Shown here piece by piece: positions 1 through 64,000 of a DNA stretch of 64,000 bases. The notes beneath the pieces were generated by a model, which saw nothing but the letters and a program-made list of their open reading frames with translations, had not been told where the DNA came from and did no database searches. The DNA lies in assembly GCA_034401795.1 (NCBI GenBank), contig CM067373.1, positions 85,228,521 through 85,292,520 on the forward strand, given 5' to 3'. Source of the DNA: Chaetoderma sp. LZ-2023a. Its lineage: Eukaryota > Mollusca > Caudofoveata > Chaetodermatida > Chaetodermatidae. Within the stretch, counting starts at the first letter, position 1, and each line of letters opens with the position of its first letter. The position numbers and the translations under genes are program-made.

Positions 1-60
1 TCATTTTTCCTTTGTTATTAATGAACAGATCTCGAGAAAACTTGAGACGGATATTCTATA

Positions 61-345
61 GGTAACTCTTGACCCCAATTTATTTGTTTATTTATATTTA
101 TTTAATGTGTTCCAATTGATCCATCCAATATATGACGTCATAATCAACTAAGTGACGTGTAGGATAACGTCATAATTAATTATGGCATGAATGACTCGAT
201 TTGGTCCATCTTTAACGCCCGACACGTTGTGCGAATGGTATGCATTTACCATTTAATAAACATTCTGTTGAATATTTTGAAACTAATTTGCCATAGGCAG
301 CAACAGCACCCAGTGAAATTAGCTTCAAAATACTCAACAGCTTAC
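61..345 (-). repeat. Dispersed repeat R1, copy 1 (reverse orientation)
   Basis: The stretch matches, in reverse complement, blocks seen again at 46605-46890, 47270-47600 and 47690-47960. The shared parts are a TTGAATATTTTGAAAC core and a TGACGTCA palindrome (133-140 here) near a GATCCATC block. Positions 265-340 form an imperfect inverted repeat whose arms are the same core. No coding potential is recognised. It could be a MITE or SINE-like element; class unknown. Confidence 0.55.
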
Positions 346-640
346 CTGTATAGTTTTCTTGAAATTGATAGTCAGGGAGTTCAGAGATCGATCGATCCCA
401 AACACGAGAGAGGTGTGGGTGGAGCTTAGCTGAAGATGGGCTGGGCATAGCTAAAACATTTCGATTCGCCTAATGATAGGGGTAGAAGAGCGCCCGCCCG
501 TAAATTTTAAAATCTCTGTACAAGGTGTGGAGTTTAGCTCGTACAAGCTTTTTCTCGTTGAGACTTATTTGACTTGGAGCTGTTGACAGCTCACAGTTAA
601 ATTAGTTAAAAATTATATGCAAGGAACCAACGTACCCTTA

Positions 641-1170
641 TATGTTTGTGTTGAATTCGACATTCCGCGAATCTGGATTCAAGGGGTTACAGGTTTTTAT
701 TATAGTCGATGGTTTTATTAAACACGTTTATGTACTCCCAAGGTGTGTGTGCGTGTATCATGTCCCCCTTTATTAAAAATAGTTCGTAATTTTAGATCCT
801 GTTGCGATTTGCACGCACGGGAATTCAATTTTTTTGCGTTTAAAAACCCCAAACTAACCCCATCAGCTTTCATAAAATTGAACCAGGCTACTTTATAAGA
901 CACGCGCATTAAAAATAATTATTTGAGCTGTTAGTCGCTACATGGCGAGTACATATAGCTAGATTGTATGTTTTCTGTCTAGTTAAAATCAAAATAATTA
1001 GCAACAGGCTGGCTACATTTACGATTATAACAGCATCGATCGAACTAGCTATACATGAATTCAGAATGAAATAGGCTTGACAATGCTCATAATGTAGATA
1101 TTTAAACAGGTATTAAACATTTAACTGCGCAATTACGTCAAGAAAATAAATATATGACCATTTGCAGGCC
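641..1170. other. AT-rich stretch, no feature recognised
   Basis: I see no recognisable protein similarity, RNA gene or strong repeat. Short open frames on both strands look random. Confidence 0.5.
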
Positions 1171-1175
1171 GAGAT

Positions 1176-1261
1176 AAGACTATTTTGAAAATTTACCACA
1201 GGAATGACTGGTTCGACTATCGAACCAGTCATTCCAGTGGTGAATTTTCAAAGATAGTCTT
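1176..1261. repeat. 86-nt imperfect hairpin, 3-nt loop
   Basis: Arms 1176-1216 and 1220-1261 are near-perfect inverted complements. The inner stem GGAATGACTGGTTCGA pairs without mismatch around the loop CTA, and the outer part has only scattered mismatches. It could be a folded mini-transposon, a palindrome from a replication error, or a small-RNA precursor. I cannot separate these. Confidence 0.8.
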
Positions 1262-1449
1262 AACTTCGCGTGCGAATGGATATTCCTCAGGACTACTGCA
1301 GAGGCTTTTTAGCCGGAGCAGCTATGAAAGAGTTAAATATTAGATCCGTTACGCGTATACCGCGTTCACCATCCTACAGGTGGCTTGCCTCCGTCACAAC
1401 GCGTTTGTTGACAAAGTGCTAGTTGAATATTATATTAGCCTCTTTCAAA

Positions 1450-1451
<2 letters not shown>

Positions 1452-1533
<82 letters not shown>
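1452..1533. repeat. (TA)n microsatellite
   Basis: An essentially uninterrupted TA dinucleotide run. The apparent tyrosine-isoleucine reading frames across it are artefacts. Confidence 0.97.
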
Positions 1534-1545
<12 letters not shown>

Positions 1546-1569
1546 ATCCCTCTACCATATATAGATAAA

Positions 1570-1647
1570 CCCCGTGAACAACATACAACCATCAACACAC
1601 GTCTCCATGTTTCCTGGTGTGTTGATGGTTGTATGTTGTTCACGGGG
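1570..1647. repeat. Perfect 31-bp inverted repeat with 16-nt loop
   Basis: The left arm 1570-1600 is the exact reverse complement of 1617-1647. It lies between the (TA)n tract and the truncated 3' end of retroelement copy A, so it may be a foldback insertion or a breakpoint palindrome. Perfect identity of both arms, next to heavily mutated retroelement sequence, implies a recent origin or repair-mediated homogenisation. Confidence 0.9.
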
Positions 1648-1674
1648 ATAGGGGCGCCGAGTTTGGTATTTCAC

Positions 1675-2139
1675 CTATTTAAGATAACAGGCCGAGGTCT
1701 CATCTGGCACTATCACTCCCATGCTATTTATTACATGTACCACGTCAGGGAAACCGCAATGGCCGCGAGTAGCCTCAGCCTCTGCCCATGGTAACTCTAT
1801 AATCTGGGTAATAGGTTGAAGTGGGTGGGAATGGGAAGAGGAAGGTGGAACAACCTTTCCACCCTTCCCCTTGGACAGCACATACGAAAAGGTCTTCAGA
1901 TACGGCTTACCAGAGCTAGTAGACCCGATCTGACGAGAGAGAGGGCGATCATGCATCTCGTCATCGTCCTTGTCATTAACCATAGGTTAGCTCAACTCCT
2001 GGCTTGGTAGGAGATTGGTCTAACTCGTGCCGACACGCCAAGGGTTAATGCCGGGAGAACTCGTCCCCGCCGAGATTTCGGTCTGGGTACCTGTGACTTG
2101 AGTCTCACCAGGCCCGAGCTCAGTTTCTAGTTTGGCGCC
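1675..2139 (-). pseudogene. Pol C-terminal tail, copy A
   Basis: The minus strand encodes the post-integrase tail also seen at 27180-27600 (copy D) and 39240-39573 (copy E). It includes the G-T-Q-T block (2080-2091) and a Ser/Pro/His-rich end reading PPSSSHSHPL. Stops are present. The integrase catalytic core that should precede it is missing, so RNase H is joined nearly directly to this tail across a short (TA)n run at 2143-2158. Confidence 0.65.
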
Positions 2140-2140
2140 A

Positions 2141-2680
2141 TTATATATATATATATATAATGTCGTGTATGCTCGTCTGTTTCCTGTTCATGAGCGAGTT
2201 CAGCCGCCATCCAGTCCTCACACTGGAGCTCTGGCGGGAATTGGCTGCAAGTTGTGTGTAAAGGTTCGCCTCAAGTCCAATTCGGCTCAGGACGTCGGCG
2301 TTTCCATGTAATTTGCCAGGTCGATGAACTACCGTGAAGTTGTAGGCCTGTATGGATTCCTCCCACCTCGCTACCTGACCCTCAGGGTTTTTCAGGTTCT
2401 TGAGCCAACGTAAGGAGGCGTGGTCTGTATGTAGGGTAAAATGGCACCCATACAGAAAGTGTTTATAATACTTTGTAAAGCATACCACGGTTAACAATTT
2501 TCTTTTATGTAGGGTACACGATCCTTGACCCAGTTCCTGCTCTGTTCCATCCTCTGTGACTTGGGATAGAACAGCGCCAATTGCAAAACCAGAGGCGTCC
2601 GTGTCTAGGCTGAAATCGGAGGCCTTCAGTATCTCCTATGCACCATACACTCGATTTTATGTGCCCCCGGACTCTCACGA
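2141..2680 (-). pseudogene. RNase H domain fragment, copy A
   Basis: Minus-strand frames carry the Ty3-type RNase H hallmarks: a TDASG-like block near 2640-2670, then LHTDHASLRWL and HRPGKLHGNADVLSRI, which hold the usual acidic residues. The domain is split over two frames. The RT core that should lie just upstream has been deleted. The frame ends in the (TA)n run near 2150. Confidence 0.85.
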
Positions 2681-2750
2681 GCCCACTGTCACCTGTTCCA
2701 CGCAAAACCTTCGAGAAGCCTGTTCCGCTCTGTTTACGTGGTAGTGGGTA

Positions 2751-3254
2751 TCACTCTTTCACACTCAGGTCGTTTAGGCGATGGTAGTTAATGCAAAATC
2801 GCAATGATCCGTCCTTTTTTTCTGCGAGGACCATAGGGCTGGCCCAGGGGGAGGCAAAGGGTTCGATAGCGCCTATTCCCAGCATGTCTGTTACTTGCTC
2901 GTGAGCTACTACTTCTTTATAGATTGCGAGATGGGGCACAGGTTGGCGGACTGGCCGATTATTCCCGGTGCCATTGGAGTGGCATACTAGGTGAGTTTCT
3001 TCCAGGTCTAAATCACCCAATGAGAAACTGTCCCGGTATTTATATAGTAAACGGCACACATCATGCTTATGTTCTTTAGCTAAGCCAATTGTGGCATGCA
3101 AATATAAATTGTGTAAATGTTCGGGTAAACTGTCATCAGAAAGCGCCGTAGGGGTATTGGTGTTGGTGCATTTTGCCACCGAGATCACTTCCACTAAGTG
3201 GCCACAGCGAACGCCAGGAGTAAGGGTGATAGCGTCAGCTGTGCCATTGAACAC
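2751..3254 (-). pseudogene. Reverse transcriptase N-terminal part, copy A
   Basis: A 167-codon open frame reads through the segment before RT (SDDSLPEHLHNLYLHA) into the first RT motifs (MVLAEKKDGSLRFCINYHRL). This is the entry of a Ty3-type RT. It stops before the catalytic YxDD region, which is absent from this copy. It is the longest undisturbed RT-entry frame in the window. Confidence 0.85.
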
Positions 3255-3393
3255 TCAGAAAGGTATCTGATCCCTATTGGTTATGTCCTGTGGTCCCTCC
3301 TCTACAGTGGTAGAATCCTTGATATAGAAGGCCTGTTTAGTGATCACCTCTGTTAAAGATATATGTGGCTGAGTGAGGAAGGGGGACAACTTG

Positions 3394-3777
3394 TCAGCAC
3401 CACTGCAGATTTTGCATTGGTGGAGACAGAGCCAGTGGTAGTATTATAGATAATGTGGTCGTATGTATTGGAGGTGTAGCGGGTGCATTAAGGTTAATGG
3501 CAGATAGTGGATTATTGATGCTAGCGGCACTGGTGCAGTATTTTAGCTGCGCCGCCCACTTGGGACAATGCATCATTTTGTGCCTCTTGGCTGTGCAGAA
3601 GAAGCAGTGTCTTTTCCATGGTCGACTCTTATCCTTCCTTCTGTGGAGATTCCGGATCCATTGAGGCTGATATTTAGATTCATCTGTTATGCTGCTATCA
3701 CTATTGGATGGCATGGGTGAAGGTGGTGGGAGATCTGTGTTGGAAACAAATAGAGGGCGCCGTGTAGTTGGCGTCAT
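3394..3777 (-). pseudogene. Nucleocapsid-like segment with CCHC knuckle, copy A
   Basis: At 3565-3606 the minus strand encodes CFFCTAKRHKMMHC, a CX2CX4HX4C zinc knuckle, preceded by a basic stretch. Copies D (23584-23625) and F (51056-51097) carry the same knuckle. It would bind RNA in Gag. The protease that should follow is missing: only the flanking sequence before RT remains. Confidence 0.8.
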
Positions 3778-4234
3778 ATTGGTGGGACACTAGGCTAATA
3801 TAAACGTTGTTTCAGTGGAGGCTGTTGCGCCAACCACTGCCATTTTACAGAGGAAAGGACGGAACGTTTGTTCAGCTTGGGCGGGAAAAGCCATGACTGA
3901 AGAAAGGATTGGCATCAATACTTTTGGCACAGTTTGCGTCGCAGCTACCATCATTGGCAAAACCGTAGGTATGGGTGTGGGTGTGAGTGTGTGAATGGTG
4001 GTAAGTGGGTTTAGTAGGTAATAGTGTGGCAGTTTGTGCGAGAATTTGTCCGATGGCCTGTACGGAGCTAGGGCGGGCAGATGGGCACCAAGCTGACTCG
4101 GTATTCGGTGCCCTGGTTAGTTTAGCGCAAGATCCGGCTGTGATGTGGCATGGTCTGGAGGGGTGGAGTTAGAGGGGTACCTATTCGGGTAACGTTCCAT
4201 CCAATGGCTTGGCCGTCCACACTCAAAACAACCA

Positions 4235-4624
4235 TCAGTGTGTGGGGTGCTGTGCGTGGTGTTCTATACTGCTACAGTTGGTAATGGAGACCATTTGACC
4301 GGTTATCTCTTCCAACCTTGCGTTTGTCTGTTTCCAGGTAGTTGTTGTTGCCGTTATTAGAGCCCCATCGATGGGACTGGCCCGTTCAAACAAAATGCCT
4401 CTGCCCTTCTGTGTTTGATTGGACTGGGTTGGATCTTGTGGATTGTCATGGTGGATGAGAGCTTCTGTGCATGTGGTCGAATCCCAGGATCGGCCGAGAA
4501 TTGGAATGCCTTGCCCGACAACTTGGCTGCCAGATACACTCCCATATGCTGGTCCATCCACCGGTTCGTATGGCTAATTCTTTCAAATTGCACTGGTAAT
4601 TTTCCCCATCACCTTCCTCACTAA
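4235..4624 (-). pseudogene. Gag capsid fragment, copy A
   Basis: The minus strand encodes a capsid-like block (NRWMDQHMGVYLAAKLSGKA) matching copies C and D, where it is longer. Frameshifts break it after about 40 codons. The stretch between here and the Gag N-terminus (4625-5220) is the His/Pro/Thr-rich linker, decayed. Confidence 0.7.
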
Positions 4625-5219
4625 ATTCAGGTGGAAGGATGACTCAGCAAGCGCTGTGGGAATGTGTCTTTGGCGCAAAACTGGTGGAACGGTGAGACGG
4701 ATAGGTACAAATGTGGAAGAAGGTGGTGAATAAATTGGGCATCATTGTTGATGGTATGGCGGTGTGTGAGACCTATCACATATATGTTCCTGAGGGCGCC
4801 GTGGTTCATGATGAGGAAGATTTATGGTGGAATCAGCTGGTTTATGTATGGAAAACAGCCTATGTATGGGCACTGAATTGTACCATATTTGACCACTTAT
4901 CCAGCGCGGTTGTTCTGTTGGAAGTTGTGTTGGGCATCGTCAGTATGGCGGCGGTCCAGGAGATGACCAATGGCGATAGGTCGTTCATGTTGACATGTGA
5001 CTCTACATAAGCTGAGGGTGTAGGAAATCTGTACCCCAGTTCATAATGCTGTGATCTTGATGTATGTCACGGTATGGGTGATGAAGTGTCTCGTGGAGGA
5101 GACGTGGGTCTGTGTATGTTATTTCGTGGTTGGTGCTGTCTTACGTATGGTGCCTCACTTGGTGGATGCGGAGTGTAGGGTGGTTGATATTTCTCTATTG
5201 GGTGACTTTGACGTCGACG

Positions 5220-5461
5220 TTAATAATCCAGCATCGGTGTTTGTTGATGATCACATGCACCCTCACTTAATGGCAAATACATCTTTCGTTGTTGTGCAGT
5301 CGATCCCACATGTGGGATGTTAATGTCAGGTATATTCGAAGTTACTTCACGCACTACTCTACCATCTGCGTACCCCTCATAATATTTGGGGGCATACTCG
5401 TTAAAGTAGAACGGCAGCTGGAATAGTCGAAAGTCATAATGGGGATGGGGTTCATCATTTG
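5220..5461 (-). pseudogene. Gag N-terminal segment, copy A
   Basis: Immediately after the primer-binding site the minus strand encodes FQLPFYFNEYAPKYYEG and DGRVVREVTSN. Copy B shows related residues at 9220-9340. No methionine fits the start of this frame inside Gag. The open frame runs back through the primer-binding site into the LTR, as discussed in the findings. Confidence 0.65.
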
Positions 5462-5481
5462 GAGCCCCACATTGGATGCCA
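5462..5481 (-). other. Primer-binding site, copy A (tRNA-Lys type)
   Basis: The minus strand reads TGGCATCCAATGTGGGGCTC, two bases after an LTR end GGAGCTACA. It is close to the complement of the 3' end of animal tRNA-Lys(CUU), and copies B, C and D have the same site. Confidence 0.8.
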
Positions 5482-5483
5482 CT

Positions 5484-6195
5484 TGTAGCTCCGGCGCCAC
5501 GCTGCTCTGCCAACTCTTTCTTGAAGTCCGACTCATACTTGCGGTATGTACCGGCCCGACGATGCTGGTTAGCTTGCCTTGGGGAGTGGAGGGGAGACTG
5601 CGGGCAACCAGTGAGGACAAAGACCGACCTCTAGGGTCGGTGGAACGTTCACATTCCAGTGGGGCTGGGCGACCATTTCCGCCAATGGCGAACTCTACTG
5701 TGTAATCTCGGCTATTCATGTAACTGGTGTCTATACATTATAAGTTAGAGAATTTGAGATATAAAGATATTCGTAGCCCAGCGAGTCGAAAGCTGGCTTC
5801 TTACAAAAGTGTATGCGCAATGTTTAACAAAGTAATTCGTTTCCGGCAATATAAATAGAGAGTGACGAGTTGGCGCCATCTGTTTTGTATCTCGCCAAAA
5901 GATAGCTAACCTATCCTTATGTATACAGAAGGTACCCCTGTGAAGGAGAGGTCGTAGTACAGCTAACTAGTTTAATATAAACTATTGCCTCCAGCTGGTC
6001 AATAAATTGGTTTTGTGAGAGGAAAGTGCCTCGTGCGGGCCTCAGTCACAGGAAAATTCCTACCACGCTGAAGCGGAGGAGTAGAAATGGTCAAGATTGC
6101 GCTCCTTATCTAGAACAATGCCAAGAGGGTGTTGAATTATATGTGTATTGCCATTTATATATAGGGATGCACGCTGGTTTACGTGGAGGGGGTGC
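5484..6195 (-). mobile_element. Partial LTR (leader portion), copy A
   Basis: On the minus strand this region ends in AGCTACA beside the primer-binding site. It contains the family's leader motif (a CCTCC...GGAGG stem followed by an arm-loop-arm with GCACTTTCC; 5990-6080) and a block encoding NGRPAPLECERSTDPRGR, as in the other LTRs. The upstream LTR half with the promoter is lost. Confidence 0.75.
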
Positions 6196-6883
6196 ACCGG
6201 CTTCAACAGAATCTGGTGCAGTCGTCTGGATAATAGTCACTGGTTTAGTTGGCACCGCATTCTTTTTGGCGCTCCTTTGAGAGCAGCTAGACTAACAGTT
6301 AGTTATTGAGTCCAGGCATATAAGTGCTTAGACCTCGAATGGCTTATGCCTACTTAACTTTGATAATGAGTTGCCTTCCTGGCGGATGAGCACAGGCATC
6401 CATCTCGGAATGTACCTATTGAGCCACTCCCTCAGGCTGATGGCGAATACATGTTGTCTGGGCGATGAGTCCATAGCCAAAGAGCAACTTTTAGCCACAT
6501 GTCAGCACAACCACAAATAACAAGACAAGGACAAAACAACAACACAGTAGCATTGAATAAGCACCATATCTATTTACAGCGAGGCTGAAGAAGCAGATGA
6601 CAGACTATTTTGACCTTCCTGGAAGTCCTGGAAATCCTATTCGCTTCTCCCAGTCACTGTATGGTTAGTCTGCTATCCGCATCTTCTGCTGGCGCTGATC
6701 ATGTCGAGAACAAACCATATAAGACTCATTCACTTGAAGCTAACGTTTACCTGCTTTAGGGTTGTGTAATTGCCCCGAGGTTCACTGCTAGGCCGTTCCT
6801 AATATAATTAATGTTTGCTCGGTGAATCCTACTTTGGCTTAAAGGCTATCCTAGAGGTACCAGTGAGGGTACATGGGAAGTGA
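6196..6883. other. Spacer between divergent copies A and B, nothing recognised
   Basis: I find no similarity to the LTR parts on either side and no coding signal. Confidence 0.5.
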
Positions 6884-7114
6884 CAGGCCAGCATCGCTTT
6901 TCTTTGTAAGAATCGTTACCAGAATCGAACGAGGATTCCAAAACTGTTCACAGAATCAAAATCGGTTAAAAAATGGCCGAGATATCAGAGTATATTCATC
7001 CAATATTTTGCGCTCCCTTCTAAAATAAACATCGTCCTACCACACGTGCTTCCTAGGGTGAAGGCCAGCAGATTAAGTGGTCAGCAATCATACCTTCTAT
7101 ATGACGCACGCGCT

Positions 7115-7160
7115 GATTGGTCGAGACGTCCTGGCGTGACGTCACCATTATGTATTAAAG
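7115..7160 (+). promoter_or_regulatory. LTR promoter, copy B (CCAAT, CRE, TATA)
   Basis: An inverted CCAAT box GATTGG (7115-7120), a perfect CRE palindrome TGACGTCA (7137-7144) and a weakened TATA box TATTAAA (7153-7159) lie 8 nt apart from CRE to TATA. The same trio with the same spacing recurs in three other LTRs. Confidence 0.8.
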
Positions 7161-8787
7161 GAGCTCCAGAATCTCAGTCGACAGGCCGTTGGTGGTGAAA
7201 CTGCCAGAGATAAAGACGTGTATTACTGCTTACTGTTAGCCCCGGTGGACCATAACCTGCGTGCAACAGTGCCATTCGGTTTTGAGCTCACGTCTCTGGA
7301 GCACACGCACCGCGCCACAAGTTAAGTTTTTGTAAGCTCCCGGCAGATACCACTGGGGAGAGGGTTCCCAAATCCAGCAAACTTCTCTGTGGTGCGGCCT
7401 TTTGGCCGTTATGTAACATCCCCCAGTATGAAGAACATGTGGTGTTCGATGATATCGCGCCAGATCTGCCGTACCACGCTGAAAATGTGGTAGGACCACT
7501 TCGCACATGTCTGGTGCTTCCAATTAACATTTTAGACCAGAGTCCGGATAAGGACATTGCTTTATGCACTGCACGAGCATGAGCTATGCGGTGTGTATCA
7601 TATTGTGCCTCGAAAGATGTATCACATAGCAATTTAACTTTCAACATAGGCCTTTAGTAATAGAAAGGGCATCTTTAATCGGCATTAATATGGAACTTTC
7701 CACGGCCGCTTAATTCTCAACTTTATATTCAGTACATGACAATCTACTATCCATCCAACGCGAGATCTTCTTCACCGTTCTTGAGTATGAGGTGCATCAG
7801 TTAGATCGTCTGCGGCTAATCTCCAAAGAGCGACTACGGAATCGTGTTAGCTCGCGCCACATACATGTGACGTTTCAACAATAGTGACGTTTTAGGACAT
7901 TTTTGTACCGATGAGTAATAAGTACTCCTAATATTATTATTTGACTATTTTTCCAGTAGATACCGATTACTTTTAGGTACTGCACGGTCGGATGTGAGCT
8001 GTATTATATTTTACTGTATATATTTATTTTATTTAGTCCTGATGACTAACAGGCACTTCAAGGTCGGATGTGACCACATTATTTTACTGTATTGTATAGT
8101 TTTGTAATATAGCAGTAGCCATCCACGTTAATATTTTTGTTTAGTTACTTATTTATATTCTACAAAAATACTTCGCTTAGGTTACACTATGCACCAACAA
8201 CAAACACACCACCTTGTTTCTCCCCATCAGCAACAATTTTCACTAAGATCGCAGTTCATGTTCGCACTAGCGAGCGTGACATGCGGTCACTAAACCTAAC
8301 TATAATAGCTTGGTAGGATATATTTAAAAGTAGCTAGGGACGACTACTTCAAAGGAGACCTGTTTGGGTAGAGTCTCTTTTCCGAGTGCTGCGGATCCGT
8401 AATACCCCGCGCACCGGCAAGTTTGTACAAATTGTCCATCTACCTTAGGGCATCCTAAATTCTATATATTGAGTAGTGATTAAGTTCTAGAGAAGGCCCA
8501 CAGAAATAAAGCGACATCTACTAAATCATTATCTTTAACTCACATACGGTGACAGTGTTGAATTCCACTTAAATCATCCACCCTACCTTCACGTAAACCG
8601 GCATGCATCCCAATAACGTATAATTACACTAGGTTTATTAATTCTCTCAGTGTTAGCATTGTTTGAATAGGAGAGTGGCCCTTTTTGCCATCTCTCCTCC
8701 TCCGCTTTGGCGTTGTACGCATTTTCCTGTGACGGAGGCCCACACAACTTAACTAAATTTAGCAGCACACGAGTACAATTGTTTGTC

Positions 8788-8792
<5 letters not shown>

Positions 8793-8872
<80 letters not shown>
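8793..8872. repeat. (TA)n microsatellite inside LTR B
   Basis: A pure TA run of about 80 nt, present only in this LTR copy. The flanks align with the other LTRs on both sides. Confidence 0.97.
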
Positions 8873-8877
<5 letters not shown>

Positions 8878-9164
8878 TTATGTCTAAAATCAAGATTTAT
8901 AGTAATGAACCCACACACCGGTGTAAACCAATAGTAGGGATGACACAGTATGGTTCAACTTCTGCGACAATGGTCGCATGACCCCACTGGAGTGTGATCA
9001 TTCCACCGACTCGGTCGGTCTTTGTGGAGTCCAGAGAGATGCGATTATTCTCCCGTATCTCCGAGGCTAGCTAACTAGCATCATCGGTCTGACGTACCAT
9101 GTACCTGTGGTGCTGAGGTACAGGATGATTACCCAGAGCAGCGCATACCCCTGGAGGCCGCAAG

Positions 9165-9184
9165 GGGCGCCCGATGTGGGGCTC
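9165..9184 (+). other. Primer-binding site, copy B
   Basis: GGGCGCCCGATGTGGGGCTC matches the tRNA-Lys(CUU) complement except for the first base and one or two internal positions. It directly precedes the Gag N-terminal block. Confidence 0.75.
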
Positions 9185-9723
9185 GAAGATGAAGTGAACC
9201 CTCACCCAACTATAACTCCCGCATGTTCCAGTCCCCATTCCATTTCAACAATTACTCCCCTGATCAAGAGATGGAGTATTTGGATGGGAGGACTGCTAGA
9301 GCTGTCACCAGTAATGACTTCCAATTTACCGGTGCAGGATCATTAGTACCCATAGAACAGGAGTATTCGCCAATCAGCGAGAATAACTTTGTCAGACATC
9401 CGTGATTGGCACCCAACACCTTCGCTGGATCACGGACGTTGTCATGATAGTCACCCAAGGGAACATCACCAACCATCACCACCTATGCGTTCACCCAATG
9501 AATCCATAGGTGAGCAGTTGCCCAAACAGCATGCAACTAGGTCCACATCTCCCCCTGTACGAATATCATCCCCTCTAGCGCGACACCCACCCTGCGCCTC
9601 GGTATGGGCATTGGAATGTGGAGACCCAACAACATCGTAACATTAGAAGTCACTCACACACACACACACCCACCCACCCACCCACCCACCACCAACCCAC
9701 CCACCCACCCACCCACACCCACC

Positions 9724-9756
<33 letters not shown>

Positions 9757-11400
9757 GCGCGCGCGCTTATCTCCTTGCCCAGCGCCATATGAGGGAAGAC
9801 CCACACAATGATCTACGAAACCACCCAGATGGATGCATGATGCCCCTCTATCACTGCACCACCCCATACCTGTTAGGAAACTCGCAGAATCGACCGTGCC
9901 CACATATTCTTACACATAACAGCATCGTCGACAAGAACCCATGCAACTGCCGCACACACACATCAATATAGGCATCATCCACGACCTTCATCAGCAGATG
10001 GGGAGAGTATTTGACTGCTAAGTTGTCAGGCAAAGCACTACAGGTCCTGACAGATTTGGGGTCAGATGTGACACCCACTTACACCATTCTTGAGAATGCC
10101 CTGTCCGAAAGATTCTGTGACACGGTTTTGGTAGAAACTAGTAGGCTGCAGTTGAAAAACTTGCGAAGGCAGGTTGAAGAAACTCCCTGAACTAGCGAGC
10201 CATAGCAGATGACTTGTTACACGGGCATATCCCAGCACTAATCATGAAGGAGTAACCCATTTACATCTCAACCCATTTATAGACGCATTAAGTGGTGAAC
10301 CTGCCCTGAAGAGAAAAACTTCTTAATGGAGCATGGCAGTTTGCAAACGCTAACAGCAATTTCGGTGCGGATAGAAAACTTCTTAGAAAGAGAAAAATAG
10401 TAGGCGACAAAATCACCCAATAAATGAGGTAAATGACGTGAATATCTTAATTGCTTCAGACACTGCATCAGACCCAGCTACAGCAGCGGCGTCTGCACCA
10501 CAACAGGACGCACCTCCCCAAATCACAACAACGCGCCTAGAGGTAGGGGGCGTGGTCAGTCCCATCGGGGAAGCCATAATAATGCTGCATGATGCGTGAA
10601 CCAACACAACAACAGCAACCAGTATAACACTCATGAATGGTTGGAGGAGATAACAAAACAATTATCCCAGACATGAAGGCCACCACCCAGGAACATCGCA
10701 CCAAACACTCAGAAACCTAACGCCTGTTTTGGATATGGCCAACATATGGATTGGAGAAAACGGTATCCAAACCGACCCCTTTCCACCACGCCCGTGACTG
10801 ACCATACGACACCACAGCCTGAGCACCCATCAAACCAAAACGGGCACTGAATAAAGTCACCTCAGTACCCACTCATGCAACCTGGCTCAACTGCGGTCCT
10901 CAGACAACAACGTCAGCTGGCTTCACCAACTCCAACATTAATGCCACCTCTGCACCAAAACACACTACACTAATGACGGTTTCACACCGGTCGGTACCAA
11001 CGACACGCACCGCGTCTGCAGTACTGACATCCACCCCCTCTGTGGTAAACTGTGCGCCCGCACCAACCACACCTACTAAACCCTCATTTTTGCGAAACGG
11101 CAGTGATTGGTTGTAGCACCTCCACTGAAACAACGTTTATTCAAGCACCACGTCCCACCACCAAGACACGTGATACACAGTGTCCACTGGTGGTATGCAG
11201 TACACAACTCCCACCACCATCACCTACCGCATCCAGCAGCAGTGGCAGTGATATGGATAACTCCCAGCATTCAATATCATGGATCCTTAGAAGGCATCGT
11301 CGAAAATATCGAGACAGACATGGCATAGACATTGCTTTTTCTGTGCATCCACTAAGCCTATGATGATGCATTGCCATTAAATGGAAATTCTGAAACTACA
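9185..11400 (+). pseudogene. Gag, copy B, heavily decayed
   Basis: Blocks in order: an N-terminal block (FQSPFHFNNYSPD near 9223); a Pro/His-rich linker expanded by CA/CCCA repeats; the capsid (RWGEYLTAKLSGKALQVL near 9995-10110); a degraded first knuckle at 10723 (C-F-G-Y, second Cys lost); and a degraded second knuckle near 11330 (CFFCASTKPMMMHC, His replaced by Pro). Many stops and frameshifts. It would have formed the virus-like particle coat. Confidence 0.75.
9657..9762. repeat. (CA)n/(CCCA)n/(CG)n microsatellite
   Basis: A compound run of CA, CCCA and CG units within the Gag linker of copy B. No such tract occurs at this place in copies C or D. Confidence 0.95.
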
Positions 11401-11689
11401 CCGCCAGTACAATCCTACCAGCTGTCTACACAAACTCACAATACACCCTTCCAGCAACAGAACCAGCACCATTGCTACCCCAACTCCATCATCGCCTAAG
11501 CAGAACAAGCAGAAGCGGCAACATGTTGGCCCCTTCCACAATTAGCCACCCACCACACTCACGGAAGCTATTAAAAAACAGGCACTCTACATACATGACC
11601 CAACCACATCCATGGAAGATCAGCAGGAAATAACCTTAGAAACTCTTCTGCAGGCACACCGCAAAGTAATATATAAGTTATATAGATAG

Positions 11690-12040
11690 ACGAAATGCAA
11701 TTCATTCAGCGAGTTGTAGTTGCCTCAATCCAAAATGATGCCCTATTAGGTTCTGACTTTCTCAGAACCAGCGAAGCTGTAATACACTGCAAACAACAGG
11801 AACTAGACATACACGGCGGCTGCATACCTTTAGGACCGGAATCATCACTGTGAGACACTTGCGTGGTGATATTGGCTTCCACAGCTACTGTTGAGCCAGG
11901 ACAGGAGGAGATTCTCTGGGCCACTGCACCACCGTTAGGAAATGATGCACACACCGCAATGTTGGAACCTGATCCCGAATATATGCTAGCCTCCCAATGT
12001 GCTGGTCCACGAATGATAGTCGACACCACCAACAACCGGG
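11690..12040 (+). pseudogene. Protease C-terminal remnant, copy B
   Basis: The stretch encodes EMQFIQRVVVASIQNDALLG then SDFL, the retropepsin tail seen at 24110-24190 in copy D. The active-site D-T-G part is deleted in this copy. Confidence 0.65.
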
Positions 12041-12055
12041 AGGAAGTTGCTCCTC

Positions 12056-12852
12056 AAGCATTGTTGGTAACAGGCATCAGTGGACCCGCAATAGATTTTA
12101 GGTCACCCCCCCCCCCCCCCCCCCCCTGTTTCAGTAAGTGGACATGTGTAGTATGAGGCCACTAACCTCACACAGGGCACCTAAAATCTCTGCAAACTTT
12201 TATAGGTTCACGCTTGCCAAAGATGCCCTGTACTGAAGGTCTGGAAAAATGGTCAAAGTTCATATTCTGTTGGCAAATGGGTACGGACCATCAGTTGTGC
12301 GCGTGAGCACAGAGCATGATCGCTATCAACTGGGTCGCTGGCAAGTCATCTTGATCATTTCAGTTCATCAAACCCTTTTCTGGTTATGTGTGATCAAGAT
12401 GGCTCAATGTACAGTCAGGCCATGGCAATCGTTCGTATTGTGAGTCATGCCTCCCGTGATCAGAGACTATGAAAAGTGATGCTTTGGGAAGCAGGAGGGT
12501 ATATATGGGAGAGGGCATAATATGTTACTTGCTGAACTGGCGACAGTGTACAAGTCGTGATCCTAGTACACCGGAAGGTGGAACACCTTCATAGTATAGT
12601 CTATGCAGGACTGCGGGCCCTTGCCAAAATGTTCATTTAATGGGCATCCAGTACAGTACCAGATCAGTCAGAAGTCAACTAGGTTAATGTCCCATGGACC
12701 ATGTTCCTCAATCATGCTTTTATAGGCATGGTCCTTAATCTCATGCACATGTATGGAAAGGCACCTAGCCTAGGCGGCATCCTGTGTAGACTACTAGGCA
12801 GCCGGGCCGCAATAGGAAAAACACCGGGAAGGCCCAAGGGTGCAAGTGACCA
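12056..12852. repeat. Insert repeat I, copy 1 (about 0.75 kb)
   Basis: This block is unrelated to the retroelement frame and matches 13508-14218 and 18529-19236, for example around GATCAAGATGGCTCAATG and the end ACACCGGGAAGGCC. A long poly-C run (about 12105-12126) is specific to this copy. It interrupts pol between the protease and RT. No coding potential recognised. Confidence 0.75.
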
Positions 12853-13507
12853 ATCGAATACCTTTCAGGGTATTCAATTGTGCAGCTGAACCTATAATAC
12901 TTGTCCAAGGCGTTTGCTGTGGCCATTTCGTGGATGTGATATCGGTGGAAACACACCCCACTGCACCCACAACAACAACACCTTCTGATGATAGCTTACC
13001 AGAACATCTGCATGACCTATATTTACATGCCACAGTTGGATTAATGACATCTCATGAACGTGACATGCGGTGTCTTTTATATAAATACCAGGATAGCTTT
13101 TCCATGGTAGATATGGACCTAGAAGAAACCCATCTGGTATGGCACTCCATCAACACTGGACACAACCACCCAGTCCATCCGTCGGTGCATCATCTCCCCA
13201 TACACAAAGAAGCAGAAGCACACCAGAAAGTAAATGACATGTTATGAACAGGTATCATTGAGGGCTCTGCATCTGATCATGGGCCTGTCTTATCATTCTA
13301 GCAGGCAAGAAGGGCGGATCTTTGTGGTTTTGTATTGACTACCGCCACCTTAATGATCTAAGCATCAAAGACACTTATCCATTACCTCGGATAGATCAGG
13401 CACTAGATTCGTTGTCTGGAGCTAAATGGCTTTGTACTTTTAACCTGGCGAGTGGTTACTGGCAAGTAGCCATGGATGAGGCTGATCGTGAGAAGACCGC
13501 ATTCGTC
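12853..13507 (+). pseudogene. Reverse transcriptase N-terminal half, copy B
   Basis: Frames across this segment encode the pre-RT part (SDDSLPEHLHDLYLHATVGL), the RT entry (FCIDYRHLNDLSIKDTYPLP) and motif A with ASGYWQVAMDEADREKTAFV. The motif A aspartate is changed: copy D has LDIASG and this copy has FNLASG. The YxDD half is absent, being replaced by the second insert repeat. A frameshift lies between 13247 and 13320. Confidence 0.85.
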
Positions 13508-14218
13508 TGCACTGTTTGGCCTGCTGGGATCGGTGCTACCCTAGAGTTTTCGGATCACCCCCTATCTCAGTAAGCTGACATGCGTGATACGAGGCAACAC
13601 ACCTCATCCAGTGCGCCTTAAGTCTCTGCAGATTTCTGGTTGTGTTCTAGAGACACTCTGCAGCCAATGCCGTTGAAAACCGTCAAAGTTCGCACACTGT
13701 TGGCAGATGGGTGCGGATCAGACTGTCAGTTACCCCTGGGCATGAGCCCATATGGTTATCACTATCGACTGGGTCGCCGGCTGGGCATCTCGATCAAGTC
13801 AGTTCATCAAACCATTTCTGGTTATGTGTGGTCAAGATGGCTCAATGCACATTCAGGCCATGGAAAGCATTCGTATTCCGAGTCATGCCTCCTGTAATCA
13901 GACATAGTGAAAAGTGATGCTTTGGGATGCAGGAGGTTATCTGTGGGAGAGGGCGTAATGTGCTACTTGCTGAACTGGAGACAGTGTACAAGTCGACGGA
14001 AGATGGATCACCTTCATAATACGTCTATGGTGGCTGCAGGCCCTTGCCAAGATGGCCATTTAATGGTCCTCAATCATGTTCTTATAGGCATGGTCCTTAA
14101 TCTCATGCACATATATGGAAAGGCACCTAGCTTGGGCTGCATCCTGTGTAGACTACTAGGTGGCCGTGTGGCGACCGCAATTGGAAATACACCGGGAAGG
14201 CCAAAGCATCAAAGTGAA
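13508..14218. repeat. Insert repeat I, copy 2 (about 0.7 kb)
   Basis: It starts at TTTGGCCTGCTGGG and ends near GGAAGGCCAAA, so the ends form a short imperfect inverted repeat. Its insertion is accompanied by loss of the RT core: the flanks correspond to positions about 25005 and 25350 of copy D. Confidence 0.75.
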
Positions 14219-15455
14219 CTGCCAGTACTATCGCCGGTACATCCATCACTTTAGTGAGATAACTTCACTGTTAGTCTAGATCACTGAAAAGGATAAACCA
14301 TTTGAGTGGACGAGTGAGCGTGAGGTTTCCTTCAAAGCCTTGAAGGAACAATTGACGACTGTCCCAATTCTTGCTCATCCTAACCCTAACCTCGATTTCA
14401 TCTTAGAGACTAATGCATCTGCTTATGCAATAGGTGCTGTTCTATTCCAGGTCACAGTATGGAATGGACCAGGTCCTAGGGTATGATTCACATACTCTGA
14501 ATAAAACAGAGAAACGTTATTTAAGCACTAAGAGAGTATTATTGGCTTCGGTGTACTTCGTCGAATATTAGAAACACTTTCTGTACAGACGCCCAGTTAC
14601 ACTGCGTACAAATCACGCCTCATTACACTGGCTCAGAAGCCTAAAAAATCCGGAGGTTCAGGTAATGATATGGCAGGAATATTATTATCAAAGATATGTG
14701 GAATGTCATGTGCACAATAGGATTCTCTATATCAATCAACAGATAATATTTCCTGAGCGTTTTCCTAGAACAACTACATGACAACACTGGCCATCTGGCC
14801 ATAGAACGAACAGTCGAGCGGATAAAACAAAGATTCTACTGGATAGGTATACGTGACAGTGTGAAGGCATGTGTGGCCAAATGTATACCCTGCCAAAGAC
14901 GTGCTGTTGGCCAACAACACACCACACAATTACAAATTAAAATAGTTGGTGCACCATGGGAACGAGTGGCTATTGATGTGCTTGGACCCTTGAATACGAT
15001 GTATGAATGAAATAAATACATCCTCGTATTACAAGATTATTTTACGAAGTGGGTAGAAGCATTTGCTTATCTAGACCAAGAGGCATCCACAGTAGCAAGC
15101 AATGTATTTTGTTGTTGTTGGTATGCCATATGAGTTGCATTCCGACCAAGGTAGCAATTTTGAGAGTCGGCTGATCTCCGAGCTCTGCAAATTGTTTCAT
15201 ATAGTCAACACACGCACAACACGCCATCCACGTGGGGACAGGATGGTGGAGAGGTTCAACAGAACTCTCGCGGTGATGAAGACTAAGGAAACACACCTTG
15301 ATTGTCGTGATTGGGATCTGCGGCTCCAATATGTGTTCATGGCATACCGCACTTCAATACATTCCACCACAAGCTATACTCCTGCTTTGCTAATGTTAGG
15401 CCATGAGTTAGCCTTTCCCCTGGATCTGGCCATGCCCAGAATTCCTGGTGAGGAG
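14219..15455 (+). pseudogene. RNase H and integrase, copy B
   Basis: RNase H blocks (NLDFILETNASAYAIGAVLF, with the first Asp changed to Asn) reach to 14680. After a deletion, the integrase follows: the zinc-binding part VAKCIPCQRR near 14875, the core first Asp in VAIDVLGPL (14968), the second in ELHSDQGSNF (15130) and the Glu in VERFNRTL (15250). The core frame is broken once, near 15100. From 15102 it is open to the joint with the next LTR. This is the best preserved integrase core in the window. Confidence 0.87.
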
Positions 15456-16968
15456 GACGGGTACGGACCATCCCAGCTAGGCTGGGTACGGGACTACCGC
15501 TCCAGGTACATTCCAAGCATGCAGAACTGCTAACTAACTGGGGTACCTACCCACAGCAGTGCCATTCGGAATTGAGATCTCCTGCGCCGGTGAGCAGTCT
15601 TGGACATCCGCAACCACGAATTTTGGAGGCTCACAGATGGCCATCCGTGGGCAAAATAAAATAATATAAGAACGCCCTCTCCGAAACAACTCACAGAGGA
15701 GCTTCTCTGCAGATGACCCTTGCGGGCCAGATTTAAATTCTACAGGATGTGGAGCCGAGGTGATTCTTGGTGGATAACTCACAGGATCTTCTGGACCACA
15801 ATGTTAGTTCCGTAACACACGGGTGATGGACAAGACGCAGATCTCCATCTAACTCGGTGTAGTGACTGCGTGAGGTCTTAGAACCCACCACGCCCTCACG
15901 GGAAGGTCACTGGCGATGGATATTTGTCTCTTACTCCCCACCATAAATACCATTGCGCTTTCTAAATTGCTTTTGTGAACTGTAACCCGTCCTAGTGATG
16001 CTATATGTGGTTGCAGGACGATAACATGTACGCACACTATCTATCTGAGGAAGATGCTATGCAGAGCGACCTTTGGGAAATGGGGCATCTTCGCCAGTTA
16101 GATGTATGTGTCCAAAGGTAGGTAGGCATCCCTGACACTTGCGGCCAAAGCTTGGAAACGTATCTAATAACCAAATGGTAGGTTATAATGTAGCAGAAGG
16201 CCCGCATAAACAAAGCGGCAACTACCAATGCAATATCTTTTGACCTACATAAGACGGTGACCTATGAATTCCTCGGAAATCATCCATTCCGCCTTCACGT
16301 AAATCGGCGTGCATCACATTAATTATAGTTTCACTAGGATTGAACCACCGCACTTAGATTTTTGTTTGAACAAAAGAGTGGCCATTTTTGCCAGCTCTTT
16401 TCCTCCACTTCGGCGTTGAAGTTATTTTCCTGTGACGGAGGCCTGCGCGAGGCACTTTCCTCTCGCGACAATAATATTTTGTATGTGTTGGGAGTATATT
16501 GGTTTATATTAAACTATTCAAGTGGTCTCGTTGCGATGCTCTCTTGTGCGGATTTACGAATCTGTGTAGTAACTTCGGCGATCCTACATAGAAAGAGCAC
16601 CAGGTTGGCTCTATGTACTGTTTTATTTTTGCTCATTCACTAGCAAACGAGTACCATTGTTTGTATAGTCTTTGCTATTAATTATTATCAGCATGTCCAG
16701 ACTTTTAAACTAGTTGGATCGACATCCCAGTGACATGAACAGTTGGGACGAGACCGTGCAGTTCAATCTCAGCGGCAATGGTCGCACAGCCCACTGGAAC
16801 AGGATCATTCCACCGGCTCCAGAAGCTGGTTTTTGTTCCTTCCGGAGAGTCACGATACGGGATCCGTAACCCCGAGAACCATAGAAAACCAACCCTTCCG
16901 TGCATGCTGTACATGCGGTGCAATGTAGTGGAGCAACATAGTGGACCAGTGCATACTCTCATTAGCTA
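15456..16968 (+). mobile_element. LTR of copy C, internally deleted
   Basis: The first 60-70 nt match 33038-33110 and the rest matches the LTR from 37810 on. The segment between, which holds the CCAAT, CRE and TATA promoter, is gone. The leader stem-loops are at 16405-16467. The block encoding FNLSGNGRTA is at 16765. It should be transcriptionally inert on its own. Confidence 0.82.
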
Positions 16969-16972
16969 AGGG

Positions 16973-16992
16973 TGGCGCCCGATTTGGGGCTT
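16973..16992 (+). other. Primer-binding site, copy C
   Basis: TGGCGCCCGATTTGGGGCTT, complementary to the 3' end of tRNA-Lys(CUU) with few mismatches. It follows an LTR end reading AGCTAAGGG. Confidence 0.82.
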
Positions 16993-18375
16993 GAACGAGA
17001 AGCGAACCCACGCCAACTCTCAACATTCGCACGTTTCAGTCTCCTTCATCAGACGGTCAGCACTCCCTAGACTAGGAAGTACCATCATATGATAGGAGAA
17101 CAGAATGTGTCCTCACTGACTATGCTAATAATTTCCCTGGTGTGGAACAACCAGCACCACCTTTGCACGAGTTTTCGCAGATCAGCAAGGGGACATTCCG
17201 TGTTGCCTCGCAGGCGGGAACTCAGTATATAACCTTATCGGATATCCACAATAGGCACCCAACATCTATGCCGGATTGCAGTCAATCATGACACAGACAC
17301 CTATGGGGGCATAATTATATCCTTCACAACCATTATGTCCGACAACGCCATCACAGGGTCACCAATGGCCGGAACCTCATGTACCATATCCCGCATCTCC
17401 ACCGGTCTGCACATCACCACCATATTATCGCTCGTTACCATGATATGAGCTGGGAGATGCGGCACATCTATTCCAACAATATGCCAGAAGAGCACCACAC
17501 AGCACACATCCCCGTCAGTCACCTGCGCCGCCTCCATATGAGGAACATCTGTCACAACATCCCGTAGAGCATCTGCATCATCTACATAATATGCCTCCAC
17601 CAGTCTATAGACCAACACCCGTCTATGGACCCACATCAGGGCAGTATTCAGCGGACCCTACATATCGTGCACAGCACCATCGACGGGAATCGCCTTCATG
17701 GACATGGATTCATCATCAGGGAAATCTACAGGAAACACCACCAACACCACCACCACCAACACACAGATCAGCATCTGCGTTTACGTCAGTATCCCCATCA
17801 CTTCTTATTGTGGACATGGCCGGACAATTCTCCCTCCTGAATTTAGTGAGAAAAATGATTGGGCTAATTATAAAGTCCAGTTTGAGATCATAAGTCGTAC
17901 AAATCGGTGAATGGATCATCAAATGGGAGAATATCCAGCCGCAAAACTGTCCAGGAAAGCACCTCAAGTCCTGGCAGATTTGGACACAGATTACCCACCT
18001 ATGTACATGGAGTTGGAAAGTGCGTTGTCAGAAAGATTCGGGGACATGGCCCTCAGTGAGACCAGTCATCTGCAACTTAAGAACTTGCATCGATGATCCG
18101 TGGGAACACTTCTGGAGTTGGCTAGTCGTATTCGATGACTAGTTACCCACGCTTACCCCAGCATGAATCACGAGGGTGTCACACACTTGCATCTAGTCAA
18201 CTTTATCGAAACGTTGAGTGGTGATCCAGCCCTTAAAGAAAAGTTATTTCTTATAGAGCATGGTAGTCGTCAACAGTTGACAGCAACTGCAGTTCGAATT
18301 GAGAATTTCTTTGAGCGGGAGAAAGATAATCACCACCAACTACATCCCATAAATGAAGTGAATGATGTGAACCTC
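16993..18375 (+). pseudogene. Gag, copy C
   Basis: It contains the Pro/His-rich linker (PPPVYRPTPVYGPTSGQ at about 17591) and the capsid: FSEKNDWANYKVQFEIISR, then GEYPAAKLSRKAPQVLADLD, ALSERFGDMALS and LKEKLFLIEHGSRQQLTATA. The nucleocapsid part is missing because the sequence jumps at 18375 into RT. One stop (TGA near 18138) and frameshifts near 17840 break the frame. Confidence 0.85.
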
Positions 18376-18528
18376 GATCTAAGCATCAAAGACACTTATC
18401 CATTACCTCGGATAGATCAGGCACTAGATTCGTTGTCTGGAGCTAAATGGCTTTGTACTTTTAACCTGGCGAGTGGTTACTGGCAAGTAGCCATGGATGA
18501 GGCTGATCGTGAGAAGACCGCATTCGTC
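18376..18528 (+). pseudogene. Short RT fragment, copy C
   Basis: It encodes LSIKDTYPLPRIDQALDSLS and the ASGYWQVAMDEADREKTAFV block in frame with the preceding Gag, so a chimeric Gag-RT open frame (18163-18594) exists across the duplication joint. Confidence 0.85.
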
Positions 18529-19236
18529 TGCACTGTTTGGCCTGCTGGGATCGGTGCTACCCTAGAGTTTTCGGATCACCCCCTATCTCAGTAAGCTGCC
18601 ATGCGTGATACGAGGCAACACACCTCATCCAGTGCGCCTTAAGTCTCTGCAGATTTCTGGTTGTGTTCTAGAGACACTCTGCAGCCAATGCCGTTGAAAA
18701 CCGTCAAAGTTCGCACACTGTTGGCAGATGGGTGCGGATCAGACTGTCAGTTACCCCTGGGCATGAGCCCAGATGGTTATCACTATCGACTGGGTCGCCG
18801 GCTGGGCATCTCGATCAGGTCAGTTCATCAAACCATTTCTGGTTATGTGTGGTCAAGATGGCTCAATGCACATTCAGGCCATGGAAAGCATTCGTATTCC
18901 GAGTCATGCCTCCTGTAATCAGACATAGTGAAAAGTGATGCTTTGAGATGCAGGAGGTTATCTGTGGGAGAGGGCGTAACGTGCTACTTGCTGAACTGGA
19001 GACAGTGTACAAGTCGATGGAAGGTGGATCACCTTCATAATACGTCTATGCGGGGCTGCATGCCCTTGCCAAGATGGCCATTTAATGGTCCTCAATCATG
19101 TTCTTATAGGCATGGTCCTTAATATCATGCACATATATGGAGAGGCACCTAGCCTGGGCTGCATCCTGTGTAGACTACTAGGTGGCCGTGTGGCGACTGC
19201 AATTGGAAATACACCGGGAAGGCCAAAGCATGTAAG
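18529..19236. repeat. Insert repeat I, copy 3
   Basis: Duplicate of 13508-14218 created by the tandem duplication. Its right flank keeps about 30 nt of RT sequence (19240-19270) that copy B has lost. Confidence 0.78.
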
Positions 19237-19714
19237 TGAACAAACACCAGGACCTTCCTAGGCCTCTGCCAGTACTATCGCCGGTACATCCGTCACTTTA
19301 GTGAGATAACTTCACTGTTAGTCTAGATCACTGAAAAGGATAGACCATTTGTGTGGATGAGTGAGCATGAGGTTTCCTTCAACGCCTTGAAGGAACAATT
19401 GACGACTGTCCCAATTCTTGCTCATCCTAACCCTAACCTCGATTTCATCTTAGAGACTAATGCATCTGCTTATGCAATAGGTGCTGTTCTATTCCAGGTC
19501 ACAGAGGATGGAATGGACCAGGTCCTAGGGTATGATTCACATACTCTGAATAAAACAGAGAAACGTTATTTAAGCACTAAGAGAGTATTATTGGCTTCGG
19601 TGTATTTCGTCGAATATTAGAAACACTTTCTGTACAGACGCCCAGTTACACTGCGTACAGACCACGCCTCATTACTCTGGCTCAGAAGCCTAAAAAATAC
19701 GGAGGTTCAGGTAG
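19237..19714 (+). pseudogene. RT thumb and RNase H fragment, copy C
   Basis: It encodes the connection segment, then NLDFILETNASAYAIGAVLF and an interrupted HASLLWLRSL block. It is cut at 19714 where the LTR begins. Confidence 0.8.
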
Positions 19715-21234
19715 TGAGGAGGACGGGTACGGACCATCCCAGCTAGGCTGGGTACGGGACTACCGCTCCAGGTACATTCCAAGCATGCAGAACTGCTAAT
19801 TAACTGGGGTACCTACCCACAGCAGTGCCATTCGGAATTGAGATCTCCTGCGCCGGTGAGCAGTCTTGGACATCCGCAATCACGAATTTTGGAAGCTCAC
19901 AGATGGCCATCCGTGGGCAAAATAAAATAATATAAGAACGCCCTCTCCGAAACAACTCACAGAGGAGCTTCTCTGCAGATGACCCTTGCGGGCCAGATTT
20001 AAATTCTACAGGATGTAGAGCCGAGGTGATTCTTGGTGGATAACTCACCGGATCTTCTGGACCACAATGTTAGTTCCGTAACACAAGGGCGATGGACAAG
20101 ACGCAGATCTCCATCTAAGTCGGTGTAGTGACTGCGTGAGGTCTTAGAACCCACCACGCCCTCACGGGAAGGTCACTGGCGATGGATATTTGTCTCTTAC
20201 TCCCCACAAAAAATACCATTGTGCTTTCTAAATTGCTTTTGTGAACTGTAACCCGTCCTAGTGATGCTATATGTGGTTGCAGGACGATAACATGTACGCA
20301 CACTATCTATCTGAGGAAGATGCTATGCAGAGCGACCTTTGGGAAATGGGGCATCTTCGCCAGTTAGATGTATGTGTCCAAAGGTAGGTAGGCATCCCTG
20401 ACACTTGCGGCCAAAGCTTGGAAACGTATCTAATAACCAAATGGTAGGTTATAATGTAGCAGAAGGCCCGCATAAACAAAGCGGCAACTACCAATGCAAT
20501 ATCTTTTGACCTACATAAGACGGTGACCTATGAATTCCTCGGAAATCATCCATTCCGCCTTCACGTAAATCAGCGTGCATCACATTAATTATAGTTTCAC
20601 TAGGATTGAACCACCGCACTTAGATTTTTGTTTGAACAAAAGAGTGGCCATTTTTGCCAGCTCTTTTCCTCCACTTCGGCGTTGAAGTTATTTTCCTGTG
20701 ACGGAGGCCTGCGCGAGGCACTTTCCTCTCGCGACAATAATATTTTGTATGTGTTGGGAGTATATTGGTTTATATTAAACTATTCAAGTGGCCTCGTTGC
20801 GATGCTCTCTTGTGCGGATTTACGAATCTGTGTAGTAACTTCGGCGATCTCAGATAGAAAGAGCACCAGGTTGGCTCTATGTACTGTTTTATTTTTGCTC
20901 ATTCACTAGCAAACGAGTACCATTGTTTGTATAGTCTTTGCTATTAATTATTATCATCATGTCCAGACTTTTAAACTAGTTGGTTCGACATCCCAGTGAC
21001 ATGAACAGTTGGGACGAGACCGTGCAGTTCAATCTCAGGGGCAATGGTCGCACAGCCCACTGGAACATGATCATTCCACCGGCTCCAGAAGCTGGTTTTT
21101 GTACCTTCCCGAGAGTCACGATACGGGATCCGTAACCCCGAGAACCATAGCAAACCAACCCTTCCGTGCATGCTGTACATGCGGTGCAATGTAGTGGAGC
21201 AACATAGTGGACCAATGCATACCCTCATTAGCTA
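19715..21234 (+). mobile_element. 5' LTR of copy D, internally deleted
   Basis: Near-identical to LTR C (15456-16968), including the same promoter deletion, because both come from the tandem duplication. It ends in TTAGCTAAG before the primer-binding site. Confidence 0.83.
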
Positions 21235-21238
21235 AGGG

Positions 21239-21258
21239 TGGCGCCCGATTTGGGGCTT
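21239..21258 (+). other. Primer-binding site, copy D
   Basis: TGGCGCCCGATTTGGGGCTT, as in copy C. Confidence 0.82.
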
Positions 21259-23640
21259 GAGCGAGAAGCGAACCCACGCCAACTCTCAACATTTGCACGT
21301 TTCAGTCTCCTTCATCAGACGGTCAGCACTCCCTAGACTAGGAAGTACCATCATATGACAGGAGAACAGAATGTGTCCTCACTGACTATGCTAATAATTT
21401 CCCTGGTGTGGAACAACCAGCACCACCTTTGCACGAGTTTTCGCAGATCAGCAAGGGGACATTCCGTGATGCCTCGCAGGCGGGAACTCAGTATATAACC
21501 TTATCGGATATCCACAATAGGCACCCACCATCTATGCCGGATTGCAGTCAATCATGACACAGACACCTATGGGGACATAATTATATCCTTCACAACCATT
21601 ATGTCCGCCAACGCCATCACAGGGTCACCAATGGCCGGAACCTCATGTACCATATCCCGCATCACCACCGGTCTGCACATCACCACCATATTATCGCTCG
21701 TTACCATGATATGAGCTGGGAGATGCGGCACATCTATTCCAACAATATGCCAGAAGAGCACCACACAGCACACATCCCCGTCACTCACCTGCGCCGCCTC
21801 CATATGAGGAACACCTGTCACAACATCCCGTAGAGCATCTGCATCATCTACATAATATGCCTCCACCAGTCTATAGACCAACACCCGTCTATGGACCCAC
21901 ATCAGGGCAGTATTCAGCGGACCCTACGTATCGTGCACAGCACCATCGACGGGAATCGCCTTCATGGACATGGATTCATCATCAGGGAAATCTACAGGAA
22001 ACACCACCAACACCACCACCACCAACACACAGATCAGCATCTGCGTTTACGTCAGTATCCCCATAACAACCACCTGGATTCGCGCCCATCACTTCTTATT
22101 GTGGACATGGCCGGACAATTCTCCCTCCTGAATTTAGTGAGAAAAATGATTGGGCTAATTATAAAGTCCAGTTTGAGATCATAAGTCGTACAAATCGGTG
22201 AATGGATCATCAAATGGGAGAATATCCAGTCGCAAAACTGTCCAGGAAAGCACCTCAAGTCCTGGCAGATTTGGACACAGATTACACACATATGTACATG
22301 GAGTTGGAAAGTGCGTTGTCAGAAAGATTCGGGGACATGGCCCTCAGGGAGACCAGTCATCTGCAACTTAAGAACTTGCATCGATGATCCGTGGGAACAC
22401 TTCTGGAGTTGGCTAGTCGTATTCGATGACTAGTTACCCACGCTTACCCCAGCATGAATCACGAGGGTGTCACACACTTGCATCTAGTCAACTTTATCGA
22501 CACGTTGAGTGGTGAACCAGCCCTTAAAGAAAAGTTATTTCTTATAGAGCATGGTAGTCGTCAACAGTTGACAGCAACTGCAGTTCGAATTGAGAATTTC
22601 TTTGAGCGGGAGAAAGATAATCACCACCAACTACATCCCATAAATTAAGTGAATGATGTGAACCTCGCACCCACCACCGACAACACCACTGCATCCGTCA
22701 CTACACCAGCATCAGACCTGCAAGCACCAACAGGACACCCCACAAGTCAAAATCACGTGCCTAGAGGAAGAGGGCGTGGTCAATCCCTTTGCTGGGGCCA
22801 CAATGATGCCCCTGGACGTGGGAACCAGCACAGCAACAGCAATAGCCAGAACATACATGATAGGTTAGCAGAGATCACGAAACAGATCTTCGCACTCACC
22901 AACTTAGTCACCTCACTCAGCACCACAGTCGCAACACAGACGAGATTATGTCCAGCACCAAGTACGATAGTAGCCACATACAGCCACCAAACACATGTTT
23001 CGGATGTGGTCAGCCGGACCACTGGAGGGAGCGATGTCCCAACCGCCCTTTGTCTACAACTCCTACAGCTGACTGATGTACACCGCAGTCAGAGACCCCA
23101 TTAAACTAGAACGGGCACCGATTACAGAGTCGCTTCAGTGCTCACTCTTACAACCCGGCTCAACTGTGGCCTCTGGACTACAATGTCAGATGGCCTACAC
23201 AACAACTCATTCTCACACGACAGTATGCAACCACACACACCCGGCTTCATATATGTCAGTACCAACGATGCACACTACATCTACGACACTGACTTCTCCC
23301 CCTGCCAGAGATTGTGACCCCGCAACCTCCATATCTAACGAACCTTCTTTCATATGTAAAACGGCAGTGGTAAGTTGTAGCGCCTCCGCTGAAACTACAG
23401 TTGTACAAGCAACACGACCCACCACCGAGGTGTCCCTTGGTGGCTTGCAACTCACGTGCCCTAACAACATCACCCACTACATCCAGCAGCAGCAGCAGTG
23501 ACATGGACGAAAGTCAACATTCAGCATCCTGGATTCGCCAGAAGGAGCATCATACAAAGAAGGGCAACTCCCAATGCCGTCATTGCTTCTTTTGTGCATC
23601 AACTAAACATCCCATGATGCATTGTAAAAAGTGGCTCACA
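21259..23640 (+). pseudogene. Gag, copy D, with two CCHC knuckles
   Basis: Blocks in order: the N-terminal part; the Pro/His linker (about 21857); the capsid (22110-22600, ending HGSRQQLTATAVRIENFFER); a Gly/Asn-rich basic segment (RGRGRGQSL near 22765); a first knuckle CFGCGQPDHWRERC at 22996-23037; and a second knuckle CFFCASTKHPMMHC at 23584-23625. Both fit CX2CX4HX4C. The knuckles share one frame but lie about 550 nt apart, separated by a Thr/Pro/His-rich stretch. Stops at about 22385 and 22645 and several frameshifts inactivate it. Confidence 0.85.
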
Positions 23641-23656
23641 CAGCTAGCCCTCATCC

Positions 23657-24595
23657 ATGACTGCAACAGTCCTGTCTGCACTGCTGTATACCCCAACTCA
23701 CAATACATGGAAACAGCATCAACAGCACAACCACAACCACTGCTACCCCCGGCTCCATCATCGCCTAGGCAATCACAGTGGCAGCAACAATGGGGTGGCC
23801 CCTTCCTCACTCAGCCACCAACTGCACTCATGGAAGCTATCCGGAAACAGACCGAATTTATACAGGATGATACTGCACCAAAAACAATCCTGCAAGCAAT
23901 ATCATTGGAAACTCTTCCACAGGCACACCTGTCTGTTTAGTGGTGTTTCCACCAGTGCCACTGTTGACACTGGAGCTTCCATCACCGTTTTTAACAAGTG
24001 CTTGTATGAGAGCATTCCACCTCATAAGAAGCCACCCCTTATGCCTACAAACATATTTTGGCAAACAGCTATAGGAGCTGGTACGGTGAACCTCGTAATA
24101 CAGATAGAGGAAATGCAATTCATACAGCGAGTTGTCATTGCCTCTATTCAAAATGATGCCCTGCTTGGCTCTGATTTCCTCAGTGCCAGCGAAGCCATCA
24201 TACATTGCAGACAACAGGAATTACCCCTTGGACTGGAATCATCGCTGTACGACACATGTGCAGTGATTTTGGCATCTACAGCCACATTTGCGCTGGGACA
24301 AGAGAAAATCGTATGGCCCACTGCACCACAGTTAGGAAACAACACACACATAGCTATGCTGGAACCCGACCCTGATTACATGATCACCTCACAATGCACC
24401 AGTTCCCGGATGATCGTGGACACCACCAACAAGGATCATATACCCTTCTGGGTATTCAATGGCACAATGGACCCAATAACTCTTGAACTGGGAGTTAGTT
24501 GTGGCCATCTGGTAGATGTGATATCACTGGAGACACCCCGTACTACACCTACACCAGCATCAACTTCTGATGATTTTGCTGGAACACCTACATGA
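23657..24595 (+). pseudogene. Aspartic protease and pre-RT segment, copy D
   Basis: The frame holds TVDTGASITVF, with catalytic D-T-G-A-S at 23966-23980, the flap region, and NDALLGSDFL, typical of a retropepsin. It then runs into the segment before RT (DHIPFWVFNGTMDPITLELG). The upstream half (23657-23940) overlaps the Gag frame, where the second knuckle is read one frame away, so a Gag-Pol frameshift or an indel must join them. The protease would process Gag-Pol as a homodimer. Confidence 0.85.
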
Positions 24596-24599
24596 CATA

Positions 24600-26259
24600 T
24601 ATCTGCATGTGACACTCCATCGACACCGGAGACAACCGACCCATTCGATGTCTTCCCATTCGATGTCTTCCCATTCAATGTCTTCCCATTCACAAGGAGG
24701 CGGAAGCACATCAACAAGTGAATGACATGTTGCAGACAGGCATAATAGAGCCATCAGCATCCCCCTGAGCCAGTTCCATTGTACTAGCAGGCAAAAAGGA
24801 TGGATCTTAGCGGTTTTGTATAGACTACTGCCGCCTTAATGATCTTAGCGTCAAGGACACTTATCTATTACCTCGGATAGATCAGGCCTTAGATTCCTTG
24901 TCTGGAGCCAAGTGGTTTTGTACCCTTGACATAGCTAGTGGATAATGGCAGGTAGCAATGGATAAGGCTGATCAGGAGAAGACCGCGTTTATATGCTGAG
25001 ATGGTCTTTTCCAGTTCCGCAAGATGCCCTACGGATTGTGCAACGCTCCTGGAATGTTTGAGCATCTCATTGAGCAGGTATTAACTCCCCTGCAATGGGA
25101 GATCTGTCTCTGTTACACCAACGACATAATCGTCTTTGGCTCCTCGTTTGAGCAAACTTTGTCCAACCTGGACAAAGTTCTAATTCACTTTCACACAGCA
25201 AATTTGAAGCTCAAACGCAACAAGTGTCATTTTTTTAGACAGAACATCGAGTTCCTGGGACACATCATATCCGGCGATGGAATGGCTACTCAGCCATCAA
25301 AAACTAAAGCAGTAGCAGAGTGGCAGACACCCACTTCAGTCACGGACACCCGGAGTTTCCTGGGTCTCTGCCAGTCCTATCGTCGTTACATCCGTCACTT
25401 TAGCGAGATTGCATCACCATTATTTAGGATCACTGAAAAGGATCAACCATTCGAGTGGATGAGTGAGTGTGAAGGGTCCTTCAGGGCGCTGAAGGAACTC
25501 TTGACGACCACCCCATTTCTTGCTCATCCTATCCCTAACCTCGATTTCATCTTAAACACTGATGCATCGGCGTATGCCATTGGTGCAGTTCTATCTCAGG
25601 TCACAGAAGATGGAACAGAGCAGGTACTGGGTTTTGGTTCACATACTCTGAATAAAACAGAGAAATGCTACGCAACCACTAAGAGAGAATTGTTACCTGT
25701 GGTCTATTTCGTCAAGTACTATAAACACTTTCTGTACAGGCACCCATTTACCCTGCATACAGATCATGCCTCCCTATGCTGGCTCAAAGACCTAAAAAAT
25801 CTGGAGAGCCAGGTAGCGAGGTGGCAGGAATCCCTGCAAGCCTTTAACTTCAATGTTGTTCATAGACCCGGCAAACTGCATGGAAATACTGATGCCCTGA
25901 GCAGAATCAGTCGCGCGGAAGAACAAGAAGTGGCTACCACCATGACACATACTACACAGCCATCTCCAGTGTTCCCCGAATTGTGGTGCACAGAGTGGAA
26001 TATGGAGACAGTCGCTCATGAACAAGCAACAGATGCGCAAACACAGAACTTATATGCGTGGATCCAGGAGGGGGTACGTCCTCTTAAGGAGTCTGTTACA
26101 GCACTTTCTGTGATGGCAAAATACTACTATCAAAGGTTTCGAGAATGTCATATGCAAGATGACATCCTCTACATTAACATCTGGATAGTGATCCCGGAGC
26201 ATTATAGTGAAACCATCTTAGTGCAACTGCACGACAGTGCTGAACACCTAGCCATCTAG
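24600..26259 (+). pseudogene. Reverse transcriptase and RNase H, copy D
   Basis: The RT entry (24790-25010) has stops, among them in KKDGS*RFC, ASG*WQV and FIC*DGL. From 25024 a 411-codon frame is open: MPYGLCNAPGMFEHLIEQVL, the YxDD box as C-Y-T-N-D-I (25114-25125), the RT thumb, RNase H (LNTDASAYAIGAVLSQ, KRELLPVVYF, LHTDHASLCWLK, HGNTDALSRI) and the start of the integrase zinc domain (LHDSAEHLAI, an HX4H). The first Asp of YxDD is Asn, so this RT is catalytically dead whatever the stops. Confidence 0.92.
24643..24687 (+). repeat. 15-bp tandem triplication inside pol
   Basis: Three units of ATTCGATGTCTTCCC (third with one change) add five-residue repeats (PIRCL) to the segment before RT. 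Copies A and B have a single unit here. Confidence 0.85.
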
Positions 26260-26975
26260 TGAACTACAACACGAATTGAACAGAGATTCCCCTGGATTGG
26301 GATATGCGATAGTGTGAGGGCATGGGTCGCCAAATGTGTTAAAATTGTTGGTGCACCGTGGGAGCATGTGGCTATTGATGTGCTCGGACCCTTGAATACG
26401 ATGGATGAAGGAAATAAGTACATCCTTGTATTACAAGATTATTTTATGAAGTGGGTAGAAGCATTTGCTTTGCCGGACAAAGAGGCATCTACAGTAGCAG
26501 ATGTCCTGACAAGCAATGTGCTCTGCTGATTCGGTATGCCCTATGAACTGCACTCCGACCAAGGAAGTAATTTTGGGAGCTGGCTGATCTCTGAGCTCTG
26601 CAAATTGTTTCATACAGTCAAAACACTCATAACGCCCTACAATTCGAGTAGTGATGGGATTGCAGAACGGTTCAACCACACCTTGGCAGAGATGCTGACA
26701 AAGGAAGCATGCCTTGATTGTTGGGATTGAGATCTGCGACTCCCATATGTGCTCATGGCATACCGCCCTTCAATCCATTCCAGCACAGGTTATACCCCTG
26801 TTCGGTTAATGAGTCCATGAATTAGCCTTACCCCTAGATCTAGCCATGCCCCAGATTCCAGGAGAGAAAACTTCACCATCTCCCTATGTAGAGCTCATGC
26901 AGCAGCGAATAGAACAGACCCATGAGCTGGTGAGAGCAACATTATCCACTACACAGCGACGTCAGAAAGCGTGGC
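26260..26975 (+). pseudogene. Integrase core, copy D
   Basis: After a TAG at 26257 the frame encodes the end of the zinc domain (WVAKC; the CIPCQRR part seen in copy B is deleted) and the DDE core: HVAIDVLGPL (26371), ELHSDQGSNF (26546) and AERFNHTL (26664). Stops occur near 26528 and 26728. It would insert the cDNA into chromatin. Confidence 0.87.
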
Positions 26976-27890
26976 ATGACCGGTGAGTGCATGGAGACCC
27001 ATATGAGGTGGGGGAAAATGGTTTGGGTTCACGATTCGCGACGTTCTGCAAATGTGCCAAGTAAACCGAGTTACCAGTGGAAAGGCCCTTATGTGGTAGA
27101 AGGTAAGAAGTTGGACGTGACCTATCATATCCATGCCTCGGATGGCCTGACCTCAGTCATACACTTTGATCGACTTAAACCTTGTGTCAGTGACGACCCA
27201 GTGGCAGAGCTCGGACAGAGCGTTCCACGGGACACTGGTACGCAGACAGATGTCTCTACGGAAACAAGTATTCCCGACGTTAGTCCAGAACACCACGGTG
27301 TCAATTCGACCCCTCTCCTGCCAAGCCAGGAGTCTGGCGAACATATGACTAACGCTGAGGACGATGATGAGATACGTACTCGCCATCTCAGAGCGGGTCT
27401 ACACGACCTGGGAAGTCATATCTGAAGACTCTCGTTTGTGCTGTCCAAGGAGAAGGGCGGAAAAGTTGTTTCGCCGACCTATTACTATTCCCACACACTT
27501 CATGCTTTTACCCCAATTATAGAGTTACCACTAGCGGAAGCTGAGGCTGCCCTGGGGCAGGCTTCTTGTGGGGTGGAACATGTAATAAATAGCATGGAAG
27601 TAAAGAGGCTTCTGAGACCTTGGCTTGTTTTGAAGAACAGCAAACACCGCACAACTTGGTGTACCCCTCCACAACATCAAATCGCGAGACCACCACCTAT
27701 CCAAGGTGCATCCCATCCTATGCCACCACCACACCCACTCCAACTCGCGGAGGTGGCATCCCACACCAAAGCAACCCCCCCCCCGCTGGTAGTGGGCAGG
27801 GAAGCAGCCTGTTCAGCAGACTGTCGGCTTGACTATTCCCGGTACTTAAACACTATGACAGAGTACCAACCGTCGTGTAAGGGGAGATGA
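26976..27890 (+). pseudogene. Integrase GPY/F-like tail and Pol C-terminus, copy D
   Basis: It encodes YQWKGPYVVEGKKLDVTYHI and SVIHFDRLKPC, a GPY/F-type module, then an acidic tail with RDTGTQTDVS (G-T-Q-T at 27237-27248). A frameshift at about 27425 leads to a Pro/His-rich end stopping near 27890. No chromodomain is recognised. The same tail occurs in copies A and E. Confidence 0.75.
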
Positions 27891-29860
27891 CCATCCCCAT
27901 CCAAAGGGCATCCCTAACCACAACCACCCTACCAAGTCCCCTGTGAGCAGTCCAAGCATCACACCCAGCCAGGAGCATATAGAACACACTTGCAAGGCTG
28001 GATATGTCAATTCATCATTGCGCGAATGCCACATATATACCCGGTTATAGAGAGGATATAACGGGGACATTCAACACCATCAACAACATCGTTAGCATGC
28101 ACCTAACTTTTGTAACATAAAAACTTAGAGACACCTTTTTCTGCAACATTTTCTCCCACACGAATGCGGGGAATTCATCACTTTCCGCAACCCAAAATTT
28201 CCACAACAGCAACAGAATTGGCATTCCCCATCTTGTAAACCTGGATCTGCCCAACTCACATTATGCCAGCATCTTACAGCAGCCGCCGACTTCCCTACAA
28301 CAGAACACCACCATCATCAACACGAGTCAACATTTTCCGCAAACATTCCCTTATTCGGTGTGCAGAAAACCGATCATATGGAAAGGAGGGACAACACCAC
28401 AGCATCGCACTATGTGGGATCCCCCACCCCACCCCTGATACGTCATACGTAAACAGCCAAACTACCACACGTCAATCACACGTAATAACAGTTAATATTA
28501 TTAAGAGAGCAAGGTTCCCGCAGTCTTTCGTCCATATCAAGTAGGAATTTGCTACTGAACGGAAAATCGATAATGGTCTGATTCAAGTTATGACAGCACC
28601 CTTCTTGGTCATCCACACTCTAAAGTAACTCAGTCCCGTCCTCGGACTCGCCATTACAGAGCGAAATACAACATGTCCGATAAAGTTGACACTACCCACA
28701 TGCAGCTGCGCCGCCCCACTGCCATAAAAACGTCACACTTCACAACAGTGCACGAATCATCCGCAGATAAGCAGCCATGCGTATCAATAAAATTCACCCA
28801 CATGACAGAGGCACAGACACTCAGGATGACTGTATTCACAATCTCCATACAGCAGCATTGTAAATTGTAAAACGGTGGCACGCACTTTCCGAGCTGTATT
28901 GTAATAATAATTAAGTTTGGTCTAGGTGAGGTGAGACTAGTCCTACCCACAGAAGAGGATGCTTGGCAGTCCACCCACTCGGAAAATACAGTCCAGCTTC
29001 GCGGGGTCAGTAGACTTGGTTTCCGCAAGACATGGAGCTGGTCAAACCAAACAATAAATTACAGGCAGCTCTACTGTTCTAATTTTGATTGATATCATGA
29101 CTGTTCTACCATGTATACACATCATTAGCTCGCGGGCTGATGAAGCAGCATCAAAACTTCGACAGTATAATCATCATGGAGAATTTCAAATATTCTCTTC
29201 CCTACATATTCCAGCCACTAATCAACACAGGCTGGAATACATCTACTACACGTGAGAGGAGGCGCATGTAAAAGATCACACGCCTATAAATGGATGCTGT
29301 TCTGAGGAACATAATAATGAAAACATATATTTCCATTTTTCGCATCGACTACGAACTGTCAGCACATCAAAACTTCGCCATCACATACAGATTGCCTACG
29401 TTTCCAATCAACCACATGCTTTCTAAACAAGAATCACGTGATCTCCACTTCCAATTTTCAGTAAATTGGGTCAAAGGCTAAAAAAAAAAGAAATCGCCCT
29501 AGACGTATCTACCACAGCGTGATGGACGAGGCAAGAGGTGGTGAGTCGGGGCCAAGTTGCTGACGTCATCACGCTCTCCCACACACCATCAGGCGTTCCA
29601 GCCTGAAATTTTAACAGACGAGTTTATAAGCATCCAACTCGAAAATCCACTTCATGCTAATTAAAAGGTGAGCTTCCACAGGAATAAGTAGTTCCGGATT
29701 TTAACGTTGATCGGAGACTCGATTTTCTGCTGAGTGGGGATGAAAGCAGCTATTCTTCCTTCCTATGTTTATATTTGCCCTCTTTACACGAAGGGAATAT
29801 TTGATCCCACCACAGGAGAATTAAAATTAAATATTTCCATATTTGGCGGGACCGACTCAC
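27891..29860 (+). other. 3' non-coding region of copy D, between pol and the accessory ORF
   Basis: Positions 28335-29860 match 51541-53110 of copy F in order, so this is part of the element and not flank. I see short open frames but no conserved protein. A CRE palindrome (29561-29568) sits inside a block GCTGACGTCATCACGCTCTC that is repeated at 32631-32650. Confidence 0.6.
29440..29590 (+). repeat. Direct repeat R2, copy 1
   Basis: About 150 nt, from GATCTCCACTTC through CTACCACAGCGTGATGGA to CACGCTCTCCCACA. Copies are at 32500-32655 and about 52725-52830. Confidence 0.8.
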
Positions 29861-29895
29861 CCTAAAACCTTCGGGTGTGGTCATCTGCCCTCCTG

Positions 29896-29919
29896 TGACG
29901 TCACCAAAATGTATAAAAG
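29896..29919 (+). promoter_or_regulatory. Internal promoter, copy D (CRE and TATA)
   Basis: A perfect CRE TGACGTCA (29896-29903), 8 nt, then TATAAAAG (29912-29919). The upstream block GGTGTGGTCATC is shared with the other two internal promoters (39640s and 53118s). The first accessory ORF start codon lies 211 nt downstream. Confidence 0.8.
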
Positions 29920-30122
29920 GAGGAAAGCGCGCACTGAAACTTCATCCAATTGTCAAACTCGACACAAGGAAAGATCGAGCATTAGGCTACTTTCATGTCA
30001 CAAACCAAATTCTGCTGTTTTCTTATTATTACTTTATGTTAATTGTCCAGGAAAGTTATGAAGTGTTATGAAAGTTTAGTTAGGTTAGGCAGTTCCGCAA
30101 ATCACCATCATGTGGAGGTAGT

Positions 30123-31013
30123 ATGTCACTCGCGGAGGACCATGACTTGTCCAACAGCTTGGAAGAATTGGCACCGGCTCGCATCAGGAAGAAGTATCCA
30201 TGTACAGCTTTACAGCATAATGGACAGCCGTGCACGCATGCGTTTTTCAGGAATTCGGACTTGACACTCTACGTCAATTGCGACCATTTACTACAGAGAG
30301 CATTCTGTGCGGACTGCAAATACCTGTATTCAGCTACTCTGTATGGTGTAACACATGCGTTATCTTTCAAACATCGTGCGTTGATTGTGACATTAAAGCC
30401 TGGTGAGCAGAGCGAAGATACAGATATCCTCACACCACGTTTTGAAACTAGACTTCCAATAACCATGCTTCCAACTGGAAAAATGGCAAAGACTAAACGC
30501 ACTAAACGATGACAAACTGACTTTACGCAAGTAGCTAGACCAACAGCATCCACAACACCGCCATCCAGCACCAGCACTCTTGCACCCATCACCACCACAC
30601 TGGCAGCACCCATAAGAACTGCACTGGTAGCACCTGCAGCATTGGTATTCACACCAACTGTAGTATCCGCTCTGGCAGCACCCGCAGTGACAACACCGGC
30701 AGCACACAGCACTTCAGCATCATCTGCATCCATGATAGGACAGCCAATATCGGTAGTGCTAATAACTCTTGTGAAAATCAGTGATCCAGTTTTACAGGAC
30801 ATTTCTGGCAGTTCAATATCTCCGCTCAGTTTAGTCATCGACGAGGAGATAAGCCTTCCGGAAGCCGTCATCACCACCACCACACGGCAGACCAGCACAG
30901 CGACATCCATGTGCAGCACTATCCTTTCCAGAGATCCTGCTGTTAGAAAGACTACTACGCTGGATCGACCCTATGCGGGAAAATTCAGATTAGCTCATCA
31001 GCCCAAGATCTGA
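30123..31013 (+). pseudogene. Accessory ORF in env position, copy D (one internal stop)
   Basis: It starts M-S-L-A-E-D, as in copies E and F. The N-terminal 100 residues carry Cys/His residues (PCTHAFFRNSDLTLYVNCDH, then FCADCKYLY), suggesting a zinc-binding fold like a C2H2 finger plus a C-x2-C pair. The frame stays open to 31013 except for one TGA at 30510-30512. It continues through a Thr/Ala/Pro-rich stretch to DPAVRKTTTLDRPYAGKF, a block conserved in copy F. I do not recognise the family. It is not an envelope: there is no signal peptide or membrane segment. A nucleic-acid-binding role is only inferred from the finger. Confidence 0.7.
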
Positions 31014-31239
31014 GCGATTCCCAGGACGTCTACGAGTAACCTGATTAAGGCGACGAAAATTCGAAGATTATCCGCAATCACTGCAACATCATCCACACCC
31101 TGCATCGCCACCTCATTCAGCCAGCGCGCAGCCAATACCACCAACACTACCACTGCCACAAACACAATGATGTCAACAGTTGCTGTTCAGTTGGAATTCA
31201 CTTTTATAATATTCAGCAGTTGTTGGTAATCGCAGTTTT

Positions 31240-32200
31240 GGAAATAATCAATGTATAGTAATCTGTGTTGGGATGAGTGAAACTGAACGTGACAAACAGA
31301 CTGAGTTAATGACGTAAGCAATCTAGTTTCTCACACTAGGCTAGAGCAGCACCACCTGGTAATGATATCTTCCAGCACGTGTGCCTTGCACCCTAGCATT
31401 CTCGAGACTTCTCCATCAATATGCAATGGACAGGATAGGACGTTGTAGTGTCCTTTAAGAATTAATAACATAATCGAACTTTGTGTATCAACTATATGTC
31501 ACTCATTCCATGGCATGCAACAACAACACATTCTGTAATGTTGTTAATTAGCTGACAGATCACATCAAAACAGAACTGGTCTCCACCGCTTTATCTATGT
31601 GATGTGCAATCTCCATGGAAGGGTTAGGCATGGTATGATTGGTTAGAATGACGTCATAACCAATAGGGATCGATCAGACTCTGCAGTAAAGAATAATGAG
31701 GAATAGATTTGTGCGCCAGGCAAAGGATGGAGGAATCACTGATTGGTTGAGAAGACCAATCAATTATCAGGTCAGAACTTTTAAGAAGAAATAAGCAGAG
31801 GTTGATTGGTAGACTGATTGTTCAGCCAGTCAAAGTGTGCCTATGGAATATCTAGAAGAGTTGTAGGAATAGTTAGGAATAGATTCATGAGAAATATAGT
31901 TATTATAATTATTATAGAACTTGGCAAGAGATCTGAATCTAAGAGTATATAAAGCGAGAATTAACTTAGATACATTAATCCACCACCATCTGTGATTCCG
32001 TAAGGTTCTCCTTACGAGCCATAGCTGTACGCTTAACAGGCTTTCATTAGAGTAGAATAAGTTAGAGTTAGAGAATAGATAAGAGATTGTTAGATTGTAC
32101 AACGTTTTGTACTTAGTGTATTATTGAGCAATTTTGCCTTTGACTAAAACTTGTTATCTTTGTAAAATAAATGTTTAATCTTACGTTTCTGTAAGACTCG
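31240..32200 (+). mobile_element. Possible solo LTR or other insertion
   Basis: This 0.9-1.2 kb block is absent at the matching place in copies E and F. It has LTR-like signals: TATATAAA (31946-31953), then AATAAA (32166-32171) about 215 nt later, and upstream a symmetrical ATTGGTTA / TGACGTCA / TAACCAAT group (31638-31664). I cannot find its ends or a target duplication. Confidence 0.4.
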
Positions 32201-32499
32201 TGTTTGTTAAGTTGAATAGGGGAATCTACTCGAGCCAAGAGAAATACTCAGTCCTTACTTGGAACCTTAGATTTAGTCAGATAGGCCCAGCAGTCATTCA
32301 AGATAAATATCGTCACCTTACCATCAGTCAGACGAGGCGAGCCGACTGCCGTCATCCTTCTCCATTACCGATAGCCGTTGTCACAGCAACACTATCCAGC
32401 TACCGGTAGTGAAGCGGGATCATCATCATTGTCGTTACTAAGTAAGAAGAAGAAGTTTCCCATCATCGAGACCTCTGAAGAGAATCCCGAAATCTTCAA

Positions 32500-32655
32500 T
32501 GTGATCTCCACCTTCTAATTTCCAGTAAATCGGATCAACGGGATCAATGGCTATACACGAAAGAACCGACCTAGACGTATCTACCACAGCGTGATGGAAG
32601 AGGCGAGAGGTGGTGAGTTGGTGCCAAGTCGCTGACGTCATCACGCTCTCCCACA
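32500..32655 (+). repeat. Direct repeat R2, copy 2
   Basis: Matches 29440-29590. It places a second CRE (32633-32640) just before the 3' LTR start. Confidence 0.8.
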
Positions 32656-33604
32656 TTTAATTAAGGTACGTTGGAACTTGAGCGTTCTCGGCGGAAGAGA
32701 GCGCCCATGTGAGCTATTGTTCTAGCTCAATCAGGTAGTAGAATAAAGAAAAAAGCATTCACCACGAAATAAAACAAACAAAAAAAGAAAAGGCCTGGAA
32801 ACATAATTCCGGATCAAAATTTAAAACTAAAAGTATGCCTCCCTCCCAAACTCTTTCGTACCTCTATGTGCACTTTTCTGATAATTATGCACTCTCGCGT
32901 CACTACTCCTCACGGTTACGTGCCTACTTGGGAAGTCTATAATTCCTGCCTAGCGTGCTGCCATGCGTTCGATCCATGAACCGTTGATCATTTGTCATGG
33001 GTGTCAAACTAGGAGGGGGTGGTGTAGTATAGATCGATCAGACGGGTACGGACCATCCCAGCTAGGCTGGGTACGGGATAACCGCTCCGGGTACGTTCCA
33101 AGCACGCCACCCTGGGTAGGATAGTACGCATGTATAAAGCCCTATGAGAGGGGTATCATTAAAATGGCTAAGTCCGTAAGAATGCATAGCACGCATGCGT
33201 GCGCAAGTTAGAGCTTCCCTGACAACACGTGTCAGTATTGGGAGAGAGTGTATGCTTATAGTGTACAGAGTTGGTACTAGTGATTTTTTAAAATCACTGT
33301 ATTCTCGTCGTTCTTGGAAGCACTCAGGGGCCATGTTCACAAAGGTGTCGTTAAACAGGCTGCTTAGCGATGTCGTTAACCAAGTTTACGATGCCATAGT
33401 GTTACTGTTTACGACAGTTAGACAAAGGTGTCATTATCTATTCGTTATTGCATCGCCTACCTATTGTCGTTGAAAGGGGAAGCACACTGCCGTGGAAATG
33501 ACATCGACAAATCATGTGTAGGTTTCACTCTCGCCCCGTGCATGTTTTGCCTATATAATTTGCGGTGTATCTGAATGCTGTTCATCAGTTCGAATCTTGC
33601 CACG

Positions 33605-35161
<1,557 letters not shown>

Positions 35162-35928
35162 GATTTGATGCAGAAATATAAAAATATATAACATGATCGC
35201 ATACATTAAACATGAATTTTGTTAAATGGGTTTATCGTGTCTTTTAATATCACGGTTACGTTAACATTTTGCTCTTTAATATTTTTCGCTTAAACCAGTG
35301 CTACATGTGAGTAATAGACTCATTATGTGGTGAGGTTCTTTTTATAATGCAACCACCACCTACAACTGTCGTGTCGGCCTGACATCTCATACGCAATACA
35401 CACATTACTGTTCCTCTCCATCCTATAATTTAGCATTCATTTTCCATATACTCTGTCCAGTGATATAGTCATATGTACATGCATTGCTCAAAATATAGCA
35501 GTAATCGATAAACAGGATTTTTGGTAAGGATAGGGAATCCAATTTTCTCATGTACAGAGAATAGTCCATGTGCAGCCAAATGCAGGATTACTTTTGTTCA
35601 CACTGCAGCCAGAAATATTTGGTTTTCAAAAATTGACGTTTCTCAGTCTGCAAATGGACATTTTCTGAGACATTTTCTGAGAGCACTACCGAGATCGATT
35701 TTGTCCAGTTTAGGCATTAAAGGCAGGTAGCCTTAAGTTAAACTGTCTGTGTATTAGCTGGGTGCCTATGTGCAAGTTCGGAACACATGAGCTAAAGGCC
35801 GTAGTATAAATTGGATGGGTGTGGAATTTATGTGCTCTACTAAAATATGGTTCACTTAAGACACTTTACTCCATCCATGCTGTTTGATATTAAAACGGTG
35901 GTTAGTGTCACTGTCATGTGTATGTGTG

Positions 35929-35977
<49 letters not shown>

Positions 35978-36263
35978 GCGTGCGTGCGTGCGTGTGTGCG
36001 TGTGCGTGTGCGTGTGCGTCTATATGTACATATCCATGTGCGTCTATGACTGTGTGCGTGTAGAGACTGATATGCATGGCCCAACAAGATATCTTTTATG
36101 CTGATCGGGCAATTTGTAATTTTGTTGTTAACATTAAAAATATAAGTCATATCAAATACCTTTAGATGGTGAAGTAATTGTGTATGACCTGATTTCTTGT
36201 TCTGCGCCCATCTTCTAGAAGTGGATTGTTATCGTCATTTTCTTCCCCGCCTAAATCACCATC
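35162..36263. other. Intergenic part of Harbinger
   Basis: It lies between the two convergent genes. Apart from a GT/TGCG microsatellite (about 35922-36020) I recognise nothing. Confidence 0.6.
35922..36020. repeat. (TG)n(TGCG)n microsatellite
   Basis: Alternating purine-pyrimidine run, potentially Z-DNA forming. Confidence 0.95.
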
Positions 36264-37221
36264 TTACTCTACTACTTCTAGGTCTGGATATCGAAGACGT
36301 CTCTCTTTACAGATGTTTTCCAACACGGATGTGCAGATGATAACTTTGAGACAGCGATCGGGCACAAACATCATGCAGCCACCGGATTTATGTAGGCATC
36401 GCCAACGAGATTTCCAAATGCCAAATCCTCGCTCACAAGATGACCTGGTAATTTTGTGTGCTTTATTATAAGATCTCTCCGGTCTAGTTGTCGGTATTTG
36501 TATCGGCGTCAGTAACCACGGTAACAAGAGATAGCCTGAGTCACCTAGTAACCATCCTCCAGTTATATTTCCTACCTCAAATTGATTAGATAATTCACGG
36601 TTTCTCCAAATAAGTGCATCGTGAGTCGCACCTGGCCATCTGGCAACAACATCAAGGAATCGGCCATCTGAGGCTAGGACACATTGGACATTAATGGCAT
36701 GATATCCTGAAATACAAATGCTCGTCTTCGGATGGTGCTTTAATAGGAATAAGTCTGCCATCCAATGCGCCGTACACATTTGGAAAGTTCGCTAGATTGT
36801 AAAAGCCCTCCTTGGTAGCTAGAATCTCTCTCTGCTCGAGTGGAAACTTTACATGTATTTCAAGTAATCTGTTCACGATCGACAGCCCCACAGCGTGTAC
36901 GCACCGGGAAACTGAGAAGCGACTAATTCCATGAACCTCACCGGTTACTGCTTGAAAACTGCCAGTGGCAAAATATCTCAATGCAGAAACTATTTGTATA
37001 GAGACTGGCAATGCTGATGAACGACGTGTAGGGTGTTGTAAGTCTGCCTCTAGTTGTTCACACAAATACAATATAGTGTCTCTGTCCAGACGATACCTTT
37101 CTATTAGAAGAGATTCTTGCATGAAGTCAATAGGATTCAACCTATCCCTGATTATTCTAGGCCTTGGTAGTGCTCTTCGACGCCTCAAATCTCTTTGAAT
37201 TTGGAAAAACGCTGCTGCCAT
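36264..37221 (-). pseudogene. HARBI1-like DDE transposase with one frameshift
   Basis: About 319 codons from M at 37221. The frame covers the N-terminal helical region (FMQESLLIERYRLDRDTILY), a helix-turn-helix-like part (GISRFSVSRCVHAV), and the DDE catalytic set: first Asp in VYGALDGRLIPIKAP, second in WLLGDSGYLLLPWLL, Glu in SSCERGFGIWKSRW. The frame shifts near 36716-36722, between EHLYF and GYHAINVQ, where related proteins are a few residues longer, so a small deletion is likely. Otherwise intact, hence a young insertion. Without the frame it cannot act alone. Confidence 0.92.
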
Positions 37222-37693
37222 GACTGATAGTTATAGTATTCTGTTAGGTCTGGCGGTATATACGTATAATACTAAGCATACAAATGTTCCATTTCACTCC
37301 TAGCGACACAATCGTGTAAAAACGACAACCAACGACAGGTTACAGGTCACCATTAAACTAACGATGTCGTTGACGAAATTCTCTTTTAACAACATGTTTG
37401 TGATTACACAATTTTTCTCAACGATACCATAACGATGCCGTTAAGGCGAACGACACCTTTGTGAACATACACCCAGGACCGGAATGAAACGATGATTTCA
37501 GAACTTTTTACATTTTTAAAATCGGGCCAGAAATTGCCGAGTTATCGTTAAAAGGCTCACTTAATTTATCTTCAAAATATTGCTTTGACATCGTAATCGC
37601 ATGTATGTATTAAATGAATGGAGAATGCGCTGCTCACGTGATAGCCACGTCACCACTTCTAGCTGCACGCTGCTTGGCTACTGCTCGCCTGTT

Positions 37694-37739
37694 GATTGGC
37701 TGAAGCGTCCTGCCTCTGACGTCACGAGTAGTACAAAAG
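37694..37739 (+). promoter_or_regulatory. LTR promoter, D/E LTR (CCAAT, CRE, TATA)
   Basis: GATTGG (37694-37699), TGACGTCA (37717-37724) and TACAAAAG (37732-37739), 7 nt from CRE to TATA-like box. The TATA is degraded at its third base. Confidence 0.75.
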
Positions 37740-38937
37740 GAGCCAGAAATCGAGAACCGAGAGCACTTTTGCCAGCAAGACTGCCGGACCAGCTCAGTGC
37801 AAGACGTGGGAGAACTGCTAACTGACTGGGGTACCTGCACCACAGCAGTGCCATTCGGAATTAAGATCTCCTGCGCCGGTGAGCAGTCTTGGACATCTGC
37901 AATCACGAATTTTGGAAGCTCCCGGACGGCCATCCGGGGGCAAGATAAAATAATATAAGAACTCCCTCTCCGAAACAACTCACAGAGGAGATTCTCTGCG
38001 GATGGGCCTTGCGAGCCTAATGTACATTCTACAGGATGTAGAGCCGAGCTGATTCTTGATGGATAACTCAGCGGATCTTCTGGACCACACTGAAAAGTGG
38101 TATCAAACTTCTGCGCAGCATGTCGCGTGTGTTAATCAACTTTTAGACCACAGTCTGGTGGAACTAAGCTTGGTGCGTCACAAAAGGTATGCGACGTATC
38201 CCGCACCATGTACCCAGTTTAATGTATATGCATATATAGTTACAATTGTAGCCCTCCTTGTTAATGGGCAACTTTCAAACTACCGTTACCAGATGGAAAC
38301 TTTATAACACACTGTGTAAATTTATGTATCAGTTATAATGACTGGCTAATGGACATCCTACAGACGTTCTTCTTCACTGGCTTTAGAGTGAGCCGCATCA
38401 ACAGTCAGCCTGCGTATATCTTCCCAGCAACTTCGGAATCATGCCACTTCACGCTACCGATCTGTAGTGCATCAACACCCGTGATCTATGAACTGTTTCC
38501 ATACTGATGACCAATAGGTACTCAAGTAGCTATACTATTGACCTATGAATTCTTCGGAAATCATCTGTCCCGCCTTTATGTAAACCATATTTTTGCTCAT
38601 TTACTAGCAAACGAGTACCATTGTTTGTATAGGCTTTACTTTTAATTATTATCATCATGTCCAGACTTTTAAATTAGTTAATGGACAGACATACTGGTGA
38701 AATGAACAGTTAGAACGAGACCGTGCGGTTCAATCTCGGCGGCAATGGGCGCACGGCCCCACTGTAACGTAATCATTCCACTGGCTCCAGAAGCCGTTTT
38801 TTTACCTTCCGGAGAGTCACGATACAGGATCTGTAACCTCGAGAACTGTCGCTAACCAGCCCTCCTGCGCATCCTGTACATGTGGTGCAATGGAGTGGAG
38901 CAACATAGCGGATCAGCGCGTAACTCCGCAAGCTACA

Positions 38938-39573
38938 CTCATGTGTCAGAAGATAGAACATGCACATAAGCTGGTTAGAGAAACTTTATCCACTGTACAC
39001 CAGCGACAGAAAACCTGGCATACGCGCCGTGTACATGGAGATCCAATTGATGTAGGAAAACTGGTTTGGGCTCACGATATGTGACATTCTGCAAATATGC
39101 CGAGTAAACTGAGTTACCATTGGAAAGGCACTTATGTGGTAGTAGGTAAGAAGTCGGACATGTCCTACCAAATATGTGCCTTGGATGGCCTGACCTCAGT
39201 CATCCACTTCGATCATCTTAAACATTGTGATGGTGACGATGCAGTACCTGAGCTCGGCCTGGACGATACGTGCAACACAGGTACCCAGACTGATGTCTCC
39301 TCGGAGACAACTATTCCCGACGTTAGTCCAGGGCACCGCGGCTCCAGTTCAACCCCTTGCCTACTAAGCCACGAGTTGGGTGAACAAATGACCCACGCTG
39401 AGGATGATGACGAGCCACGTACTCGACATCTCCCTCCTCAGAGCGGGTCTACTGGGTTTGGTAAACCATATTTGAAGACCCTTTCGTTTGTGCTGTCCAT
39501 GGGGAAGGATGGAAAGGTTGTTCCCCCTTCCTCTTCCCATTCCCAACCACTTCATGATATAACCCCATTATAG
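38938..39573 (+). pseudogene. Integrase tail and Pol C-terminus, copy E
   Basis: It encodes YHWKGTYVVVGKKSDMSYQI and SVIHFDHLKHC (GPY/F-like), then CNTGTQTDVSSETTIPDVSP (G-T-Q-T at 39280-39291) and a Ser/His-rich end. One frame is open from 39097 to 39573, the longest intact stretch of this tail. It stops about 95 nt before the internal promoter. Confidence 0.8.
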
Positions 39574-39668
39574 AGTTGCCACAAGCAGAGGGATAAAACG
39601 GACAAATTTCACAAACATCAATGACTGCATCGCCATAGACTTTTCGGGTGTGGTCATCTGCCCTTCTC

Positions 39669-39692
39669 TGATGTCATCAAACACTATAAAAG
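39669..39692 (+). promoter_or_regulatory. Internal promoter, copy E
   Basis: A CRE variant TGATGTCA (39669-39676), 8 nt, then TATAAAAG (39685-39692). GGTGTGGTCATC lies upstream. The accessory start codon is 240 nt downstream. Confidence 0.78.
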
Positions 39693-39805
39693 GAAGGAAT
39701 CACGCACGAAATCTTCATCTTCCTAACAAGGTCAACACCAGGGAGGATCACAAGCACTAGGCCATTTTCGTGTTACAAACCAAATTCCGCTTTATAATTA
39801 TTCGC

Positions 39806-39808
<3 letters not shown>

Positions 39809-39867
<59 letters not shown>
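39809..39867. repeat. (ATT)n microsatellite
   Basis: About 20 ATT units in the 5' untranslated part of the accessory ORF of copy E. Copies D and F have only TTATTATT here, so the run expanded in place. Confidence 0.96.
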
Positions 39868-39924
39868 GGGTTATTAAGTCAGAAGTTAGGTCTACTTGCG
39901 GTACCACAACTGCTGTATGAATCA

Positions 39925-41070
39925 ATGTCATTAGGAGAAGATTTCATGCTCTCAGAAGTGTCGAAGAGGAGACTTAAACTAAACCGCAAGTAATAGCTAA
40001 ACATTTTCTGTGTACTTGGACATCTGACAGTGGCACTCCGTGCAGAAAGAGATTTTCTCGAAATTCTGATCTTCGTTTACATTACGATCGGGGCCACCTT
40101 CTTCAACGGCCTTACTGCAGAGATGGCAAGTATTTATATTTTGCACCACGCTATGGGACCACACATACTACTCCGTCGAAATTTAGTGTAGTGATTGTAA
40201 CATTAAATACTGGTGAAAGACATGAGAACAGGGCAATTCTTGGCACCAGTGTAGTGGAGAGAACACGGGTACCTGTTATATCAGTAAACAAAACAGTCAG
40301 GCATGGCACAAATTAAAGCACCCACGAGTAATGCAGTCATCAGCACCACCGCCAAAATCCAAAACTACATCAGTTTCAGAACGAAGTGCAGCATCGCAGT
40401 CACCTTCCGAATTATTGATCATCATGAACCCAGAGTCGGTGGAAGCACCAACTACCACCGCACCAGCCACCGCACCACTCACTCATGTCACCATCAGTAC
40501 CACCACGGCCACCACATCGACATCGCAAGCAGACTCCTCAGTACGGAAGGCCACTACATGAAGCAAACTATACTCCGGGAAGCAGCGGATCGCCCATCAG
40601 ACGCTGGACATATTACCAATACCTCATGTGACTGCAAGCACATTACTACATGCAGCCAAGCATAGGAAAAAGACACCCACTACTGCGTCAGCCAGCAGCA
40701 CCGTCAACACCACTGTTTCTTCCATTCCACCAGCAGCAGCAATTTCCAGTACCGACACAACTGCAACCACCAGCACCAGCGACACGACCACCGCATCATC
40801 CACGATCGCGACGTCAACAGGATCCATGACAGTAACCGCCACCGCAATCTCCAGCACAGCATCCAACACTGCCAGTTCCATGATCGCCACCACAAGCTTC
40901 AGAACCTCCACACTACGCAGACGTCCAGCATCACCACAGTCACCGCACTCCAGATATTGTCAGCATCCTCATCTTCAGATAGTGACATGGCCATTTATGT
41001 GATAGACATTTCCGCAACACGAGCACATCCACTGCATCCATTATTAGTAGATCATGGTACCCAGACTTGT
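39925..41070 (+). pseudogene. Accessory ORF, copy E, frameshifted
   Basis: The start M-S-L-G-E-D-F-M-L-S-E matches copies D and F. The finger is clearest here: GTPCRKRFSRNSDLRLHYDR followed by GHLLQR fits F-x5-L-x2-H-x4-H of a C2H2 finger, with one of the two later Cys replaced by Gly (CRDGKYLYFA). A Thr/Ser-rich tail follows in shifted frames, ending D-H-G-T-Q-T-C and stop (G-T-Q-T at 41056-41067). Several frameshifts. Confidence 0.7.
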
Positions 41071-42448
41071 TGAGGGAACTTTACACCACTCATATAAGAA
41101 TTGTTTTTAATATACATAAAGGAGAAACTTACAGATAAACATTATTATGACTGCCATGCTACTATTATTATAATTTACTAAATATACTTTTCTTATTATT
41201 ATATTTACTAAAATTGAAACCCTGTCCCTAGAATGAATATGGCCTTTCTGCACAGCTATGCTATTACATAGCTGCGCCTCACTATTTATTATTGAAGATT
41301 TGTATGCTATAATTGCACCTAATGCGGTGTACGAAAATAGCATACTGCAATAAAAAGTCTTATTTTAATCATGCCATTCCAGCAATTGGCTGGGGCTGCC
41401 TGATATATTTTTCAAAACTTATTATCATTCTATTCTTCTGATTACTTTTCTTATCGCTATAAGACGAGACGGACATGAGGGGTAATGGAAGCCATTCGTG
41501 CCGACTCTCTCTAAAGAGCCGCACTATATGTATGCCTTCAATAATATTACATGGCATATATATTTTTATATTTTTATATATACATATATACTTTTATAAT
41601 TTACTTTAATATTGATTCTGGTACATTGGAGCCTGGACGTTCTTGGATGGAGAATAATTACCCATCACAAGAAAACGTCCTTGCGAGCTATTGCTTTCGT
41701 CAAATCACGGTAATAAAGTAAAAGTTAGCACGCACTGCAACATGAAAAGAAAAAAAGCCTAGACAAATAAAAACCAGGCTAAATCAAAATGAAAAAGCAT
41801 GCCTCCCTCCCAAACTCCTTCGCACATCTATGTACCTTTCTCATATGAATGCGCACCTAACGTGTCACTCTATCCACTCGGCTACTCGCCTACTTGAGAA
41901 GTCGATAATTCTTGCCTAGCATACACCCTGTGGCAATCGATCCACAGTGCAGTATCATCTGTCCCAGGTGCCAAACTAGGGGGGGGGGGAGCTGGATGGG
42001 TGGTGTGGCGTGGATCGACTGGTCCAGAATGAACCATCCCAGTCATCTGGGTGCGGAAGGGCCGGACCTGTGACATTCCAAGCTCGCCCCCCACTGGGTA
42101 GGACGATAAGCATAAATGGCCATATAAGAGAGGCTCAGAGTCCGTGAGATGACCCGACGAGCATGCACGTTCATATGAGATAGCCTACATACGTGTGTTA
42201 GCGTGTGGAGAGAGTGGCATCTTATGAATATTTCGGGCCTGTGTCCGTAATTTCTTATATACAGGGCCTCATCGCGGTCCTTAGTAAGAACCGGTACCAG
42301 AATCGAACGAGGATTCCAAAACTGTTTACAGAATCAAAATAGGTTCAGAAATGGCTGAAATATCAGAGAATATTCATCCAATATTTTGAGCTCCTGAAGG
42401 CCAGCAGATTACGTGGTCAGCAACCATACCTTCTATATGACGCACGCT

Positions 42449-42494
42449 GATTGGTCGAGACGTCCTGGCTTGACATCGCCGTTTAGTATAAAAG
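42449..42494 (+). promoter_or_regulatory. LTR promoter, copy E 3' LTR
   Basis: GATTGG (42449-42454), a CRE decayed to TGACATCG (42471-42478), and a perfect TATAAAAG (42487-42494), 8 nt apart. Confidence 0.78.
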
Positions 42495-44287
42495 GAGCTC
42501 CAGAATCTCAGTCGACAGTTAGTTGGTGGTGTGACTGCCAGAGATAAAGACATGTATTACTACTTACTGTTTGCCCGGTGGACCATAACCTACAACATTG
42601 CCACAAGGTTTTGAGCTCACGTCTCTGGAGCACACGCACCGCACCGAAAGCTAAGTTTTTGTAAGCTCCCAGCAGATATCACCGGGGTCAAAATCTAGAT
42701 TAAAAGAAGGTTTCCCAAATTCAACGAACTTCAGAGGGACCTTCTCTGCAGTGCGGCCTTTTGGCCATTATGTAACATCTCAACCAGTATGTAGAACGTG
42801 TTGTGTTCAATGATATCTCGCCAGATCTGCCGTACCACGCTAAAAATGTAGTAGGACAAACTTCGCACATGTCTAGTGCTTCCAATTAACATTTAGACCA
42901 CAGTCTGGATAAGGACATTGCTTTATGCACCGCATGAGCTATGCGGTGTGTATCGTCTTGTGACTCGAAAGATGTATCATGTATTAATTTAACATGGTAG
43001 CCCTTCAGTAATAGAAATAGAGTTTGAGCCGTATCAGTTAGATCGTCTGCGGCTAACCATCAAGCAGCGACTACGGAATCGTGCCAACTTGTGCAGCATA
43101 CATGTGACGTTTCAACAACAGTGATGTTTTAGGACATTTTTGTACCGATGACTAATAGGTACTCCGTAATATTATTATTTGACTATTTTTCCAGTAGGTA
43201 CAGATTACTTTTAGGTACCGCAAGATCGGATGTGACCTTTATTATATTGTAGGGTATATATTTATTTTATTTAGTGCTGATGACTAACAGGCACCGCAAT
43301 GGCGGATATGACATGATTGTATTACTGTATTGTATAGTTATATCCAAGTTAAAACTTTTGTTTAGTTACTTATTTATATTCTACAAAAATACTTGGACAT
43401 CACTTCGCTTAAGTTACACTATACACCAACAACACACACACCACCTTATTTCTCTTCTCCAACAACAATTTTTCACTAAGGTCGCTGTTCATGTTTTCAC
43501 CTCACTAGCGAACATGACATGAGGCCACTAAACCTAACTATACTAGCTCGGTAGGATAGGTTTAAAAGTAGCTAGGGACGACTACTCCAAAGGAGACTTG
43601 TTTGTGTAAAGCCTCTTTTCCGAGTGCTGCGGATCCGTTATACCCCGCATTCGATGACTGCATACATCCCCTCTGTATCTTTGGATAGCTGTTAGTTTTT
43701 TACCAAAGTAGGAATCACTGCAAAAATATAATTGTGTTAGGCTGACCCCGTAGTGCATTGTTTTGGGCAACTTCCTTAATCCTAAAGTGGATAAACGTTA
43801 GCTCCAGGGAGCGGATCTCACATGGTCCACTCTCGAAATATTAGGTGACGGATAAAGACACAGATTGCCATCTACCTCAACAGTGACTGGGTACGGCCTT
43901 CGAGCCCTCCATGCATTCACAGGAAGGTCACAATAGTTGGATATCTGTTTCTTTCTCCACACTGTAAATAAATATGTGCTTTCTAAAATGCTTGTGTAAT
44001 GTGACTTGTCCCCGTGTTGTTATTTATAGTCATGCTGCTGTATGCGGAGGGATCGCTACTTGATTCTGAAACTACCACCAGGTGACATGTTTGCGGTCTG
44101 AGGGGGATGCTCCGTGGTGGTGCCCATAGTGATGACCGAGGATTCTCACCAGGCAGACTTTCTTGTTAAAGATAGGTAAACACAAAGCCACTTGCGGTCT
44201 AAAATTAGAACTCTTAGAACTAAAAACAAACTGTTAGATTAGGTTTTATTGAACTTCTCCTCTGCTTCGGCGTTGTAGGCATTTCCT

Positions 44288-44767
44288 GTGAAGGAGGCCC
44301 TTGCGATGCATTTTCCTTTCACGGCCAAAACACTTGGGCGGCCTGAGATTACTATAGTTTATAGTAAACCTGCTAATGTAGCCGCACTAGGACCCTCCTT
44401 TGCAGATATACCTCACAGATTATACAGATCAGAGAAAGGTGAGGTACCTCCGGCGAGGTTCAAAATAAGACAATACCATACTGATTCTACATACGTAACT
44501 AAATTTAGCAGCAAACGAGTACAATTGTTTGTCTACACCAGTGACACTAACAGTAGTGATGACACGGTATGGTTCAACTTCCACGACAATGGTCGTACGA
44601 CCCCACTGGAACGTGATCATTCCACCGACTCTAGAGGTTGGTCTTTGTGGAGTTCAGAGAGACGCGGTTATTCTCCCGTATTCCCGAGGCTAGCTAACGT
44701 GCAGCATCGGACCGACGCATCGTGTACCTGCCATGCCGAAGTACTGGATGATTACCCGGAGGCTACA
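44288..44767 (+). CDS. LTR-borne ORF running toward Gag
   Basis: An open frame of about 160 codons lies in the last part of the LTR (the uninterrupted frame runs on to 44827 into flank). Its C-terminal half (TVWFNFHDNGRTTPLERDHS, then SCTCHAEV) has clear counterparts at protein level in the LTRs of copies A, C, D and F despite many base changes. In copy A the frame continues over the primer-binding site into Gag. It may be the Gag N-terminus encoded in the LTR. Function unknown: the C-T-C residues could bind metal. Confidence 0.5.
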
Positions 44768-44984
44768 TACGTAATTGATTATGAGCGTCATCCTGCACAT
44801 TACATGGTTGATCATGATGTCATATGATCGATGGATAAACGTAAAAGGTCAATTAAGACACTCAGATTTCAAGGATTAAAGGGTTACTAGCAAAATTACT
44901 AGCTACGCATTATATGAAAGATGCTATGAGGTAATCCTCACCAATCAGAATACCTGATCACATGCGCTCAATCGAGTTGAGGTT

Positions 44985-45120
44985 GAGATGGTGATGTAGT
45001 GGTTAGCGTGCTGTTGTACATAACTAGCAATCCGGGTTCGTGTCTGAGGCAGACGCATTTCACTATCATTGGAAGCTTCAGCAATCTCCTTCCATCACGG
45101 GGCCTCGAAAATAGGAATAA
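44985..45120 (+). repeat. tRNA-derived SINE-like sequence
   Basis: It has an A-box-like TGATGTAGTGG (44992-45002) and a B-box-like GTTCGTGTC (45036-45044), 33 nt apart, as in tRNA promoters, each with one deviation from consensus. There is no cloverleaf good enough for a tRNA gene. Its 3' end is not clear. Confidence 0.5.
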
Positions 45121-46600
45121 TGCCATTTGCGTATTTGAACAGTTCATTACTCATGCCATCAGGTTCGGATGCACGCCCATTTTCAGGGATTTGAGTGCCT
45201 TCTTAACTGCTGTTTTAATTGGCGTTAGTATTGGCCTGGGGTCTCATGCGAACAAGTGCACTTGCTCATCGTCGTGGTCAGTGAACTGTTTCCTTAACCA
45301 TTCTCGAATTGCCTTGGTCAGTCACGATAAAGTGGACATCATAGTTGTGTACAGTGAGTGGTGGTGTGTAGTCAGTAACTGAGAGCTCTGGCTGCCTGAA
45401 GATTTGTGTGACAGTCGTCCGTGGCAGTGATATCATCGGCAAGTGAGTCTGCTTATTGAATGTATCACCGGGTTACATAGTGTCAATTATGTAAATGTGC
45501 TTTTCAGGTCTGTCCAAGTCAACACTGTATAATACTAATGGGCTTATGTATGAGTTATGTTTATGTTTGTTTGTGTGTAAACTGTTGCTGTCTTTGTCGA
45601 CTGATTGAGTGTGTGACGTTGCAGGGAATATGAGGTATGATTGGTCGAGAAGCCATGATTAGGAGTAAACCGTGTTGCACAAATACCTTCACAACCATTT
45701 TAAATCTTCGTTATTTCACAAGAATCGCATACACATCGTGTTCAAATATTAGTAATTTTATACAAGATTGCTACGCTATTGGATCTACCCAGGATTGCTT
45801 ACGTAAGAATCAATGCATTAGAAATAATCAAATTATTACTATTATATCAACTGGTTTTCATGTTCATGTCAAAAGAAATTGCTTATAACCGTTAGTGCTC
45901 CTAATTTTTAATATTCTGTACCGGTAGCTGAAAGATGTGTTTGTGCGTGCGTGCGTGTGTAAAACTTGTACGTGTGCGTCCGTGAGTGTGTGTACGTATG
46001 TATGTATGTGCGTATGGAGACTCATTGTACCCTTCGTTGATGCATCCAAACAGCCTTAGCGTGATATAGCTTTTCAATGGTCGATGTAATATAATTTTAA
46101 TAATTTGTTCACAATACTTGATTAACCTATTGCTTAGCGTTGAGATTTAGCGTGAATCGCGGTCGCTTACCTCCCTTGATTCTATTTACGTCATAATCCC
46201 GTCGGGATCATTAATTAATGATAAACATAATGGCCACTTGTTCTAGCTACTATATGTTAGCTGTTTAGCCATGTTATTAGGTCCGTATTCTCGCTAGCAT
46301 TTAACAAATGTGTTTTAATTGCAGGTCACCTAACATACGTATATGTTGAATTAATCATCTTCAACTTCATACACTCTCCGTCCAAATAAATATCGAGATC
46401 CCATCAACTATAAGCGTTTTCGTTTTGGCATTGGGAAACCCCAGAACCCGTGACAAATAGCAAGATCTTTTAAGCATCCGCTGATGTGGCGCAGAGCGTT
46501 ATTGTGTTCCTTGCATAGTTTGGTGCAGTTTTCAATTTGGCCACCTTGATAGATGCGCAGCCGTAACGCTTTCTGCTCTGCTGACCGTTTGACTACCACG
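45121..46600. other. Unassigned stretch
   Basis: A CG/TG-rich run at about 45945-46010. An open frame on the minus strand (46408-46722) has a Y-T-D-D box and ends PMPKRKRL, but I cannot assign it. Nothing else recognised. Confidence 0.45.
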
Positions 46601-46604
46601 GTGT

Positions 46605-46890
46605 CATCAGTATACCTATATATGTTTAGGCTGTTGAATATTTTGAAATTAAATTCGCTGGGTATATATAGGCTCTTGAATATTTTGAAACTAATTTGAC
46701 TGGGAGCTGTTGTTGCCCACAAAATCTGTTTAAAATTGTAAGTCCATCAAAGACATACAATTCCTATAATTAACGGACGTCGCGATCTTTACGACGGAGA
46801 TATAATACATCATTATGATTGACTAACTGGCTAACTAGTGACGTATTTGATTATGACGTCACATACTTGATGGACCGATCAGATCCCGCT
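46605..46890 (+). repeat. Dispersed repeat R1, copy 2
   Basis: It has the TTGAATATTTTGAAAC core twice (46635 and 46675 area), AAAGACATACAATTC, and a TGACGTCA palindrome (46854-46861) before GATGGACCGATCAGATC. Confidence 0.6.
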
Positions 46891-46987
46891 AATATTTAAA
46901 TGCTTAAATTATGTAACGTATGCGTGCACGAGGTGCAGGAAGGTTCGATCTGAGCGCATGGATCGCACCCGTACCGCTCACCACGCT

Positions 46988-47091
46988 CACACACACACGC
47001 ACGCCCGCGCGCACACACTCACACGCACGCGCACGCACACACATACACACGCTCACGCACACGCACACGCACACGCACACGCACACACCCC
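46988..47091. repeat. (CA)n/(ACGC)n microsatellite
   Basis: A compound alternating run, potentially Z-DNA forming. Confidence 0.95.
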
Positions 47092-47269
47092 TTGCTCGCC
47101 AGTTCCGCCAACCTTTGTCACACTGAAAATCTACTATACTATTTTCAAATGGCTCTTTAATAAATTACAGAAATTTATATGTTGGCTAGCTATGCCCCGC
47201 CCATTTCGACTTAAGCCCCTCCCATTTCTAGCCAAACCCAGGCCACTTTTTTAAACGTGTTGGAATCGG

Positions 47270-47600
47270 TTTGAAACTTATGAATATTTCGAAACTAATT
47301 TCACTGAGGGCGGCATATAGCGGCAACATCTCCCAGTCAAATAAGTTTCATTGCCTGGGGGTTGATGTTGTCTATGTTGGCAACAGATCCCAGTAAAATT
47401 TGTTTTAACATACCCAATAGAATGTCTAGTCAATGGTAAATTAATCAAAGACATATACCTCGTACATTTTCGTGACGGACCTTTCGAATTTTGTCACGGA
47501 GGCACGGAGCTATGTCATTTTGATTGTCACGTCAGCCAACATGTGATGTCTTTGCTTATGACGTCAGGTAATTACTCAGATTGTTGACTAGTTTATCATG
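47270..47600 (+). repeat. Dispersed repeat R1, copy 3
   Basis: It begins with a hairpin (GAAACTAATTTCACTGAGGG against CCCAGTCAAATAAGTTTC). It also has AAAGACATATACCTC and a TGACGTCA (47559-47566) with a half-site CACGTCA nearby. Confidence 0.6.
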
Positions 47601-47689
47601 CATTGAATCAAAGTTCTCTATGTTACTCCATGAGCCATCGCTTCTATTTATATACTTTGAATTCCAATATCAAAGTAACTATACAGATA

Positions 47690-47960
47690 ACCTGGTGAAT
47701 ATTTTGAAACCAATTTGACTGTGAGTTGTTTGCTGCCTCTCGTAGCAACAGCGCATGTTCCAATTAGATCCAACATATTCTGCAGAATGTTTATAAAATA
47801 GTAAAGACATGCAATTCATACACTCGACAGCCTATTTAAGGCGCAGGACAGACAGAAATACGCCATTCATTACACATTTTGATTGTGACGTCAGCCTAAT
47901 TGGGACGTAATTGGTTATGACGTCATATAAATGAGTGACAGATCAGATTTATCCTAGCCA
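47690..47960 (+). repeat. Dispersed repeat R1, copy 4
   Basis: GTGAATATTTTGAAACC core, AAAGACATGCAATTC, and two TGACGTCA palindromes 32 nt apart (47886-47893 and 47918-47925), with an ACAGATCAGAT end. Confidence 0.62.
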
Positions 47961-48289
47961 GGAGCCAAAAACTAATTTTATAAAAAGACTGCCGTGTTTG
48001 ATATAAAATTTGTGTGTTTGGTTCTGAGTAGATGAACATATTGGTGATTAGGAAACCAATGTTGGGGAACTTGATTCTCTTGCGCAACATTGAATACTTT
48101 CAGATGCTTTTCATTTCTATATCAGATACAGTAGTCATGATTTCTGAGATGAAATGGATTAAACAGTTGCACATTGTATTATAACATGTAATACGCAGGC
48201 CAAGCAGCTGCAGCATCTTTCTGCTAAACTGATATCCAACTGTTCAAGAGTTACAGTCAAACTTGTGTTAAGAGCCCATCCAAAGAGAA

Positions 48290-48660
48290 TAGAAGTCACG
48301 TCAATATCAGTGTGCTCCGTCAACTTGATAAATGGAAGCATGTGTCCAAGTGTCGTCTGATAAAACGAAATGTTGAGCTAAACCAAATATTTAACCGATA
48401 AAAAAGGTTTTATACCAATGCCAGATTGACCTTGAATTTTGACCTCGTGACGTCAATATCACCATGCTCCATTCCCTTGATAAAAGTAAGCATGTGCCCA
48501 AGTGTCGTCCCAATAGGATGAAGCCATGCTGAGATTTAAGACAGTATGTCGAGCTAAACCAAAACCTTAACAAAGATTGGATGCAGACCGATTCACCGAC
48601 CGACGGACCGACACACCGACTGATTGATTAATGAACTGACCGACCGACCGACCGACCAAA
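48290..48660. repeat. Duplicated block with (GACC)n tail
   Basis: A block of about 90 nt (CGTCAATATCA ... AAGCATGTG..CCAAGTGTCGTC) occurs at 48297-48376 and again at 48449-48556, followed by a GACC tetranucleotide run (48589-48656). It looks like the end of a retroposed element with a simple-repeat tail. Confidence 0.6.
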
Positions 48661-48866
48661 ATTAAATTAAACTCAGTACAAATTGATAGTCGTTGCATAC
48701 TTATATACATAATACTCATAATAAACATAAACTTTCAAATGAACACGCCAACACGGCAAAGTACAACTTGTTTTCAAATAAATGAGCAGACGTTGATGTT
48801 GCCGCATTCCAGTAGCACATGAACGTCGCATCATAGCTTTTGGTGCCTCAACACGCTGGCCGTATG

Positions 48867-49704
48867 CCTGATTTTCTTCTGATGATCCCAGAACAGCACA
48901 TACTGGATGTAGCACTATAAGCATGGGTTCCACAACAGGCGGGTTGAAACCCTGATTTTCTTCTGATGGTCCCAGAACAGCACATACTGGATGTAGCACT
49001 ATAAGCATGGGTTCCACAACAGGCGGGTTGAAAACCTGATTTTCTTCTGATGGTCCCAGAACAGCACATACTGGATGTAGCACTATAAGCATTGGTTCCA
49101 CAACAGGCGGGTTGAAACCCTGATTTTCTTCTGATGGTCCCAGAACAGCACATACTGGATGTAGCACTATAAGCATTGGTTCCACAACAGGCGGGTTGAA
49201 ACCATGATTTTCTTCTGATGGTCCCAGAACAGCACATACTGGATGTAGCACTATAAGCATGGGTTCCACAACAGGCGGGTTGAAACCCTGATTTTCTTCT
49301 GATGGTCCCAGAACAGCACATACTGGATGTAGCACTATACGCATTGGTTCCACAACAGGCGGGTTGAAACCCTGATTTTCTTCTGATGGTCCCAGAACAG
49401 CACATACTGGATGTAGCACTATAAGCATGGGCTCCACAACAGGCGGGTTGAAACCCTGATTTTCTTCTGATGGTCCCAGAACAGCACATACTGGATGTAG
49501 CACTATAAGCATGGGTTCCACAACAGGCGGGTTGAAACCCTGATTTTCTTCTGATGGTCCCAGAACAGCACATACTGGATGTAGCACTATAAGCATTGGT
49601 TCCACAACAGGCGGGTTGAAACCCTGATTTTCTTCTGATAGTCCCAGAACAGCACATACTGGATGTAGCACTATAAGCATTGGTTCTACAACAGGTGGGT
49701 CGAA
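48867..49704 (-). repeat. 84-bp minisatellite, about 10 units
   Basis: Units of 84 bp (28 codons) are nearly identical. Since 84 is a multiple of three, long frames stay open: the minus-strand frame 48673-49785 would encode 370 residues made of GFNPPVVEPMLIVLHPVCAV-type repeats. A second minus-strand frame is also open. No signal peptide or conserved start supports translation, so I treat it as a minisatellite. Confidence 0.9.
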
Positions 49705-50525
49705 TCCCTGATCTAAAAGAATAAAACCCCGGAATTGGTGATGGTATTTTACTTTTGGGTTATTTAAGTTCCACTCATGACTCATTTAGATATCATTGCT
49801 ATGAATTCGCATCGATTGTAAACAATTATGGTTGTTCACATTACTATTCCTCTAGCGTTGGTAACTGGGCTCTTGGCCCGGCATTGGTCGAGTACGGGAC
49901 CAGTAAGCGGCCTTATCATAGGGTGTATATATAGAGGTTCTCGACATTTTTGCTCTATCGCATCAACTTTATCCTGCTCATATAGTACGTAATATAAAAC
50001 TTCTCCATGTTTCTAGTTATTCTTTCTAACCCGGTGACAGCGGGGCCCTCTCCGCTTTAGGTGTTTTAATATTCGGAGCATGTAATATATACCCTAAACA
50101 CCCAGACGCTAAAGCAATCCAAACCCCTCTATCACCATTTTAATACTCAGATTTACATGTCACTACCATAATATAACTAATTATAACATGCGCAAGATAT
50201 CTTATCTCGTCTCTGGGTACTTTCCTCCACAAAATGACCACCGATAATCATTATTACTAATTTCTGCGTAGGTTAGAACACATTTATAAGTCGAACTTCT
50301 CTTGTGCAGTGCCAGCTAAATCTGCCTGAAACTGACAAAGTCCACTATATAAATCAACCAGTCGTCATTAGCGCGGCGCGACAGAAAGTTCGACTTAAAA
50401 AAACGGCCTTAGAGACATTTCTACAACCGTCACACCCGGGTTGGTGGCCGTGGGGTAGGGGGTTGCGGAGCTGTGTAGGTGTAGCTTGGTAATGATTCTA
50501 AACATGCTTAAGTTCTGAATAACTT
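49705..50525. other. Unassigned stretch
   Basis: It holds a TATATATAGAGG promoter-like motif near 49930 and little else. No coding similarity seen. Confidence 0.45.
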
Positions 50526-50529
50526 ATCC

Positions 50530-51050
50530 ACGAATTAAACGAATTAGGATAGTCTCGCCATTTGACGTAAGCTTCACGTAAGCTTCACGCTTATTATCTT
50601 TTGCACGTCTTTTAGCAACTTTTTCTCCTCGATACAACTGCTGCTTCCGATCATTTAAATGAGTTTTCTGTAATTTTTCGGAATACAATGTGCCAATAAT
50701 GGGATTTTGATTATAATCGTTGAGCTTATATACGCCTGATCTGTGAGGTAGTTTCGAACTTATTTTGAATATCCCCTCGCTCCATGCTGGTCTATTAGTA
50801 AATGAATTTTTTAACTCGGACTCTTATACTCAAATCTTTCGAATTTAGGATTCGGTTTCGAGTGCATATTAAGCCAAGCTAACACCTCTGTACTATGGTC
50901 AACATCTACAGGCTACATTTTCCTGCTTCCGTGTACAGTTCTATTGTAGGAACTTATCAGATTAGGTAGCATATCGAGATATTTATCAATATTTTTGTAA
51001 GTCATATATCGCCATAACTTAGTCTTTATGGTGCGTTGAACGTTGGTAAC
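50530..51050 (-). pseudogene. Integrase C-terminal relic, Maverick/Polinton-like
   Basis: The minus strand encodes NVQRTIKTKLWRYMTYKNID then KYLDMLPNLISSYNRTVHGS, the end of an rve integrase core as found in Maverick/Polinton elements. After one stop (50913-50915) and a frameshift near 50820 come AWSEGIFKISS and GVYKLNDYNQNPIIGTLYSE then KLQKT, the C-terminal barrel-like module of the same proteins. It is unrelated to the Ty3 integrases here. Only the last third remains, and its upstream end is cut by copy F. Confidence 0.75.
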
Positions 51051-51540
51051 GACACTGTTTCTTTTGTGCATCCCCAACTCATCCCATGATGCATTGTCCA
51101 AAGTGGCTGACACAGGTGATATACTGCCACCACCTCCAATCCTATCCAAACTTCTGTCTACACACACTCACAGTACATCCCTCCAACATCAGATACGACA
51201 CCACTGCTACGCCCAACTCCGTCGTCGGCTAGGCAAAATCAGCAGCAACGACGACAAGTTGGTCCCTTCTTCACTCAGCTACCTACCACACTCATGGAAG
51301 CGATAGAAAAGCAAACCGACTATATACAGGATCCCATCGCATCCAAAGAGATTCTGCAAAAAGTCGCTTTCTTCTGTAAGTACGCCGCAAAGTCATCTAT
51401 AAGTGTGCTTGCTTATTCGGTGGAATTTCTACCAGTGCTAGAGTAGACACTGGGGTTTCCATCACTGTTTTAACCGGCGATTGTATGAGAGCATCCCGCC
51501 TCATCAAAAGCCAACCTTTAGACCTACAAACAACAGCCAA
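51050..51540 (+). pseudogene. Gag knuckle and protease start, copy F
   Basis: The CCHC knuckle CFFCASPTHPMMHC (51056-51097) is intact. The protease active site is D-T-G-V-S (51446-51460) in GISTSARVDTGVSITV, where copy D has D-T-G-A-S. The frame breaks soon after and joins the 3' non-coding region near 51541, with a shared CATTTTCCGCAA at the joint. Confidence 0.78.
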
Positions 51541-53110
51541 CACATTTTCCGCAACCCCTTCTTATCTAGTTACGGGGGGGGGGGGGGGACGGCTCATATG
51601 GATAGAAAGATTGCACGACAGCCATCTACAGTATGCGTCACGGGAGAAACGTTTGTCCAATGTCCCTTTTCCTCTCCCACGATGTCGTACGGGAAGAGCC
51701 AAAGACTACATACATCATTTACACGTAATAACAGTCAATATTATTAAGAGAGCAAGATGGCGGAATTGTCGTCAGTCACGAGTAGGATTTTGCTACCGAG
51801 AAGTTGAATTCGATAATGGATTGATCAAAGTTACGACAGCATCTAACATCTACACTCTAAAGTAACTCTGTCCCGCCCACGGGCTCGGCCATTACAGAGC
51901 GAAATACCTTCAAGGTTCGATAAAGTGGACATCATGCTGCCTCCCCCACTCCCACACCTGGCGGCAATAAAAACATCACCTTCACCACAGCGCAAGTATC
52001 ATCCACAGATAATTATCCACGCGTATCAAACTCAAATCACCAACATGTCAGGCCCATAGACACTCAGGTTGACTGTATTCACAATCTCCAAACGACGGCA
52101 TTGTAAATTGTAACACTGTGTGCACCCATTTCCGAGTTGTACTGTAATTTAACCATTATTAAATGGTATTAATGTGTCTGGTCTAGGCCGGGACGGGCCT
52201 AGTTCTACCCATCGAGGAGAATGCTTGGCAGCCCTCCCGCTCGGAAAACACAGCTATTTTGTCGGGATCAGTAACTTTGATCTACCGCCTGAATAGATCT
52301 GTTTAAACCACACATCAAATTACTTACAGCTTTACTGTTATATTTTGATTAAGAACACAACTGCTCTACCGTGCTACAAATCATTAGCGCACAAATCATT
52401 AGCGCACGGCCGGTAAAGTGGCATAAAAAATCCAACAGTATAATTACAAGGACAATTTCAAAAATTCTCTTCTCTGCGTTCCAGTCCCCAATCAACACTG
52501 GCTGAGAACTACCTTTTACAGACAAGTATAAGACGCATGTTTAAGAACCCGCGAAAATAAGGACATTATTTTTAATGGAATCCTGATATAACATGTATAT
52601 TTCCATATCTCTCATCTGCAAAGACTACACCTCAGCAATGATATCTCGGCCATCGCCATAAAAAGCACATATGTTTCCGATCAACCACGTGTTTCCAAGA
52701 GCCACGTAACATTTACTGCTATTTCCAGTAAATTGGATCACAAATGCGCGACTACCACAGCGTGATGGAGGAGTGGCGAGGGTGAGTCGGGGTAAGTACC
52801 GCTGACGTCACCAGGCTCCCACACACCTCATCGGATGCTCCCAGCCTAAAATTAAAACAGGCAAGTTTATAAGCATCCAATCTGTAAAACCGCTTCACGT
52901 TAATTAAAAGATGATGCTCCACGGGAATAAGTAGTACCCTGTTTTTATGTTGATCGGAGAATTTTAAATGCGCTAAAATAAGACTAAATTAGTGAGCCAT
53001 TCCTCTTATAATTAAAAGTACTCGCTTTATACGGGAGGAATTAATCGTGTGACGATCAGAATGGGAAAAAGAACAACTCTCCATATAAGGCTGACTGACT
53101 CACCTGCCAA
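51541..53110 (+). other. 3' non-coding region, copy F
   Basis: Co-linear with 28335-29860. It includes a local poly-G run (about 51575-51589), repeat R2 (about 52725-52830) and a CRE (52803-52810). The frame 51485-51865 runs through but is not conserved in copy D. Confidence 0.6.
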
Positions 53111-53138
53111 ACTTTCAGGTGTGGTCATCCGCCGTCTA

Positions 53139-53162
53139 TGACATCACTAAATAGTATAAAAA
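53139..53162 (+). promoter_or_regulatory. Internal promoter, copy F
   Basis: A CRE variant TGACATCA (53139-53146), 8 nt, TATAAAAA (53155-53162), with GGTGTGGTCATC upstream. The accessory start codon is 223 nt downstream. Confidence 0.77.
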
Positions 53163-53377
53163 GAGGAAGCGTGCTCTGAAACTTCGTCTTCCCATCAAAA
53201 CTCGACACCATTGAAGAACAACTGGCATTAGGCTTCTTTCGTGTCAAAAACTAAATTCTGCTGTTTCTTTATTATTAATTTATTATCATAATACTTGGCC
53301 TGGAAAGTTAAAAATGAAGAGATAGGGTTTTAGGTTTTAATTAGGTTCCCGCAACCAACTACCGTGCGGGAACGAGA

Positions 53378-54707
53378 TGTCACTCCTCGAAGATTTAGCG
53401 TTGTCGGATGCATCTGAAGAAGAATCGGTGACAGTTTCTAAAAGATTCCTCTGAAGCTCATTATTAGCTAGCGGAGAACCCTGTACCAGAACTTTTACGA
53501 GAAATTCCGACCGCACACTTCATATTAACAAGGATCATCTCCTCCAGACAGCCTTCTGTGTAACGTGTCAATATCTCTATACCGCTACCCACTATGGAGT
53601 GACCCATGCGCTCCATCATCATCACCATGTGTTAGAAGTGACATTAATTCCTGGGCAAGAAAGCGACGATCGTGCCGCTTTAGCCACACATTTTGAATCT
53701 CGGTTACCAGTTAAAGTTCTCCCGACAGAGAAGATGGCCCGGAGGAAGAATACTACCCGCAGACATCACGTTAGTCATCGTCCTGCCGTGGCTACATTAG
53801 CTAATATACCAGCAGCCAGACGTGAAATTATACCCTCAGTCGCGTCAGGGAGCACTATGCCACCTCCAGTCACCACATCCACACCCGTCCTGAAGCAGAG
53901 CAAGAAGCACAAATCCTCAGGAGAATCCAGTCCGGCAGCACCAGCATCCGTAACCAGCCACAAAACTATAACGACTACACCCGCACCCATATTGTCTGGA
54001 GCAATGGCGTCCACTCAGCCAATATCGGTAGTTATCATGGCTCCTACGGAGATGGAGATCCCAAGATACCCACAGTCGCCATCTACTCCTGACCTGACCA
54101 TAGACGCGGCACTGGGATCATCACAGCCTGCATCTATTAGCATCACTCCAACCCATGTCATCCAGCAGCCCCATCCCAGTCTTTCTGATCCAGCAATCAG
54201 GAAGGGGACTACGCCTGAACGACCATATGTGGGAAAAAGATGTATCGCTCACACACAGGACATGCGGGAAAAAGATGTATCGCTCACACACAGGACATCC
54301 AGGCCATGCCCAATGTCACCACAAATCGCCTTTTAAAGTACGCTAAGAATCGGAAGATGTCATCACCTGCTGCATCCACTCCCGCATCACTGCCTCGGCC
54401 TATAATACGACTCACCGCCATCACCACGACAATCGCCACAGCCACCGCAACCATCAGGAAGACCACAGCATCAGCCACCTCAACACCAACCAGCCCTACC
54501 GCAGCCGTACGAACAAATATTCTAGCATCAGCAGTAACTGTGAAAGACATTATAGACACTCATATTCCCGCAAATATCACTTCAGATATTTCTGAAAGCG
54601 CCAGTGATAGTGAACGCATCTCAGCATTAATAATTCATCCACCACGACCTACCACCGTCAGTCGCGGGACCCAGACTCAGTGGGGAAATTTTTCAGCAGA
54701 GGTGTGA
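53378..54707 (+). pseudogene. Accessory ORF, copy F, frameshifted
   Basis: It starts M-S-L-L-E-D-L-A-L-S. The finger region reads EPCTRTFTRNSDRTLHINKD, then HLLQTAFCVTCQYLY. A His run, a long Thr/Ser/Pro-rich part and the block DPAIRKGTTPERPYVGKR follow. The C-terminus is ISESASDSERISALIIHPP, then S-R-G-T-Q-T-Q-W-G (G-T-Q-T at 54666-54677) and a stop at 54707. Two or three frameshifts, and a 33-36 nt tandem duplication at 54233-54300 (GGAAAAAGATGTATCGCTCA twice). This copy shows the full length, about 440 residues. Confidence 0.72.
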
Positions 54708-56177
54708 TCGTTTGTGTTAGAGCAGAACAGCAGTGATGCGACTCATGGAAAATTATTATTTATTTGTTTATTTTTGAAATACTTTTCTTTTTATTATATA
54801 TGTTAGATGAATTGAATCCCGTCCCTAGGATGACTACGGTTATCCGACACAGCTGCACAACTTAGTTGCCCAGCTGTGTCCCACACAAAAATAGCACTGC
54901 GGACTCCGGTGGTGTAAGAACGTCGTGTGTGACGTAAAGTATGCAACACCCCGCAGTGCAATAATGTCATAATCCCGTCACGCAATCTCAGCTATGTTGA
55001 GGCTGCCTGATAAACTAACTTTTAAGATATTATTATGTTTTATTTTTCTTATTATTTTTCTGCCTGCCTTAGATGTCAGGACGGCTATGGGGTCAGCTAG
55101 AGCTGCCCATTGCAGACCTGCTTTAATGGGCCGCAAATAATTGTAATTAAAGATACGTGTTGTGTACACCTTTATTTACCCAGGGTGTGCAAGTAATTCG
55201 GTTGTAATATTTTAAATACCCCGTAAGGGTATGTTACGTGAAAATTATATACGTGTATTCTATATATATTATTATATATCTTAGCTTAAATTGTGGTACG
55301 TTGGAGCGTGGGTGTTCTCTGCGGAGATAATAATTATCCGCACCCAAAGAGAACACCCATGCGAGCTATTTTTTAGAAATCATTGGCTAAATAAAGTTAA
55401 AAGCACACACCAAAATATTAAAACAAAAAAAGAGAAAAGACCTGGAAAAATAATTCCATGTCAAAAGTTAAAACTAAAAGTATGCCTCCCCTCTCCTCTT
55501 TGGCAACTCTATGTGCCCTGTCTCTTAAATGCGCTTCTATTGCGTCACTACTCCTCTCAGGCCATGCGGCTACCCATGAAGTCTATAATTCCCACCTAGC
55601 GTACGTACGTGCGTCGATCCACAATGAATGATCATTTGCCACGGATGTCAAACTAGCAGGGGGTGGTGTAGTTCGGATTGACTGTTTGGTGCCGGCCATA
55701 CCAGCTAAGCTGGGTATGCACCACCCGTCCTGGATTCGTTCCCTGAACATGCCCCCCTGGGTAGAGCTATAAGCGTATATGGGCATATGAGAGAGATCGT
55801 GTTGTAAAACACGACTAAGTTCGTTAAAGCGCATAGCGTGCATGCACACGCTTAATATTATTCTGACAAGAGCACGTATTTCATGACCAAGATAGGATGG
55901 CACTTTTAGTGTACCAAGTAGGTACATTGTAATCCTTTATCATTACTTGTCCCCGCCGAATCTGGCATTAATCAAGACCAGAATTCGACTGGCTTTCCGA
56001 ATCTGTAAACCATTTCAAATCAGTTAAGAAATGGTTATCCACGGAAAACCCCTTTTGATTATCTTCAAAATATTGTCATGACGTCGTAACCACGTGTACA
56101 CAGAACTTCTAGAATGTTCTAAATCATTCGACTGCATTATTATTAGCAACGCGCCGATTGGCTATTGCTCGACCGAT

Positions 56178-56222
56178 GATTGGTTGAAGCCTGCGCCTAT
56201 GACATCGTGAGTAGTATAAAAG
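56178..56222 (+). promoter_or_regulatory. LTR promoter, copy F
   Basis: GATTGG (56178-56183), a decayed CRE TGACATCG (56200-56207), and TATAAAAG (56215-56222), 7 nt apart. The order and spacing agree with the other LTRs. Confidence 0.78.
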
Positions 56223-57359
56223 GAGATGAAATCCAGAACTCGAGAGTATTCTCGGCCAGGGGCCGAATAGGTTGGATCTGTATGCAGCAACTATCAGCAA
56301 GACGGGCATTAAATAGATCCCGTCGGTCTGTTTCTCTTCCGTATCCAGCAGAAATTCAACCCACTGCACTAAATCAATTTTGTATCTCCGAATTGTATGG
56401 AGGCACTTTTGAATGTTGTTCACGAATATCTCAAGAATTAACCTGGAACATAAAACTTGCGGTGAGGCCTTTCGCGGCCTGAACATGTGATCCTACAGAT
56501 GTAGAGGCAGCGATGTTCTTTGGTGGATGACTCGCCGGATCTGCCGGCCACGCCAAAAAGTGGTTATTCAACCATCCTCGCACTGATGTCGTGCAGGATT
56601 ATTTAAACTTTTTGACTGCAGCAAGTAAACTTTGCCCAGTACGTCTTAAGAGCTAACTGACGTACCCCGCACCATTAAGCTTAGTTATGTATCTTCATCC
56701 GTATTCAACAACCCTGGCTTATGATTGGGTTGTTATTAACTTCCATCCATACCATCGGTGTACAGGAACTTTCGTCTTAGCAGTAATGTTATTGTATCTC
56801 TTACTGACTACTCGTTAGACATTCTATATTGTGATTACAGTCCTGAGTTCGATCCGCTCCCGTCCTGGACTGTGTGCGGAAATCCTGTTTGTGGGAACCG
56901 ACATGGGGAATTTTCCAGCTTCCAGAGAATGCGTCAACTCACGTCACCCCAAGGATGACGTATCAATTTCAGTAACACGATAGCCCATGCTTACGAATGG
57001 CTACCGATTATTCAAGTAACTATACTTAACATTTTAATTATTCCGTTAATTACAGCATTAATAATTATACTTCATCTGTATAAATGGTCCTGATGACTAA
57101 AAGGAACTGTAACGTCCTTCGGACCGCTAGTTATAATTTCTGTATCTGTTTATAGTTATTCTTATTTTCTGTAAGGTGTTTTTACTAACCACACCGTAGT
57201 AGGTTTCTCAACCTGTACGTTATATATTATTCTAATCATTTCACATTGTATTACTTGTTCTGGTTAGTTTTATATGTGGCAAGTAGCCATCAGTTTATAA
57301 AAAGAACAGCAGTGCACATAGGAAACACTATACAGCAACATTTATATATGCAGCACGTT

Positions 57360-59480
57360 CTCCCGTCACCAACAATTTTTCACTGAGGTCGCTGTCCATG
57401 CTATAACTTTGTTTATCCCGGCATGCAACCGACTAAAAGTCTTTCTATTCAGCCCGATAAGATAGGTTTAATATGATTAGAGACAATTTCTTCCTTAGGA
57501 GACACATAGTGTATGCCTCTTTTCTGGTAGTTGCGACAATTTAGCCCCGCACTCCGGCAAGGTTGTGTAAGATTGGCCAACATACCTAATGGGCCTCATA
57601 TTTCTAAATTATTGTCTCTCTTCATGCTCCACTAAGCCTTATGGCTTCTTAATTGTTTGGATGCCCCTATCCGCACCATGGACCGATCCGACCCTGGGAA
57701 ACTATTGGGGTTTTCGAGCGGTGATGGCCAGGGTGTGGTATCACACACAATTCCCGCGTATCTTCTAATACCTAGTAGTTAGTTATCCTTGCCAAGGTAG
57801 GAAGCACTGCGAAAACATATCTTAATTATTATTTCCTTTTATCTGCTGGGCAATCCTCCCGCACCGCAGTACATAACTGGGCAACCTGCATCTAAACCTA
57901 ACGTCAGGTTAAAAAGATAGCTCCATAGGACCTGGTGACAGGCGAGATGCACATCCCCACCGAATTCCGTAAGAATGTCAGGGCATGATATCAAGATCTG
58001 CCACACCCTCACGGGAAGGACATTCATGGTGGGTATTCGTATCTCTTACCCCAACCATAACGATAGATCACTTGCCTAAAATGCTTTTGTGAAAAGTAAC
58101 CAATGTCCTGTGACATTTTATGTGGTTACGGAGCAAGATGTCCGGATTCTTACCCAGTTTGGAGATCTTGCGATGTAACATGTATGCACGCTATCTTCAG
58201 TATTGATGTCTTAGGGCATCCGGTCTCAATGACAGCCGTATCTAAAAGCTAAGTAGACGCCAGCCATTTGCGGCCTATGATAGTTCTTGTCTCTAAAACC
58301 TAAATATTAGTTTAGGCATAGAAGAAGGCCCGCATAAATAAAAGCGGCAACTACTAATTCAGCATATTGAAAACTACATAAGATGGTGACGTGCGAATCC
58401 TTCGGGAATCGCTCATCCCATCTTCACTTAAAACAGCACGCAACCGTATAGGTATAATTTCACTAGGTATGGCCACCAACAATTTTACACTGAGGTAGCT
58501 GACCATGCTCTTTGGAGCCCGGCATGGTATCGACTAACCCTGACTATTCAGTTCGATAGGATAGGTTAACTTGGTCAGTGACAATTTCTTCGTTATGAGA
58601 CATATAGTGTCCGCCTCTTTTCCGACTGTCTGAGATATTTATCAAGTGATTGTCTCTTTCCACGATCCACTCAGCTGCAAAGCTTCTTAATTGGTTGGAT
58701 ATCCCTCCCGCACGTTGTACTGATCTGACTCTGGGAAACTATCAGAGGTTTTCGAGCAGTGATGGACAAAGTGCGGGTTACATACTTCTCCCACTTTAGC
58801 TTCAGATACTTAGTAGTTAGCACTTTGCCAAGGAAGGAAAGCACTGCGAAAACATGTTATTATTAGTAATATTAGTATAGTAGGATATATTACTCCCTGC
58901 CAGCAGTGCATATTGGGCATATTGGAAGGAAACCTAATGCCAAGTCAATAGCGCATAGCCGGGCATCGGGGCATGATCTTAGAATCTGCCATGCCCTCAC
59001 AGGAAGGACACTCGTGGTGGATATTCGTCTCTCCACCCCCACCATAATGATATGTCAGTTGTTAAATTCGCTTGTGTAAACTGTATCCATCGTCCAGTGG
59101 TGTTTTATGTGGTTTTGTAACAAGGCATCTGGATTCTCACCCAGCTCAGATGTGTTGTGAAGTAACATGTATGCTACTATCCATGGAGGTAGATGCTTTC
59201 TAAAGCAACCTACGGGAAGCGGGGCATCTGCGCCCGTGGTATAGTTATATATCTAATGATAGGTAGTAATCCCAGCCACGTGCGGCCAAAGCTAGTTTTC
59301 GTTTCTACCTATTAAATGGTAGGTTAGACTGTAGCAGACAGCCCGCATAAATAAAGCGGCAACTACCAATGCAGTATCTTAGAATTACATAAGATGTGGA
59401 CTTGTGAATCCCGCGGATCGCTCGCTCCGTCTTCACGTAAACCAGTATGCATCACGTTGATTATATATTTCACTAGGATG
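57360..59480 (+). repeat. Internal tandem duplication of about 1.1 kb in LTR F
   Basis: 57360-58465 and 58470-59480 align throughout: ACCAACAATTTTxCACTGAG starts, GGGAAACTAT in the middle, TTTCACTAGG ends. They have diverged considerably, so the duplication is old. Other LTRs have one unit. Confidence 0.8.
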
Positions 59481-60183
59481 GTCTTTTTCCATAGCATTTT
59501 GGTTGAACAAAAGAGTGGCCCTTTTTGCCAGCTCCTTTCCTCCACTTCGGTGTCGAAGGCATTTTTCTTGTTATGGAGGCCCGTGCGAGGCACTTGCCTC
59601 TCGCATAAGTGGGATTATCCTGTGACGGAGGCCCATGCAAGGCTATTTCCTCTTGCAAGTACAGTGAGCATCTGGGATGGAGTCATGAAGGTATAATAAC
59701 TTATTTTAGGTTAATCATTTCCCTCATTGTATGGATGCCTCCCTTGCGGGGATACCTCTTCGGATTTATGAATCTGTGCGGTACCTCCGGCGACCCCACG
59801 TGCAAAGTACATTAGCTAGCTCTACGTTATATATTATTGTGTGTACTCGCCCTGTCAAACGATTAATCTTGTTTGCTAGTCAGGATATTATCATCTATAT
59901 TTTTATCCTCCATTATATAAACGTCAAATGGAAAGATATACAGGTGACACAAATAGTTGGGACAACACCGTGCAGTTTAATCTCAGCGGCAATGGTCGCA
60001 CGGCCCCACTGGAACGTCATTGTTCCACCGGCTCTAGAAGTCAGTCTATGTACGGAGCGACGTTACACGGTATCCGGAACCCCGAGCCTCAGAGCTAGCC
60101 CGCCCCCTCATTCGTCATGCACATGTGGCGCGATGACCAAGCAATTTGTGCCAGAACGACCCAATGAAACCTCGCGAGCTACA

Positions 60184-61289
60184 TACCCCTATCATCGCCA
60201 CTGTTGCCGAAGTTGCCGCCACAGCCACCACCGCCACTATTGCTCGGGATACGGCTATTTCTAGCTCTATATTTTGTTCTGACATTTTATTTCACTCAAA
60301 GGTTTAAAAGTCCTCAACGTTTGGCATGTTGTATCAGACAAGGCATAATCTGCAAATATGTTAATGTTTAAAAAAGCTGGAGGAAAATCGTGTTGATGGG
60401 CACAATTCAATCTTTTTAGATGTATCTAGGTGTGCTGAGTTCAGAAATGGTGTATGCCTGGCTGGATCTTGGCGTTTTTATCCTCTAATCAATGATTCAA
60501 AATGGCGACCAGTTTGTGCAATTTATACGATTAATTAGCTACGAAAGTGCACCACACAACAAATAATACAACCGTTGTCGTTATAGGTAGATATCTCAAT
60601 CATCTACATCACTTTTAATTTAATATGTATTATACAACATCACCTATAAAATTAGATTTAATGCAGTCAAACCTGTTATGCTGATCACCTTTAATGAGAG
60701 ACCACCTGTGTTAAGAGGCCACCTGTTTTAATAGACGATCAACTTCAATTTCCCACTTTGAATCACATACATATAAAGACTTGTTCCTTTATACTAGACT
60801 ATTTTCACAACTTTCGCATGATAAACAGTGGAAGTAAACCTTACTTTAACACAAATGTACATCCGCATTGAAACATATTGTGATTATATGATACGTTTAT
60901 ATACTGCACACAACCGTCTTCAATCATGTTGGTCCCTCATTCAGGGTCCACAGTATTTAGCAACAAGCTAATAACGTCACCGAGATATTCATTATCGCAT
61001 ATTGTCACGGATATAACGCAATAAAAAGTAAACAAGTTTATACTAGTATCGATAAAAATTATGACTACGTGATACAATTATTATGGGCTACTGTACACAA
61101 CCATATTCGATCGTGTTGGTTACCCCATTTAGAAATCCACTGGAATGACCAAAAATCCAATAATGCGACCGAACTCTTCATTATACTAGAATTCCGTCAT
61201 AGATATAGCACAATTGAACGTGGAACTAAATACAGCGACCGCTACCACAACTAACCATAAATAAGCTATCATTATTGTTTTGAAAATAT
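60184..61289. repeat. Non-coding flank with a 160-bp direct repeat
   Basis: 60885-61030 resembles 61055-61215 (CACACAACCxTxTTCxATC, GTGTTGGT, CATTxAGxxxTCCAC). A short ACCACCTGTGTTAAGAGGCC motif repeats at 60690-60735. No coding signal recognised. Confidence 0.5.
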
Positions 61290-64000
61290 CTGGAGAAGGA
61301 CAGTGAGCGTTGTCCTCTACACTTGCTTGATAGTGGGAATGCATAGCGTGAAATTTTGCCACATCTAATGTTGGTGGGAGAGCCTCCTGTGGACGTCCCC
61401 TAAAACTTGACTCGTGCCTTGACACACTTATCTACATCGGGCATTCCATATATCACACAGATGAATTTCTCTGCTGGTCTGAGAATATCCTTTGTGTGCA
61501 GGCATTTTCCTAGACAAATTACTCAGGGAGGCGTTGTGTTGTTATAAAACCTTCCAAGTTGTTTTCTTGTTGTGGCCACTGAGCTGAGATATGCTGTTGC
61601 CCCCAGTAATGGCATGGAAGGACCTTATTGATTCAAATTGGCCAATGGGTGCTTTCGAATCTTAAGTATTGGACTGTATTTAAGATTTCTGGTTGTCCCA
61701 GCTTTCATGAACAGGTTTGAACATCCCATTTTGTCATAATCCGCTGGTAAAATCACAAGAACATCTGTGTCACGCACTGGCACGACGATTGATTCCATAT
61801 TGACACGAATGCAGTGCAGAACCAGGCGGATGTCTACTTCCTTTTGATTGGCTTCAAGTGTGGAGACATCCAGTGATAGGAGTTTATCCTTAGGGCTGTG
61901 CTCAGTTAGTTGGTGGGAAAGCAGAAAAGCAAATGTGCCTTATTTCCTTCAAGTGCCATACAGTTGCGAGAGGAACTGAGATATTTTCTATTCTACTACA
62001 CACTGGCAAAATGGCTTCTTGCGTTTGACCCTTGATCCTGCTTTGATTGATTCTTTCTTATACCTATCAAATGTAACACCGATTGGGTCAAATGCTGCGC
62101 CCATCTTATATACTATTTCTGAAAAGCATATTCACCACATGTTTTAACATCTATTGACTTTCCTAGAGCCACCACCAATGCTTGTCCGTCAATCAGCAGG
62201 CAGCTTGGCTCGACAAGTGAAACAGTTAGTATATTTTATAGCAATGACTTGTTGCTGGAATATAGGCTGCGAGAGACAGTGGTATATACATAAACTCGTG
62301 TTGCATGATTGCATATAGGCTAACATCATGTCATGCGCTGCCCACTTTGATAGTGCTCTACTTGACTTTGATGTTCTGTACAATTGTGTACAATGAAATA
62401 AATGTCAGAGTGTTATTCTTGTGGATGGGAGCTTTCAGGTCACATGTTGGTCATTCTCCGGAGCCTCACATTGCTGTTTCTTAACAAATACACAAAGTTG
62501 GTCTTGACCTAAACATTCAGCACCAAGCAATGTTTCCTGGATATAAGCAGTGGCTAAATCCTTGGTTACTATGTTCTGTAGAGTTTTAGCATGATTATGA
62601 AAGACACTATGCTGTTTTAGTAATCTGACCAACTTCTCTTCATCATCATAATCTCCGACTGCCCTTCCTTTAGTGGACACATTATGTGTGTACATGTCGT
62701 CTTCATCATCCATGGTTAACTTTAACATTACCTTAGTCTGAGATGCTATTACAGTCCTGAGATCAGAGGATAGAGTCCATCTGCTTAGTGAAGAGCCTGC
62801 AGCCTGCTGATTTGATCTGAGAAAACTTGGTTGAAGCGCCGAGCAGCATCTTCGACCACAAAATTACCTTGCTGGAACCCAGTTAGGACGTCTGGTTGGA
62901 GTCTCTTCATTTCAGACAGATAGACCATACTCTACCTGGCGTAATTGACATGATTGAAGAAGTACGGTAACATACGTCAAAATGCATTTAGGTGGAGATC
63001 CTATAATCCATCACGATGTGCCCTGGTAAAACGCAGTAAGATGATAACCATAGACATGTATTCCCAACAGAATTCTGAATTCAGATCCTCAGCAAACTCT
63101 ACCATGTGCTACTGAAACATCTCAGATCATAGTGTGCCCATTATAAGTGCAATATGTTCAAAGTTAAAGTGTTTGTCTCATCATGGGCAAGCTCCGCTCA
63201 TATTTCCAGATCAAAGCTACCAAAGTGTGCATACAGCCATGGAAGCAATATTTGCCATATAGCCTGAAATGTGAGTTTATTGACTCTCATAGACAGTGCA
63301 CAACCGTTTCCTGCTATTACTTGTTTAGCGGCATTGAGACCCAAAATGCCGCTTTTCACGCACAGCTGATACATGCCATATGCCGGACCAAAATATATCG
63401 GTACCTCATTGTACTGCTTAACTGACCATTCAACCCATCAATCTTGACTAAAGAACCTTATCCATTGTGAGACCAACATGCTGCTTTTCCATTGTATTCA
63501 ATGTATTAAGTTCATGCGCAGGAGTCTGTATTATAGGTAGATATCCTACTGAAGTTCGATTTGGATTGGTTGTACTGGCCATTTAGATAAAGGAAGTCTG
63601 AGTAGCCTTTAGTCATTGAGATCACCCAGCCATTATGGATGTCATATCTGTTGCCTGAGCTTTCATTGCTGATGGGCATTCCTCAATTGGCTGTATGAAC
63701 TATTCAACCACAACCTGATCTGTGAAAGGGGGCTCTGTGATTCCCCTGTTAGGTGCTGGTATTATGCCATTCATCATATCTGAGATATGTAATGTTCATG
63801 TCCTTGAAAGGTTGATACCTGGAAGTACATTAGCATTGGGTGGGCCTTTCTACCACGCTGTAACTTGGGTGGCATGGCAAGTTCCTTTTCTATCCATCAT
63901 GCTCTCCTTAATATCCACATTGCCTGTCGAGAAATGGACAACACGTCCATTGACCAGGTTTGGTGTAATGACAGCGCCATGGTTATCAATGGCTTCCAGT
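61290..64000 (-). pseudogene. Pseudogene of a large uncharacterised metazoan family
   Basis: Reading the minus strand from the window edge, blocks appear in order: LVNGRVVHFSTGNVDIKESM; MKAQATDM with RTSVGYLPIIQTPAHELNTL; HVGLTMDKVL; LLKQHSVFHNHAKTLQNIVT (62435-62728, still open); EVDIRLVLHCIRV and VRDTDVLVILPADY; EKFICVIYGMPDVDKCVKAR; EALPPTLDVAKFHAMHSHYQ. Many stops and frameshifts separate them. I recognise the set as a family common in predicted cnidarian, sponge and mollusc proteins, with no function known to me. The E-x-D and D-x-D pair (61832-61840 and 61763-61771) recalls PIN/FEN-type nucleases. The N-terminus lies outside the window. Confidence 0.8.

Follow-up and report, generated by a model that had tools for sequence, protein, structure and literature searches.

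A candidate sense-strand internal promoter ahead of an accessory ORF in decayed Ty3-type retrotransposons of a chaetodermatid mollusc

Introduction

Retrotransposons are usually pictured with one promoter. Grande of maize is a Ty3-type element, and the product of its gene23 is a nuclear protein, as Gomez-Orte reportedly found in 2013. Gene23 is an accessory ORF between pol and the 3′ LTR with a promoter of its own (PMC7264820), which resembles the arrangement described below, but it runs antisense to gag-pol whereas the ORF of our locus (ORF3) is sense. Foamy viruses transcribe a regulatory gene from an internal promoter in sense orientation, a property which sets them apart from all other retroviruses (PMC3798896). 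Like the candidate promoter at our locus, this second sense TATA promoter lies towards the 3′ end of the coding sequences in front of the regulatory gene, and TATA boxes occur in the LTR and the internal promoter alike (PMC3798896). However, the foamy virus promoter resides within env and its gene is Tas, whereas the candidate promoter reported here follows pol, ORF3 is C2H2-like, and no env family was found among the ORFs scanned, against the env gene enclosing the internal promoter that is expected of Spumaretrovirinae. In our reading, the likeness would reflect convergence.

Two further systems carry accessory genes by another route. The LTR retrotransposons of bdelloid rotifers share with our locus variable ORF3 modules after pol, common to several families, but these are of the GDSL, DEDDy, env, CC and TM types, are typically produced from spliced messages, and are presented in a main text that contains neither the word zinc nor the word promoter (PMC5408684). 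CERV of Cer1, a Ty3-type element of C. elegans, differs by its spliced exons and its role in RNA export, and the main text describing it is again without the word promoter (PMC10309623). Accessory ORFs after pol are already known; the new part would be a sense internal promoter in a Ty3-type element, if the promoter works. Among the papers listed in searches of mostly open-access literature, judged by titles and abstract openings, none describes a Ty3 element in which an internal promoter in sense orientation precedes a 3′ ORF.

Results

The analysed window, a stretch of 64,000 nt from contig CM067373.1 of Chaetoderma sp. LZ-2023a, holds a heap of decayed Ty3-type elements lying in both orientations and rearranged by duplications and deletions. 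At 23.6–27.5 kb, copy D contains a protease-like stretch under the Pfam cut-off, reverse transcriptase, RNase H and an integrase C-terminus. The end of the reverse transcriptase and the RNase H are located at 25000..26259 (+; RT_RNaseH 3.3e-31, RT_RNaseH_2 2.1e-31, RVT_1 5.8e-13) and the integrase C-terminal piece at 26934..27425 (+; Integrase_p58_C 2.7e-6); this order, RVT_1 and RT_RNaseH followed by Integrase_p58_C, places copy D in Ty3/gypsy. Named relatives among the best 120 of 286 matches include Ty3-G, 412, 297 and 17.6, and a comparison of the reverse transcriptase piece with viral contigs gave no relatives. After pol, copy D continues with 2.3 kb, in which the longest plus-strand ORF has 154 residues and matches no family, and is completed in turn by the promoter-like block, by ORF3 and by an LTR that is truncated. 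Copy E is arranged as LTR, gag-position piece, integrase C-terminus (38953..39589, +; ORF stop 39571–39573), block, ORF3 and LTR; its segment 38953–39589 matches 26909–27538 of copy D with 77.5% DNA identity. The gag piece is assigned by position, from its match to the region following the LTR in other copies, and its two scanned ORFs gave no Pfam match. Copy F comprises a piece similar to the protease region of D and, after it, block, ORF3 and LTR. Pfam found no env family in the 19 ORFs scanned or in the three ORF3 pieces; Rfam at gathering scores gave no match, and no tRNA was found. Elsewhere in the window, a tandem duplication of about 5 kb (13355–18376 and 18376–22667) is 96–98% identical over its matching parts, with one breakpoint within the reverse transcriptase region, and an ORF with a Myb/SANT-like DNA-binding domain (33626–34162; PF13873, 3.6e-17) lies just past the truncated LTR of copy D.

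The LTRs of these copies lie on the plus strand. That of copy B, incomplete on its left side, spans 6883..8410 together with the leader (promoter 7137/7153) and is 79–84% identical to 42261–43648. The LTR after copy E (41584..42908; promoter 42471/42487) matches the LTR pieces before the same copy, 37478–37546 corresponding to 42296–42364 (74%) and 37983–38158 to 42732–42908 (71%); the promoter on the left side (37717..37738) reads CRE, 7 nt, TACAAAA. Copy E may be a mosaic, because a portion of the LTR on its left side resembles that of C1 at 90%. The LTR after copy F occupies 55262..56675 (promoter 56200/56215). Of the 3′ LTR of copy D only the left part remains (32656..33198), from 32695 onwards 73% identical to 55347–55845 and 67% to 41669–42133, and the scan described below found no CRE-TATA pair in it.

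An earlier note on this DNA had reported a CRE-like octamer, 8 nt and a TATA box 211–240 nt upstream of an ORF starting M-S-L-x-E-D, and this arrangement is indeed present in D, E and F. The CRE of copy D (29896..29903, +; TGACGTCA) is followed by TATAAAA at 29912..29918, that of copy E starts at 39669 (TGATGTCA; TATA 39685) and that of copy F at 53139 (TGACATCA; TATA 53155). The spacer is 8 nt and the TATA box TATAAAA in all three. Counted from the initial T of TATAAAA, the ATG follows after 211 nt in D (30123; MSLAED), 240 nt in E (39925; MSLGED) and 222 nt in F (53377; MSLLED). The further statement that the LTR promoters contain the same pair with a spacing of 7–8 nt also holds, as seen at 7137 (8 nt), 37717 (7), 42471 (8) and 56200 (7).

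How often such pairs arise by chance was estimated by scanning the whole window on both strands for a CRE with at most one mismatch, a spacer of 7–8 nt and a TATA-like hexamer, with 60 first-order Markov sequences as null. Five matches were obtained, three of them internal and two in LTRs (7137 and 37717), against a null mean of 0.23 and a maximum of 2. Allowing two CRE mismatches gave 12 matches, seven of them in these elements (with the LTR sites 42471 and 56200 added) and five in unrelated places, against a null mean of 1.9 and a maximum of 6. The CRE alone is little evidence in this window because 13 exact octamers are present where about one is expected. Five of these 13 exact TGACGTCA octamers form a cluster at 46854–48448 that adjoins an 84-nt tandem array (48736–49791).

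The pair is embedded in a block of about 172 nt in copy D (29866..30037, +) that is kept in copies E (39639..39805, +) and F (53110..53285, +) with 71–80% identity between copies. An nhmmer profile built from the three block copies found strong matches (E below 1e-50) only to these three in the window, and all three ORF3 copies of the window have the block. In copy E, the CRE starts 96 nt past the pol ORF stop. Between D and F, the block differs at 34 of 172 positions and the upstream stretch at 406 of 1368 (p 0.007, a generous value because the block had been chosen beforehand for being conserved), and only in this comparison is it more conserved than its neighbourhood. Between D and E, the block (43/165, 26%) has diverged about as much as the integrase third positions (32/115, 28%), and constraint beyond common descent is therefore not clear. 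The conservation of the block probably reflects shared descent for the most part, and gives modest evidence for a promoter. Counting copies A, D and E, block and ORF3 follow the integrase end in two of three; in copy A (minus strand), neither matches within the 1.7 kb of window after the integrase. Copy A is a possible but not decisive counter-example, because block and ORF3 would both fall within 1.7 kb in E, but the block begins only 2.3 kb on in D.

Upstream of the block, copy D contains a stretch without coding phase (28442..29860, +) that matches copy F (51684..53100, +) with about 70% identity and with differences spread evenly over the phases (134/132/140), and that has no match in copy E. 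This 1.4-kb stretch is retained at about 70% identity, yet the third positions of the adjacent ORF3 are nearly saturated. Within it, a CRE-bearing segment (29438..29583, +; CRE 29561) recurs with 82.7% identity at 32501–32655, directly before the 3′ LTR of copy D; the segment, some 150 nt long, has been retained by D and F alike (in F at 52721–52825; CRE 52803) and might be a shared regulatory element. We considered the region 28442–30037 as an LTR and rejected it, since beyond roughly 200 nt around 32453–32660 there is no second copy near the ORF3 of D. Between block and ORF3, a TTA microsatellite has expanded in copy E (39806–39866), at a site occupied by a short TTATTATTA in D and F.

The earlier note had also suggested that the internal promoter is derived from, or homologous to, the LTR promoter, and derivation found no support in a comparison of the flanks. 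With CRE and TATA set aside, 40 nt upstream and 40 nt downstream were compared between internal and LTR promoters against a column-shuffled null. The upstream identity amounts to 12.0 of 40 (null 10.5, p 0.13) and the downstream identity to 9.4 of 40 (null 10.0, p 0.67), both at chance level. GATTGG is found 22–23 nt before the CRE in four of four LTR promoters and in none of the three internal promoters. After its own copies, the profile of the internal block matches next best, weakly, the LTR cores of B and EG (E 0.025 and 0.44). These data show a logic common to LTR and internal promoter and do not support common descent; an LTR origin of the internal promoter was rejected as a demonstrated fact, there being no flank similarity beyond the core.

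ORF3 is broken in all three copies. In copy D, a first piece with MSLAED and finger patterns (30123..30512, +) ends with an in-frame stop (30510–30512), and the same frame resumes in an S/T/P/A-rich second piece (30513..31013, +; 53% S/T/P/A) that aligns to the tails of F and of a metagenomic relative, P0121; ORF3 is accordingly not continuous up to 31013. Copy E (39925..41073, +) is broken into the pieces 39925–39993, 39978–40316, 40562–41002 and 40666–41073, with a stop at 39991–39993 followed by a change of frame. Copy F (53377..54707, +) has a stop at 53452–53454, a long piece (53455–54336) and a further piece (54219–54707). A tetrapeptide, GTQT, occurs near the end of ORF3 pieces of E (40666–41073) and F (54219–54707) and also in the pol tails of A (2023–2187, minus strand), D (26934–27425) and E (39085–39573); we take it to recall the dynein light chain LC8 motif.

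The protein identities of ORF3 are 57% (D-F), 41% (D-E) and 42% (E-F), while third positions differ at 66/102, 75/110 and 71/100 sites, respectively (65–71%), close to the 73–74% expected from composition only (chance identity 0.26–0.27). Over the three codon positions the differences are distributed as 34/28/66 of 102 for D-F (p 5e-8), 53/43/75 of 110 for D-E (p 6e-5) and 48/45/71 of 100 for E-F (p 3e-4). The corresponding pN/pS values of 0.35, 0.47 and 0.48 are overestimates because synonymous sites are saturated. Related proteins, near-saturated third positions and pN/pS of 0.35–0.48 together show long protein-level selection; judged by these sequence patterns, ORF3 is a genuine former accessory gene.

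A profile of the three-copy alignment, run with a threshold of E 10 over 6557 candidates drawn from 5.8 billion proteins, retrieved a single match, P0121, a protein of 329 residues from a 12-kb contig of a JGI metagenome (E 4e-94, 59% to F). The ORF3 piece of copy D alone gave no match in the protein search or in genome contigs, and P0121 has no relatives among viral contigs. Two finger patterns, C-x9-C-x12-H-x4-H and then C-x2-C-x12-H-x4/5-H, which were defined post hoc after the alignment had been seen, are both complete in P0121; D and F share the second pattern and E the first. One or more finger ligands are missing from D and likewise from E, and the F piece starts past the first finger. 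Pfam assigned no family at cut-off to the ORF3 pieces or P0121; zf-C2H2 appeared in one of the three pieces (E 0.015) and not in P0121. In the PDB search, the profile placed Zif268 third (E 1.5) and P0121 placed it second (E 8.6), in both cases after unrelated chains and without significance. The tail consists of 44–53% S/T/P/A. Two structure models were too poor to be usable for a fold search (mean pLDDT 37 and 36). The assignment of ORF3 as an envelope was rejected, as Pfam scans of the ORF3 pieces and P0121 gave no env family.

ORF3 and its surroundings appear to differ in age. Between D and E, ORF3 third positions differ at 75/110 sites against 43/165 in the block (p 4e-12) and 32/115 at integrase third positions; between D and F, the upstream stretch (406/1368) and the block (34/172) stand beside ORF3 third positions with 66/102. 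ORF3 is much more diverged than the promoter before it and therefore looks older than the surrounding DNA. This pattern suggests that ORF3 cassettes have been swapped between elements, the breakpoint falling at about 30040–30120, and the difference in age offers a testable case of accessory-gene exchange.

Discussion

On the basis of the described arrangement we propose, with a probability of roughly 0.5, that D, E and F represent decayed members of a family of Ty3-type LTR elements ending in pol, internal promoter, ORF3 and 3′ LTR, whose ORF3 would have been expressed from its own sense-strand promoter. The putative signals of the block, CRE, TATA box and predicted start, fit a polymerase II promoter. 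RNA polymerase II would start 31–32 nt past the initial T of the TATA box, where TTC(A/G)TC stands in all three copies, and produce a short sense mRNA covering ORF3 and terminating in the 3′ LTR. This predicted start is separated from MSL by five (D), two (E) and one (F) upstream ATGs, which would be a load on translation, at least in the decayed copy D. The predicted protein of roughly 300–440 residues would have an N-terminus of acidic character, followed by two zinc fingers of C2H2-like type and an extended tail rich in S/T/P/A; its most likely role is that of a nuclear regulator binding DNA or RNA. Since the CRE-TATA core is common to LTR and internal promoter, a single CREB/ATF-type signal of the host could start both. 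A feedback of the ORF3 product on the LTR, of the kind exerted by Tas of foamy viruses, is our guess by analogy.

The main rival to an own promoter is a spliced LTR transcript yielding ORF3, as in Cer1, with the CRE-TATA block being a passenger or having another role in the genomic RNA, and we regard this as a serious, though less likely, possibility. Splicing is the described route for such ORFs (Cer1 CERV, PMC10309623; rotifers, PMC5408684), TTAG-GT is seen by eye ahead of the ATG in all three copies, and the conservation of the block between D and E is no greater than that of the neighbouring pol. A possible weak donor is TTTGTAAGC, common to the leaders of B and EG; however, four LTR leaders compared by a simple search for words, not by a proper splice-site scan, showed only TTTGTAAGC and CCAGTATG to be common to these two, and neither occurred in E5 or F3. 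Splicing would also turn the presence of a CRE-TATA pair at the right place in three of three ORF3 copies into a coincidence.

Coincidence itself would mean that, CREs being abundant, one came to lie beside a TATA box in the ancestor of D, E and F. The excess of exact CREs (13 against about one) and the non-independence of the three copies are in line with it, but the core is that of four LTR promoters, and exact spacing and TATAAAA are kept in all three diverged copies, so that we consider chance very improbable. Slightly better placed, but still improbable, is the idea that the internal promoter is a relic LTR and ORF3 came from another LTR element inserted or recombined in. It would account for the LTR-like core and for the repetition of 29438–29583 of copy D directly before the 3′ LTR (32501–32655, 83%), but no second block copy exists downstream of ORF3, the window holding three strong matches only, LTR similarity is missing outside the core, and ORF3 matches no Pfam family, gag included.

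Starting from an own promoter of ORF3, a more far-reaching scenario can be sketched, which we hold to be rather unlikely as a whole. The elements would have evolved a two-promoter plan apart from foamy viruses, in which CREs drive both gag-pol, from the LTR, and a zinc-finger regulator, from the internal promoter in sense orientation; the regulator would feed back on both promoters, and regulator cassettes would have been swapped behind a constant promoter. Even without this scenario, a sense internal promoter in a Ty3-type element would show that the two-promoter plan arose more than once and would point to self-regulation in retrotransposons.
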